The notes under the pieces: model-generated
The model's database searches: none
What the model was told of the DNA's origin: nothing
What the model saw: the letters and a program-made list of their open reading frames with translations, nothing else
IMG/VR virus record: IMGVR_UViG_3300008012_000004
Coordinates: 1-41,308 of that record
Reading direction: 5' to 3' (one strand)
Origin: a virus
DNA: 41,308 bases
Shown: in pieces, positions 1 through 41,308 of the stretch
Layout: each line of letters opens with the position of its first letter
How positions within the stretch are numbered: position 1 is the first letter of the stretch
Program-made: the position numbers and the translations under genes

Positions 1-1644
1 GATGGGGCGCTTGACTACCTTGCGGGTCAGGTGCAGGGAGCGCAGCCACTCAAGGTCCATGGGGTCCAGCCGGCGGCGCATGATCTGCTTGGCCTCCCCA
101 AGGATGTCGAGGTACAGGTCAGCAGGCTGGTCCGTGGGTAGGACATTGGTAGCCCGTGCCGTAGCTGAGTCACGCAGCAGCAGCGACCATATCTGGAACC
201 CGTTGTTGCTGGCGTCGATCCTGATGGGGAGGTGCGACGGGTAGCTCGGGTCCTTCCACACCTGCGCCACCTCCATGCACCAGCGAAGGAACATCCACGG
301 CTCCTTGGCCTCGGTCCAGAAGGGTTCGCTCAGGGAGTAGGCAGCGCAGCTCTCGATGTACTCCCGGTGCCCAGCCACCCAGTCGAGCTGGTGCTTGCGG
401 GTGCCGGACACACCGTAGAGGGAGGCACCGTAGGCCAGCAGGTCGTCCATGCCCTGCCCCACCGGCTTGCCTTCACTGAACTCCAGCAGCGCCTTGGCTA
501 GGTCACTGCCCTGGGGGGACAGCGTCGAGGCGGCGGGGTACATGCGTCCCCTGAAGTCACAGTAGTGGACGAAGAACAGGTCATTGCCGGCGGCGTGCTT
601 GGCAAGGGACAGCAGGGAGGCGACCCTCACCCTCTGCCCCTGCTCCCTCTTCCTCACGGTGTGGATGCGAAACCTGTCCCTCCGGTACTGCATCCACTCC
701 TCCGAGTCCTCCGCCACCTGGGGGGCAGGGGGGAAGGGGGTCAGCTCCTGAGAGGGGACGCCGGTGGCCGGCATGCCACGCCTGAAGGCAGTGTCGAGCA
801 GCTCCAGCATCTGCTCGTTCACGCGCCACGCTGTCTCCTGTTGCAGGTTCAGTGCGCGGTGTACCTCGGGGGCCGGCGAGGACTGCGGGTGCTTGCTCCG
901 CACCATGGCAGTCTCGATGGTGGGGAACCCACCGGAGTAGTCGCGCCACGGTACGGGCGGCGCGTTGTACAGAGGGGGAAGCAGCGGGCGTAGTAGCTCG
1001 GCCTGTGCGTGCGCCCCGGACAGCCATGAAACAAGGCGCTCGGAGGCGGCTACATACTGCACCGTCTTACGCTTCCCCCGTCGTTCTGTTGTCAGCTCCA
1101 CCAGACCAGTCGTCTCGATGAAGAGGGACAGTGCCACCATCCCTGCCTTGCATCGTATCTCAACAGGGGGGAGAGGGTGCCCCCCTTCTTGGTTCATGTA
1201 CGACGCCAGCCGGCTGGCCTTGTGAGTCTCGGACCAGTAGGGCAGCAGCTTCCGCATGCCCCGGGCGAACCTAGGATCTGTCCTGTCTGCCTTGTGCAGG
1301 ATGGACTCGACTGCCAGGGCTGTGCCGATCTTGATGCACAGGGTGGAGTACACGCGGGGGCTGTGCGCCCCGTCGAGGATGGCCCTGCATACCAGCAGGG
1401 CGCGGAGGTCGGGAGCCAAGGACTCCAGCAGGTCCACCGCACTATGGTTCCTGCCGGGTCCTTGGCTGGCCCGGGTAACCCACCCGGAGAGAGCCGCCGC
1501 CAGAGGGGGGACCACCTGCCCCAGCAGGTTCGCACCTACCAGGGTGTCAGTCTCCCGCTCCTGTGCCTGAGCCTTCCGCCACTGGGAACGGTAGCGGTCC
1601 ACTCCAGCACGCAAGGCGCGAGTCTCCTCCGGGCGAGCGTTCAC
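1..1644 (-). CDS. T7-like single-subunit RNA polymerase, N-terminal two thirds (continues at 41185)
   Basis: DNA-directed RNA polymerase that would transcribe middle and late phage genes. The gene runs 1644 to 1 and, across the circular junction, 41185 to 40514, giving about 771 residues against 883 in T7 gp1. Recognisable blocks are FIETTGLVEL, DFRGRMYPAA and PIRIDASNNGFQ, where D477 matches catalytic T7 Asp537. The start chosen is the GTG at 1644-1642, which overlaps the integrase TGA as GTGA. No good Shine-Dalgarno lies before it. A GAGGAG at 1629-1624 would suit TTG at 1614, and GTG at 1602 is a third option. The N-terminal domain before YSTLCIKIGT is roughly 35 residues shorter than in T7. 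The reading frame was translated by eye from 1644 to 1 and is open throughout. Confidence 0.93.
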   Translation of the reverse strand, partial: MNARPEETRALRAGVDRYRSQWRKAQAQERETDTLVGANLLGQVVPPLAAALSGWVTRASQGPGRNHSAVDLLESLAPDLRALLVCRAILDGAHSPRVYSTLCIKIGTALAVESILHKADRTDPRFARGMRKLLPYWSETHKASRLASYMNQEGGHPLPPVEIRCKAGMVALSLFIETTGLVELTTERRGKRKTVQYVAASERLVSWLSGAHAQAELLRPLLPPLYNAPPVPWRDYSGGFPTIETAMVRSKHPQSSPAPEVHRALNLQQETAWRVNEQMLELLDTAFRRGMPATGVPSQELTPFPPAPQVAEDSEEWMQYRRDRFRIHTVRKREQGQRVRVASLLSLAKHAAGNDLFFVHYCDFRGRMYPAASTLSPQGSDLAKALLEFSEGKPVGQGMDDLLAYGASLYGVSGTRKHQLDWVAGHREYIESCAAYSLSEPFWTEAKEPWMFLRWCMEVAQVWKDPSYPSHLPIRIDASNNGFQIWSLLLRDSATARATNVLPTDQPADLYLDILGEAKQIMRRRLDPMDLEWLRSLHLTRKVVKRPI

Positions 1645-2633
1645 TGGATGGCGTCGATGGCTGCGGTGTAGTCGTGCGGTGCGAGGTGGGAGTAGCGCAC
1701 CGTGGTCTGGATGTCCTGATGGCGGGCCAAGTCCTTGACCGTCTTCAGGGGGACGCCGGCCTGCACCAGCCGAGACACGAAGGTGTGCCGGCAGGTGTGC
1801 CACACGAAGTCCGGGTCGTCCAGCTTGTTCAGCTCCCCGCGCATCAGCTCCCAGTAGTACCGGCAGGTGTGCTTCGTGCATTCGCGGAACGGCCCACGCT
1901 CAGGGTCGAACAGCCGCCGGCGCATGACCACCTCCCGGGCACGGGCAGTGAGAGGCACGCTGCCTGCGTTGGCTCCCTTCTGCTCCCACACCGTGACCCG
2001 CTCGTCGGTGATGTCCTTCCAGTCCAGGGCCAGTGCCTCCCCCAGCCGCAGGCCGGTGTCACACAGGAACAGGAACAGGTCGGCATGCACAGGGGACCGG
2101 CTGTCCAGCTCACGGTGGATCCGCTCGATGTCCTCTGTGGAGTAGAAGGACACCCGCCCCTTGGACTCACGCCGGCGGGGGATCTGCGGCTTGTCCTTCA
2201 TCCAGCCCATGCGGTGGGCGTAGCTGAACATCTTGGACAGCACCGCCAGCTTGCGGTTCACGGTCGCCGGCGTGCTGCCCTCGGCCACCTTGTCTGCGAA
2301 CTGCTGCACCGTCAGCTCGTTGATGTAGGAGAGCTTTAGGTCCCTGCCGAAGTATTGCTCGACCGCTCGCATGTTGCAGCGGATGGTCGGGGCAGACTTG
2401 GCGTCCTTCCAGTAGCGGTCCCAGGTCTTGTCCAGTAGTTCCCCGAAGGTGGTGGGCACGCTCGATGCCTGCCGCACACCGGGCGGGGTGGCGTTGCCTT
2501 GGTTGAAGGCAAGCAGAGTCTCGGCATGCCATAGCTCGGCAGCCTCTCGGGTCTTGAAGGTGCGCCGGTAGCGTGCGCCGGCAGGTGAGGTGAGGTCCGC
2601 CATGAAGGCGGTCCCTCTGCGTCTGATAGTCAT
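1641..2633 (-). CDS. int: Tyrosine recombinase / phage integrase
   Basis: Site-specific recombinase of the lambda integrase family, 330 residues. The N-terminal half (about 40-150) fits a SAM-like core-binding domain. The C-terminal catalytic domain shows R196 in TGLRLGEAL, a candidate Lys at 219, H279-x-x-R282 in HTCRHTF, H305 in LARHQ and the nucleophile Y314 in VRYSHLAP, so every key residue is present. The ATG at 2633 overlaps the TGA of the preceding gene as ATGA; longer N-terminal extensions in this frame run through that gene and look spurious. It lies immediately before the RNA polymerase gene, as in several integrase-bearing marine podoviruses. No attachment site is visible at its edges because both neighbours overlap it. 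Confidence 0.95.
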   Translation of the reverse strand: MTIRRRGTAFMADLTSPAGARYRRTFKTREAAELWHAETLLAFNQGNATPPGVRQASSVPTTFGELLDKTWDRYWKDAKSAPTIRCNMRAVEQYFGRDLKLSYINELTVQQFADKVAEGSTPATVNRKLAVLSKMFSYAHRMGWMKDKPQIPRRRESKGRVSFYSTEDIERIHRELDSRSPVHADLFLFLCDTGLRLGEALALDWKDITDERVTVWEQKGANAGSVPLTARAREVVMRRRLFDPERGPFRECTKHTCRYYWELMRGELNKLDDPDFVWHTCRHTFVSRLVQAGVPLKTVKDLARHQDIQTTVRYSHLAPHDYTAAIDAIQ

Positions 2634-2857
2634 GGCTTGGTGAGGTACTTGGTGGTCAGCTTCCAGATCGAACCATTGCCAACCCACTGGGGAACCTTGC
2701 CCCGTGCAGCCAGCCACTGGTGAACCCACTGGGCTCGTCCGTTCCGGGAGAAGAAGTCGTCGTCGCAGGCGCGGCAGATCCACCACCCACCGAACAGACG
2801 GTGGGGGCGGTCCTTACTGCACCAGTCACAGGTCGAGGGCTTTGGCTTGCTCTGCAT
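2630..2857 (-). CDS. Small zinc-finger-like protein of unknown function
   Basis: 75 residues. Two CxxC pairs (CDWC near residue 10 and CRAC near residue 29) about 19 residues apart suggest a zinc ribbon, followed by a tryptophan-rich basic tail (WVHQWLAARGK, IWKLTTKYL). I do not recognise the family. The start is ATG 2857, preceded by GAGGAG with 7-nt spacing; it overlaps the end of the upstream gene by 32 nt. It is translationally joined to the integrase through ATGA, so a DNA-binding or accessory role beside the integrase is possible but is only inference from position. Confidence 0.7.
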   Translation of the reverse strand: MQSKPKPSTCDWCSKDRPHRLFGGWWICRACDDDFFSRNGRAQWVHQWLAARGKVPQWVGNGSIWKLTTKYLTKP

Positions 2858-3371
2858 CGCGGATCTCCTCGAACCATCCGGGGACACCGAGAGGGGCTCG
2901 CGCCCAAGACTCGGGGCCAGTGATGTACGCCTTGCCCAGCGCAAGGTAGTGCTGGTAGGAGTCGGTGGTGGTGGCCTTCTGGTACTCGCTCGGCATGCAC
3001 GCCGGCGGCTCAGTCCACGGAGTAGAGAAGGGGATCAGGATGGGAGGGTCAACCAGCAGGGCGAGTAGCTTGCTGCTCTCTACCTTGTGGACTCGGCCGT
3101 ACCGCAGCTCGTACTCCTGGCACAGGAAGGTGAGCAGCCGGTAGGTCCAGTGGTACTGCTGGTCCCCGGACATCACCCAAATTGCAGAGGGGTGGCGCTG
3201 GTGGGTGGACTTGTAGAAGTCCTCGAACGAGATACCCGGCACTTCGGCATCGAGGCAACGGTGTGCAGTGCAGAGGAGCTGTGCAGTCTCCAGCACCATC
3301 TTGACCAGCAGCTTGTCAGGCAGGTCGGAGGCGCAGGTCGATGCCCAGGGTGAGGTGTAGAAGATGTTCAT
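2826..3371 (-). CDS. Conserved phage protein of the MNIF type, unknown function
   Basis: 181 residues starting MNIFYTSP. The order of motifs (start MNIF, LLVKMVLETAQLL, CTAHR, HPSAIWV, Y-x-W-x-Y-RLL, CMPSEY, GWFEE) is that of a protein family seen in many phages and usually annotated as hypothetical. Histidines, tryptophans and tyrosines are concentrated in the conserved blocks, so an enzyme or nucleic-acid-binding protein is plausible, but I cannot name a reaction. Its start is three bases after the TAG of the tiny upstream membrane peptide; the leader ends AGCCATG, like many starts in this genome, with no clear Shine-Dalgarno. Confidence 0.85.
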   Translation of the reverse strand: MNIFYTSPWASTCASDLPDKLLVKMVLETAQLLCTAHRCLDAEVPGISFEDFYKSTHQRHPSAIWVMSGDQQYHWTYRLLTFLCQEYELRYGRVHKVESSKLLALLVDPPILIPFSTPWTEPPACMPSEYQKATTTDSYQHYLALGKAYITGPESWARAPLGVPGWFEEIRDAEQAKALDL

Positions 3372-3373
3372 GG

Positions 3374-3457
3374 CTAGGTCAGTAGGACAGGGAGGGTCAT
3401 GAAGAGGAGGAACAGTAGGATGTCTCCCACCGTTCCGTCCTCAGGGTGCTGCGTCAT
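3374..3457 (-). CDS. 27-residue membrane peptide (second of a tandem pair)
   Basis: A short frame encoding a polar head (MTQHPEDGTVGD) and then a strongly hydrophobic segment (ILLFLLFMTLPVLLT) long enough for one membrane span. Its ATG overlaps the TGA of the upstream peptide as ATGA, and its TAG is followed two bases later by the next gene's ATG, so the three would be translated together. No other gene explains these 84 bases. It could be a small lysis, exclusion or signalling peptide. The call rests on tight packing and hydrophobic pattern only. Confidence 0.5.
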   Translation of the reverse strand: MTQHPEDGTVGDILLFLLFMTLPVLLT

Positions 3458-3537
3458 ACGATGAAGACGCACAGGACAAGGGCTCCCAGCACAAGGTAGG
3501 AGGGGAGGTCCTCTCGGAGCTGGTCGAGGTCAGTCAT
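3454..3537 (-). CDS. 27-residue membrane peptide (first of a tandem pair)
   Basis: A short frame with a charged head (MTDLDQLREDLPSY) and a hydrophobic tail (LVLGALVLCVFIV) that would span the membrane once. A GGAGGAG lies about 4-5 nt before the ATG, inside the end of the preceding coiled-coil gene, which it overlaps by 8 nt. The TGA overlaps the next ATG. Both peptides have the same length and layout but different sequences. A non-coding spacer is the alternative, although an ordered Shine-Dalgarno, two stop/start overlaps and two hydrophobic segments in 158 nt argue against it. Confidence 0.5.
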   Translation of the reverse strand: MTDLDQLREDLPSYLVLGALVLCVFIV

Positions 3538-3733
3538 GCATCTCCTCCAGCCGGCGAAGGGATTCGAGGGCGCGGCGCAGATCGGTGCGGAGGTTCTCTG
3601 CCTTCACAACCATGATGCGGTAGCGTTCCTCTTGCAGCTTGTCCCTCTTCTCGTACAGCCTGATCTGTTCCTTGAGGGTGTCGATCAGTAGGTAGAGAGT
3701 CTCGACGGTATCGTGCTGGTCTTGGGTACCCAT
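3530..3733 (-). CDS. Small coiled-coil protein
   Basis: 67 residues, almost entirely helical and charged (TLKEQIRLYEKRDKLQEER, LRTDLRRALESLRRLEEM) with leucines in heptad-like spacing, hence a likely dimeric coiled coil. Family not recognised. Start ATG 3733 shares its first base with the last base of the upstream TGA (TGATG), a coupling used by many genes here; the upstream extension in this frame is a shadow of the neighbouring gene. It ends just after the start of the first 27-residue membrane peptide, so a partnership with these peptides is conceivable but unproved. Confidence 0.7.
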   Translation of the reverse strand: MGTQDQHDTVETLYLLIDTLKEQIRLYEKRDKLQEERYRIMVVKAENLRTDLRRALESLRRLEEMHD

Positions 3734-3939
3734 CAGGCAATATCTCCGTTCACTCTCGCCTCTTCGTAGCATCCCTGGCAGGCCAGCCACTCGGTGACGC
3801 GAATCGAGCCGATCAGGACGAGGGACTCCATGTACTTAGTGGCAGGGTGCAGCTCGCACACCTCGCAGTAGATGACCTCGTCAGTCATGGGGTCGATGGC
3901 GTGGCCTTGGTCGTTCGTGAACTCGGGGGTGGTACTCAC
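3733..3939 (-). CDS. Small CxxC-containing protein, unknown function
   Basis: 68 residues beginning (GTG)STTPEFTNDQGHAI. CEVC near residue 26 and CQGC near residue 54 could bind one zinc ion. The GTG start at 3939-3937 is preceded by AGGAGG with 7-nt spacing and overlaps the upstream TGA as GTGA; no in-frame ATG gives a better start. Family not recognised. The N-terminal STT resembles the MSTT starts of neighbouring early proteins, which suggests duplication of the leader and start segment among these genes. Confidence 0.7.
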   Translation of the reverse strand: MSTTPEFTNDQGHAIDPMTDEVIYCEVCELHPATKYMESLVLIGSIRVTEWLACQGCYEEARVNGDIA

Positions 3940-4238
3940 GACTTCACCTCCTGCTGATCGACAGGATGCTCCAGGGGGCAGCTGCTGATGTACAGGTGGT
4001 ACTGGACGCGCATGGTGCCATCGCGCCGCCAGGATGTGCGCCACTCCTGGGCCGTGGCGTACCACTTGTAGTCGGAATCGGCTGCTCTCCGCTCGCAATA
4101 CTGCTGGGCCTGCTTCATGTCGAGGAAGGCTCGGCGCACCACGGCGCGGGGGAGGTCCTCTCCTTTGTCGAGGGCATCCACGCACACGATCCATGCGGTG
4201 CGGGGGAGGGTGGGGATCAGGTGTTTAGTGGTACTCAT
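3936..4238 (-). CDS. Early hypothetical protein (100 aa)
   Basis: 100 residues, starting MSTTKHLIPTLPRTAWIVCVDAL. Mixed alpha/beta composition with an Arg-rich middle (REWRTSW-like stretch) and many aromatic residues (YKWYATAQEW, YHLYIS). I do not recognise it; the first third reads like a beta strand plus helix of a small single-domain protein. The 5' leader contains a perfect 8-bp hairpin (GCAGGCAC/GTGCCTGC) and ends AGACAGCCATG. The gene lies just downstream of the hammerhead ribozyme at 4281-4350, so its messenger would begin, after cleavage at 4288/4287, about 50 nt before the start codon. Confidence 0.75.
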   Translation of the reverse strand: MSTTKHLIPTLPRTAWIVCVDALDKGEDLPRAVVRRAFLDMKQAQQYCERRAADSDYKWYATAQEWRTSWRRDGTMRVQYHLYISSCPLEHPVDQQEVKS

Positions 4239-4242
4239 GGCT

Positions 4243-4261
4243 GTCTAGTGCAGGCACCGTG
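4243..4261 (-). other. Leader hairpin before the 100-aa early gene
   Basis: On the minus strand GCAGGCAC pairs with GTGCCTGC around a single base (a three-base loop in practice). It sits between the ribozyme cleavage site and the start codon. A hairpin close to the 5' end is known to slow RNase E attack on bacterial messengers; that role here is inference. Confidence 0.55.
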
Positions 4262-4280
4262 CCTGCCGGGTGGCTGTCTG

Positions 4281-4350
4281 CGTCCCGGACACCCGCCGCA
4301 CTCTGGGCTGGGTGTTTCGGCCCGACGCCTCGGGCCTCATCAGCGGGTCA
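4281..4350 (-). ncRNA. Hammerhead ribozyme A (type I)
   Basis: Minus-strand core CUGAUGAG (4343-4336), stem II of 7 bp (4336-4330 with 4325-4319, loop GGCG), CGAAAC (4319-4314), stem III CACCC/GGGUG (4314-4310 with 4294-4290) closed by a 15-nt loop, then U4289 and C4288, giving a GUC cleavage triplet. Cut predicted between 4288 and 4287. Stem I is open-ended: CCCG (4347-4344) with CGGG (4287-4284), only 4 bp, then an A-A mismatch. The TGA stop of the upstream 86-aa gene lies within stem I. All invariant core bases of the hammerhead family are present. The short stem I is the weak point. Confidence 0.85.
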
Positions 4351-4608
4351 GGTAGGGGTGCCCCACTCCTCGGAGCAGTCGGCGGGGTTGATGCCGTGGT
4401 CGGCGCAGTAGTCCTCGGTGGCCGCAGTGATGTAGGCCTGGATCGGACCCTCCCCGCGGCACAGCGGCACGCTGTCGATCACAAGGCCACGCTCGTCCCG
4501 GACCTCCAGCTCGTCCGGGGTATCGGCGTACCAGTAGAAGTAGACGGGCGCGGCATCGTGGTGGGTGCCGGGGAAGGGGTACAGGGTGAGGCAGAGGTTG
4601 GTACTCAT
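4348..4608 (-). CDS. Early hypothetical protein (86 aa)
   Basis: 86 residues, start MSTNLCLTLYPFPGTHHDAAPV. Predominantly acidic, with Y/F-rich strands (VYFYWYADTP) followed by ELEVRDERGLVIDSVPL, which looks like a small beta-rich fold, and an acidic helical C-terminus with two cysteines (YCADHGINPADCSEEW). Family not recognised. Transcription should begin at the promoter at 4663-4691, about 50 nt upstream; the leader holds a hairpin and ends ACAGACAGCCATG. Acidic small early proteins of T7-like phages often inhibit host enzymes, but nothing in the sequence proves this. Confidence 0.75.
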   Translation of the reverse strand: MSTNLCLTLYPFPGTHHDAAPVYFYWYADTPDELEVRDERGLVIDSVPLCRGEGPIQAYITAATEDYCADHGINPADCSEEWGTPT

Positions 4609-4635
4609 GGCTGTCTGTTGGGTTGGCTGTCAGGT

Positions 4636-4650
4636 GCGGGACTGTCCCGC
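4636..4650 (-). other. Leader hairpin just downstream of promoter P1
   Basis: Minus-strand GCGGGA pairs with UCCCGC around CAG. It begins a few bases after the expected transcription start of P1 (about 4655). Almost the same hairpin follows P2 (5672-5687), and a variant GCGGG-UCAG-CCCGC follows P3 (6740-6753), so the structure is a recurrent part of these leaders. Too short a U tract follows for a terminator. Confidence 0.6.
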
Positions 4651-4662
4651 GAAGGTAGGGTC

Positions 4663-4691
4663 ATTGTACTCCCCGACCAGACACCTGTCAA
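4663..4691 (-). promoter_or_regulatory. Promoter P1 (sigma-70 type, near consensus)
   Basis: TTGACA (4691-4686) and TACAAT (4668-4663) separated by 17 bp on the minus strand, in the spacer between the ArdC gene and the 86-aa early gene. This is a perfect -35 and a 5/6 -10, the strongest host-type promoter seen in the window. It would be read by the host polymerase before phage polymerase exists. Confidence 0.88.
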
Positions 4692-4698
4692 GTCGGGG

Positions 4699-4716
4699 AG
4701 TGTAAGCACTTTGTAA
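4699..4716 (-). promoter_or_regulatory. 18-bp box upstream of P1
   Basis: Plus-strand AGTGTAAGCACTTTGTAA. Close copies stand at 5733-5750 (P2) and 6803-6820 (P3), each 6-7 bp upstream of the -35. TGTA half-sites recur 11 bp apart, one helical turn. It could be the binding site of an activator or repressor, or an UP-like element. Confidence 0.6.
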
Positions 4717-4718
4717 GA

Positions 4719-5663
4719 TCACTCGGCCTCGGCGTACTCCGCCTTGCGGGCGGCGAGCGCAGCAGCCTTGTCTCCTCGGGCCAGGATGAGGGCCGCAGCC
4801 TTGGCTGCCTTGCCGGTGGCCTGCACGATCCACTTGGGGTTGTCCTTGAGCTGCTTCGCCCAGCTCGCAAGGTAGCTCGCGCTGTTATCCACCACCTCGG
4901 TGTGGATGCCAGCCTCGGAGGCCAGGAACAGGGCGGTGAACTCGGCCACCAGCTCCTCGAAGGCATAGATGTGGCCCCCGAATCCATCGGACTCGGTGAT
5001 GCCCTTGCGGGCCAGCCGGTCAGCGTGCCCGGTGCTGTGGCCCAGCTCATGGAACACGGTGGTCCAGTAGTCGGACTCGGTGTTGAAGCTAGAGAGGGGC
5101 GGCACGGTCACCGAGTCCTTGCTCGGGCGGTAGAAGGCAGACGCCCCCTCCTCCTTGAAGGACGGCCCGAAGCCTCCCTCGATGTAGCCCTTGGCAATGG
5201 CCTCGGCCTGGGTGTTGGCTGCCTTGCAGTCCTCCTCGGTCCAGTCCTCGACGGTGGTGGGGACGCCGCACACGGTGGTGGGGAACCCGTTCGCCCAGTC
5301 AGCCTGGGTGGACTGGAACACGGTGAAGTGCCGCAGGAAGGGGATCAGCTTCTTCTCGCCGGTGACCTTGTCCTTGGTCGGGATCATCTTCCAGTAGGTC
5401 ACGATGGTGCCCTTCTCACCCTTGCGGACCTGACCGCCGGCCTGCTGGATGGCCTTGTAGGTGCCCCACCAGCTCGGCTGTCCGCCGGCCAGAAGGTCGA
5501 GCCACCAAGCGTTGCCGCCTCGGTAGAGCTTGCCGGTGCTAAGGGAACGGGCTCCCGTGGTGGCGGTGTTGCCGACCCAGGTCTTCACCCAGGGGTTCAC
5601 ACCGGCTTCGAGGAGGGCGACGACCTGATCGGTCACGAGTTGGTAGGTGTCTTTGCGTTGCAT
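4719..5663 (-). CDS. ardC: ArdC-type anti-restriction protein with zincin metallopeptidase domain
   Basis: 314 residues. The N-terminal 130 or so (YQLVTDQVVALLEAGVNPW, GGNAWWL, KGEKGTIVTYWK, FTVFQSTQ) match the ssDNA-binding half of the ArdC family; the C-terminal half carries the zinc motif HELGHSTGH (H205, E206, H209) and a downstream YAFEELVAEF helix that supplies the usual third ligand. Known ArdC proteins from conjugative plasmids protect incoming single-stranded DNA from restriction. Early expression from P2 fits a role like that of T7 Ocr, though the mechanism would differ. Start ATG 5663 has the AGACAGCCATG leader; the longer frame start at 5708 overlaps the promoter. Both catalytic and metal-binding residues are intact. 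Confidence 0.9.
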   Translation of the reverse strand: MQRKDTYQLVTDQVVALLEAGVNPWVKTWVGNTATTGARSLSTGKLYRGGNAWWLDLLAGGQPSWWGTYKAIQQAGGQVRKGEKGTIVTYWKMIPTKDKVTGEKKLIPFLRHFTVFQSTQADWANGFPTTVCGVPTTVEDWTEEDCKAANTQAEAIAKGYIEGGFGPSFKEEGASAFYRPSKDSVTVPPLSSFNTESDYWTTVFHELGHSTGHADRLARKGITESDGFGGHIYAFEELVAEFTALFLASEAGIHTEVVDNSASYLASWAKQLKDNPKWIVQATGKAAKAAALILARGDKAAALAARKAEYAEAE

Positions 5664-5671
5664 GGCTGTCT

Positions 5672-5687
5672 GCGGGACTGTCCCCGC
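5672..5687 (-). other. Leader hairpin downstream of promoter P2
   Basis: On the minus strand GCGGG and CCCGC enclose a 6-nt loop GACAGU, close to the expected 5' end of the ArdC messenger. It resembles the hairpin at 4636-4650 and stands immediately before the GACAGCCATG start. Confidence 0.5.
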
Positions 5688-5698
5688 TAGGTGGGTGG

Positions 5699-5726
5699 AG
5701 TATACCACGCTGGACTACGGTGTCAA
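5699..5726 (-). promoter_or_regulatory. Promoter P2 (sigma-70 type) for the ArdC gene
   Basis: TTGACA (5726-5721) and TATACT (5704-5699), 16-bp spacing, minus strand. It lies between ribozyme B and the ArdC start codon. Confidence 0.85.
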
Positions 5727-5732
5727 GCGGGC

Positions 5733-5750
5733 AGTGTATCCTGTTTGTAA
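5733..5750 (-). promoter_or_regulatory. 18-bp box upstream of P2
   Basis: Plus-strand AGTGTATCCTGTTTGTAA, second member of the three-copy box, with TGTA half-sites 11 bp apart and 6 bp from the -35. Confidence 0.6.
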
Positions 5751-5751
5751 A

Positions 5752-5805
5752 ACCCGGACACCCCGGAGGGTGTTTCGTCCCCGGTCCTGGGACTCATCAG
5801 CGGGT
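5752..5805 (-). ncRNA. Hammerhead ribozyme B (type I)
   Basis: Minus-strand CUGAUGAG (5800-5793); stem II GUCCC/GGGAC (5793-5789 with 5781-5777, 7-nt loop); CGAAAC (5777-5772); stem III ACACCC/GGGUGU (5773-5768 with 5763-5758) capped by a UCCG tetraloop; C17 at 5757, so the cut falls between 5757 and 5756. Stem I is ACCCG (5805-5801) with CGGGU (5756-5752), 5 bp. The UGA stop of the upstream zinc-motif gene is bases 2-4 of the core, so coding and catalytic constraints overlap. Promoter P2 follows directly. Confidence 0.88.
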
Positions 5806-6717
5806 GGCGGAGCTGACCCTGTAGGCCTTGCTGGGGCGCTTGCCGAATCCTACGGAGGGGTCATCATCGGACACCTCGACGGTGACGGTGACGCCCACGG
5901 TGTCCCCCACAGACCAGTCCCTCCAGCAGTCCTGGGGGATGGTCAGGTGGACCACGACCACGCCGGCCTCGGTCTGGACCTTGACGGTGCCACGCTTGCG
6001 GAGCCCGTAGGCGTTCGTGACCAATCGCTCCGATACCAGCTCACCCTCGACCACCTGCCGACCAGCGGTCAGGGTGCCACGGGGATCGGCGGCGGTCTGG
6101 GCCTCGGTGTGCAGCTTCCGCAGCAGGGTGAGCTGGGCCTCGCTCAGTCCCCAGCGGGCACCCTTGCCGACGAGATCCTGGGCGAGGCGGACACCGTGGT
6201 GGGAGATGCGGCTGGTATCGGCGTCCCAGGTGTACGGGTCGGTGACGCCCCAGTCCTGAAGGCGGGCAGCGTACTCTGCCTCGGCCTTGGCCTTGGCCTT
6301 GGCAGCCTTGGCCTGCCGCCGCAGGGTGGCCTGGGCGCGGCGGCGCAGGTACTTGCGGACCAGCTCGACGGCGTCCTCCAGGGACATCAGCTTGACCTCA
6401 GTGGGGGGCAGGCCCTTCACACTGCACTGGAGGCAGCGGTCGCCGTGGGTCAGGTTGAAGGAGTACCGACCTGAGCCCCCGCACCGAGGGCAGACGGACT
6501 CGACCTCGGTGCCGAGGTAGCCGCAGGCCAGGGAGGCCACGATGGCCTCGGGGACCTGCCAACCGTCGAGCATGTCCAGGGCATGGTCCCAGCCCTGCAC
6601 CTTGCTGGCGGTGCGCTCGACCACCTGCTCGGCGGTGAGGTTGTGTTCGATGCTGTAGATCGGCAGCTTGAGTCCGGCGGGGCGGTCGAAGACCAGGGTA
6701 GAGAGGCTGTATCGCAT
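5797..6717 (-). CDS. Early zinc-motif protein (306 aa), unknown function
   Basis: 306 residues. Residues 76-98 form a CPRC-x15-CLQC zinc site (C76, C79, C95, C98) of the DnaJ/rubredoxin-knuckle kind. A long basic Ala/Lys/Arg-rich helix (about 120-150: RRRAQATLRRQAKAAKAKAK) follows, then a central helical region and a C-terminal beta-rich segment (TVKVQTEAGVVVVHLTIP, VGVTVTVEV) that looks like an OB-like or barrel domain. The architecture suggests nucleic-acid binding. No family recognised. Start ATG 6717; the frame extends upstream to 6951 but that part runs through ribozyme C and P3. Transcribed from P3; leader holds a hairpin and ends AGCACAGCCATG. Confidence 0.8.
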   Translation of the reverse strand: MRYSLSTLVFDRPAGLKLPIYSIEHNLTAEQVVERTASKVQGWDHALDMLDGWQVPEAIVASLACGYLGTEVESVCPRCGGSGRYSFNLTHGDRCLQCSVKGLPPTEVKLMSLEDAVELVRKYLRRRAQATLRRQAKAAKAKAKAEAEYAARLQDWGVTDPYTWDADTSRISHHGVRLAQDLVGKGARWGLSEAQLTLLRKLHTEAQTAADPRGTLTAGRQVVEGELVSERLVTNAYGLRKRGTVKVQTEAGVVVVHLTIPQDCWRDWSVGDTVGVTVTVEVSDDDPSVGFGKRPSKAYRVSSATR

Positions 6718-6739
6718 GGCTGTGCTAGGGTGAAGGTGG

Positions 6740-6753
6740 TGCGGGCTGACCCG
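6740..6753 (-). other. Leader hairpin downstream of promoter P3
   Basis: Minus-strand GCGGG and CCCGC enclose UCAG. It is the third leader hairpin of the same type, placed about 15 nt into the P3 transcript. Confidence 0.5.
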
Positions 6754-6767
6754 CTGGGTGAGGTTGG

Positions 6768-6795
6768 AGCATAGCACGCTTGACAGGGGTGTCAA
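6768..6795 (-). promoter_or_regulatory. Promoter P3 (sigma-70 type)
   Basis: TTGACA (6795-6790) and TATGCT (6773-6768) with 16-bp spacing on the minus strand, between ribozyme C and the 306-aa gene. A second TGACA-like string lies within the spacer (CTTGACACCCCTGTCAAG is an inverted repeat), which could be bound by a symmetric regulator. Confidence 0.82.
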
Positions 6796-6802
6796 GCTGG
6801 GA

Positions 6803-6820
6803 AGTGTATGCTGTTCGTAA
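6803..6820 (-). promoter_or_regulatory. 18-bp box upstream of P3
   Basis: Plus-strand AGTGTATGCTGTTCGTAA, third copy; one half-site is CGTA rather than TGTA. It is 7 bp from the -35. Confidence 0.6.
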
Positions 6821-6823
6821 GAT

Positions 6824-6877
6824 CCCCGGACACCCCGAAGGGTGTTTCGGCCCCGATCCTGGGCCTCATCAGCGGGC
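6824..6877 (-). ncRNA. Hammerhead ribozyme C (type I)
   Basis: Minus-strand CUGAUGAG (6872-6865); stem II GGCCC/GGGCC (6865-6861 with 6853-6849, 7-nt loop AGGAUCG); CGAAAC (6849-6844); stem III ACACCC/GGGUGU (6845-6840 with 6835-6830) with a UUCG tetraloop; C17 at 6829 and cut between 6829 and 6828. Stem I CCCG/CGGG (6876-6873 with 6828-6825), 4 bp. Compared with ribozyme B the stem II pairs differ on both sides (UCCC/GGGA against GCCC/GGGC), a compensatory pattern. The stop codon of the 91-aa gene is inside the core. Confidence 0.88.
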
Positions 6878-7144
6878 GGCGGAGGCCTGCTGGTAGGCCC
6901 GGATGAAGTCCCAGAGAGGGCTGCCAGCAGGGAGGCTGACATCCCGGACATAGTCCCCGGAGGCCTCGACGGCGGCGATCAGGCGGTCGGCATCCTGGGC
7001 GGCGCAGGTGAACCTGCTGCCTCCGCAGCGCACCAGCACCTGGGTGAGGCGGGTGCTTTCACGGCGCGTCAGGGCTGCGACCTCCGTCTCGGTGAGGAAC
7101 CCGTGCTGCTGCTGGATGGTCTGGAAGAGGGTGGTGGTACTCAT
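6869..7144 (-). CDS. Early hypothetical protein (91 aa)
   Basis: 91 residues, start MSTTTLFQTIQQQHGFLTETEV. Helix-rich: an LTETEVAALTRRESTRLTQVLVRCG stretch could form a helix-turn-helix-like unit, followed by an acidic/aliphatic helix ending in YQQASAAR. No family recognised. The start is set by the ACAGACAGCCATGAG leader shared with neighbouring genes; upstream in-frame residues translate ribozyme D and are not counted. Its TGA is part of the ribozyme C core (two UGA codons in a row, CGC UGA UGA). Confidence 0.72.
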   Translation of the reverse strand: MSTTTLFQTIQQQHGFLTETEVAALTRRESTRLTQVLVRCGGSRFTCAAQDADRLIAAVEASGDYVRDVSLPAGSPLWDFIRAYQQASAAR

Positions 7145-7160
7145 GGCTGTCTGTGGGTGA

Positions 7161-7215
7161 GGGTGTTTCGGCCTTCTGGGCCTCATCAGCGGGGCAGTAG
7201 CAGCCCCGGACACCC
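7161..7215 (-). ncRNA. Hammerhead ribozyme D (type III)
   Basis: Here stem III is the open helix: GGGUGU (7215-7210) with ACACCC (7166-7161). C17 is 7209 and the cut falls between 7209 and 7208. Stem I is closed, CGGGGC/GCCCCG (7208-7203 with 7195-7190), loop UGCUACU. Core CUGAUGAG (7189-7182), stem II GGCC/GGCC (7182-7179 with 7173-7170, loop CAGAA), CGAAAC (7170-7165). Closed stems I and II with loops of 7 and 5 nt are the usual arrangement for loop-loop contacts that speed natural hammerheads. It lies between the 99-aa and 91-aa early genes, 17 nt before the latter's start codon. Confidence 0.92.
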
Positions 7216-7225
7216 GGAGGTGTCA
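7161..7225 (-). repeat. 65-bp repeat, copy 1 (holds ribozyme D)
   Basis: Bases 7161-7225 and 7541-7605 are identical except at one position (a at 7185, g at 7565). The repeat covers the whole ribozyme plus a few bases up to the stop codon of the upstream gene; the flanking genes are unrelated in sequence. Confidence 0.92.
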
Positions 7226-7522
7226 GGCGGAGGCCAGATCCTCCAAGAGGTCGTAGCGCAGCCCCCACAGGTACTCGGCCTCGCGGACGACCGCGACGCG
7301 CAGGCGGAGGTGATCGCCGGGGCTCTGGACGGGGCAGGCGTCCTCCAGATTCCAGCAGGCGTGCCAGAGGTCGTACAGGTCCTCCTGATCGAAGGCCTTG
7401 CACTCGGAGATGTTCCGGCACTCCGAGGTCAGGACGCGGGCCTCGCACCGCGAGAGGTTGGCGAGGTGGGCGAGGTTGGCGAGGAGCTGAAGGGCGGGGT
7501 CGGAGTGGATGGTGGTAGGCAT
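7223..7522 (-). CDS. Early hypothetical protein (99 aa)
   Basis: 99 residues beginning MPTTIHSDPALQLLANLAHL. Leucine-rich N-terminal helix, four cysteines (residues about 27, 35, 41 and 56-64: RCEARVLTSECRNISECK, HACWNLEDACP), then RLRVAVVREAEYLWGLRYDLLEDL. The cysteines could bind metal but are not in CxxC pairs. Family not recognised. Start ATG 7522 carries the ACTGACAGCCATG leader; a longer open frame reaches 7795 but reads through ribozyme E. The TGA is 8 nt before ribozyme D. Confidence 0.72.
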   Translation of the reverse strand: MPTTIHSDPALQLLANLAHLANLSRCEARVLTSECRNISECKAFDQEDLYDLWHACWNLEDACPVQSPGDHLRLRVAVVREAEYLWGLRYDLLEDLASA

Positions 7523-7540
7523 GGCTGTCAGTGTTGGGGT

Positions 7541-7595
7541 GGGTGTTTCGGCCTTCTGGGCCTCGTCAGCGGGGCAGTAGCAGCCCCGGACACCC
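7541..7595 (-). ncRNA. Hammerhead ribozyme E (type III)
   Basis: Same layout as ribozyme D: stem III GGGUGU/ACACCC (7595-7590 with 7546-7541), C17 at 7589 with the cut between 7589 and 7588, closed stem I CGGGGC/GCCCCG (7588-7583 with 7575-7570), core CUGACGAG (7569-7562), stem II GGCC/GGCC (7562-7559 with 7553-7550), CGAAAC (7550-7545). The only difference from D over 65 bp is C for U at core position 7, the one position where hammerheads tolerate any base. It separates the 120-aa and 99-aa early genes. Confidence 0.92.
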
Positions 7596-7605
7596 GGAGG
7601 TGTCA
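7541..7605 (-). repeat. 65-bp repeat, copy 2 (holds ribozyme E)
   Basis: Second copy of the repeat at 7161-7225, 64 of 65 bases identical. Its end supplies the TGA stop of the 120-aa gene, as copy 1 does for the 99-aa gene, so the unit can be placed after a gene and bring its own stop codon. Confidence 0.92.
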
Positions 7606-7965
7606 CAGGCTGCCGCCGTACCACTCGCGGGCCAGCTCGCGGAGGGGCTCGCTGCGGAACTTCTCGCGGAGGTCCTCGATGCGCGGGTCCGCGAACACCG
7701 TCTCGTCGGTGACCCCGGCGGAGCGCAGCAGCTCCAGCCCTGCGGCAGCCTGCTCCAGCCCGAATCCGAGGGCGAACAGGGTCGCCGCCTCGCACTCGGT
7801 GATGTCGGAGGCAGGGGCAGGCACGCCCACCATGCCGATGATGGCGGCTCGGTCCAGCTCGCAGACATACTCGGCGTCGTACAGGTCGTCGGCGGCGTTG
7901 CGGCCACCGAAGGCCGGACGGTCAAGGAAGCAGCAGAGGTCGGCGGGGATGTTGGAGGTACTCAT
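7603..7965 (-). CDS. First early protein (120 aa), unknown function
   Basis: 120 residues beginning MSTSNIPADLCCFLDRPAFGG. Acidic and helical, with repeated patterns LDRAAIIGMVGV, ECEAATLFALGFGLEQAAAGLELLRSAGV and EDLREKFRSEPLRELAREWYG; it resembles a bundle of short helices. Not recognised. It is the first protein gene after the non-coding left region and would be the first product made from the candidate promoter P0 at 8027-8056. Leader ends ACACAGACAGCCATG. In T7 the equivalent place holds host-takeover and anti-restriction genes. Confidence 0.75.
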   Translation of the reverse strand: MSTSNIPADLCCFLDRPAFGGRNAADDLYDAEYVCELDRAAIIGMVGVPAPASDITECEAATLFALGFGLEQAAAGLELLRSAGVTDETVFADPRIEDLREKFRSEPLRELAREWYGGSL

Positions 7966-7983
7966 GGCTGTCTGTGTTGGGTA

Positions 7984-8018
7984 GGTGTCTCGGTCAGCCA
8001 GGGCACTGCGCCCCGGCG
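7984..8018 (-). ncRNA. Shrunken hammerhead relative (probably inactive)
   Basis: Minus strand: an 8-bp hairpin GCCGGGGC/GCCCUGGC with loop GCAGU, then UGACCGAGACACC. Aligned with ribozymes D and E the closed stem I and the CGAAACACC end are recognisable, but the core has lost stem II (CUGA runs straight into CCGAGAC) and no GGUGUC cleavage strand stands upstream. It occupies the same position, just before an ACAGACAGCCATG start. Best read as a decayed copy. Confidence 0.4.
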
Positions 8019-8026
8019 GTGAGAGG

Positions 8027-8056
8027 AATATCGCCCAGGACCCCCATCGGAGTCAA
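8027..8056 (-). promoter_or_regulatory. Candidate promoter P0 for the first early gene
   Basis: TTGACT (8056-8051) and GATATT (8032-8027) with 18-bp spacing on the minus strand. Weaker than P1-P3 (5/6 and 4/6 matches). It lacks the 18-bp box, but its -35 overlaps one arm of the inverted repeat at 8055-8083. Confidence 0.4.
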
Positions 8057-8083
8057 CATCCAAGTGGGGATTCTTTGGATGTT
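8055..8083. repeat. 9-bp perfect inverted repeat overlapping P0
   Basis: AACATCCAA (8055-8063) and TTGGATGTT (8075-8083) with an 11-bp centre. The left arm shares two bases with the P0 -35 box. The symmetry and placement suit an operator; the same DNA could fold as a hairpin in RNA. No repressor gene is recognisable in the window. Confidence 0.6.
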
Positions 8084-8176
8084 GTCCTAAGTGCTGCTCC
8101 TGCAAGGGGTTACGACGCCTCCAGAACGGTGCAGGGGCTTGCAGGGCCTCTCCAGGGCACGGGAACGCCCCGCCAG

Positions 8177-8368
8177 TCAGACAGGACAGGCGCAGGGCCA
8201 CCAGCCCCCGCCCACCTTCAGCCCGCCTCGACCAGGGCAGCAGGGCACCCCGCAGGACCGGCAGTCCAACGGGGATCGGCAGTGGCAGGGCCTGGGAGCC
8301 GGCATCGGCAGGGCTCGGTGCCGAGGCTGTGCCGAGGAGGGTCGGTCGCGCCAGCCCGCGCAGATCAT
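8177..8368 (-). CDS. Doubtful Cys/Pro-rich small frame (63 aa)
   Basis: An ATG frame of 63 residues rich in Pro, Arg and Cys (PCHCRSPLDC, CGVPCCPG, WWPCACPV). Cysteine clustering is unusual for random sequence, but the GC-rich DNA favours Pro, Arg, Ala and Gly in any frame, there is no good Shine-Dalgarno and no known family. It may be non-coding. Confidence 0.2.
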   Translation of the reverse strand: MICAGWRDRPSSAQPRHRALPMPAPRPCHCRSPLDCRSCGVPCCPGRGGLKVGGGWWPCACPV

Positions 8369-8528
8369 GCAGCCTCGGCGGAGGGTGGGCCGGGGTCGGT
8401 CGCGGGGGCACGGGGGGGAGTAGCCGGCCCCCGCTTACATATACCCCCTCAGATTTTTGTGTCAGAATTGGGGAGGGGGTCCATGAGGGACCATCACCAC
8501 CACATTTAGCACTCGGGGTACAGAGTCA

Positions 8529-8538
8529 GAACATGTTC
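8529..8538. promoter_or_regulatory. 10-bp palindrome GAACATGTTC
   Basis: Perfect palindrome, followed on the plus strand by AAACAGTTC so that a third half-site-like GTTC lies nearby. Possible operator in the left-end region; spacing does not fit the known alphaproteobacterial (GTTC-N7-GTTC) LexA site. Confidence 0.3.
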
Positions 8539-8625
8539 AAACAGTTCACAACCCCAGCAGGTCTAGTAACTGTCTTTAGACATGGTCTTCTATGGTCTTG
8601 ATACCCCTTAGCTAACTCTTCCAAC

Positions 8626-8655
8626 ACCTTATAAGACCTTATAAGACCTTATAAG
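8626..8655. repeat. Three tandem copies of ACCTTATAAG
   Basis: Exact 10-bp unit repeated three times, one turn of B-DNA per unit, in otherwise non-repetitive DNA. T7 and relatives carry arrays of short AT-containing repeats next to their terminal redundancy; a similar place in this genome is likely. Confidence 0.85.
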
Positions 8656-8718
8656 CCCCCCTACCCCCCAGAGCTACCTCCCATTGGGACCCTATTCAGG
8701 GTTGTCCCGCATGAGATA

Positions 8719-8755
8719 GGGGGTGAATCTAGGGCAACTACCTAGACCCACCCCC
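8719..8755. terminator. Strong imperfect hairpin (possible terminator or end structure)
   Basis: GGGGGTG (8719-8725) pairs with CACCCCC (8749-8755), and TCTAGG (8728-8733) with CCTAGA (8741-8746), leaving a 2x2 internal loop and a 7-nt apical loop: 13 bp in all. There is no U tract on either strand, so a classical terminator is not assured; it could stop late transcription or mark the DNA ends. Confidence 0.55.
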
Positions 8756-8764
8756 ACAATAACT

Positions 8765-8843
8765 GACCACCAAGACCCCGACTGAGGGAAGCCGGGATGG
8801 GAGTTGAGAAGTGTAAGGCTCTCTTGCTTTGGTCTTGGTGGTC
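8765..8843. repeat. 13-bp perfect inverted repeat enclosing a nested stem
   Basis: GACCACCAAGACC (8765-8777) and GGTCTTGGTGGTC (8831-8843) are exact reverse complements 53 bp apart. Between them CCCGACT (8776-8782 region) and AGCCGGG (8789-8795 region) form a second stem with one G-U pair when read as minus-strand RNA, and GAGA/TCTC a third, so the whole can fold as a branched RNA. Function unknown. Confidence 0.7.
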
Positions 8844-8850
8844 GTGCGGT

Positions 8851-9108
8851 TTACCGCCCTCGTCCCCCTCCAGGGTTGGGCTGAGACTGCTGTCCAGACA
8901 CCTGAGGGCGGGCATTCGGTCTAAGGGGCCTCACAGGCCCGCTACGGCCTTTTCCGCCCGACATGACTCGGGAGCCGTATCCAGCCCCAACGCCGCCCAG
9001 AAGGGCTCTGGCGGCCTCTGGAGTGAATCCTAGGTTGCGGAGGCCCTGTAGGGAGCCCGACATCTCTGACAGGCGCTCGATGGGGATCTGAAGTCGTTGC
9101 AGGTTCAT
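8851..9108 (-). CDS. Small late protein downstream of terminase (85 aa)
   Basis: 85 residues, start MNLQRLQIPIERLSEMSGSL. N-terminal amphipathic helix, a GFTPEAARALLGGVGAGYG segment, and a basic Pro/Gln/Gly-rich tail (RPQVSGQQSQPNPGGGRGR) that should be disordered. Start codon one base after the terminase TGA. It is the last gene of the late block, the place of the small gp19.5-type proteins of T7; no sequence similarity to them is claimed. Confidence 0.6.
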   Translation of the reverse strand: MNLQRLQIPIERLSEMSGSLQGLRNLGFTPEAARALLGGVGAGYGSRVMSGGKGRSGPVRPLRPNARPQVSGQQSQPNPGGGRGR

Positions 9109-9109
9109 G

Positions 9110-10801
9110 TCACATCCAAGTGTGGGGGTCGTTGCGCTGTCCGAAGGTGGAGGTGTTCATGATATTCTCCAGCTCGCGTTCCAGCAGCTCGTCTCTCCGG
9201 GCTTTCATCTGCTCGTCAGCAGTGATGCCGGCAGCCTCGACCCAGTATCCAACGGCCATGGAGAGGACATCGAGGCGGTCGTCGTGGATCAGTGCCCCTT
9301 TTTCGCGGCAGATCCGGGTGAGCTGGTGGAAGAGTCGGTATTGGTTCCGCTTCTCAGCCGGCAGATGCTCTACACTCCGGTAGTCCTGTTCGATCAGGCG
9401 GGGAGAGACGACCAGCTTATGCTGATTCAATATTGGCTCAAGCGTGTCAATGATTCGCTTCTCCTTCTGGATGTTGTGACGGACCTCTTCGGTAGTGACC
9501 GGGTACACCTTCCTGAGATACGGCTTGAGCAGTTCGAGGAACATCCCGTCCCCAAAGTTACTTTCTACGAGAACAAGGTTCACCTTGTGTCGCTTGGCTT
9601 CCTGTGCCAGCTTTTCGAGGACATCCTTGCTGTATCCGCCGGGGAGCCCAGTGCATTCCTGAACATACATGAAGCCGTTCAGGATCTTGACTATTGCGTA
9701 GGTCGTCTCGTCCGTTCCCCGTCCACTGGGGTCGATAGCCATGACGGACCCCGTGTACGGTAGGAAGTCCCCGTCAATCGCCATTGGGCGGTGGTAATGA
9801 TCCCCAGCGAACCCCACATTGGGCAGGTCCTTGAGGGTGTACTCGCCACTGCCGGCCCAGATCAGGTTCTCGGGGGCCTTGAGGGGGTCAATGTCCAGAA
9901 CGATCAGGTCCCTGAGCTTCAGCGGGAACTTGAAGTCGTCTTCCAGGGACGGGTCCAGCATGAACTGGAGGGCGAAGCCCGATTTGCCATAAGAGGCTTC
10001 CCGTTCTGCTAGGTCGTGGCCGTTGAAGCGCAGGGGGTCGGTGGGCTCCCCCACCATGTCCTCCTGCCCCTCCATCTCTTGCAGCACCTTGGGGGCCAGG
10101 GTGGCCCCGTAACGCTGCCTGAGGGCCTTGGAGGGGTAGCGGGCCGGCCAGATCCTCGTCTCGTAGCCACGGTCTGGGAGGGCGTGGTAGAGGCTTCCTG
10201 CGTCCGTCTGAGGCGTGCCCAGGAACACGATCTCGCCGCCCGGTTTGACGATGGCCTCGAACTCCTTGACCAGCTCGGACAGCTTGTCCCGCATGCCCTG
10301 GGTGGCAGCGTTGTTCAGGGACTCAGCGTCGTCGGAGATGATGAGGTCGGCGCGAGATCCGGTGAGCTGGCCGGTGATCCCCACAGACTTCACAGACGGC
10401 GCGTGAGCCGCCTTAGCCGGCCCCACATCGAAGGACACCTTGGAGGTCCGCTGGTCCTCTGAGGGCCGCAGGTGGGCCAGCAGAGGCATGTCCCAGATCA
10501 GGCGCTGGGTGAAGGTCGAGAAGTCGTCTGCTCGGACCTTCGAGGCTGACACCACCAGCACATTTATCTGGGGGTCCATCAGGAGCCGCCAGACGGCGTA
10601 AGTGCTTGTCAGGTAAGACTTTCCGACGCCTCGGAAGGCGCAGATGATGCGCCGCTTGGGGCCTCCCTGGAGGTAGTCCGCAATGTCATACTGGACGGGC
10701 GTCGGATCAGGGAGTCCAAGGTGCGCCCACACCAGATAGACGAAGTTGCGGAAGTCCTTCAGCTCCTCCGGGATCTCGTACTGGACGGGCGCTTTGCTCA
10801 T
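9110..10801 (-). CDS. terL: Terminase large subunit (gp19-like)
   Basis: 563 residues. DNA-packaging motor ATPase and nuclease. Walker A is AFRGVGKS (residues 55-62), Walker B LIISDDAE (near 150), coupling motif region IVFLGTPQ, and the RNase H-like nuclease begins with MAIDPSGRGTDETTYAIV and continues with LVLVESNFGDG and HDDRLDVL, which supply the acidic metal ligands. All these are arranged as in T7 gp19, and the length is close to the T7 protein (586). ATG overlaps the small-subunit TGA as ATGA. Confidence 0.96.
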   Translation of the reverse strand: MSKAPVQYEIPEELKDFRNFVYLVWAHLGLPDPTPVQYDIADYLQGGPKRRIICAFRGVGKSYLTSTYAVWRLLMDPQINVLVVSASKVRADDFSTFTQRLIWDMPLLAHLRPSEDQRTSKVSFDVGPAKAAHAPSVKSVGITGQLTGSRADLIISDDAESLNNAATQGMRDKLSELVKEFEAIVKPGGEIVFLGTPQTDAGSLYHALPDRGYETRIWPARYPSKALRQRYGATLAPKVLQEMEGQEDMVGEPTDPLRFNGHDLAEREASYGKSGFALQFMLDPSLEDDFKFPLKLRDLIVLDIDPLKAPENLIWAGSGEYTLKDLPNVGFAGDHYHRPMAIDGDFLPYTGSVMAIDPSGRGTDETTYAIVKILNGFMYVQECTGLPGGYSKDVLEKLAQEAKRHKVNLVLVESNFGDGMFLELLKPYLRKVYPVTTEEVRHNIQKEKRIIDTLEPILNQHKLVVSPRLIEQDYRSVEHLPAEKRNQYRLFHQLTRICREKGALIHDDRLDVLSMAVGYWVEAAGITADEQMKARRDELLERELENIMNTSTFGQRNDPHTWM

Positions 10802-11007
10802 TCAGCGGCCTTGAAAGGTACGATGGATGCGAGGTCGCGCAGCGATGTCTGCTGCTTCTCTCCGACATCTATCTGGTTGTCCTTCAGGAACTTCACAGCC
10901 ACGCTGATGTCTCCAGTCGTGGCATCCCCCGACTGGATGCGGGAGATCAGCTCATCCGCGACCATCCGGTGGAGTTGAGTCAGTAGCTGTTCGGGGGTCT
11001 GTGTCAT
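10798..11007 (-). CDS. terS: Terminase small subunit (gp18-like)
   Basis: 69 residues, MTQTPEQLLTQLHRMVADELISRI... with the DISVAVKFLKDNQID segment that is typical of T7-like small terminases (DNA-maturase A). It recognises the concatemer for packaging. It is shorter than T7 gp18 (89 aa). Its ATG (11007-11005) shares bases with the ATG of the plus-strand gene through the palindrome CATG, and its Shine-Dalgarno would have to lie inside that gene's antisense; AAGTTATCC is weak. Position between holin and large terminase matches T7 order. Confidence 0.88.
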   Translation of the reverse strand: MTQTPEQLLTQLHRMVADELISRIQSGDATTGDISVAVKFLKDNQIDVGEKQQTSLRDLASIVPFKAAE

Positions 11008-11305
11008 GGATAACTTGCTGTTGAGGTCTGTGGAAGTTCTCAAGGACGAGGTCCCGCTCGATCTTCCGGTGAGAGTCACCCGCCCCAAGAAGATGCAAGA
11101 GTGGGGAACTTGCGAGAAACTTGCGGATCCTGACCGCTTTCTGATACGGGTGCATAAAGAGCTGGAACCCGACTGGGCCGTCGCCATTCTAGCGCACGAA
11201 TGGGCACATGCCCGAACATGGCTAGAGGACCCCCGCATGGATCACCACGGTCCTGAGTGGGGAGTGGCCTACGCACGGTGCTACCAAGCCCTGTTTGGCC
11301 GCTAG
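11006..11305 (+). CDS. Plus-strand zinc metallopeptidase-like protein (99 aa)
   Basis: The only convincing plus-strand gene. 99 residues with the zinc motif H64-E65-W-A-H68 in AILAHEWAHARTW and a second block DHHGPEWGVAYARCY (H80/H81, E84) that could give the third ligand and the substrate pocket, as in SprT-like peptidases. Similar short HEWAH/DHGPEWG proteins occur in marine podoviruses. Role unknown: processing of a virion or host protein, or cell-wall cleavage. Start codon overlaps the terS start through CATG; stop codon overlaps the holin stop through CTAG, so it fills the space between two opposing genes exactly. No strong plus-strand promoter is visible. Confidence 0.8.
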   Translation: MDNLLLRSVEVLKDEVPLDLPVRVTRPKKMQEWGTCEKLADPDRFLIRVHKELEPDWAVAILAHEWAHARTWLEDPRMDHHGPEWGVAYARCYQALFGR

Positions 11306-11514
11306 AACTTGTTGGACAGGTACGACACCAGCACCGAAACACCGCTGGCGATCACCCCAGTCGCGCCCAGCAGGAAAGACTTGGATGTCTCCAGCTCGCG
11401 GATGCGGGCTTCGAGTTCCTCCAAGTCCTTCTGTAGCACCTTCATGCCTTGCAGAAGTGCGTCCACCTTCCCTTCGAGCCTGCCAAGGCCCAATAGGATC
11501 TCCCTGTCGTCCAT
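11302..11514 (-). CDS. Holin-like coiled-coil membrane protein
   Basis: 70 residues. Residues 10-45 form a coiled coil (LGRLEGKVDALLQGMKVLQK, DLEELEARIRELE) and 48-67 a hydrophobic span (FLLGATGVIASGVSVLVSYL) with a short polar end. This is the layout of XhlA-type holins and of the T7 gp17.5 position, between tail fibre and small terminase. A holin would permeabilise the inner membrane at lysis. Start ATG 11514 after TAA AAA of the upstream gene. The charged N-terminal coiled coil could alternatively anchor another protein. Confidence 0.7.
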   Translation of the reverse strand: MDDREILLGLGRLEGKVDALLQGMKVLQKDLEELEARIRELETSKSFLLGATGVIASGVSVLVSYLSNKF

Positions 11515-11517
11515 TTT

Positions 11518-14037
11518 TTACGCCTCAAGCACAAAGGATATAGAAGTGTCATACTGAGGGTCGTCTTCCAGGGAGGCATTCCCCAGAGGAGCCCAACCGT
11601 TGTGGGACATCTTCGGCCAGAAGCGAGCAGGTCCGCCGTTGTAGGTGGTATCGGACATCTCGAACATCATCGAGTGCCATAGAGCGCCGAGACGCTGTGC
11701 CCGGATCTGGTCGATGGTCAGAGTCCGGTCAGTAGCGCCGTCTGCGCGGATGTTAGTGCCGTCGTTGGTGGCAAACCACTGCGGGTACTCGATGGGGTTG
11801 CAGAAGATCCCCACATCGTCGGGCACATTGGTGAACGAGGGGCCGGGGTAGACGATGTTCGGGTCCATCTGGACCCAGTACCACAGCCTGGGGTGGCCGT
11901 TCTCGTCTGCTACCACCCCGCAGTCCTGCGGAGCCATGCTGTAGCCGTACTGCCACAGCCAGAACTTGACGCCGTCGAATGGCCCGTACACCGGCACCGA
12001 GTTGCCGTAGCGGTCCTTGCCAATCCTCGCGTCGTTCAGCGGGTCAGGCATGTTCACAGAGCTGCGGAACACCGCACCGTGGTTACGGTTGGCCTCCCGG
12101 ATTCGGATGCCGACGCGGTGGAACTCCATGTTCCTGCCGGCATCAGCTCCCTGCATGTACTCGATCACAAAGGACATCCGCATGAAGCGGCGCGACTGGT
12201 GAGCCGTCAGCGGCCCACCGCAGAACACCTTCGAGAAGCTCTCCCGCACATACGGCATGCCCTCGGCGTACTGGTCGGGGCCGTATATCTTGAGCGGGTT
12301 GCCGGTGACCGGGTCCAGCACGGGGGAGGTGTCGTCCTGCTCCCATATCTGAGCCTGAGGACGCCCGCCTCCTTGGCCCCAAGAGTCTCCGGTGTGCTTC
12401 GTACCGTCGTAGATGGCCGGCGTCGGGATGCCCGGGAAGCGCGGCAGGTCCATCTCGACCGGGTACAGCGCGATGGGCGTGTCTTCCCCCGTCTCAGATC
12501 CGCCGGCTACAAGGTCGTTCGACCATTGCCACAGGTTCTCGTCCGCGTGGACATTGCGGATCATCTCGGTAGGCGGGTTCAGGAGGTCAGCGAGCGACGG
12601 CTCGGTGCCGTCAACAAGATCAAAGCGCGGGTCCCAGAACCAGACTTCTTCGTTACCATCGGAGGGGTCGTTGTATGCTGCGAACCGGGGGCTGTATCCG
12701 GTATGCGCGGCGTCAACAAACCGCATATTAGTGTTCGTATCAAATACTTTAGTTCCGCTTGTATTGTATACACCGTCGAGGCCAAGTCCCGATCCAGTGT
12801 ATGTGTAAGGGTTTATGTAGAGAACAAAGAGATACCACTCGCCTACATTGAAGTCGGCAAATTCTTTGAAGATTATATTAACTAGGGTACTGCTATTAAC
12901 GATATTGTAAAGCGGGTCACCGACGTTATTGACCAATAGTCTCCCATCGTGTGCGCTCTTGCTGTTGAACCAAACAGATATGCGATAGTTATTTGACGGG
13001 TCGTAGGTGGTAATATCGTTCATGAATCCGCCGTCGTAAGTGGCACCACTTTCGACATTGACGGCTTTCCATATAACTTTCTGGTCCCCGTGTGGGTTGG
13101 TGTCTACTGCCCTAATGTTCTCACTAGTAATGCCGTAAGCCTGCCAAGTGCCAACTCCTCCCGTTCCGACAGTCCACTCGGTTTCGGGGTCGTACAGGTT
13201 GGTTCCGCCAGTGTCCTCAACCTCAAAGTTCTCGTTCACCGGGTCCCAGTCAGTCTCCGTGAACGCCACATCGGACCTTTCATAGTCCAGAGAAACCGAC
13301 ACCCCGTCTCCAACACCCAGCCCAGCGGCCACAGCGGCGTCCACATCGCAGGTAATGCCGTTGTTTCGGTTGTTATTGGGCGGGTTGATCGGCTCTTGTG
13401 TGACTGTGCAGTACGGAGCCAAGGGACCCGACAGCTCAACACGCTGCTGCACCGTTAGAGGGGCGGCTTTATTGAGTCTAATGTTGTAGATGAGCTGCTG
13501 AGAGCCACCGGCACTGACCGAAAAGCCCGTTGCCGCCGTGCTGATGCGGATCTTGGGAGGGTCTTCAGCCGGAATCAGAGCCAGCTTCTGGAGTTCACGG
13601 TCCCTATCGACCTCAAGCGTGGCTGACGGGTTCTGGATGGTGGCCGTGACGATGCGGTTGACGGCCCATGCTTTGCCCAACACCTTCGCGGTCATCGTGA
13701 AGTTGACCTCGGTCTGCCCTGCGCCCAGCGTTACGGTTACAAGCGTGTTACCTGAGGTCGCCGTATCGCAGGTCCAGCTCCAGTGAACATTCCAGGCTCC
13801 GTTTTCGGTGGCGAAGTCAACCTGAAAAGTCTCACCACCCACAATCGTGCCGGCTGGGGCGTCGATGACGATCTTGAACACCACGCTGGTGTCCTCTCCG
13901 TCTTTGTACTTGAGCCAGCGGATGTGGTACTTGCCTAGATCCCTGTCTCCCCCCACCCCGTAGGTGACATACGGGTTGTATCGGGAGGTGTGTTGGAACC
14001 CGACGCGAGCGCGGGTGGTGTTGAGTCCGCCAAACAT
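11518..14037 (-). CDS. Putative receptor-binding / distal tail-fibre protein (839 aa)
   Basis: 839 residues. The first 250 or so are beta-rich with Calx-beta-like strand pattern (VVFKIVIDAPAGTIVGGETF; VTLGAGQTEVNFTMTAKVLG). Residues about 280-470 look like a carbohydrate-binding jelly roll (NYRISVWFNSKS, LFVLYINPYTYTG, FWDPRFDLVDG). The C-terminal part is Trp/Tyr-rich and rich in short loops. No intramolecular chaperone or chymotrypsin-like motif is obvious. It follows the fibre gene with TGATG coupling and precedes the holin, as an adhesin would. Bases about 12700-13080 are clearly richer in A and T than the rest of the gene, suggesting a domain acquired by exchange. Confidence 0.7.
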   Translation of the reverse strand: MFGGLNTTRARVGFQHTSRYNPYVTYGVGGDRDLGKYHIRWLKYKDGEDTSVVFKIVIDAPAGTIVGGETFQVDFATENGAWNVHWSWTCDTATSGNTLVTVTLGAGQTEVNFTMTAKVLGKAWAVNRIVTATIQNPSATLEVDRDRELQKLALIPAEDPPKIRISTAATGFSVSAGGSQQLIYNIRLNKAAPLTVQQRVELSGPLAPYCTVTQEPINPPNNNRNNGITCDVDAAVAAGLGVGDGVSVSLDYERSDVAFTETDWDPVNENFEVEDTGGTNLYDPETEWTVGTGGVGTWQAYGITSENIRAVDTNPHGDQKVIWKAVNVESGATYDGGFMNDITTYDPSNNYRISVWFNSKSAHDGRLLVNNVGDPLYNIVNSSTLVNIIFKEFADFNVGEWYLFVLYINPYTYTGSGLGLDGVYNTSGTKVFDTNTNMRFVDAAHTGYSPRFAAYNDPSDGNEEVWFWDPRFDLVDGTEPSLADLLNPPTEMIRNVHADENLWQWSNDLVAGGSETGEDTPIALYPVEMDLPRFPGIPTPAIYDGTKHTGDSWGQGGGRPQAQIWEQDDTSPVLDPVTGNPLKIYGPDQYAEGMPYVRESFSKVFCGGPLTAHQSRRFMRMSFVIEYMQGADAGRNMEFHRVGIRIREANRNHGAVFRSSVNMPDPLNDARIGKDRYGNSVPVYGPFDGVKFWLWQYGYSMAPQDCGVVADENGHPRLWYWVQMDPNIVYPGPSFTNVPDDVGIFCNPIEYPQWFATNDGTNIRADGATDRTLTIDQIRAQRLGALWHSMMFEMSDTTYNGGPARFWPKMSHNGWAPLGNASLEDDPQYDTSISFVLEA

Positions 14038-15830
14038 CAGAACTTCTCGATCAGGATCCGCATTCCGTTCAGCCTTTCGTCGTAGAAGTTACCACCGGGG
14101 TTTACGACGGGAGGGTTGGGCACGGTCTGCGGGAAAGCAATAGACGGCGAGGCGATGCCGGCGGGGCTGGCGTTTTGCAACACAACCCCAAGGTAGGACA
14201 CCGATTGTCCGGCTTGCCCAAGGTAGCCAGAGTAGGTAAGGGTCGCAGTAGCCAGCTTCGAGGTGTCAGGACCCGCTCCCCCGCTGGAAGGGACGACAAC
14301 GATCTTCTGGTCCTTGGTGTGAAGCCCCGCTCCGTTCTGGGTATCTACGACCAGAAGGACTCGCACGGGATATTCCGAAGCGGTCGTTCCGCTGGCCGCA
14401 TCGACTGCCGCCATCGAAAGGTTGATCGTGATGCGGTAGAAGCCCGTCTCCGCAAAGTTGAGGCGGTTAGGGCCTTCGTTCCAGTTGCTGAACACATACT
14501 GGGCCGGCGCGTCTTGGATCTCGGTCAGGATGCCGTTGAACTGGTAGAACCCGCCCACTGCCGAACTGATGTTGAGTCCGGTGATGTTGTTGTTCTGAAC
14601 AAGCAGGGCCGTGGCCGACAGTCCCCCACCGCTTGCGGCGGAGGTAGCCCACTCCACCCCTTGGGGCACGGCAGAGTTGGACTTGAGGAACAGCCCATCG
14701 CTCCCAGGGGTTACCGGGGCGGCAATACCCGACGCATCGGTAGCGAGGATGGAGCCCTTTGCAAGCCCATCGAGGTCCTTGGTCTGCACGCCGGGAGACA
14801 GCGTCCACGCGCCACTCCCGTCAAGCGCCCCGTCCCACACCAGAATGTCTCCAGTGGTCGGGCCGTTCTGGGCGTTGAAGTTGACATCGTCAAGGTACTC
14901 AACAGCCCCGCTGTTCTTGAAGCCGATATCCCCGTTGGGCTTCACATACAGGAACTTCTCAGACTGCTGGTCTGTCGTCTGGGGCGTGTCGGTCAGGTCG
15001 GTGAACTTAGAAACCCCGGTAGTGGTGTCGCCCCCTCCGATGCCGGTGTAGTTGTACAGCTTGATCCAAGTGGTCGGGCCTGACTTGAGGAACACATCCC
15101 CGGGGTAGTTGCCATCGGCATCTACTCCACCAGATCCGAGATAGATCCACAGGTCGCCAACCGCTCCGTCGCCCGAAGCGGGGCCGGAACCGCCAATCTT
15201 GACGATGCCGCCCTTGCTCATCGTCACCCCAGCCGCAGAACCACGCGCCGCTCGGGCAACATACGCATCGGTGTCAGTGGGAGCGACGGTGTAAGGCTCG
15301 CCGTCTTGGTTCCAAGTCAGCAGCCCGCCGGCCTTGGCGGGGTCGATCTGCACCAGAGCGTTGTCCACCCACTCGATGTCGTAGTCAGCGGCAGACTTCT
15401 TCGCCAGCAGTTGGGCTGTAGAGCCGCCCCCAGGGACCAGCGTCTCAAGCCGGTCGATGATCTCCTGCGTGATGTACAGCGCCCCCACCGCCGACAGGTC
15501 GAGGTCAGACTCCGTCAGGACCGAAGCGTCCTCGAAGTCCACCGGGCGGCTGACAGCAGCTCGCGGCGTCTCGCGGTATATCTCGATCACCGACCCGACA
15601 GTCAGGGTCGTGCCTTCGTTGAAGGTGATCTTCGACGGGTTGGTGGCCTCACTGAGGGTGAAGTCGGTGGTGCTGACGCCATCGACCTTGACCTTGATGT
15701 GAGAGGTGTGGATGTAGGGACGGTTGTTAGTCGTAGGCGTCCCCGACTCCAGACCGAACTGGACCGTGAACTGCTTCGACCCCGCCGTCTGCGAGGAGAT
15801 GGTGTAGAAGACTTTGCTGTAGTACGACAT
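14037..15830 (-). CDS. Tail fibre protein (gp17-like N-terminus)
   Basis: 597 residues. The N-terminal 150 (FTVQFGLESGTPTTNNRPYI, HIKVKVDGVSTTDFTLSEAT, IEIYRETP, DFEDASVLTESDLDLSA) is the phage T7 tail-fibre N-terminal domain that attaches the fibre to the tail. A repetitive Gly/Asp/Thr-rich shaft follows (about 160-410) and a C-terminal beta-rich head (420-597, GGFYQFNGIL, FYRITINLSM, VRVLLVVD) that resembles C1q/TNF-like folds. Shares TGATG with the gene before and after. The host-range determinant is probably split between this protein and the next one. Confidence 0.88.
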   Translation of the reverse strand: MSYYSKVFYTISSQTAGSKQFTVQFGLESGTPTTNNRPYIHTSHIKVKVDGVSTTDFTLSEATNPSKITFNEGTTLTVGSVIEIYRETPRAAVSRPVDFEDASVLTESDLDLSAVGALYITQEIIDRLETLVPGGGSTAQLLAKKSAADYDIEWVDNALVQIDPAKAGGLLTWNQDGEPYTVAPTDTDAYVARAARGSAAGVTMSKGGIVKIGGSGPASGDGAVGDLWIYLGSGGVDADGNYPGDVFLKSGPTTWIKLYNYTGIGGGDTTTGVSKFTDLTDTPQTTDQQSEKFLYVKPNGDIGFKNSGAVEYLDDVNFNAQNGPTTGDILVWDGALDGSGAWTLSPGVQTKDLDGLAKGSILATDASGIAAPVTPGSDGLFLKSNSAVPQGVEWATSAASGGGLSATALLVQNNNITGLNISSAVGGFYQFNGILTEIQDAPAQYVFSNWNEGPNRLNFAETGFYRITINLSMAAVDAASGTTASEYPVRVLLVVDTQNGAGLHTKDQKIVVVPSSGGAGPDTSKLATATLTYSGYLGQAGQSVSYLGVVLQNASPAGIASPSIAFPQTVPNPPVVNPGGNFYDERLNGMRILIEKF

Positions 15831-18800
15831 CAGTTCATGAGGTCAAGGAGTTGCTGCTCTTGGCGTCCAGCGCGTCGAGCGTTGCGGTTGTATTGCGTGA
15901 TCTGGTAGTTCTGAGCCAGCATCGGGAACTCTTCGAGTAGCTGCTTCCACGCCCTCGACCGATACTTGGTAACTCGGCTGCGGATAGCTTGCATCTTAGG
16001 CGACTTGCCTTCGTCCATACTCATGTCGGGCATGATCTGATACCTGTCCGAACTGATGAGCTGTTCAAGGTCTTCGCGCAGCGTGCGCCCGTTGAGCGTC
16101 ACCTCGCCCTGTAGTTCCTGATAGCGGTCGTAGGCGGTCTGCTGCCCGTTGTCGTACTCGCGCAGGTCCAGAATGCCACCAGCCTTGATGGGCTGCGGGG
16201 GCGAGATGACCTCTCCGAACTTGGTCACCTCGCCCTGGATCAGGTCGCTAGTCACCTGAGACGCCGGCACAGGAGTCATCAGTCCGAGAAGCGGCCCGCC
16301 AAGGTAGGTCTGCCGGCCCATAGGCTCGCCCATGAAGTTGCGCTTCGGAAGCAGACTGTCACCCATGAACGGGATGCGGTTCTTCCAGTTGTCCACCGTG
16401 GTACGGACATCGCGCAGGGTCGGGTCCATAGCCTGCGACACCTGACCCAGCAGGTTGGGCACCACCGTCCCAGACAGGTTTCGCCAGTAGCTGGCGATGT
16501 ACTGGTCGGGGTCGTCAATGGCACCGGCAAGGTCGATAGCGCCAGACAGGTACGACTTCTCGCTCAGGTTGCGGAACACCGCCAGAGCGGTAGAGGTCAG
16601 CAGTGCCTGCACGCCTTCCACCTCCGGGTCGTCCGTGTACGGGTTGCCGTTCATGCCTTCGGCAATATCCGCCACGATTCCGATCATCGAGGCAATAGGG
16701 TCGAGGCGCTGGTAGCCGTAGTAGGAGTCACCGAACCGGATGGAGTACGGCTGCCAGCCGGCGTCCCGCAGGAGGCGCTGGGCGTTCGGGTCCTTAGGCC
16801 CGCCCCCAGTGATCTCGCCAGACATGGCCTTCATGTACACCAGCGTGATAAGGGACGAGGACACCGCCAGCCGGCCAATGGCCTCTTCCCGATCCGCCTT
16901 GAGCGCGGCGTCGGCCTCGGCAAGGCTCTCGCTCATCACCTTACGCAGGCGCGTAGCTTTGAACGCTCCGTCAAACAGCGGGCTCAACAGGTGTTCCGAT
17001 GCCTGAGTCAGCAGGTTGGTCGGCACCTGCACGAACGGGATGATCGGCTTCAGCCACGGCACCGTCCCGGTCATGTTCTGGATCGCCTTACCCAGAGGCT
17101 GGATGACATTGCGCGACAGCGGGTTGGTGCCGCCCTCGCCCAGCTCCTCAGTGAAGGTGGACTTGCGAGCGAACTGTAGCGCCCGCTCGGCAATGGCTCC
17201 CTTCTCGGAAGTCCAGTTCTTCTTCATGTACTCCTGCACATAGCGGCGGGCCTCCGACTTGTTGAGTCCCTTGGAGTACGCTTCCTTGAGCGCCTGAACC
17301 TTGAGGTTGTTCTCGTTGAACAGGTTGCCGTCACGGGCCATCAGGTCGTACTGATCGCGCACATACTTGGCAGCCGCCGCAGGGTCTTCGCCCATCTCTT
17401 TGATGGCCTTCTGGGTCAGCTCATCCGTCACCACCATGCGGTAGTGCATCTGCTTGAAGAACTCGTCCACAGAGCCCAGCAGCTTGGTGGGGTATCCGCC
17501 CACGGAGACGAAGTTCAGCAGCCCGTTCAGCGTGGCCTTCAGCGGCGTCGGCATGGATTCAAGCCCCAGCCGCTCCGCGTAGGTCCCCTTCTTAGCCGCG
17601 CCGGTAAACACCCCGCGCTGCATGTCGAACTTGGCGCGAGCGCCGGCGGGATCGAGCTGGCTCGAACCTTCCTTCATCGCCACCTTGGCGGCTTTGAAAG
17701 AGCCCTTCAGCATCTCCCGGTAGGTCACGACAGCAGACAGGCCCTTCGCCACCTCGGGCTGCTTGAGCAGCTTGCCAAGGACGGCACGCCCAAAGCGGCG
17801 CTCAAAGTGAACCATAGTCCCGTACAGGACATTGGACATTGCGTTGACGGACTGGGTGCGCGGCCCGGAGAGGATCGAGTTGTAGAAGACCTCCAGCATC
17901 ACATCGAGCCGGGTGCCCTGGTAGTCCACCGCAGTGCTGATGAAGGCCATCTCGCCTTCGCGCATAGCCGCCGAGGTGCGGGCGATGTAGTCGTCCACGC
18001 CCTCTCCAGTCTTGCCGGCCTTGAGTGCCGCGTCCGTAGCCTGAAGCATGCGGATCGCGTCATCTTCGTTGACCGCCCGGTTGCCCAGCCGGCCCATCGG
18101 AATGTTGAGCTGGTCAGCCAGTCCGAAGCCCTTGAGGAACGAGATGTGGTTGAGCTGCTCCATGAGCGGGCTCATCAGGCCGAGATACCACAGGTAGTCC
18201 GCCTTTGCGACCATGTCCTCGGCCCCGTTCTTGCGCGAGGCTTCGAGGCGGGCGTAAGACTCCCGGGCGCTCTCCATCGTGTCGGCAGCGAACTGGCGGA
18301 TGGCACGGGCCTTAGCCACAAAGCCCAGCCCCAGCTTGCTCACCTGCTCCAGCTTGAGCTGGCCGTTACCGCGCCCCGAAGCAGCCACAAGGTTCTGGTA
18401 CTCCTTGAATGCCTGCTCCTCAATCATCTGCTTGTCGAGCAGCTTGGCGTTCAGCAGGTTGTCCTCCTGCTCCGCCACCATCATCTCCAGCAGGTCGCGG
18501 GCATCGTCGCCACTGGAGACATCCTCGGTGTTGCGGATGGAGCGGCGGATGTTGATGGGGCGCTGCCCACGCTCCGCACCGGGGACGCCTTCCATGACCT
18601 CGGAGGCAAACCCGATGTCGCCCTCCATCTCGGTCTGCCGAGACTTGAGCTTGGTGAGGCGAGCCCGCTCTTGAGCCTCCAGCGTCTCTTCGCTCCAGCC
18701 CTCGGGGTACTTGGCGTCCAGCTCATCCAGCGTCTCGCTCATCTTTTTCTTGATGGCGGCGCGTGCAGACGAACGGGCGGAAGAAGCAGCGGCGATCTTC

Positions 18801-21800
18801 TCACCCTCTAGCCGGCGGCGCTCGACGGCGTTGCGGAGCTTAGACAGGTGAGCCTTGTGCCCCGTCCGAAGCACGCTCGGGTCGTTCCTCCAGTCTTTGC
18901 CGTAGATAGAGTCGAGCTTGCCTTCGTACTCCGACACCTTCTTCTCAAGCTGGGAAGGCCCGCTACGGACGCCTCCAATGGTGAGGCGCTCATAGATGGC
19001 TCGCGCTTCGTCACCGAGGTTGTTGTACACATCCTCGATGCGGTTGCCGCGCTGCACAAGGTGGTCAAAGATCGTGCGGACTTCGTCCGGGATCTTGTCA
19101 GGCATTGTCTTGTCAGCGGCCTCGAAAGCCTCCCTGACTCCCTGCGTCACCCGCTCCATTGCCACGGTCAGGATGTCGAACTCCCTATCCGTGGTGCCGG
19201 GGGCGCGGGATACCTCACCGTTGTAGATGTACGCCTCGTACCAGCGGGCAAACTGTTCTTCAGCCTCGACGGTCCACTCGCCGTTCACGACGCCCAGCTT
19301 GGCCTCAAGGACATCCAGCTCGAAGTCGTAGGCTCCGCCACGCGCCACTCGATCTGCCTCGGGCACCGTCCGAGAGCCGTGCATCAGTCGCCAGCCGTGT
19401 GCCGATTCGTGGTAGATCGTGTCGAGGTTGCCGCCCTCGAACAGGCGAGCGAACACGCGCCCACCCTCGTCCACTTCGGTAACGCCGCGAATGTAGTTCT
19501 CGTCTTGGAAGAGGTAACGCTGGGGCTGCGCCGCTCCCTGCTTGCGCTTGAGCAGGTCATGCGCCCGCTTCTGGACATCGGCAGCTTTGCCGTAGTCGTC
19601 AAACAGCGGAACCTGATCCCGGATAGCCGCATAGCCGCCGTTGTCCGGGTCAAGCGGGATGCCCTTGGTGATCCCGTCCGTGTCCCGCACCATGAAGACG
19701 ATGTCCGGTTCGCCAAGCAGGTCGAAGTCCCAACCCTCAGGCGCGAACTCACGGTTGAACGGAGTCCGAGACACAGGAACCCAGCCGTGGTCTGAGTACA
19801 GATCCGGCAGCTTGCCCCCGATGTCAAAGCAGTCGCAGGTCCGTGCGTTCTTCGAGGCCACGGCCAGCAGATCGTTGATGTCTGCCTTCGACCCCGGCTT
19901 CTTGAACACGCTGACCATGTCACCGTCTTTGGTGACAACCACACCCGCCTCGCCAGACGGGTCCATCAGCGTCAGGTTTCGCTTGTAGGTGTCTTCGTAG
20001 AAGTCGATGTCTTTGACTTCGACGGCTGCCCCGAACTTGGAGTTGTCGCGGACATCTTGGATGCCTTCGTAGAAGGTCTTTCCGCCTCCAGTGCGTCCAG
20101 TAGCAACAAGGTAGTTGCTGCGGCCTTCTTGAAAAGTTCGCGCCCGTCCGCTTGCGACTTGTCGTTGTTCATATCGAGTGGTTGCAGTCTCAGTTCTCTG
20201 GCGCGTAGTCGGAATGCCTTGAGCCTCAGCTCCGCGCTGTGTCCAATAAGTGACATTGCCTCTAGCGTAGATGACATCATCCACGATAGTGATCTCGTCT
20301 GCGCGACGAATCGGACGGCCAGTGCCACCTTCGCCGGCGAACATATACCCGTAGTCGGGGTTCCACCGGATCGGCACCCCTTCCACGGCGTGCTTGCCTC
20401 GGGGAGGGTTAGCCATGTCCCCGGTCAGACGGTGCTGTGAGCCCACGCCTTCCGAGAAGTCCACCTCGAAGTCCACATTGCGAAGCGTGACGGCGCGGTC
20501 TGCCGACACCACTTCACCGTTGACCACGATCTGCTGGGCGGGCGAGGTGTCGTAGGGGACGCTAACTCGCGTGCCGTTTTTGACCCTTGTGCCGACGCGC
20601 TCTTGCAGCTCGGTGGGCAGGCTGTCACGCACATAACGCCTAGTCGGCAGCTTGTGGTCAACCTCAGTGCGGTAGGTGTCAGGGAATCCTCCGAGTCCCT
20701 TGTCGCTTCCGGGAGCGGGTCGGCCTTCGTTATCGAGGGCGCGGTACTCGTAAGTGTCTACGCCCTTCCGCCCCGCGTTGACCTCCCGCTTCTTGCCCAG
20801 CGAGTCGATGTAGAAGTCTTCGACCTTAGCTCCGATCCGGTACAGCAGCCCAGGATCGTAGCCCTTCATCATCAGGTCGGTCTTTAGCGTCTCGTACCTC
20901 TGCTTCAGTAGACGCACAGCCCTCAGAGGAGTACCGCTGGTGACGCCAAACTGGGTGGTCTGGGCAATGCGGTCGATGGCCTTGTCCATGGCCTCATCGT
21001 CAAAGTCCAGAACGCCTTTCAAGTCTTCCGGGACTTCGCGCACCGCAAAGTCACCGGAGGTGGTGCGGAGGTCATTGACAATCTTCGGATCCATGCCCAT
21101 GTTTTCGAGCGTCTGGAGGAAGGCTTTGTCTTCCGCAAGCTGCTGGAAAGTATCGGTGTGATCCCAGAGACGGCTAATCAGCTCGCCCCGCATGTTGGCT
21201 TTCACATCTATCTTGTTGCCGCGATAGTAGCCGTACAGTCCTTTGACAGCAGTGACCGAAGCCCAGATAGATTCAAGCAGCTCACTGCCGCCTTCGTCCC
21301 ACCCAAGTCGAATGCTTAGATCACGAATCTTGGCGCGGTAGGCGGTAGAGCCTGCGCTTCCCATCTTCTTGTAGAAGCCGCTGAAGTCGGGGTAGACCTC
21401 AGGGTCAATCAGCGCCCCCATGTGGGTGTCCAGCGGGACCCCGGTGTTGTCGAGATAGCCGCCAGCAAACTGCCCAGTCTTCTGAAGAGGATCAGAGACA
21501 TGCAGCATCAGCTCATGGGTGGTGATGCCGTCAGCACGCGACAGCATCTCCACCAGCTTGTCTACTTTCGCTCTCTCAAACTTGAAGCCTTTGACGGCTT
21601 TGCCCTTTTCGTTGAGGGACCGGCCCGTCTTGAGCGCAGAGGTGACGACCCGGCGAATGCTGTCACGATCCGTAGGACGGCCAGCGGCCCGCCAAGCAGC
21701 AATGCTGACCATGGCTCCGCCGGTGTGATCGACCACGCTGTTGTTGGCCGACAGGATGGAGTTAGCTGCAACCCACAGCGGGCCATCGTCTCGCGTGGTT

Positions 21801-23068
21801 CCCTCCATCTGCGGGAACAGCTTCGGCAGGATGTCGTTACTCATGCGCCGGAACTCGCCGGCCACGGTCCTGCCGGCCTTCGCCAGCGCGATCATCATGT
21901 CGTCGTCGATGGCTCCGTCGAGGTTGGTCTGGAACAGACGCTCAACCTCCTGCACCGACTTCTGGTTCAGTGCCGCCAGCTCTCGGGCAGGGATGCGGCC
22001 CTTCAACGCTTCGGGCAGATCCGCTTCTGAGAGTTGGAAGAACTGGTTCTCCAAGTCCATGGCCGACTGTCCCCAAGCAATGTCGCCCGGGTTCATCGGC
22101 AGTCCGGTCATCTTGATGTGGATGGCCGTTTCGCGGTCCAGCCCCGGCACGAACTCCTTGTTCGCCTCCACAAAGTGAGTGATCTCAGCTTCGTGCAGCT
22201 CTTTGCGGGAGGCTTTGAGCGCCGCCTCGCCACTGCCTGTAGCCCGGAGGGTGGTAGCAAACTTCCGCAGTGCGGAAACCCCGGCGAAGACAGAGTCGAA
22301 CGCCGTACCAAGCGCCGCTCCTTCCAGCACTGCTTTGAACCGCGCCTCGGCTTGAGAGTCCTTCTCATCCGCTGCCAGATACTCGGTGAAGGCGTTGCCC
22401 ACACCCCAGTCGTTGAAAGCGTTGGAGACTCGCTGGTCATAGGGATCTAGGACCAGACCATCCACGATGGCTCCGCCAAGCATGCCGGCCACGACATCGG
22501 GGGTACGCCCCGCGATGGCTGCACGGCCTGAGTACATCGCAGCAGTCAGGGTCTTGCCCTCTTCGAGCGCACCCAGCTTCTTGACCAGTAGGCCCTGACG
22601 CCAAGCCTCGGTGCTTTTGGTCAGCCCGCTCCGCTGAGACATCCACTTGCCCAGCGCGTAGGTGCCTCCCTTGCCCTTGTTCAGCAGCGAAGCCACGCGG
22701 GTCAGCTTGCCGGCTTGAGCCACCGTAGCCAGCCCTCCAGTTCCCAGGAACGGCAGCATGAAAGAAGTCATGCCCTGCACGAACTGGCCCATACCAGTCT
22801 CGGCGTTGCCCAGCCCGAAGTTGTCCGGGATGTCGTAGTCCACCCCTGGGATCAGGTTGCCGATCTCCAGCACGCCTTCGACTGCGCCGGCAATGCCTAG
22901 GCCAAAGCCCTCCACAGTGTCGAGGGCGGTGCCGAAGAACCCTGAGTTGTACGGGTCAGTCTCCTGCGTGTACCCGAACAGGTCAGAGCCCCCGGTAGCG
23001 TCTACCTCGAACTGAGAGTCCAGGGACATCTCATCGGGGAGGTACTGACTGTAGTCGAACTCGTTCAT
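15830..23068 (-). CDS. Giant internal virion protein (gp16 position, 2412 aa)
   Basis: 2412 residues against 1318 in T7 gp16. Lies where the DNA-ejection protein gp16 is found, right after gp15. N-terminal part has hydrophobic Gly/Ala-rich segments (FGLGIAGAVEGVLEIGNL, MLGGAIVDGLVL). No lysozyme-like transglycosylase motif was found at the N-terminus. H1220-E-S-A-H1224 (YHESAHGW) followed by EEQFARWYEAY suggests a zincin peptidase domain. The segment VVVTKDGDMVSVFKK to FMVRD resembles a domain recurring in large multi-domain phage proteins, but I cannot name it with certainty. Long coiled coils occupy about 1380-1660; the C-terminal 700 residues are mostly helical, with membrane-like patches. 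Start ATG 23068 uses TGATG coupling; TTG 23092 is the alternative. Confidence 0.85.
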   Translation of the reverse strand: MNEFDYSQYLPDEMSLDSQFEVDATGGSDLFGYTQETDPYNSGFFGTALDTVEGFGLGIAGAVEGVLEIGNLIPGVDYDIPDNFGLGNAETGMGQFVQGMTSFMLPFLGTGGLATVAQAGKLTRVASLLNKGKGGTYALGKWMSQRSGLTKSTEAWRQGLLVKKLGALEEGKTLTAAMYSGRAAIAGRTPDVVAGMLGGAIVDGLVLDPYDQRVSNAFNDWGVGNAFTEYLAADEKDSQAEARFKAVLEGAALGTAFDSVFAGVSALRKFATTLRATGSGEAALKASRKELHEAEITHFVEANKEFVPGLDRETAIHIKMTGLPMNPGDIAWGQSAMDLENQFFQLSEADLPEALKGRIPARELAALNQKSVQEVERLFQTNLDGAIDDDMMIALAKAGRTVAGEFRRMSNDILPKLFPQMEGTTRDDGPLWVAANSILSANNSVVDHTGGAMVSIAAWRAAGRPTDRDSIRRVVTSALKTGRSLNEKGKAVKGFKFERAKVDKLVEMLSRADGITTHELMLHVSDPLQKTGQFAGGYLDNTGVPLDTHMGALIDPEVYPDFSGFYKKMGSAGSTAYRAKIRDLSIRLGWDEGGSELLESIWASVTAVKGLYGYYRGNKIDVKANMRGELISRLWDHTDTFQQLAEDKAFLQTLENMGMDPKIVNDLRTTSGDFAVREVPEDLKGVLDFDDEAMDKAIDRIAQTTQFGVTSGTPLRAVRLLKQRYETLKTDLMMKGYDPGLLYRIGAKVEDFYIDSLGKKREVNAGRKGVDTYEYRALDNEGRPAPGSDKGLGGFPDTYRTEVDHKLPTRRYVRDSLPTELQERVGTRVKNGTRVSVPYDTSPAQQIVVNGEVVSADRAVTLRNVDFEVDFSEGVGSQHRLTGDMANPPRGKHAVEGVPIRWNPDYGYMFAGEGGTGRPIRRADEITIVDDVIYARGNVTYWTQRGAEAQGIPTTRQRTETATTRYEQRQVASGRARTFQEGRSNYLVATGRTGGGKTFYEGIQDVRDNSKFGAAVEVKDIDFYEDTYKRNLTLMDPSGEAGVVVTKDGDMVSVFKKPGSKADINDLLAVASKNARTCDCFDIGGKLPDLYSDHGWVPVSRTPFNREFAPEGWDFDLLGEPDIVFMVRDTDGITKGIPLDPDNGGYAAIRDQVPLFDDYGKAADVQKRAHDLLKRKQGAAQPQRYLFQDENYIRGVTEVDEGGRVFARLFEGGNLDTIYHESAHGWRLMHGSRTVPEADRVARGGAYDFELDVLEAKLGVVNGEWTVEAEEQFARWYEAYIYNGEVSRAPGTTDREFDILTVAMERVTQGVREAFEAADKTMPDKIPDEVRTIFDHLVQRGNRIEDVYNNLGDEARAIYERLTIGGVRSGPSQLEKKVSEYEGKLDSIYGKDWRNDPSVLRTGHKAHLSKLRNAVERRRLEGEKIAAASSARSSARAAIKKKMSETLDELDAKYPEGWSEETLEAQERARLTKLKSRQTEMEGDIGFASEVMEGVPGAERGQRPINIRRSIRNTEDVSSGDDARDLLEMMVAEQEDNLLNAKLLDKQMIEEQAFKEYQNLVAASGRGNGQLKLEQVSKLGLGFVAKARAIRQFAADTMESARESYARLEASRKNGAEDMVAKADYLWYLGLMSPLMEQLNHISFLKGFGLADQLNIPMGRLGNRAVNEDDAIRMLQATDAALKAGKTGEGVDDYIARTSAAMREGEMAFISTAVDYQGTRLDVMLEVFYNSILSGPRTQSVNAMSNVLYGTMVHFERRFGRAVLGKLLKQPEVAKGLSAVVTYREMLKGSFKAAKVAMKEGSSQLDPAGARAKFDMQRGVFTGAAKKGTYAERLGLESMPTPLKATLNGLLNFVSVGGYPTKLLGSVDEFFKQMHYRMVVTDELTQKAIKEMGEDPAAAAKYVRDQYDLMARDGNLFNENNLKVQALKEAYSKGLNKSEARRYVQEYMKKNWTSEKGAIAERALQFARKSTFTEELGEGGTNPLSRNVIQPLGKAIQNMTGTVPWLKPIIPFVQVPTNLLTQASEHLLSPLFDGAFKATRLRKVMSESLAEADAALKADREEAIGRLAVSSSLITLVYMKAMSGEITGGGPKDPNAQRLLRDAGWQPYSIRFGDSYYGYQRLDPIASMIGIVADIAEGMNGNPYTDDPEVEGVQALLTSTALAVFRNLSEKSYLSGAIDLAGAIDDPDQYIASYWRNLSGTVVPNLLGQVSQAMDPTLRDVRTTVDNWKNRIPFMGDSLLPKRNFMGEPMGRQTYLGGPLLGLMTPVPASQVTSDLIQGEVTKFGEVISPPQPIKAGGILDLREYDNGQQTAYDRYQELQGEVTLNGRTLREDLEQLISSDRYQIMPDMSMDEGKSPKMQAIRSRVTKYRSRAWKQLLEEFPMLAQNYQITQYNRNARRAGRQEQQLLDLMN

Positions 23069-25779
23069 CAGTTGTTTTGGGTGGACTCCCAAGCGCGGTA
23101 GAACTGTTCTTGACGCGCCCAGATAGGCCCAGGGTTCTGTTGATACTGCGGCAGGAGCAGATTGTACTCTTCGGCGCTAATACTATCGCCGGCAAGCCAC
23201 CCCTTGATGATGCCCTCCGCATCAGTGATGCGGTTGTCGGTCAAGGCAGCGTTGTACTCTTCGATCACTCTCTGGGCTTCGGGATCTGCTAGAGCAGCAG
23301 CAGACAGCACCGGTACCCTCTCGGGGTTCAACAGTGCGGGGTTTATCTCTACCCCGAACTTGTCTAGGCGCTGGGCTCCAAAGCCACGGTGGATATTGCG
23401 CCCGCTCCCGCCGTTGATCGGGCTGTAGATGTTGAGGATGTCGTCGATGTGCGTCATCGCCGCTGCGTTAGTCGCCTCGTCAACATCTAGGTCGTCCGTG
23501 AACCAAGAGTTGTCGCCTTTGACAAACTTCCCGCCGCTAAGGGTAAGCGAGTAATCACCCGACAACGCTTTACGGACTACCTGCTTGGCGGAGTCAACTT
23601 CTAGCCCGTATTCATACACCTTGTCCTTCTTCCACACTTCCTGCCACGCAACGGGAGCAGTGCGGTCTGGAGCCGCCGTCTGAAGAGGCGAGAGGTAGTC
23701 GTTGATGTCGTCGTTGTCTGCCCCAAAGAGGCCGCCAAAGGTAGACCTAATAGGGACAGTCTGTTGCCCACCTTTATCTGTCGTGCGCCCAGTGGTGATC
23801 TTAGCCCTGCCGCGCATAAGTCCCTTGACAAACTCAGCGGCTTCGGTTTTTGCGCGTTCGCCGTAGCTCCGCATCACATCCGCCATCCGCTGCTCCACCT
23901 CTTGGTCGGGCGCGTTGTACGCTACATCCCTGATGGCGTCCTCAAGCTCCTGCACAAAGCGAGTCTGATACAGGGTGATCTCTCGGTTCGCTTGATCGGA
24001 AACCTCCTTCGCATCTAGGCCGGCAGCCTCAAGCAGCACCTGTAGCTCGTTCGTTACAAGGACTGCGGCGAGGTCGCCCTTCTCCTTTATGGGGTAGGCT
24101 TTCTCACGGAGACGGCGCTCGCCAATATCTCTGCGGCGACCCTCCTCCTCATTCACAGCATCCAAGAACTGCACTGCAAAGCGGTCGCCCAGCTCTAGGA
24201 ACTCGCCTACTCTCTCCGCTGCTGCTCGGCGGAGTTCCTCTGGCGTCATGTTCTGGGTGTCGTTGCGGAACTCGACAAGCATCGTCGATGCTTTCTTCTG
24301 GTTCAGCACCTCAGAGGTAGGCGAGACAACCTCACCACGCCGGCGGTCGCGGTCGTTCCTTACCAGCTCGATCAGGCTCTGCACTCCCGGCTCGCCAATA
24401 CCGGCTGCTCGGGCCTCTCGGCGCATAGCTGTTTCCGCCGCCGCCACCGAGTAGTCGAGCGGCATTGCCATGATGCCTTCAAACTCGCCACCAGAGCGGA
24501 ACGCTTGAATGCGTTCAGCTTGGATCATGTTGCGGACTTGAATCCCCTGGACATCTCCAAGCACCAAGGCTTTGACCTTGTCGTTGATGCTGTCCTGAAA
24601 GCTGGCAAGTCCGTCCAGATTGAAGCCCGTCTCCGTCAGCCACTCCCTGGTAGCGGTACGGACCTCTGCGTCGGTCATCTCAACCGGAAGCCCGTCAAGC
24701 CACGCATAGAACTCAGGGGAGGTGCGGATGACCGCTGCCACTTGGTTGGCGGTGGTGCCGGCGTTCGCTGCGTTTTTCAGCCCGTCTCGCCTTTCGACCT
24801 GAGCCTCTTTGTCCTCAAGGGAGGCTTCGATGGTGGCGATCAGCGCACCGTGGTCATAGGCGAACGAGTTGGGCTGACGGATGTCAGTGGACTCATCGTC
24901 TCCCGGCGTACCGTTCAGCCGGCGGGATCGCGGGTTGAGCGTGCGGAAGTTGTCCAGAAGGGTGCGGGCCTCTTCAAAGTCTTCCAGCTTGATGAGCCGT
25001 TCCGCTTCAGCCTGCACCGTAGCAGCGATGATCTGGGACAGCTTGCCCTTGGGGTAGCCCACGAACACGCTGGACCCCGCAGCCTCCTGCATCAGGTTGG
25101 CGAGGGCGTTGTTCAGTGAGCCGGCATCGTTGCCAAACTCTTGCAGGGCCACCGACACATCGTCCGCAAAGCCGTCAATGGCCTGCGACTGCCGTGCGTT
25201 GCTGCGGCTGTTGACAGCGTTGGTAGTCCACGCATCCCGCAGCTCGCCACGCAGGGTGACAAACTCACCGAGGAACTTGGCTCCTTGATCCGCTGCCCCG
25301 TACTCGGCCAGCACATCAGCCTGAATCTGGGCAAAGACCTCTTGCGGGTCGCCGGCGAAGTCAGGGTCGTTGAAGGACTTGAGAGCTTCGTCAGCCTTGG
25401 AACGGAACGCACGGAATGCACGCCGTCCTGCTTGCCTCTCAAGGAGGTCCATCATGAACGGGTCGTAGCCGGCAGGTAGCTCCCCGTTCTTGACGCGATT
25501 GTGGACGATCTCTCCCAGCTGCTTCTCGGTCAGGCGCTCGGCATCTGCCTGCACCGTTGCGATCTGCTGGTCCCGCTCGGCCCGCTTACGCTCCTGCTCC
25601 TCCTCTGCGACCTTCTGCTTGGAGACGCCGGCAAGGGACGAGGCAAGGTGGCCCAAGGCTTTGCCCAGCTCGAACGGCTGCGCTACGACCTGCCCGGTGG
25701 CCTGAACGCCAGCAAGGGTCTGAGGCCGGCGGACCTGCTGAACCGGCTGGATCTGGATGTAAGGATTGAAGTCAACCAT
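23068..25779 (-). CDS. Internal virion protein (gp15-like)
   Basis: 903 residues, predominantly helical and charged, with a coiled-coil segment at 60-110 (EEEQERKRAERDQQIATVQAD region) and regular helix repeats throughout, as in T7 gp15 (747 aa), which forms the middle of the ejection tube through the periplasm. Contains FDPD-type helix breaks and an NPGPIWARQEQFYRAWE end. Position between gp14-like and gp16-like genes supports the call more than sequence does. Both junctions are TGATG overlaps. Start ATG 25779 chosen over TTG 25782 for that reason. Confidence 0.85.
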   Translation of the reverse strand: MVDFNPYIQIQPVQQVRRPQTLAGVQATGQVVAQPFELGKALGHLASSLAGVSKQKVAEEEQERKRAERDQQIATVQADAERLTEKQLGEIVHNRVKNGELPAGYDPFMMDLLERQAGRRAFRAFRSKADEALKSFNDPDFAGDPQEVFAQIQADVLAEYGAADQGAKFLGEFVTLRGELRDAWTTNAVNSRSNARQSQAIDGFADDVSVALQEFGNDAGSLNNALANLMQEAAGSSVFVGYPKGKLSQIIAATVQAEAERLIKLEDFEEARTLLDNFRTLNPRSRRLNGTPGDDESTDIRQPNSFAYDHGALIATIEASLEDKEAQVERRDGLKNAANAGTTANQVAAVIRTSPEFYAWLDGLPVEMTDAEVRTATREWLTETGFNLDGLASFQDSINDKVKALVLGDVQGIQVRNMIQAERIQAFRSGGEFEGIMAMPLDYSVAAAETAMRREARAAGIGEPGVQSLIELVRNDRDRRRGEVVSPTSEVLNQKKASTMLVEFRNDTQNMTPEELRRAAAERVGEFLELGDRFAVQFLDAVNEEEGRRRDIGERRLREKAYPIKEKGDLAAVLVTNELQVLLEAAGLDAKEVSDQANREITLYQTRFVQELEDAIRDVAYNAPDQEVEQRMADVMRSYGERAKTEAAEFVKGLMRGRAKITTGRTTDKGGQQTVPIRSTFGGLFGADNDDINDYLSPLQTAAPDRTAPVAWQEVWKKDKVYEYGLEVDSAKQVVRKALSGDYSLTLSGGKFVKGDNSWFTDDLDVDEATNAAAMTHIDDILNIYSPINGGSGRNIHRGFGAQRLDKFGVEINPALLNPERVPVLSAAALADPEAQRVIEEYNAALTDNRITDAEGIIKGWLAGDSISAEEYNLLLPQYQQNPGPIWARQEQFYRAWESTQNN

Positions 25780-26360
25780 CAAGTAACCCCTGCTGTGGCA
25801 CCGCTACCACCAGCGCCAGCGGCCCCTGCGCCGGCCTGGAATCCACCAGCCATGGCGTAGGCAGATACGCCTTGCACAGCCGCGTTGATAAGCATCTGGC
25901 CCCCACTGATGGTGGGCATGTCAGGCTTCCACATTCCAAGGATCGTGGCTGCGGTTTCTGCGCTATCCAGCGCGGTGCCTTGGTAGTAGTTCAGCTCCTG
26001 CATCAGCAGGTTGCGCTTCTCTGCGGCGTCCGCTCGGCCCCTGGCGGCATGCACTGCCTGTAGCTCGGCATCGACGGAAGCCCCCACCACCGAGTCTCGG
26101 CGGGTGGTGACCATCGAGGCTGCCTGACGCGCCTGCTGCTCTAGCTCCACACGCTTCTGGCCGGAAGCCTCACTGATCTGCATGAGCTGGTTCGAGCGTT
26201 GGCCGGCTAGGCTCTGGAACTGCTCACGGGCCTGCTGAGTTCCAGCAGCAAACCGCTGATCCTGCGCCGCATTTTGGGCACGGATCATTCTGTTGGTCTG
26301 GGCGTCCGAGGCGTAGGAGGCCCCCGCCATGACGACTGCGGCGGTTACAGGATCACACAT
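25779..26360 (-). CDS. Internal virion protein (gp14-like)
   Basis: 193 residues. Start MCDPVTAAVVMAGASYASDA and a helical, Gln/Ala-rich body (QRFAAGTQQAREQFQSLAGQ, KRVELEQQARQAAS) are characteristic of gp14 of T7-like phages, which inserts in the outer membrane at the start of DNA ejection. C-terminus is Gly/Ala-rich (GGFQAGAGAAGAGGSGA), flexible. ATG overlaps the gp13-like stop by 8 nt. Confidence 0.9.
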   Translation of the reverse strand: MCDPVTAAVVMAGASYASDAQTNRMIRAQNAAQDQRFAAGTQQAREQFQSLAGQRSNQLMQISEASGQKRVELEQQARQAASMVTTRRDSVVGASVDAELQAVHAARGRADAAEKRNLLMQELNYYQGTALDSAETAATILGMWKPDMPTISGGQMLINAAVQGVSAYAMAGGFQAGAGAAGAGGSGATAGVT

Positions 26361-26832
26361 CTTTCACCTTCGCAAACTCAAGGAAGGGCAGGCGCTGCTC
26401 GCCCATGCTCGGGATCTCTCTTACAAAAGTGAAACCCATCCACTTCAGCCATCGGATATGGACATCGTTGCGCTTGTCCACGCAGTTCCATAGCAGCGAA
26501 AAGGGTTCAGCCACCTTCTCAAGATACTCTTTCGAGTGGCGCAGGAATGTCTTCGGGTGCTTGGTTATTGCGTCAGTGCCCATCAGCCATACACATCCAA
26601 ACCTAGGATCGTGAGGCTCGGGCACCGCGCCGAATACACAGGCAGGAGCCCCGTCAATAGTAGCCACGAACGGGAAGTAGCTAATCTCGATGCCGTACCG
26701 CAGAGCCGCAACAGGGTCTGCGTGTGTGCCCTGCACTGCCTGCATCTCCATGAGGTCTGCATCCCGGAGCCGCATCCCGATGTACTCGGGATCGGTGTTC
26801 CGATCTGCCATCCTCAGGCCAACCTCAACCAT
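26353..26832 (-). CDS. gp13-like internal virion protein with acetyltransferase-like fold
   Basis: 159 residues. Motifs RLRDADLMEM, GIEISYFPFVATIDGAPACVFGAVP, CVWLMGTDAI, LWNCVDKRNDVHIRWLKWMGFTFV match the T7 gp13 family, whose fold is that of GNAT acetyltransferases. In T7 gp13 is needed for virion assembly rather than catalysis as far as known. The R-x-L-K-x-x-GF ending is the usual GNAT motif B. Starts TGATG with the nozzle gene. Confidence 0.9.
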   Translation of the reverse strand: MVEVGLRMADRNTDPEYIGMRLRDADLMEMQAVQGTHADPVAALRYGIEISYFPFVATIDGAPACVFGAVPEPHDPRFGCVWLMGTDAITKHPKTFLRHSKEYLEKVAEPFSLLWNCVDKRNDVHIRWLKWMGFTFVREIPSMGEQRLPFLEFAKVKDV

Positions 26833-29800
26833 CAGACGCGCCGGCCTCGCAGGACGAAGTTGGAGTCGAAGTCTGCCCCGGTAAGGTTCGAGGCGAACGG
26901 AGAATCATTGACCAGCTTGATCGTCATCTCGTCGTTCTTACCGTTGATGGGGAAGTCGAAGGTCCCCGTGGACTCGGGCCTCCCGCCAACCTTGAGCAAA
27001 CTGTCGCCAAGCTGCCGGCCAGTGAAGGGGTACGAGAACATCTGGCCGTTGCGGTCAGTGACCTCGACCCTGAAGTAGCTGGAGTCTCCGTACTTGATGC
27101 GGCCCCTGCGGAGGTGAGTGCGCCCAGAAGTGATGGCGATATTGGCTTGCCCGGTGGGGGTCCTCCGCTCCCGCACATAGATCGTGCCGAAGTCGTACTC
27201 AAGGGCGTACCGCTCACCGATCCAGAAGGTCTTGCCGCCGTGAGCGCCACGAATGGTGATGGTGTCAGCGGTCACCGCAGTCACGGTGTGCCTGACTCCG
27301 TCCGTTCCGATGACCTCCATGGGAGCGTTGGCCTCCATGTCAGGCAGCGTTCCGATGCTACCCAGCACGGTGCTGGACCCATCGGCAGACACCTCATCGA
27401 CCGTCGAGGTGTACGAATACTTGCGGTCGATGTAGTTCAGGTACTGGCTACCGGAGTCCACAGCGTCAGGCTTGAAGTCGATCTTGTCGATCCACCAAGT
27501 AGTCGAGCCGTGGGTCACGCGCCCCACCACCATATACATCTGGTTGTCGTAGAAGTACGCCGCTCGGATGTCTGCGTTGTAGAAGGTGTAGTGAGCCCAC
27601 GCCTGCTGCACCGGGTTGCCGTTGTAGCGGAAGGTCTTGTACACCCACAGGTTGCCGGCATCCTTAGGGATCACAGCCAGCACGCCTTCGCGCTCAAGAG
27701 CAGCCATGCCCCGGATGTCCCCTTCGATCAGGTGGGGGACATGCTCGGTAGCGTCGTTGCCCTCGAACCTCCCCTCGATCTGCGGGTCGTAGTGGAAGTC
27801 GTACAGTCCGATGTACTCGCCCCTGCGGAAGGGAGCGTACAGCGAGGTGCCCATGATGATGGGCTTGCGGCCAGTCTCCACCTCGTAGTTCGACACCACC
27901 TGAAGGTCCGCCGTTCGAGGAGACAGCGCCTGCCCTTGAGCCGGCCCCAGCGCGAGCTGCATGCGCCTGCCGGTGATCCAGAGTTGGTTACCGTAAGGCA
28001 CCGCCGACTGCAACGAAGCGATCTGAGACACCGCACTGGCGATGTCAATGGGATCGGAGTCCAGCAGCGTGGCAACCGTGGTTCTCCAGAAGCCGAAGAA
28101 CGCGCCCGCCTCAGAGCAGATCACATTCTCGCCGGCGAGGAACACCAGCCGGTTCTTGTAATACGACACATCTCGGATCTGAGTGCCCACGAACGAGGGC
28201 TCCGGGTTTGTAATCGCATCCCCCGCAGGGCGGACACCCCAGTTGTACCCGGTGACATTCTCCCGGTAGAGCGCACCGTAGGCTCCGCTGCCCAGATCAC
28301 TGATGTCTACGATCTTGCCGCCGCCCAGACCAGGGTCGCTGTACAGCTTGATCGTCTGAGTGTTGGAATCAGTGGACAGGACCTGCACCCAATAGGTCTT
28401 GTCTTCAGGGACCAGCACCGTCCCGCTAGATCCAGTGACCTCTAGCCGCTCAGTGCCGCGAACTACGACCTCATCTCCATCAGCGAGGAGTACGGCGTTG
28501 TTGCCTGTGAGGCCCAGCGGGTGGTTGACCACTCCGGTGGAGATCACCAGCTCGTTGGGGTTGGCCCCTTCAATCGACTCGATGGGGAACTCAGTGTCAC
28601 CTGCTTCAATGAAAGTGAACACGCCGTCCGCGCCTCTCACCAGCAGGTGCGGCATCGTCCGAGGATCGAACTCAGTCTTCTCGTCGGGCTCTGCGATCTC
28701 TTTCCAGTAGCCTTTTGATATCTCACCGGGGCCGTTGTCGCCCACGAACTCGACAAGGTAATCGTCCAGCCCAGTGCCGGGGTCGTTGACCACGCGCAGC
28801 CTGAACCCGTGCATGCAGGTGTCAGGCAGCTCAGTGAAGGACGGCGTGGTGTCCTTATACACCGAGACAAGAGTGTCGCCCGCCGCGTCCCTGACAGCCA
28901 GATCGAAGTCTTCGCCGTCCTTATGGCTAAGAATCAGGATGTTGCCGTAGGAGTCTTCATGACTCTGCTCCGACACCAACGGCATCGTCGCAATGTTCAG
29001 GTCTTCAAAGCCAGTGGGAGGGGTGTTCGTGCCCAGTACAGACACGCCGAAGGTGCTAGTGGTAGCGACATCCCTCAGGTTGATCGCCTCGCCTCCCGGC
29101 TCGGTTGCAACTTTGACCCAGTTGCTGCCGGTGGCTACGACATAAAAAGTCTTGGCTACATTTCCAGTTGCAATGACTTTGTGCGTATCGACGGCTCCAT
29201 TCGCGTATTCTTGTTGTTCGAAATAAGTCCACTGGAACCATGCACTTCCAGAAACAAGGCTAAACCTAATCGCCTTGCCGACTGTCAGCTGGTGTCCGGT
29301 TTGCAGGAACTTGTTGGCGTGGTGGTCAATCGTCCAACTACCTTCGTTGACATCTCCTCCAGTCAGCGCGGCGTAGATGTTGGCGGCAAGCGCAGTAGTT
29401 GAAGCGTCAGGATCGTGAATAGGCCCGGTACTCGCGCCGTTGAAAGTCACGATCACATCCTCATGGGAAGAGGAGGAGAGCGTGGCCCGAACGAACAGCA
29501 TGGCCTGCGGAGTCCGCGTAGGCTCAACGCGAGACGACATGGCGACAGTCTTCTCGCGGTTCACCACGAAGGTCACATCCCCGATGGTCTGGAACCTGTA
29601 GGCATCAGAGCTGGTGGCGTCGAGGTAGTTGTAGGCCGAACGGCTGAACCGCACATTGGCCTTGGAGATGTTGCCGCCGGCTACGGTCAGCAGGTTGTGA
29701 ACGCGCAGCCGCTCATCGTCCCCGTCGTTCTCGCACACCGAAACCAGATACCGTTCCGTCGAGTCCCGGTCCACGAAGTGGAAGGCAGGGTCGTCGGTGT

Positions 29801-29981
29801 TGATGTCCCAGTCAGGACCCAAGAGCTGGCCGTACAGGTCCGAGGGCGGGCGCTTCTGCATCCCCTTGGTAAGGGACGGCCACCCGTTCTTGATGTCCTC
29901 CGCTTGGTCCGGGAACCGCAGAGTTGCCGGCTGCTGCGAGATGCCGCCGGTCATTGCCGGCACGGAGTGGGAGACAAGCAT
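26832..29981 (-). CDS. Tail tubular protein B (gp12-like nozzle)
   Basis: 1049 residues against 794 in T7. N-terminus SVPAMTGGISQQPATLRFPDQAEDIKNGWPSL is the hallmark of T7 gp12 (QGVSQQ). The body is a beta-propeller-like series of strands; C-terminal part has RGKIKYGDSSYFRVEV-type strands and ends in RRGRRV-like basic residues. The additional length sits mainly at about residues 165-330, where the DNA (about 29060-29460) is poorer in G and C than elsewhere: likely an inserted adhesion domain. Forms the hexameric nozzle at the tail end. TGATG on both sides. Confidence 0.95.
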   Translation of the reverse strand: MLVSHSVPAMTGGISQQPATLRFPDQAEDIKNGWPSLTKGMQKRPPSDLYGQLLGPDWDINTDDPAFHFVDRDSTERYLVSVCENDGDDERLRVHNLLTVAGGNISKANVRFSRSAYNYLDATSSDAYRFQTIGDVTFVVNREKTVAMSSRVEPTRTPQAMLFVRATLSSSSHEDVIVTFNGASTGPIHDPDASTTALAANIYAALTGGDVNEGSWTIDHHANKFLQTGHQLTVGKAIRFSLVSGSAWFQWTYFEQQEYANGAVDTHKVIATGNVAKTFYVVATGSNWVKVATEPGGEAINLRDVATTSTFGVSVLGTNTPPTGFEDLNIATMPLVSEQSHEDSYGNILILSHKDGEDFDLAVRDAAGDTLVSVYKDTTPSFTELPDTCMHGFRLRVVNDPGTGLDDYLVEFVGDNGPGEISKGYWKEIAEPDEKTEFDPRTMPHLLVRGADGVFTFIEAGDTEFPIESIEGANPNELVISTGVVNHPLGLTGNNAVLLADGDEVVVRGTERLEVTGSSGTVLVPEDKTYWVQVLSTDSNTQTIKLYSDPGLGGGKIVDISDLGSGAYGALYRENVTGYNWGVRPAGDAITNPEPSFVGTQIRDVSYYKNRLVFLAGENVICSEAGAFFGFWRTTVATLLDSDPIDIASAVSQIASLQSAVPYGNQLWITGRRMQLALGPAQGQALSPRTADLQVVSNYEVETGRKPIIMGTSLYAPFRRGEYIGLYDFHYDPQIEGRFEGNDATEHVPHLIEGDIRGMAALEREGVLAVIPKDAGNLWVYKTFRYNGNPVQQAWAHYTFYNADIRAAYFYDNQMYMVVGRVTHGSTTWWIDKIDFKPDAVDSGSQYLNYIDRKYSYTSTVDEVSADGSSTVLGSIGTLPDMEANAPMEVIGTDGVRHTVTAVTADTITIRGAHGGKTFWIGERYALEYDFGTIYVRERRTPTGQANIAITSGRTHLRRGRIKYGDSSYFRVEVTDRNGQMFSYPFTGRQLGDSLLKVGGRPESTGTFDFPINGKNDEMTIKLVNDSPFASNLTGADFDSNFVLRGRRV

Positions 29982-30577
29982 CAGTAGTTGTTAGGGGAAC
30001 CCATCCGGTTGACGATGCGGAAGGTGTCGTAGGCGTCGAAGATGGAGTGGTCCCCAGTCTGCGCCTCGAAGTTCCGCAGCGATGCCAGAGCCTGCACCTC
30101 TTGCAGCATGTTGAAGGAGTGCTGGTCCCCCTCCCCGATCATCCGGTCGCAGAACACCCGGCCAGCTCGCGTGGCGATGTAGTGCCTTGCCGGCTGGGGC
30201 AGCGAGTCCCAGTCCAGCGCGTACACCACGGTGGCCTTGACGGACTCGGAGAAGTTGAAGGTGTGGCCCTTGCGGTCGTACAGCTTCAGGCCACGCTGCA
30301 CGCAGTCCAGCTCACCTGCATGCTCAGGCTCGACATCCACCCGCAGGATCGAGGGCGACAGCTCGATGTAGCTGGTGGTGGCGTCAGGAGTCAGCTCGAC
30401 CTCGTACTCCGTATTGAAGTGCCAGCCGGCAGACTGAATCTCCCGGGACACTTCGCTCAGGATGTCCTGTGCGACAGCAGCGTCGGCGGAGGTGGACCCA
30501 GTGAGGCTACTGACCGGGCTCGACCCGATCATCGACAGCATCTGGTTGACGGCTTGGAGGTAGCTGGTGGCTTGCAT
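29981..30577 (-). CDS. Tail tubular protein A (gp11-like adaptor)
   Basis: 198 residues, same length as T7 gp11 (196). Motifs LQAVNQMLSMIGSSPV at the N-terminus, EIQSAGWHFNTEYEVELTPD and ALPEPARHYIATRAGRVF-like block (PQPARHYIATRAGRVF) match the adaptor/gatekeeper family that joins the portal to the nozzle. First gene after the terminator; ATG 30577 has no good Shine-Dalgarno, only a purine-poor leader. Confidence 0.95.
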   Translation of the reverse strand: MQATSYLQAVNQMLSMIGSSPVSSLTGSTSADAAVAQDILSEVSREIQSAGWHFNTEYEVELTPDATTSYIELSPSILRVDVEPEHAGELDCVQRGLKLYDRKGHTFNFSESVKATVVYALDWDSLPQPARHYIATRAGRVFCDRMIGEGDQHSFNMLQEVQALASLRNFEAQTGDHSIFDAYDTFRIVNRMGSPNNY

Positions 30578-30593
30578 GATGGGAAGTGAAGAA

Positions 30594-30623
30594 GGGGGGA
30601 GAGCAAGTGAATGCCCTCCCCCC
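30594..30623 (-). terminator. Terminator after the capsid gene (T-phi position)
   Basis: On the minus strand GGGGGGAG (30623-30616) pairs with CTCCCCCC (30601-30594) around a 14-nt loop, followed by TTCTT. It lies in the 66-nt gap between capsid and gp11-like genes, the same place as the T7 late terminator T-phi, which lets most transcripts stop after the capsid gene and so raises capsid over tail proteins. The U tract is poor, as expected for partial read-through. Confidence 0.8.
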
Positions 30624-30643
30624 AGAAGCCTAGGTAGCGACGA

Positions 30644-31735
30644 TCAGAGGTCGATGCGAGCCACGCACTCAGGGCGGAGAGCGCCAGTACCGCACGCCAT
30701 CTTGGCGACCATCAGGTCACCCTGGTGACGGATCTGGTACTCGGACTCCATGGTCAGGTCCTTGAGCTTGACCGTGCCCACGGCCTCGGGGTGCATGCAG
30801 AGAGCAGCGACATTGGCGTAGTTGTCCTGATAGTCGTTGTTCTCGCCAGGGTTGGCATCGAGGTAGGTCGTACCACCGCCAGCGCCGTCCGTGTCGTAAC
30901 GGGTGTCGGTCCCGGGAAGGTGCGGAGTCTTGACCACGGTCATGCCCGCCGCCTTCAGCACGAAGCCTTCGGTGAACGAGCCGTTGCTTTCGCCGCCGGC
31001 GTAGTCCCGGTGGAGAAGCGCGGTGCCGTTACCGCTCTGGGTGTCCTTGACGAGAGCGTAATACTCCTGCGGACGGACAAACACAAAGCGACCATCCTCA
31101 GGCACATACTTTTCGTCGAACCCCTTGGCCGCAGTGTAGATAGCGTCCAGAAGTTCAGCCGAGGTGATGGTGGCCCCCGCCGCAGCGTTGGTGATGTGCT
31201 GCGAGGTAGCGAACGGGTCGGTAAGGGCGGTCGAATCAGCGGCAGACTTGAGCGCCGTCTTCAGGACATTGGTGTCGAACTCGAACGCCAGCGCCCGCCC
31301 CAGCTCGCGGCTGAAGGGACCCCGGTAGTCATAGTGCGACTTGGCCTGATCCAGCTCGTCGATGAAGCAAGTCGCAATGAGCAGGTCGTCAATGTTGATG
31401 ACCTTCTCGGACGCCTTGATCTGGCCGAGGAGCTTAGGAGTGACGAGCGCCTGACCCGCACCAGCGCCGATGGACTGGGCGTCATCGACAAGGATGTCAG
31501 AACCCGGCTTGAATCGACGAGCCGTGGTACGGCCAGTGAAGGGGAACTGGGCAGACTTGCCGCTGGAGATGGAGCGGATGCGGTGCTTGTCGGAAGTCAC
31601 AGTGTACTTCTCGAAAGCAGCCATCACCTCGCCGCCGAAGACCTTGAGGAAGAGGGCGTTCTGAGTTTCAAAGGTCCCGGACCAAGCACCCGAACCTTGA
31701 TTCTGACCGCCGAAAGAGATGCTGCTAAGAACCAT
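30644..31735 (-). CDS. Major capsid protein (gp10-like)
   Basis: 363 residues. NALFLKVFGGEVMAAFEKYTV, HRIRSISSGKSAQFPFTGRT, VINIDDLLIATCFIDELDQAKSHYD and MHPEAVGTVKLKDLTMESEY match T7 gp10A over the HK97 fold (N-arm, E-loop, P- and A-domains). There is no sign of the gp10B frameshift: the frame stops at 30644 and the 3' region has no slippery heptamer that I can see. Leader ends AGATAGCTATGG, similar to the ACAGCCATG of early genes. Confidence 0.97.
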   Translation of the reverse strand: MVLSSISFGGQNQGSGAWSGTFETQNALFLKVFGGEVMAAFEKYTVTSDKHRIRSISSGKSAQFPFTGRTTARRFKPGSDILVDDAQSIGAGAGQALVTPKLLGQIKASEKVINIDDLLIATCFIDELDQAKSHYDYRGPFSRELGRALAFEFDTNVLKTALKSAADSTALTDPFATSQHITNAAAGATITSAELLDAIYTAAKGFDEKYVPEDGRFVFVRPQEYYALVKDTQSGNGTALLHRDYAGGESNGSFTEGFVLKAAGMTVVKTPHLPGTDTRYDTDGAGGGTTYLDANPGENNDYQDNYANVAALCMHPEAVGTVKLKDLTMESEYQIRHQGDLMVAKMACGTGALRPECVARIDL

Positions 31736-31865
31736 AGCTATCTACTTTTGGTTAGAGAGACAGAGGAAAAGGAAGATGTCGGACTGCTTACCTTCGGCGT
31801 CAAGGTTGTCGGTCGTAACCGGCCCTGGGTCTAGCGGCAGAAGTTCGTACAAAAAGCCTAGCACA
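31736..31865 (-). promoter_or_regulatory. Leader of the capsid gene, likely holding a phage promoter
   Basis: 130-nt gap between scaffold and capsid genes, the place of T7 promoter phi-10. No host-type -35/-10 pair is evident. Minus-strand GCCGCTAGACCCAGGG (about 31838-31823) resembles GTTACTAGACCTGCTGGGG in the left-end region (about 8567-8549); these may be phage-polymerase promoters, but two copies do not define a consensus. A C/T-rich tract (TCTTCCTTTTCCTCTGTCTC) fills 31753-31772. Confidence 0.35.
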
Positions 31866-32588
31866 TCAGAGGGCGCTAGACCTTGCAAGTCGCTGAATAA
31901 TCTCGTTGCGGTAGGCGGCGTCCTTCTCGTAGCGAGAGTCCTGCATGGCCCGCATCAGCTCGGCAGTGGACTGGAACACCCCCTCGCCAGAGCTGCTGGT
32001 CGATCCCTGGACAAGGTTCGCCTCCTTGCCTTCGGACTGCTGGTATTGGGCGTAGAGCCCCTTGACGGCCATCTCGATCTTGGCGGGGTCGCTGCCGGCC
32101 ACCGACTGGTTGAACTCCATGACCTGAGCTTCGGTCATGTTCTGGCCGGCCCACTGAACCATGGCTTCGTAGTTGTCCTGCCCTCCAGTGATGCGGTAGG
32201 CGGACTGGGTCTGGCGATCCTGAAGGGCCTCCATGCCGGCGGCGTACTGAGCCACCAGCTCGCGGGAGATGCCCATCTTCTCCAGCTCGGCGTAGTCCTG
32301 CTCACCTAGCCCGTCCGTGAAATACTTCTCGCTGTACTTCGCCAGCGTGTCCGAGGTGAGGGTGGGCTCCTCGGACTCCTCGGACTTCTCAGGCTCCTCA
32401 GGTTCGGGCGTGCCTCCGCCCATCTTCTTCTCCAGCTCCGCATAGGCAGCAGCCATTGCCTCCGCAGACTCGAACTTCTCAGGTAGCCAGTCAGGACGAT
32501 CAGGCTGAACAACCTGATCCATCGGGGTGTCTTCAGTGGACTCAGAGTTAGTGGAGAGGGAGGACTCGACCTCGATTCGCTCGACCAT
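31866..32588 (-). CDS. Scaffolding / capsid assembly protein (gp9-like)
   Basis: 240 residues, acidic with a Glu/Pro/Ser-rich linker (PEPEEPEKSEESEE, residues 60-74). Core LPEKFESAEAMAAAYAELEKKMG and the helical C-terminus (AELMRAMQDSRYEKDAAYRNEI) are typical of T7 gp9; the basic C-terminal RLARSSAL end contacts the capsid. It shapes the procapsid and leaves before DNA packaging. Start ATG 32588, 3 nt after the portal TAA. Confidence 0.93.
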   Translation of the reverse strand: MVERIEVESSLSTNSESTEDTPMDQVVQPDRPDWLPEKFESAEAMAAAYAELEKKMGGGTPEPEEPEKSEESEEPTLTSDTLAKYSEKYFTDGLGEQDYAELEKMGISRELVAQYAAGMEALQDRQTQSAYRITGGQDNYEAMVQWAGQNMTEAQVMEFNQSVAGSDPAKIEMAVKGLYAQYQQSEGKEANLVQGSTSSSGEGVFQSTAELMRAMQDSRYEKDAAYRNEIIQRLARSSAL

Positions 32589-32591
32589 GGC

Positions 32592-34121
32592 TTACTGTTG
32601 TAGTTGGTTTTGGGCCGCTGCGCCTGCGACTTGAGACGCCACGCCCGGGACTGTCTGCGCCAGCATTGCCTGCTGCTGTGCCTCTTGTGCTTCAGCAGCC
32701 AGCTCCTCCTCGGACCTCACTAGTCCGGTGGTGTCGAGGGAGAGAGCCGCAGCTCGCCGGCGAAGATACTCGGAGATGTTGATGTGGCGCAGGGCATCGG
32801 GGCCTAGCACCTGAGCAAGCCCAGACACAAAGGTGTCGAGCCGTTGCAGATCCTGCCCACGCCCCAGCGCATCCACGCCGGTGATGATGGTGGGCTGGAT
32901 GTACTTCTTGGGAACCTGCGGCAGCTTCCCAGACTTAGTCATGCGGTCCATCACTCGCCGCACCAGCGGGAGCTGGAACTCCTGAGCAAGGACTGAGTAC
33001 AGCCCGCCAAGGCTGCGCTCAACTGCGGCAGACACAAGGCGCACCTCCTCTGCCGTGACGCGCTCGGCCTTTCGGATCGCAGTCTCGGTCAGCAGGAAGG
33101 CGTAGTTCAGGCGCTCCGAGATGATGTTGATCGTCTCAAGGCAGACGCGGAAGTCGTTGTACTTCTGCATCTGCAAGACCGTCATGTCTTGAGCGTTGCC
33201 GCTGATGATCGCTCCGTTCTGAGACTTGGCGACATCGCGGGCACGGGTGGTCCCGTTCGGGCTGCACAGGAACAGCACCTTCGAGGCTGCGGCGGTTCCT
33301 TCGACGAGGCTGCGGCTCAGTCCTTCGAGGCTGTTGAGGTCCCCGTAATACTCCTCGACATAGCCCCTGCCATACGCGGAGCCCTGCTCGGCCACGAATC
33401 GCAGCGCCATCATCGGGCTGCGGTCTTGGTCGTACTCTCCCTCGCTGCCAGGGATGACCGTGTCGCACACCTCTTGGTGGATGTAGACCTTGCCGCTGTG
33501 CCACTTGGCGCAGGTGTACAGGTCCACGGCGTTGCGGGACTTGTCGTAGGTGGCGTGCCCTTGGATCAGCTCCTGAATCGCCGGGTCCAAGGTGGAGGGC
33601 GCGACCTCCTCCTTGATGACGATGGTCTTCAGGTTCCCCATCGGGTCACGCTCGGCCACATAGCGGTCGAGCCTGAACACCCGCATGCCCCCAGACTTGG
33701 GGATGTGGAGCAGAGCGTTGCCCGTGACGATGAGCTGCTTGAGTGCCTCGGACAGCGAGACGCGGAACGAGTTGACCTCGATCTCCCGCATCACCGCACG
33801 CTCGATGGAGGCAAGGCTCATGTCCAGCTCGGCCTTGGCCTCGGGGACAGCAGCCAGTTCTTGCAGGGCAACCTCGTCGATGGTCAGCCTGAAGAAGGTT
33901 TGGTTCGGGGGGAGCAGCGAAAGGATCAGGGCGCTGCTCAGGTTGGTAACACCCCGGGCACCCACGCTCTGGTTGGGAGTGCGGAACACGGTGGCCGAAC
34001 TCGCGCCGTCTTCCGGCAACAGCGTCGGGATCGTGAGCTTGGCACAGTCCCTACCACGCTGGAGGTAGATGTGACGATCCCCTTCCAGCGCGGAGTACAG
34101 AGCGCGAGCGGTCTTGTGCAT
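32592..34121 (-). CDS. Portal / head-tail connector protein (gp8-like)
   Basis: 509 residues against 536 in T7. RDCAKLTIPTLLPEDG, SVGARGVTNLSSALILSLLPPNQTFFRL, YVVAERDPMGN-like block (RYVAERDPMGNLKTIVIKE), LTETAIRKAERVTAEEVRL match the podovirus connector family. Forms the dodecameric ring through which DNA passes. C-terminal Gln/Ala-rich crown helix (EAQQQAMLAQTVPG). Start shares TGATG with the proline-rich gene. Confidence 0.96.
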   Translation of the reverse strand: MHKTARALYSALEGDRHIYLQRGRDCAKLTIPTLLPEDGASSATVFRTPNQSVGARGVTNLSSALILSLLPPNQTFFRLTIDEVALQELAAVPEAKAELDMSLASIERAVMREIEVNSFRVSLSEALKQLIVTGNALLHIPKSGGMRVFRLDRYVAERDPMGNLKTIVIKEEVAPSTLDPAIQELIQGHATYDKSRNAVDLYTCAKWHSGKVYIHQEVCDTVIPGSEGEYDQDRSPMMALRFVAEQGSAYGRGYVEEYYGDLNSLEGLSRSLVEGTAAASKVLFLCSPNGTTRARDVAKSQNGAIISGNAQDMTVLQMQKYNDFRVCLETINIISERLNYAFLLTETAIRKAERVTAEEVRLVSAAVERSLGGLYSVLAQEFQLPLVRRVMDRMTKSGKLPQVPKKYIQPTIITGVDALGRGQDLQRLDTFVSGLAQVLGPDALRHINISEYLRRRAAALSLDTTGLVRSEEELAAEAQEAQQQAMLAQTVPGVASQVAGAAAQNQLQQ

Positions 34122-34312
34122 CAGTAGTTGACCCCGGTGGACTTGGGAATAGTTAGCGCCCGCTTACCAGTGCGGCGCAGCATGCCCCCATCTGTCATGC
34201 CCGTCGCCATCGGGTTACTCATCCGCTGGGCAGTCCGTGCCGGCGGCGGCGGAGGGATGGGAGGGGGAGGGACTGCCGGCGGCGGCGGGATCTTAGGCGT
34301 GGACATACACAT
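34121..34312 (-). CDS. Proline-rich small protein (gp7.3-like position)
   Basis: 63 residues with a polyproline stretch (IPPPPAVPPPPIPPPPPA, residues 8-25) and a C-terminus GKRALTIPKSTGVNY that recalls the end of T7 gp7.3 (KKSLSVARSSGGGINI), a tail-assembly and host-range protein just before the portal gene. The match is short; position and ending support it. Two starts are possible (ATG 34312 or ATG 34306); the first gives TGATG coupling. Confidence 0.6.
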   Translation of the reverse strand: MCMSTPKIPPPPAVPPPPIPPPPPARTAQRMSNPMATGMTDGGMLRRTGKRALTIPKSTGVNY

Positions 34313-34989
34313 CAGGCAGTCTCCAGTTTCTGCTGGGCTTCGATAAGTGCGTTCAGCTCTGCCTGGGTGACCGTGCCTTTCGCCACTCCCTGCTTTGCCA
34401 CAGAGATGGCACCGGCCAGCACGCCGGCAGGGGTTTCATTGGAGTGCTTCCAGCCTACGCCTTTAGCCAGGGCAGCCAGCATCTCACCTAGGTTTCCCTT
34501 AGCTCCAGCCAGCAGCGCCTTGCCGGCGTGCTTGCGGGCGCGTGTGCTGAAGGCCAGCACGGCGACGGAGGAGAGGAAGGGAATGAAGGGCTGCACCGGC
34601 GCAGGGATGAAAGGACCGACGACGCCCAGCACGCCAGAGGTAGCGCGGCTGAACGCCTCGTCCATCATCTTCCGCTCCTTCGCAACCTCGGCCACATACT
34701 TCGTAACCGTGGCTTCGTGAGCCTCTTGGATGTCGAGCATGTACTCGACCTGCGCCCCCATCGCAGCGAGGTTGCCGTCCTTGGCTTCCTCGACTGCGAC
34801 GGCGGCGGCGTCCCGGGCCTGCTGCTCTAGCGTTGCCACCTGCTTCTCAAGGACGGCGATGTTCTCTTGGAACACCAGCAGCTCCTGAGCTTCGGTATCA
34901 CTAAGCGTGCCCTGGGACAGATCCTCCAGCAGCGAACAAGACGCTGCCAGAGGGAGAATAACTGCTGCACTGATGAGGACCTTTTTCAT
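34312..34989 (-). CDS. Lipoprotein-like membrane protein (225 aa)
   Basis: 225 residues. Signal peptide MKKVLISAAVILPLAAS followed by C18, a lipobox-like site (weak because Ala replaces Leu at -3). A coiled coil follows (about 30-110: VFQENIAVLEKQVATLEQQA). Residues 125-160 are hydrophobic (VLGVVGPFIPAPVQPFIPF, SSVAVLAFS), then a helical tail. Could be an outer-membrane-anchored spanin-like protein, an infection-exclusion lipoprotein, or a structural factor. It lies between the replication block and the morphogenesis block. Confidence 0.65.
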   Translation of the reverse strand: MKKVLISAAVILPLAASCSLLEDLSQGTLSDTEAQELLVFQENIAVLEKQVATLEQQARDAAAVAVEEAKDGNLAAMGAQVEYMLDIQEAHEATVTKYVAEVAKERKMMDEAFSRATSGVLGVVGPFIPAPVQPFIPFLSSVAVLAFSTRARKHAGKALLAGAKGNLGEMLAALAKGVGWKHSNETPAGVLAGAISVAKQGVAKGTVTQAELNALIEAQQKLETA

Positions 34990-35183
34990 TCGCCTTCGAG
35001 GGCGCGTTCTTCCTGCTGCTTCAGCTTCTCGATCAGAAACTCCACAACGGAACGCTGCCCCATGACATAGTACATATCACGAATGGGAGCGTCGAGCGGT
35101 GGGTAGCGCACCGGGAACAGTTCGTCAAGAGCCTGGATCACAGCGGCATCCAGAGGGGGAAGTTGCTTCTCGTAGTCAGTCAT
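34986..35183 (-). CDS. Small conserved-type phage protein (65 aa)
   Basis: 65 residues, MTDYEKQLPPLDAAVIQALDELFP. A proline-flanked helix, PPLDAPIRDMYYVMGQRSVVEFL, then a Lys/Glu-rich helix. Proteins of this kind are common between the nuclease and structural genes of marine podoviruses; function unknown. Overlaps the DUF3310 gene by 8 nt and the lipoprotein gene by ATGA. Confidence 0.75.
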   Translation of the reverse strand: MTDYEKQLPPLDAAVIQALDELFPVRYPPLDAPIRDMYYVMGQRSVVEFLIEKLKQQEERALEGE

Positions 35184-35394
35184 CTGTCTGCACTCGGATG
35201 AGGAGTTGAAGATACCACTCGGCTTTCTTCAGGTCTTCTAGGGGTTTACCCTTATAGCGGTAACGCCACAGGTACTTCAATACCTGTCCCTTGCAATACC
35301 CCTCGAACTCAGTCGGGGGCATCGAGGCTCGGATGGCGTCGATGGCCTCGATGTCTCCCTGCCGGTAGTGGGCGGGGTGATTCACGGCGTCCAC
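35176..35394 (-). CDS. DUF3310 family protein (72 aa)
   Basis: 72 residues. VNHPAHYRQGDIEAIDAI and GQVLKYLWRYRYKGKPLEDLKKAEWYL are the signature of DUF3310, often annotated as a nucleotide-kinase-like phage protein (T7 gp1.7 C-terminus). Start is GTG 35394 with GGAGG 8 nt before it, inside the exonuclease gene. Role in dNTP metabolism is suggested for the family; not shown here. Confidence 0.85.
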   Translation of the reverse strand: MDAVNHPAHYRQGDIEAIDAIRASMPPTEFEGYCKGQVLKYLWRYRYKGKPLEDLKKAEWYLQLLIRVQTDD

Positions 35395-36107
35395 AGGACC
35401 ACCTCCTTCCGCTTGTAGTAGGGCTTGGTCAGGATGAAGGCGAGCCGCGCTTGCAGCAGAGCGAACTCGGCAGTCTCGCCGGCCTTCTCGAACCGCGCCA
35501 CCACGGTGGACCAGTAGTCCTCGGGGGCCACGCCGTCGAGCAGCTTCTCGGCAGTCTTCTTCCCGACACCCGGGCAGCCCTTGTAGTTATCCACCGTGTC
35601 CCCGGTCAGCGTCTGCACCATGTGGTTGTAGTGCGCCTCCTCCGGGCTGACATGCACCACCCCTTCGTCGGAACGGTCGGGGTTGTAGTGCAACCCCGGC
35701 ACAGTGCGAAGGTCCTTGTCCCCGCTGACCATGACACTGGTCTTGGTGGCGTGGATACCCAGCAGGTCGTCGGCCTCCAGGGTCGGGACGATCATCGCCT
35801 TGTAGCGCGTGATGACCCAGTCACGCAGAGGGCGGAAGATCACAGGCTTGCGAGTCTTGGCGCGGTTGGCCTTGTACTCGGGGTCCAGCTCCTTCCTCCA
35901 GTTGGCACGGTCGGACAGGCAGAGGACCATCTCCTTGGCCTTCAGGTCCTCCTTGACCTTCTCCACCCACAGGGTGAACAGGTCACGCGCCTGCCCAAGG
36001 TCTGCGTGCAGGGTCCACATATCGTCCCCCCAGTCCACCGGCTCCTCGACCGAGAAGGCGATGGAGTACAGGGGCATGTCCGCGTCGATGAATGCTCGTC
36101 TAGTCAT
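35382..36107 (-). CDS. 5'-3' exonuclease (gp6-like, FEN family)
   Basis: 241 residues. IDADMPLY, LEADDLLGI, VSGDKDLRTVPG and TGDTVDNYKGCPGVGKKTAEKLL are the acidic metal-binding motifs and helix-hairpin-helix of FEN-type nucleases. Removes RNA primers and degrades host DNA in T7. T7 gp6 is 300 aa, so this one lacks some C-terminal length. TGATG overlap with the polymerase gene. Confidence 0.95.
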   Translation of the reverse strand: MTRRAFIDADMPLYSIAFSVEEPVDWGDDMWTLHADLGQARDLFTLWVEKVKEDLKAKEMVLCLSDRANWRKELDPEYKANRAKTRKPVIFRPLRDWVITRYKAMIVPTLEADDLLGIHATKTSVMVSGDKDLRTVPGLHYNPDRSDEGVVHVSPEEAHYNHMVQTLTGDTVDNYKGCPGVGKKTAEKLLDGVAPEDYWSTVVARFEKAGETAEFALLQARLAFILTKPYYKRKEVVLWTP

Positions 36108-37918
36108 CAGTGTGTTTCACTCCAGTTGTTGCCCACCCTTGCCTCGCCGTCCATCGGGCAGCGCAGGTTCAGGTCTTTCGTTGTGTCCCGGATGGCAAGC
36201 ACGCACTGCTCCGCCACCCACTCAGCATGCTCCTCCTTGACAAGGAACTGCACCTCGTCGTGGACATGCGCCACCTGCTGCACATCGTCGCCCAGCTTGG
36301 CAAGGCGCTTCGCCATGTTGATGGTCGCCACCTTCATGATGCTTGCGCCGGCTCCTTGCAGCAGCGTGTTCAGCGCCTTGTGAGGAGAGCGCACAGGCAG
36401 CCTCTGACCCAGCAGGCCGATGAGGTAGCCACGATCCGAAGCCTTCTGCACTCGCTCGATCAGCCGGCCAAGCGAGGGCACATTGCGGAGGAACCGCTTC
36501 TTCATGCGGGCTCCCTCGGTGCTGCCCTTCCCTACGATCTGGCCCAGCTTGCCGGCACCCGCTCCGTAGCACACGGCATAGGCGAACACCTTGGCGAGGT
36601 CCCGGGTCGGCAGGCCGGCGGCGTGCTGGTTGCGGGTGTGGATGTCACCCGACAACAGCTCCCGGGTGTAGTCCGGGTCGTCCATGTAGTGGGCGAGGCA
36701 CCGCAGCTCAAGCTGGCTGGCGTCACAGCCCACCATCTTCCACCCCGGAGGCGCGTGGAACATGGAGCGGAACTCCTTACCGAACGGAGCCCGGACACTG
36801 GGCACCTGACCCAGGTTGGGCCGGCTGTGGGTGCAGCGCCCCGTCACCGTGCCGTAGTGGTTGACCTTGCCGTACAGCCTGCCTCCCTTCTCCAGCTTCA
36901 GGTACGCCTCGCGCCCCTCCGCCAGTTGGCCCAGCCTCTTGGTCAGCATGAGGTACTCGCGCAGCAGCTCGACCTCGGGGTAGTCCAGTCCCTTCAGCGT
37001 GGACTCGTCCACCTTGGGACGCCCATCGGCGGTGTACTCCTTAGGGTCCCAGCCGTACTTGTCCTGCAAGTTGGCCGCGATCATCGACCGGCTGCCCGGG
37101 TTGAACGGAGTCACCTTCTTCTTGCGAGCCCCGACGATCAGCGACGAGCGCACCTTACTAGGAGCCTCGGACTTGGTGCGGTAGCGCGTGCCGTCCGGGG
37201 CCACATAGTATTCCACCGCCTTCATCGGAGTCACCACGGGAGGGAACGCCTCCCGCAGCTCACCCTCCAATAAACTCTTGCGGCTCACCAGCTTGGCGTA
37301 CAGCTCGACCGCACTGTCGTGGTCGAACGGGATGCCGGCACGCATCTGGTCCTGCAACACCTGAGCGAACTCATGCTCGACATCGGACGCCCGCGCGTCA
37401 GGGCACCGAGTCGGGTGGGACAAATACTCGTACAGCTTGCGGGTGACCTCGACATCCTGCACGCAGTAGTCACCCATCTCGGGGGTGAACTTGTCCCAGT
37501 TGTTCTGCTTCCCGTACTCACCCTTGTGGCACCCAAGCCTGTAGCCCCACGCCTCCAGTGAGTGCAGGCCCCGCAGGTTCTTAGGGATGCCGCTCTCCCC
37601 CTTAGCCCAGTCGTCGTTAGACAGGTCGGGGTGAACCAGACGGGACAGCACCAGCGTGTCGTACAGCTCGCCGTGTTCCCAGTCCGGGTACAGCTTGGTG
37701 ATGGCCGGGATGTCGAAGCCCAGGATGTTGTGCCCGATCAGGACATCCGCACTAGACAGGACTTCCAGCCCACGCTCGATCTCTCCCGGACCATACAGCA
37801 CCTGCTGCTTGCCCTCAGGGTCAGAGACACCGATGCAGTGGATGGCAGTCAGTCCGTCCAGCGTCAGGAAGTCGTCGATGCCGGTCGTCTCGATGTCGAA
37901 GATCAGCTCAGAACTCAA
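36107..37918 (-). CDS. Family A DNA polymerase with proofreading exonuclease (gp5-like)
   Basis: 603 residues against 704 in T7. Exonuclease motif I FDIETTG (D8, E10), motif II GHNILGFD, motif III YCVQDVEVT. Polymerase motif A GCDASQLELR (D399), motif B RDLAKVFAYAVCYGAG, motif C VHDEVQF (D554). The long T7 insert that binds host thioredoxin is much reduced (between ELREAFPP and FNPGSRS), so a different or no processivity factor is expected. ATG overlaps the helicase end by 11 nt. Confidence 0.97.
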   Translation of the reverse strand: MSSELIFDIETTGIDDFLTLDGLTAIHCIGVSDPEGKQQVLYGPGEIERGLEVLSSADVLIGHNILGFDIPAITKLYPDWEHGELYDTLVLSRLVHPDLSNDDWAKGESGIPKNLRGLHSLEAWGYRLGCHKGEYGKQNNWDKFTPEMGDYCVQDVEVTRKLYEYLSHPTRCPDARASDVEHEFAQVLQDQMRAGIPFDHDSAVELYAKLVSRKSLLEGELREAFPPVVTPMKAVEYYVAPDGTRYRTKSEAPSKVRSSLIVGARKKKVTPFNPGSRSMIAANLQDKYGWDPKEYTADGRPKVDESTLKGLDYPEVELLREYLMLTKRLGQLAEGREAYLKLEKGGRLYGKVNHYGTVTGRCTHSRPNLGQVPSVRAPFGKEFRSMFHAPPGWKMVGCDASQLELRCLAHYMDDPDYTRELLSGDIHTRNQHAAGLPTRDLAKVFAYAVCYGAGAGKLGQIVGKGSTEGARMKKRFLRNVPSLGRLIERVQKASDRGYLIGLLGQRLPVRSPHKALNTLLQGAGASIMKVATINMAKRLAKLGDDVQQVAHVHDEVQFLVKEEHAEWVAEQCVLAIRDTTKDLNLRCPMDGEARVGNNWSETH

Positions 37919-39368
37919 TGGTTTCCTCCTCAGTCTCGGGGACGAAGTCGGACTCCAGCAACCGACCAGTGTCCTTGTTGTAGTTCAGGAACGCAGCAAC
38001 CCCGGTGTCACCGGAATACCTGTTCTTCAGTACGCGCACCGTGGTCAGGTTGGGGTTGTCTCCCTGCTGGTCCCGCTCCAGTCCCACCACCACATCAGCA
38101 AGCTGGCCGATGGCGGAGCTACCGCGCAGCAGGTTGAGGCTGGTCTGTCCTCCCTCTTCCAGTGCGCGTCCCTCACCACGCCGCAGGTGGCTGACAAGGA
38201 ACAGAGTGATGCCCTTCTCCTCGACGAGCTGGCGCAGCTTGGTGCAGGCACTGTCGATTCTGCGCCGCTCGTCCCCACCTTCCAGTGCTGACACCACGAT
38301 AGACAGGTGGTCGAGGAACACGGTGGTCACTCCGCACGCTGCCATCTGCCGGATCTTGGAGATGAGCCGGTCATTCTCCATCGAGCCGAAGTGGTCATAG
38401 AACACCACATTGCCCGTGCCCAGCGTGGCGTCGAACGCCTGCTTCAGCTCCTCCTCGGGCACAGTGTCCCGGACATGGTGCAGGTGGACCGGCTTGTTGA
38501 GGTGGACGCCGATCAGGCCGAGGGCGCTGCGATCCACGCTCTCCTCCAGTGCGATGTAGCCCACCTTCTCGCCGGCCATCATCAGGTAGTAGGCCAGCTC
38601 GCGGCAGATCGAGGACTTGCCCACGCCGGTGCCACTGGTCAGCACCACCATGGTGCGGGGGTGGATAGCGTGCAGCTTCTCGTTCATCCCTTCCCAAGGG
38701 TAGGGGTGCCCGCTGTGGTCCTGCTTCTCGTTGAGCTTCTCCCACAAGTCCTGCCCGTAGACCAGACCGTCAGGGCGGTGGGGCCGTGCCCTCCAGATCG
38801 CGTCGATAAGCTCGCTGCCTCTGCCGGCCACCAGCATCTCGTTCGCATCCTTCAACGGGAGCGAGGCGAGGCTGGCCTTGCCGGGGGACAGCAGCTCGGC
38901 GCAGTCACGCGCTGCCTGCTGGCCCGGGTCGTCCATGTCGAACAGGAACACCACCTTCTCGAAGGACTCAAGGTATTCCGCATTCTCTGCCACGGCCTTG
39001 GCCGCACCGCTGGCACCGTTAGGCACACTGACCACGGGCCACTTCAGGCTCTGGAGCTGACTGACTGACAGCGCATCCAGCTCGCCCTCGGTCACCACGA
39101 TCATCTTCTGGTTCGGAGCCCAGAGGTGGGCACCGTACAGCAGGCGCGGCACTGCGCGGCTGTCCCCAAGGATGGTGAAACTCTTGGAGGGGAAGCGCAC
39201 CTTCTGCGCCACCACGGTCCCGTTCATGTCCCGGAAGTTCGCTACCTGCACCGGGCTACCGTTCAAGGTAGCGGTGCCGTAGCCCCACTTGCGGCATGTC
39301 TCTTCACTGAGGTGCCGCTTGTTCAGCGGCTGGTACTCACACTGGAGCAGGTTGGTCTTGGCTGTCAT
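37908..39368 (-). other. Possible internal start giving a helicase-only form (gp4B-like)
   Basis: ATG 39368 (Met50 of the primase-helicase) is preceded by AAGACAGCC, the same leader end (AGACAGCCATG) as most early genes. It lies just after the zinc domain. T7 makes its 56-kDa form by an internal start at Met64, so a matching product here is plausible. Confidence 0.5.
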
Positions 39369-39515
39369 GGCTGTCTTGGGCTTGCCTTCTCCTTCGTAGT
39401 GGCCGCAGCCGAAGCAGAAGGAGTGGTCGGAATAAACTGCGAGGTTGTCTTTGCTGCCGCAGCTCGGGCAGGGTGCGTGTCTTAGGAACACGCTCGAATC
39501 GTCAGCTTGATGCAA
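37908..39515 (-). CDS. DNA primase-helicase (gp4-like)
   Basis: 535 residues from the TTG at 39515, which has GGAGGAG 2 nt upstream (about 5-6 nt from GGAG) inside the RusA gene; the open frame extends 26 codons further but that part is a shadow of RusA. Zinc site C16, C19, C34, C37 (CPSCGSK, CFGC); Toprim E143-GELD147; helicase Walker A TSGTGVGKSS near residue 285; DHLSIV and HLRRGEG motifs in the RecA-like core; acidic C-terminus EEETIEF like that of T7, which docks the polymerase. Met50 may start a shorter helicase-only form (see separate feature). Start choice matters because a TTG is unusual. Confidence 0.95.
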   Translation of the reverse strand: MHQADDSSVFLRHAPCPSCGSKDNLAVYSDHSFCFGCGHYEGEGKPKTAMTAKTNLLQCEYQPLNKRHLSEETCRKWGYGTATLNGSPVQVANFRDMNGTVVAQKVRFPSKSFTILGDSRAVPRLLYGAHLWAPNQKMIVVTEGELDALSVSQLQSLKWPVVSVPNGASGAAKAVAENAEYLESFEKVVFLFDMDDPGQQAARDCAELLSPGKASLASLPLKDANEMLVAGRGSELIDAIWRARPHRPDGLVYGQDLWEKLNEKQDHSGHPYPWEGMNEKLHAIHPRTMVVLTSGTGVGKSSICRELAYYLMMAGEKVGYIALEESVDRSALGLIGVHLNKPVHLHHVRDTVPEEELKQAFDATLGTGNVVFYDHFGSMENDRLISKIRQMAACGVTTVFLDHLSIVVSALEGGDERRRIDSACTKLRQLVEEKGITLFLVSHLRRGEGRALEEGGQTSLNLLRGSSAIGQLADVVVGLERDQQGDNPNLTTVRVLKNRYSGDTGVAAFLNYNKDTGRLLESDFVPETEEETIEF

Positions 39516-39886
39516 GGCTCCTCCTCTGCCCACTGCTTGAAGGCGTACACCTTCTGCACCTGCGCGTCGTCCTTCAGGACCGTGGGCTGGCACAGATCCA
39601 GCACGGCCTTGAGGTAGTTGTCGATGTCAGGCTTCGGGGCATCGAGCTTGGTGGACTTGGGCCGGCGGCAGTGGAACTCCACAAACACCGCAACCGGACC
39701 AGTGAAAGGCAGAGAGCTGCGCCTCGGCTCCCCGTGGAGAGCGGCATCGAGCGCCACCGGCCCGTCTTCCTGTAGGAAGTCCTTGTACCTCCCAGCGTAG
39801 TAGGTACGAGTCCAGTTCCCACGCTTGACGAAGCGAGGCCGAGACGCCGGCACCGGATCCAAGTCGAGGCGCAGCTCAATTTCCAT
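39482..39886 (-). CDS. rusA: RusA-type Holliday junction resolvase
   Basis: 134 residues. RPRFVKRGNWTRTYY at the N-terminus and KPDIDNYLKAVLD (D87, D89), VLKDDAQV (D106, D107) are the RusA acidic residues. It stands where T7 has endonuclease I (gp3), between ssDNA-binding protein and primase-helicase, and should resolve replication junctions before packaging. TGATG overlap at the start; its 3' end contains the Shine-Dalgarno and TTG start of the helicase. Confidence 0.94.
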   Translation of the reverse strand: MEIELRLDLDPVPASRPRFVKRGNWTRTYYAGRYKDFLQEDGPVALDAALHGEPRRSSLPFTGPVAVFVEFHCRRPKSTKLDAPKPDIDNYLKAVLDLCQPTVLKDDAQVQKVYAFKQWAEEEPCIKLTIRACS

Positions 39887-40512
39887 CAGAAGTCAGCGTC
39901 GGCGGTGTCGTCGAACGGTTCCGGGTCCTTCTCGGTGGCGACGAAGCCGCCGTCAACAGAGCCGAAGCCGAAGTCAGTGTCACCTCCGCCGAAGGAGGAC
40001 AGCTCGATGATCTGCACAGCCCGGATGTCGAGTGCGATGCCGATACCGATGGGGGCGATCCAGCCCCGGCAGGTCATAGCCACGCGCAGCTTGCTGCCGC
40101 CGCCGATCACCTCTTCCAGCTTGCCGATGCCGGCACCGCTGGCGTCGAAGAACTGGATCTTGTTCTTCTGCACATTGCCGTTGCGGTCCTTCCACTCAGC
40201 GCCACGCTTGCACTTGAGGATCCAGTAGCCAGACGGCTCGCCGTCCTCGTACTCCTCCTGCCAAGGCGTCGGGCTGAACGCAGCCAGGGGCTTCTTCTTC
40301 TCGGCCTTGCGCTCGGCGTTGGCCTTCTTCACCCACTCGTCCAGCAGAGCGGTCAGCTCCTCGATGAGGGGGCGGGCGTCCTTCTCAGGGATGCGGAGAT
40401 CCACATGGTACTCCCCGCCCTTCGCCTGCTGGGACTCGAAGCGAGTGTCGGGGTTGTTGAGGGACGGGTACTTGGCGATGCCAATAGGGGTGGTGATGTT
40501 CTTCAGCTTCAT
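39886..40512 (-). CDS. ssDNA-binding protein (gp2.5-like)
   Basis: 208 residues. OB-fold strands (GEYHVDLRIPEKDARPLIEE, KIQFFDASGAGIG, LRVAMTCRGWIAPIGIGIAL, DIRAVQIIEL) and an acidic tail (EKDPEPFDDTADADF) with terminal Phe, as in T7 gp2.5, whose tail contacts polymerase and helicase. ATG comes one base after the RNA polymerase TGA. Length 232 in T7. Confidence 0.92.
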   Translation of the reverse strand: MKLKNITTPIGIAKYPSLNNPDTRFESQQAKGGEYHVDLRIPEKDARPLIEELTALLDEWVKKANAERKAEKKKPLAAFSPTPWQEEYEDGEPSGYWILKCKRGAEWKDRNGNVQKNKIQFFDASGAGIGKLEEVIGGGSKLRVAMTCRGWIAPIGIGIALDIRAVQIIELSSFGGGDTDFGFGSVDGGFVATEKDPEPFDDTADADF

Positions 40513-40513
40513 A

Positions 40514-41308
40514 TCAGGTTGCGAAGTATCGAGACTCCGCGATCATCGTCGGGTTGAAGTCACGCACCATGGGTGGCGCGGGAACTTCGATGTCGAGGGA
40601 CTTGTGAAGTTCCTCAAGGGGACTCTCCTCTCCGCCGAACAGCTCGGCAGCACATGAGAGGAGAGCGTTCCGTAGGGCGGGCAGGTCGGCAGCGTGCGTG
40701 CCGAAGCAGTCATGCACCAGCGCGAAGTTATCGACGCCATGCTGGCCGGCACGGACCACCGCCATGGTGGCAAGGGCAGCATCGAATGAGTGCGTCAGGT
40801 TAGGCATGGCTGTCGAGACACACTTGACCTTGTCGAGTTGGTCGGTGTCTTCGGTCAGCTTAGTGATCCGGTAGCTGCGTCCGCAATAGGTCTTGACCCT
40901 CACGAACTTAGGTTTCCGGTAGTCGTTCCTAACCTCCAGCCCAGTAGGGGTTTGCCACTCCAGCACCTTGCCTTGGCTCGCCAGGATGCGCGTCACTTCC
41001 TGCACCCACTCCATGCCGGCCATGACTGCGGGGCACCGCTTGGCTACCAGCTCGCGCAGCAGACGGGCGAGGTGGAAGGACGCCTTGCCCATGTTGGTGA
41101 AGGCATCGAAGCCTCCCTCCTCCTCGACCACGGCCACGATGGAGTCGGCCATACCCCGCAGCGTGGCGGAGTAGGGCAGCGTCATGATGGGGCGCTTGAC
41201 TACCTTGCGGGTCAGGTGCAGGGAGCGCAGCCACTCAAGGTCCATGGGGTCCAGCCGGCGGCGCATGATCTGCTTGGCCTCCCCAAGGATGTCGAGGTAC
41301 AGGTCAGC
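40514..41308 (-). CDS. T7-like RNA polymerase, C-terminal part (joined to 1-1644)
   Basis: Carboxy-terminal palm and fingers of the same polymerase; bases 41186-41308 are the repeat of 1-123. Numbering from GTG 1644, K545 and Y553 in KRPIMTLPYSA match T7 Lys631 and Tyr639, which bind and select the incoming nucleotide. D707 in VHDCFGTH matches the second metal-binding Asp812. The protein ends in SRYFAT, a counterpart of the T7 C-terminus (SDFAFA) that sits in the active site. The ssDNA-binding protein gene starts two bases after the TGA. In T7 relatives this enzyme recognises short phage promoters; I could not derive a secure consensus for them here. Confidence 0.95.
   Translation of the reverse strand, partial: ADLYLDILGEAKQIMRRRLDPMDLEWLRSLHLTRKVVKRPIMTLPYSATLRGMADSIVAVVEEEGGFDAFTNMGKASFHLARLLRELVAKRCPAVMAGMEWVQEVTRILASQGKVLEWQTPTGLEVRNDYRKPKFVRVKTYCGRSYRITKLTEDTDQLDKVKCVSTAMPNLTHSFDAALATMAVVRAGQHGVDNFALVHDCFGTHAADLPALRNALLSCAAELFGGEESPLEELHKSLDIEVPAPPMVRDFNPTMIAESRYFAT
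41186..41308. repeat. Terminal 123-bp direct repeat (circular assembly overlap)
   Basis: These 123 bases are identical to bases 1-123. They lie inside the RNA polymerase reading frame, whereas true terminal repeats of T7-like phages lie outside genes, between the last late gene and the early promoters. The simplest reading is an assembler overlap from a circular or terminally redundant molecule, so the unique length is 41,185 bp. Confidence 0.9.

Follow-up and report, generated by a model that had tools for sequence, protein, structure and literature searches.

Results

The window analysed here is the whole of the 41,308-nucleotide virus record IMGVR_UViG_3300008012_000004, which is circular, with ends that overlap by 123 bp and an RNA polymerase gene that runs across their join. 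It encodes a T7-type terminase, a single-subunit RNA polymerase, a Gp2.5-like protein, a primase/helicase and a DNA polymerase, and its T7-like content extends to exonuclease, portal, scaffold, capsid and tail genes. The phage belongs with the Autographiviridae by its single-subunit RNA polymerase and by replication, portal and terminase genes of T7 type that follow the order of T7, and the terminase, polymerase, primase/helicase and portal genes bear out the description as T7-like given in an earlier note on this DNA. An integrase gene is also present, and the phage, judged by its layout and gene content, is probably temperate; a tRNA scan of the 41 kb window returned none, and with it no attachment site or host assignment. 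The array of ribozymes described below is placed between the terminase and the integrase/polymerase, and in T7 the early genes occupy the corresponding stretch. Layout and gene content are likewise what suggests the label "early" for this region, and the host-type promoters and the anti-restriction gene nearby agree with the location among early genes proposed before.

Five hammerhead ribozymes, HH5 to HH1 in the direction of transcription, lie within 3.3 kb on the minus strand, which is the transcribed one, all of them in spacers and each where a gene has its 3' end. The genes are on the minus strand as well. Gene A (7603..7965, 120 aa), gene B (7223..7522, 99 aa, between HH5 and HH4), gene C (6869..7144, 91 aa, between HH4 and HH3) and gene F (4348..4608, 86 aa, upstream of HH1) have no PHROG or Pfam match, and gene D (5797..6717, 306 aa, between HH3 and HH2) matches PHROGs of unknown function. 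Gene E (4719..5663) encodes the anti-restriction protein ArdC (phrog_7245, E 5.7e-69; PF08401 and PF18818), with an ArdcN and a metallopeptidase domain. Two protein scans for relatives of ardC and gene D found only the near-identical L079 (99.9%), from the same kind of sample, and there are thus no close homologues with which within-species covariation could be followed. Each of genes A, B, C, D and F has a predicted cut directly behind it; ardC and gene F are separated by a spacer with a promoter and no hammerhead. That promoter (4663..4691, minus strand) is one of four sigma70-like, host-type promoters found in the region against 0.6 +/- 0.7 expected, and two others on the same strand lie just downstream of HH3 (6768..6795) and of HH2 (5699..5726). 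No promoter was detected between the cut and the next gene at HH5, HH4 or HH1, and the genes downstream of these cuts would therefore depend on read-through RNA.

HH5 (7540..7596, core start 7569, cut 7589/7588) and HH4 (7160..7216, core start 7189, cut 7209/7208) are of type III, with stem III open, and have the cores CUGACGA and CUGAUGA, respectively; both were found by the descriptor and by Rfam Hammerhead_3. HH3 (6825..6876, core start 6872, cut 6829/6828), HH2 (5752..5805, core start 5800, cut 5757/5756) and HH1 (4282..4349, core start 4343, cut 4288/4287) are of type I, with stem I open, and were found by the descriptor and by the covariance model R1 described below, HH2 also by Rfam Hammerhead_1. 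Sequence inspection and the descriptor scan agree on these five positions, which are those of the earlier note, and the 5' ends that it had named (4287, 5756, 6828, 7208 and 7588) are the predicted cut positions. The CUGANGA ... GAAA core and the NUH triplet are intact in all five, the triplet being GUC each time, and three stems meet at each core, with stems I, II and III of 6, 4 and 5 bp in HH5 and in HH4, 4, 5 and 5 bp in HH3, 5, 5 and 5 bp in HH2, and 4, 7 and 5 bp in HH1. Stem I is closed by the loop UGCUACU in both type III copies, and the three type I sites share the stem I arms CCCG/CGGG. For HH1, HH2 and HH3 the minimum free energy fold is the hammerhead fold. In HH2 and HH3 the UGA of the core doubles as the stop codon with which the gene upstream ends, while at HH1 the upstream stop codon stands a few bases ahead of the core.

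A descriptor requiring the core, an NUH site and three stems found these five sites in the 41 kb window and nothing else, whereas 100 dinucleotide shuffles (200 strands) produced one structure this good in total, a chance expectation of about 0.005 hammerheads per strand. In the Rfam scan at gathering scores none of the five rose above the cut-off; by E-value, Hammerhead_3 nevertheless recognized 7160-7216 (HH4, E 1.6e-7) and 7540-7596 (HH5, E 2.8e-7), and Hammerhead_1 recognized 5760-5806 (HH2, E 1.1e-3). The minus-strand Rfam/Infernal search proposed as a check thus gave matches by E-value with both models but scores below the gathering threshold. Model R1 was trained on 36 type I hammerheads from other phages, with no window sequence among them, and it gave E 7.6e-12 for HH3, 1.1e-11 for HH2 and 7.3e-10 for HH1; these phages had been gathered with a pattern taken from the window's core, such that likeness in stem III is partly chosen while the core and the three stems are not. 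The training set also covaries, a count that is partly built in since the set was chosen by a pairing descriptor. Taking the gathering-threshold negative by itself as a refutation would be wrong; the Rfam E-values and R1 together score all five. It is likewise scarcely credible that the five are chance or decayed, inactive look-alikes: this reading can point to the zero out of five over the Rfam cut-off, but it would have to account for five elements within 3.3 kb of a single strand, every one in a spacer, against the shuffled expectation, and for wholly intact core bases with E-values of 1e-7 to 1e-12 from trained models. Complete cores and stems, and model scores in that range at all five sites, uphold the identification as hammerheads, and by structure, conservation and position the five elements are confirmed as real ones.

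HH4 and HH5 carry, in addition, a hairpin of sequence GACACC-UCCG-GGUGUC, which at HH5 (7589..7604, minus strand) ends exactly at the cut and at HH4 (7209..7224, minus strand) lies at the cut. As a product end the HH5 hairpin has a predicted energy of -9.5 kcal/mol. Within the uncut RNA it competes with stem III, the hairpin fold being predicted at -29.5 kcal/mol against -27.4 kcal/mol for the hammerhead fold of HH5 and at -29.5 against -27.3 kcal/mol for HH4, a difference of about 2 kcal/mol in its favour when tertiary contacts are ignored. Since the competing hairpin is predicted to be the more stable, HH4 and HH5 may be cleaved more slowly or under control. The stop codons of the genes upstream of HH4 and HH5, which for HH5 is that of gene A, lie at the base of the hairpin. 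One could imagine a regulated process in which a ribosome at the stop codon, or the HH4/HH5 hairpin itself, would delay cutting and make processing dependent on translation. The near equality of the two predicted folds would suit such a switch, as would the positions of the stop codons at the hairpin base and, in HH2 and HH3, within the core; the overlap with stop codons could, however, be mere genome compaction, and we consider this regulation unlikely.

Discussion

We regard it as highly probable, from the sequence evidence, that five self-cleaving hammerheads, three of type I and two of type III, punctuate the early region of this phage and cut its read-through RNA. In the model that we propose, the ribozymes would cut themselves during or after synthesis and so split early read-through transcripts, with a break close behind each of genes A, B, C, D and F. 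The piece upstream of a break would then finish, shortly past its stop codon, with a hairpin that closes at the cut or beside it, this 3'-terminal hairpin being stem III for type I and the extra UCCG hairpin for type III, and each downstream RNA would begin with a 5'-hydroxyl. Neighbouring early messages would thereby be uncoupled in stability and in translation, and read-through RNA would be cleared from ahead of the internal promoters. By every sign that the sequence offers the five are functional, and cleavage of the early RNA into gene-length pieces in the cell is likely; its timing and benefit, too, are inferred. The claim that the resulting messages are monocistronic is too strong in its strict sense, because no hammerhead separates ardC from gene F and each of three genes has its own promoter.

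A somewhat different emphasis is possible, namely that the hammerheads do cut but that the main product is the protected 3' end of the upstream message rather than a set of separated downstream messages. This would be consistent with the promoters directly after HH2 and HH3, with stop codons that adjoin or sit within the ribozymes, and with the predicted hairpin that stands at, or no more than 2 nt from, the new 3' end at five of five cuts. The genes after HH5, HH4 and HH1, having no detected promoter of their own, would nonetheless rely on the read-through RNA that is cut there, and we hold this alternative to be rather unlikely.

In T7, host RNase III cuts between the early genes of one early transcript. 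The window resembles T7 in being cut, as predicted, between early genes, and differs from it in that T7 uses a protein enzyme acting on stem-loops, with no hammerhead found. The earlier proposal that self-cutting spacers free the phage from a host nuclease is not supported by this analysis, and independence of host RNase III is a bare possibility. Because the processing of early RNA is well understood in T7 and laboratory strains lacking RNase III exist, the window array offers a simple model for asking what phage hammerheads do.

Arrays of this kind have been described before. Perreault et al. 2011 (PMC3088659) reported multi-hammerhead prophage arrays and proposed that their role is to cut phage transcripts to gene length; three tandem arrays were cleaved in vitro, the triple array of A. 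tumefaciens also in E. coli, and 4 of 18 consensus hammerheads were inactive in vitro. Such an array, in the sense of that paper, consists of several hammerheads that flank single genes along one strand, and the window has five in 3.3 kb. The A. tumefaciens triple, laid out as tail, ardA, marR and integrase (PMC3088659), is like the window in that hammerheads of mixed type flank early or accessory genes near an anti-restriction gene and an integrase. The window differs from the triple as described there in having five hammerheads (III, III, I, I, I) and ardC in place of ardA, with no type II copy and no marR seen in the window.

A link is provided by the T7-like phage L314 (IMGVR_UViG_2858590830_000002), which has a T7-type terminase and, around ArdA, hammerheads of types III, II and I, after which come a MarR-like gene, a tRNA and an integrase. 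This layout is that of the A. tumefaciens triple, from which we infer that the published array, too, belongs to a T7-like prophage, a term that the paper's passages on it do not use (PMC3088659). The array kind is thus already known, and the window array is a further case of it, with one in a T7-like relative among the others. The podovirus PaP3 (Bruynoghevirus) has a hammerhead too, reported in PMC3088659 (R1 E 5e-10), which is a single one in a phage that is not T7-like. The earlier opinion that such a series is unusual for a podovirus must accordingly be corrected in view of the arrays of Perreault et al. (PMC3088659), the T7-like L314 and arrays of 5 to 14 members in other phages. Beyond Perreault et al. 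2011, a search that left subscription papers and preprints outside its reach found no paper on hammerheads in T7-like phages. The ardA array can now be set in a wider context, that of the early regions of integrase-bearing T7-like phages, where hammerheads are found repeatedly beside an anti-restriction gene.

Homologous type III hammerheads occur in four T7-like genomes, those of Rhizobium phages RHEph01 and RHEph21, of the Agrobacterium prophage L313 and of L314. They share with the type III copies of the window the stem I/loop I frame CGGGGC-UGNNNCU-GCCCCG and the stem II GGCC/GGCC, and in the type III set, a small sample (n=5), two of the six stem I pairs are changed on both sides in a compensatory manner. 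L314 and RHEph01 (Autographiviridae, Paadamvirus) resemble the window as T7-like genomes with an integrase and an early-region type III hammerhead; they differ in having type III followed by one type II and one type I copy instead of two plus three, and in shorter stem III and lower Rfam scores. Type II and type I-like copies are also present in RHEph01 and TRX32-1. In two Agrobacterium T7-like prophages one flank is without a hammerhead; their early region is at the opposite end of the prophage, and there one of them has type III and type II copies. Searches of T7, LUZ100, CRP-114 and several further T7-like phages found no hammerhead, and a looser type III pattern search yielded nothing. In L004, the nearest relative with an early region available for comparison (terminase gene 72% identical at the DNA level), the syntenic early spacers had none either, so hammerheads would not be essential for this genome type; fifteen terminase-related T7-like contigs had no R1 match, most being fragments and L002 probably lacking the early region. 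Over the genomes compared, the trait thus appears as one that comes and goes among T7-like phages, and the window has the densest hammerhead set found in a T7-like genome in this analysis.

As to the origin of the type III copies, the stem III hairpin, GUC and CGGG form a module that the type I copies carry as their 3' half and that is found also in HH4 and HH5. It can be conjectured from this shared module that tandem duplication of a type I gave rise to the type III copies, whereas their homology to those of other T7-like phages would speak for an older origin.

Type I arrays are common in the viral collection, with 12 to 14 matches in G017, seven in G016 and five in G018, and most hammerheads of G017 lie between a stop codon and a start led by AGGAGG. 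Across 17 sets of at least two hammerheads, some of them from related phages and several breaking the pattern, the mean fraction of stem I pairings that are cross-compatible within a phage is 0.63, compared with 0.11 for shuffled phage labels (maximum 0.30 of 500 shuffles); for stems II and III, within-phage compatibility is not above the shuffles. Stem I thus tends to be specific to the phage while stems II and III vary, a regularity that was unexpected. It might result from shared 5' leaders, from gene conversion or from re-ligation. Re-ligation would mean that released RNAs refold and rejoin into circular or exchanged messages by the logic of viroids and retrozymes, and that stem I is constant per genome, with II and III free to drift, because the 5'-hydroxyl end must pair with the next ribozyme; if this were true, early RNAs could be re-ligated into circular or exchanged mRNAs during infection. 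The within-phage excess and the common CCCG/CGGG arms of the window fit this idea. Against it, stem I arms differ in L081, L179, L130 and L092, recent duplication, like a shared leader or gene conversion, would also produce a common stem I, and Perreault et al. looked for products that were spliced or circular and found none (PMC3088659). Both the rejoining of released RNAs and its use as the reason for a constant stem I seem to us very improbable.

A last observation concerns the pairing of loop II with the tail that follows stem I, a type of contact described for many hammerheads (PMC3088659). No convincing pairing was found in HH2, and two of the three type I sites of the window have one, GCG/CGC in HH1 and GAUC/GAUC in HH3. 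Across phage hammerheads, loop II-tail pairing is slightly but consistently above that obtained with swapped tails.

The record's ends (1-123 and 41186-41308 of the window) overlap by 123 bases and split the RNA polymerase gene, so that the assembly is circular. Since this T7-like genome also harbors an integrase gene (1641-2786), the phage is probably temperate. Three of its spacers (5747-5664, 6819-6718 and 4717-4609, minus strand) have in common a TTACRAA...TACACT motif situated 5' of the predicted promoter, and their leaders share a palindrome resembling GCGGGACAGTCCCGC; it is possible that these represent a binding site and a 5' hairpin, respectively.

Type I hammerheads are serially arranged, 7 to 14 per phage, in two phages of the viral collection, L303 (G017; 8351-14668) and L304 (G016; 2054-7358). 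The majority of those in L303 follow a stop codon and precede a start led by AGGAGG, and within each phage the stem I arms are mostly common to its copies.

In the T7-like phage L314 (IMGVR_UViG_2858590830_000002), ArdA is flanked by one hammerhead of each type, in the order III, II, I (8463-10700), in a region adjoining MarR, tRNA and integrase genes; the published triple array of A. tumefaciens has the same layout (Perreault et al. 2011, PMC3088659). At 10152-10219 in L313, an Agrobacterium T7-like prophage, a type II hammerhead that passes the Rfam cut-off (42.4 versus 37 bits) lies downstream of a type III hammerhead.

Follow-up and report, generated by a model that had tools for sequence, protein, structure and literature searches.

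What is a single plus-strand open reading frame doing between the lysis-region genes and the terminase small-subunit gene (terS) of a phage whose other recognisable genes all lie on the minus strand? The window, meaning the whole stretch of 41,308 nucleotides that was analysed, is most likely a complete T7-like genome, closed into a circle of about 41.2 kb, because a direct repeat of 123 nt stands at its two ends (1-123 = 41186-41308) and a phage RNA polymerase gene spans them. It carries the genes that mark the Autographiviridae type, namely a phrog_414 RNA polymerase, T7-like primase/helicase, DNA polymerase, portal and terminase. The inverted frame, here called spr, runs from an ATG at 11006 to a TAG ending at 11305 (99 codons). 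The features discussed below are the following:

11006..11305, plus strand: spr, inverted gene for a 99-aa SprT-like zinc metallopeptidase (open reading frame; PF10263 at 26.6 bits against a cut-off of 25.6; frame kept under purifying selection)
11005..11008, both strands: CATG, two bases of which are common to the spr ATG and the terS ATG (present in 14/14 inverted loci)
11195..11209, plus strand: HEWAH, residues 64-68, zinc ligands and catalytic Glu (H64, E65 and H68 invariant in 49 homologues)
11246..11248, plus strand: His81, third zinc ligand, in HHGPEWG (invariant in 49 homologues)
11302..11305, both strands: CTAG, where the stops of spr and of the gene converging on it overlap by 4 nt (neighbour and spacing vary among relatives)
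10798..11007, minus strand: terS, terminase small subunit, T7 gp18-like (PF11123 3e-14; phrog_891 1.3e-13)
9110..10801, minus strand: terL, terminase large subunit, T7 gp19-like (PF22530, phrog_38)
11302..11514, minus strand: 70-aa coiled-coil protein with a hydrophobic C-terminus, putatively holin-like (weak match to phrog_5225, of unknown function, 9e-5; homologues at the same place in relatives)
1641..2786, minus strand: tyrosine integrase, upstream of the phage RNA polymerase gene (phrog_1 9.5e-58)

The first-pass annotation had described spr as the only plus-strand gene, joined to terS through CATG and to the holin-like gene through CTAG. Both junctions are present in the window sequence, as the terS ATG is the complement of CAT at 11005-11007 and the stop of the 70-aa gene is the complement of CTA at 11302-11304. 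As to the solitary orientation, none of the eight other frames tested (seven plus, one minus) had a PHROG match. With regard to the terS start, the frame is open further upstream in the window and would give 146 aa from 11238. This N-terminal extension was considered and rejected: a long extension is absent from relatives and homology starts at the 11007 ATG, which, judged by this comparison, is the right start.

A conserved frame for a minimal SprT-like peptidase

Long antisense open reading frames are plentiful in this GC-rich genome, so that an open frame by itself is little evidence for spr. The search for the same inverted gene in relatives, suggested at the outset, was successful: 14 IMG/VR contigs carry an inverted spr adjoining terS, a count that includes L001, which is the same phage as the window. 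The plus frame is unbroken in all 14, and relatives with a disrupted frame, which the first-pass annotation had said would speak against the gene, were sought among these contigs and none was seen. When 11 distinct spr sequences were compared, the plus frame was intact in every one, while the other five frames mostly contained stops. Between the window and its relatives in clade A (below) pS reaches 0.75-0.90, near saturation, against a pN of 0.28-0.29, and the dN/dS of the pair L002 and L003 is about 0.09. Protein identity among relatives ranges from 40 to 62%, with saturated synonymous sites. By this measure of sequence conservation, 11006-11305 is shown to be a genuine protein-coding gene. 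The notion that the plus frame encodes nothing, and is open just because of GC-rich antisense sequence or of the terS extension, could draw on the many long antisense frames of the genome and on the terS frame that is open back to 11238. Nonetheless, its probability is now negligible: the conserved plus frame with saturated synonymous sites and the invariant zinc ligands have refuted it already, and the Pfam and fold matches of the product and the relatives without a long terS extension also stand against it.

The first-pass annotation had called the product a likely metallopeptidase from HEWAH and DHHGPEWG (residues 79-86), and this assignment has been strengthened. Spr exceeds the gathering cut-off of the SprT-like family (PF10263), as listed above, and the family is matched by 46 of the 49 viral Spr homologues, in all of which L62, H64, E65, H68 and H81 are invariant, that is, an HExxH motif and a third His ligand. 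The AlphaFold model has a mean pLDDT of 93.8 and superimposes on the Spartan protease 6mdw with a Z-score of 9.3 and an rmsd of 2.9 over 96 residues (23% identity). In the structural ranking Spartan 6mdw is tied with AQ_1354, with Wss1, minigluzincins and IrrE behind, and a profile search of PDB sequences places SPRTN first (E 0.008). The window protein has no match to Peptidase_M78 (PF06114) up to E 1, and only 2 of the 49 homologues match that family. The protease core fills all 99 residues, with no zinc ribbon, DNA-binding region or other domain, so the DNA-binding zinc or basic region that lies beside the protease core in SPRTN and Wss1 is absent. Profile matches and the structural model together thus show Spr as a predicted minimal SprT-like zinc metallopeptidase, and the identity and architecture of the spr locus are near certain.

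The start-codon overlap and its history

The exact fit between two neighbours, as originally described, is true of the window; among relatives its 5' end is conserved, but its 3' end varies. The CATG overlap of spr and terS is found in 14 of the 14 inverted loci, and the open frame of spr offers no start codon other than this ATG in the window, L004, L017, L020, L021, L022 and L023 (in the window, 11006 is the sole ATG, GTG or TTG). At the other end, spr and the gene that converges on it have stops overlapping by 4 bases in clade A (window, L002, L003, L004, L013), but the identity of this neighbour changes: its product is lipoprotein-like in L002-L004, L013 has a weakly holin-like protein of 136 aa at this place, and the window has its 70-aa holin-like one. 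The other half of the carriers, clade B (L015-L023), shows a gap of 3-72 nt after spr. Since the carriers of spr form one clade in the terL tree, the 5' fit is, on the evidence of these sequences, an inherited feature; the 3' fit is not. A C or T before the stop (CTAG, CTAA, TTAG) creates a stop on the other strand, so that a convergent gene end is easily produced there and the perfect 3' fit requires no special explanation.

Relatives have exchanged the gene that separates the holin-like gene from spr, which is either lipoprotein-like or weakly holin-like (minus strand; for example L002:3282-3629, L013:3333-3743 and L020:6370-6672), and the window is without the lipoprotein-like gene that its relatives hold at this place. 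In another T7-like clade, a lysine-rich ORF of 192 aa, unrelated to spr, is inverted between terS and terL (L134:2101-2679 and L135:3464-4042, listed on the minus strand); it had no PHROG match and no significant Pfam match.

In a terL tree of 63 sequences, the carriers of inverted spr form a single clade with 99/97 support, corresponding to one inferred change, and terL is about 59% identical between the two carrier branches. These comparisons indicate that the locus shows an inverted spr kept without intergenic space in a late operon over deep divergence. The Spr protein tree gives 75/87 for a single origin of the inverted copies, which neither proves nor excludes it. In this tree L014, a different phage with spr on the strand of its neighbours, groups with clade A, and spr has thus also passed between phages. 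Outside the clade, spr homologues lie in other contexts, mostly on the same strand as their neighbours, and this variety points to an accessory character. Among other T7-like phages, they follow terL directly in L028, L037 and L078, whereas in L030, L032, L033 and L055 they overlap an integrase gene at its end; the family also adjoins terL in L006-L008.

Counterparts in other phages

The spr locus combines two known things, phage SprT-like proteins and inverted accessory genes, and its unusual point is the terS start-codon overlap kept through deep divergence. With regard to the protein, Spr resembles the protease domain of Spartan/SPRTN (PDB 6mdw, 6mdx; PF10263) in the HExxH motif with a third His and in a core fold over 96 residues, but comprises only 99 aa and is without the C-terminal zinc ribbon, the DNA-binding region or any other domain. 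The MPC00488 proteins of mycobacteriophages (PMC12363180) and BFVD entries likewise have a phage-encoded SprT-like domain of unassigned role, and the MPC00488 proteins have been likened to human SPRTN by structure (PMC12363180). In contrast to MPC00488, spr sits in T7-like podovirus genomes, inverted at the terS start. With regard to placement, STMMW_20121 of ST64B (PMC7067206) is also oriented against the late genes of a phage with an integrase, whereas spr has no intergenic space for a promoter or terminator of its own and shares its start codon with terS. The uncultured phage MedDCM-OCT-S45-C18 and Roseobacter phage CRP-114 (Autographiviridae) have the same terminase type and an integrase; unlike in the window, their terS slot is without an inverted gene. 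Phage SprT-like proteases are widespread and have no assigned role, and an inverted spr tied to terS, together with an integrase in one genome, offers a defined setting for distinguishing a role in the lysogen from one in the lytic cycle.

Transcription and possible roles of spr

We hold, with a little better than even confidence, that spr is a minimal SprT-like peptidase gene of the moron type, inverted at terS in integrase-encoding T7-like phages, with its own transcription and a late shut-off, and that its product clips proteins. Loci of this kind in prophages lie antisense to lytic genes and have their own promoter, and published transcriptomics treats the antisense position as characteristic of prophage accessory loci (PMC7067206); from the genes alone, spr is antisense to the lytic genes of an integrase-encoding phage. 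All clade members with enough sequence to show it carry a tyrosine integrase gene (window, L002, L013, L017, L020, L021, L022), which makes it plausible that spr is expressed as an accessory ("moron") gene of a prophage. Integrases are also common among T7-like relatives without spr, so the link is not specific to it. No prophage with spr was found in genome contigs, the one close match being a phage contig binned into a MAG. Between the terL-side and early genes of the window, a 439-nt non-coding stretch (8412-8850) holds a threefold TTATAAGGT repeat on the minus strand and is a candidate genome-end or attachment region.

On the moron-type reading, spr transcription would be independent of the late operon and would most likely take place in the prophage or early. 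Its promoter would lie within terS/terL or upstream of them, and late transcription running antisense through the gene would shut it off. The product might act like Spartan and Wss1 and clip proteins that are bound or cross-linked to DNA, or alternatively, in the manner of IrrE and CapP, cut one particular regulatory protein; both suggestions are weaker than that on transcription. Lacking a DNA-binding or zinc-ribbon extension, Spr would need a partner or a direct substrate. As to the substrate, the structural model makes Spartan-like removal of proteins from DNA a first guess and cleavage of a regulator a second. We infer, in sum, a role in lysogeny and cleavage of DNA-protein crosslinks or of a repressor.

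The proposal that a host promoter drives spr in the prophage is plausible given the integrases of this group of phages, but a plus-strand scan for promoters of the sigma-70 type was negative: in none of nine members (the window and eight relatives) did a site ahead of spr score above shuffles. A weak sigma-70 site near -393 recurs in several members, within conserved terL coding sequence. Synonymous sites in terS, terL and spr gave no clear signal of the conservation that a promoter or ribosome-binding site would leave, no Shine-Dalgarno sequence at normal spacing is evident before spr, and there is no consistent terminator or shared hairpin at its 3' end. The spr transcript had also been predicted to be antisense to late mRNA. 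This applies to its 5' and 3' untranslated parts, which would overlap coding mRNA, but the spr coding region faces only untranslated late RNA. The 5' leader of the message would be antisense to terS, perhaps terL, and late readthrough would run antisense to all of spr, so mutual interference of the two transcripts is real on paper.

Other roles have to be weighed against a moron-type one. Spr may instead act in the lytic cycle, in lysis or packaging, and owe its place by the holin-like and terminase genes to this, with an unrecognised inverted phage promoter. Its retention at the terS border across the clade and the adjacency of the family to terL in L006-L008, L028 and L037 would fit, but spr alone is oriented away from the late genes, the contexts of many homologues are unrelated, and none of the repeated promoter-like motifs recurs on the plus strand of the window; we regard a lytic role as unlikely. 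Quite unlikely, too, is an ImmA/IrrE-like function, in which Spr would control induction by cleaving a repressor of the phage or the host; the structural matches do include IrrE and ImmA-like folds, and relatives occupy integrase-linked positions, yet sequence and fold are nearer to Spartan than to M78, a family that the window Spr does not match.

The transcript could also matter more than the protein, with the spr 5' leader, antisense to the terS start, keeping terS and packaging silent in the prophage. The start-codon overlap in every member agrees with this, and in prophage BTP1 an antisense RNA within late genes brings about superinfection exclusion (PMC7067206); since the Spr protein is clearly under selection, no promoter was found and a single ancestral insertion suffices for the overlap, we regard the proposal as very doubtful. 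It is similarly improbable that the shared start codons form an exclusive switch, in which the spr message would mask the terS start and block packaging while late transcription silences the protease. If true, a single CATG would link an enzyme of lysogeny, or of the early stage, with commitment to DNA packaging.

The search for a repeated phage-promoter motif returned early leaders with putative hammerhead ribozymes, outside the terS region. In this early region, three near-consensus sigma-70 promoters (10-11/12 matches; 5699-5726, 4663-4691 and 6768-6795, minus strand) lie near hammerhead-like RNAs, which are found around small genes and an anti-restriction gene (4719-5708) at 7160-7216, 7540-7596, 5760-5806 and 6845-6903 on the minus strand, with a repeat core near 4310-4346. 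The best of them scores 44.2 bits, just below the Rfam cut-off of 48.5, and hammerheads have been described flanking prophage genes, ardA among them (PMC3088659).
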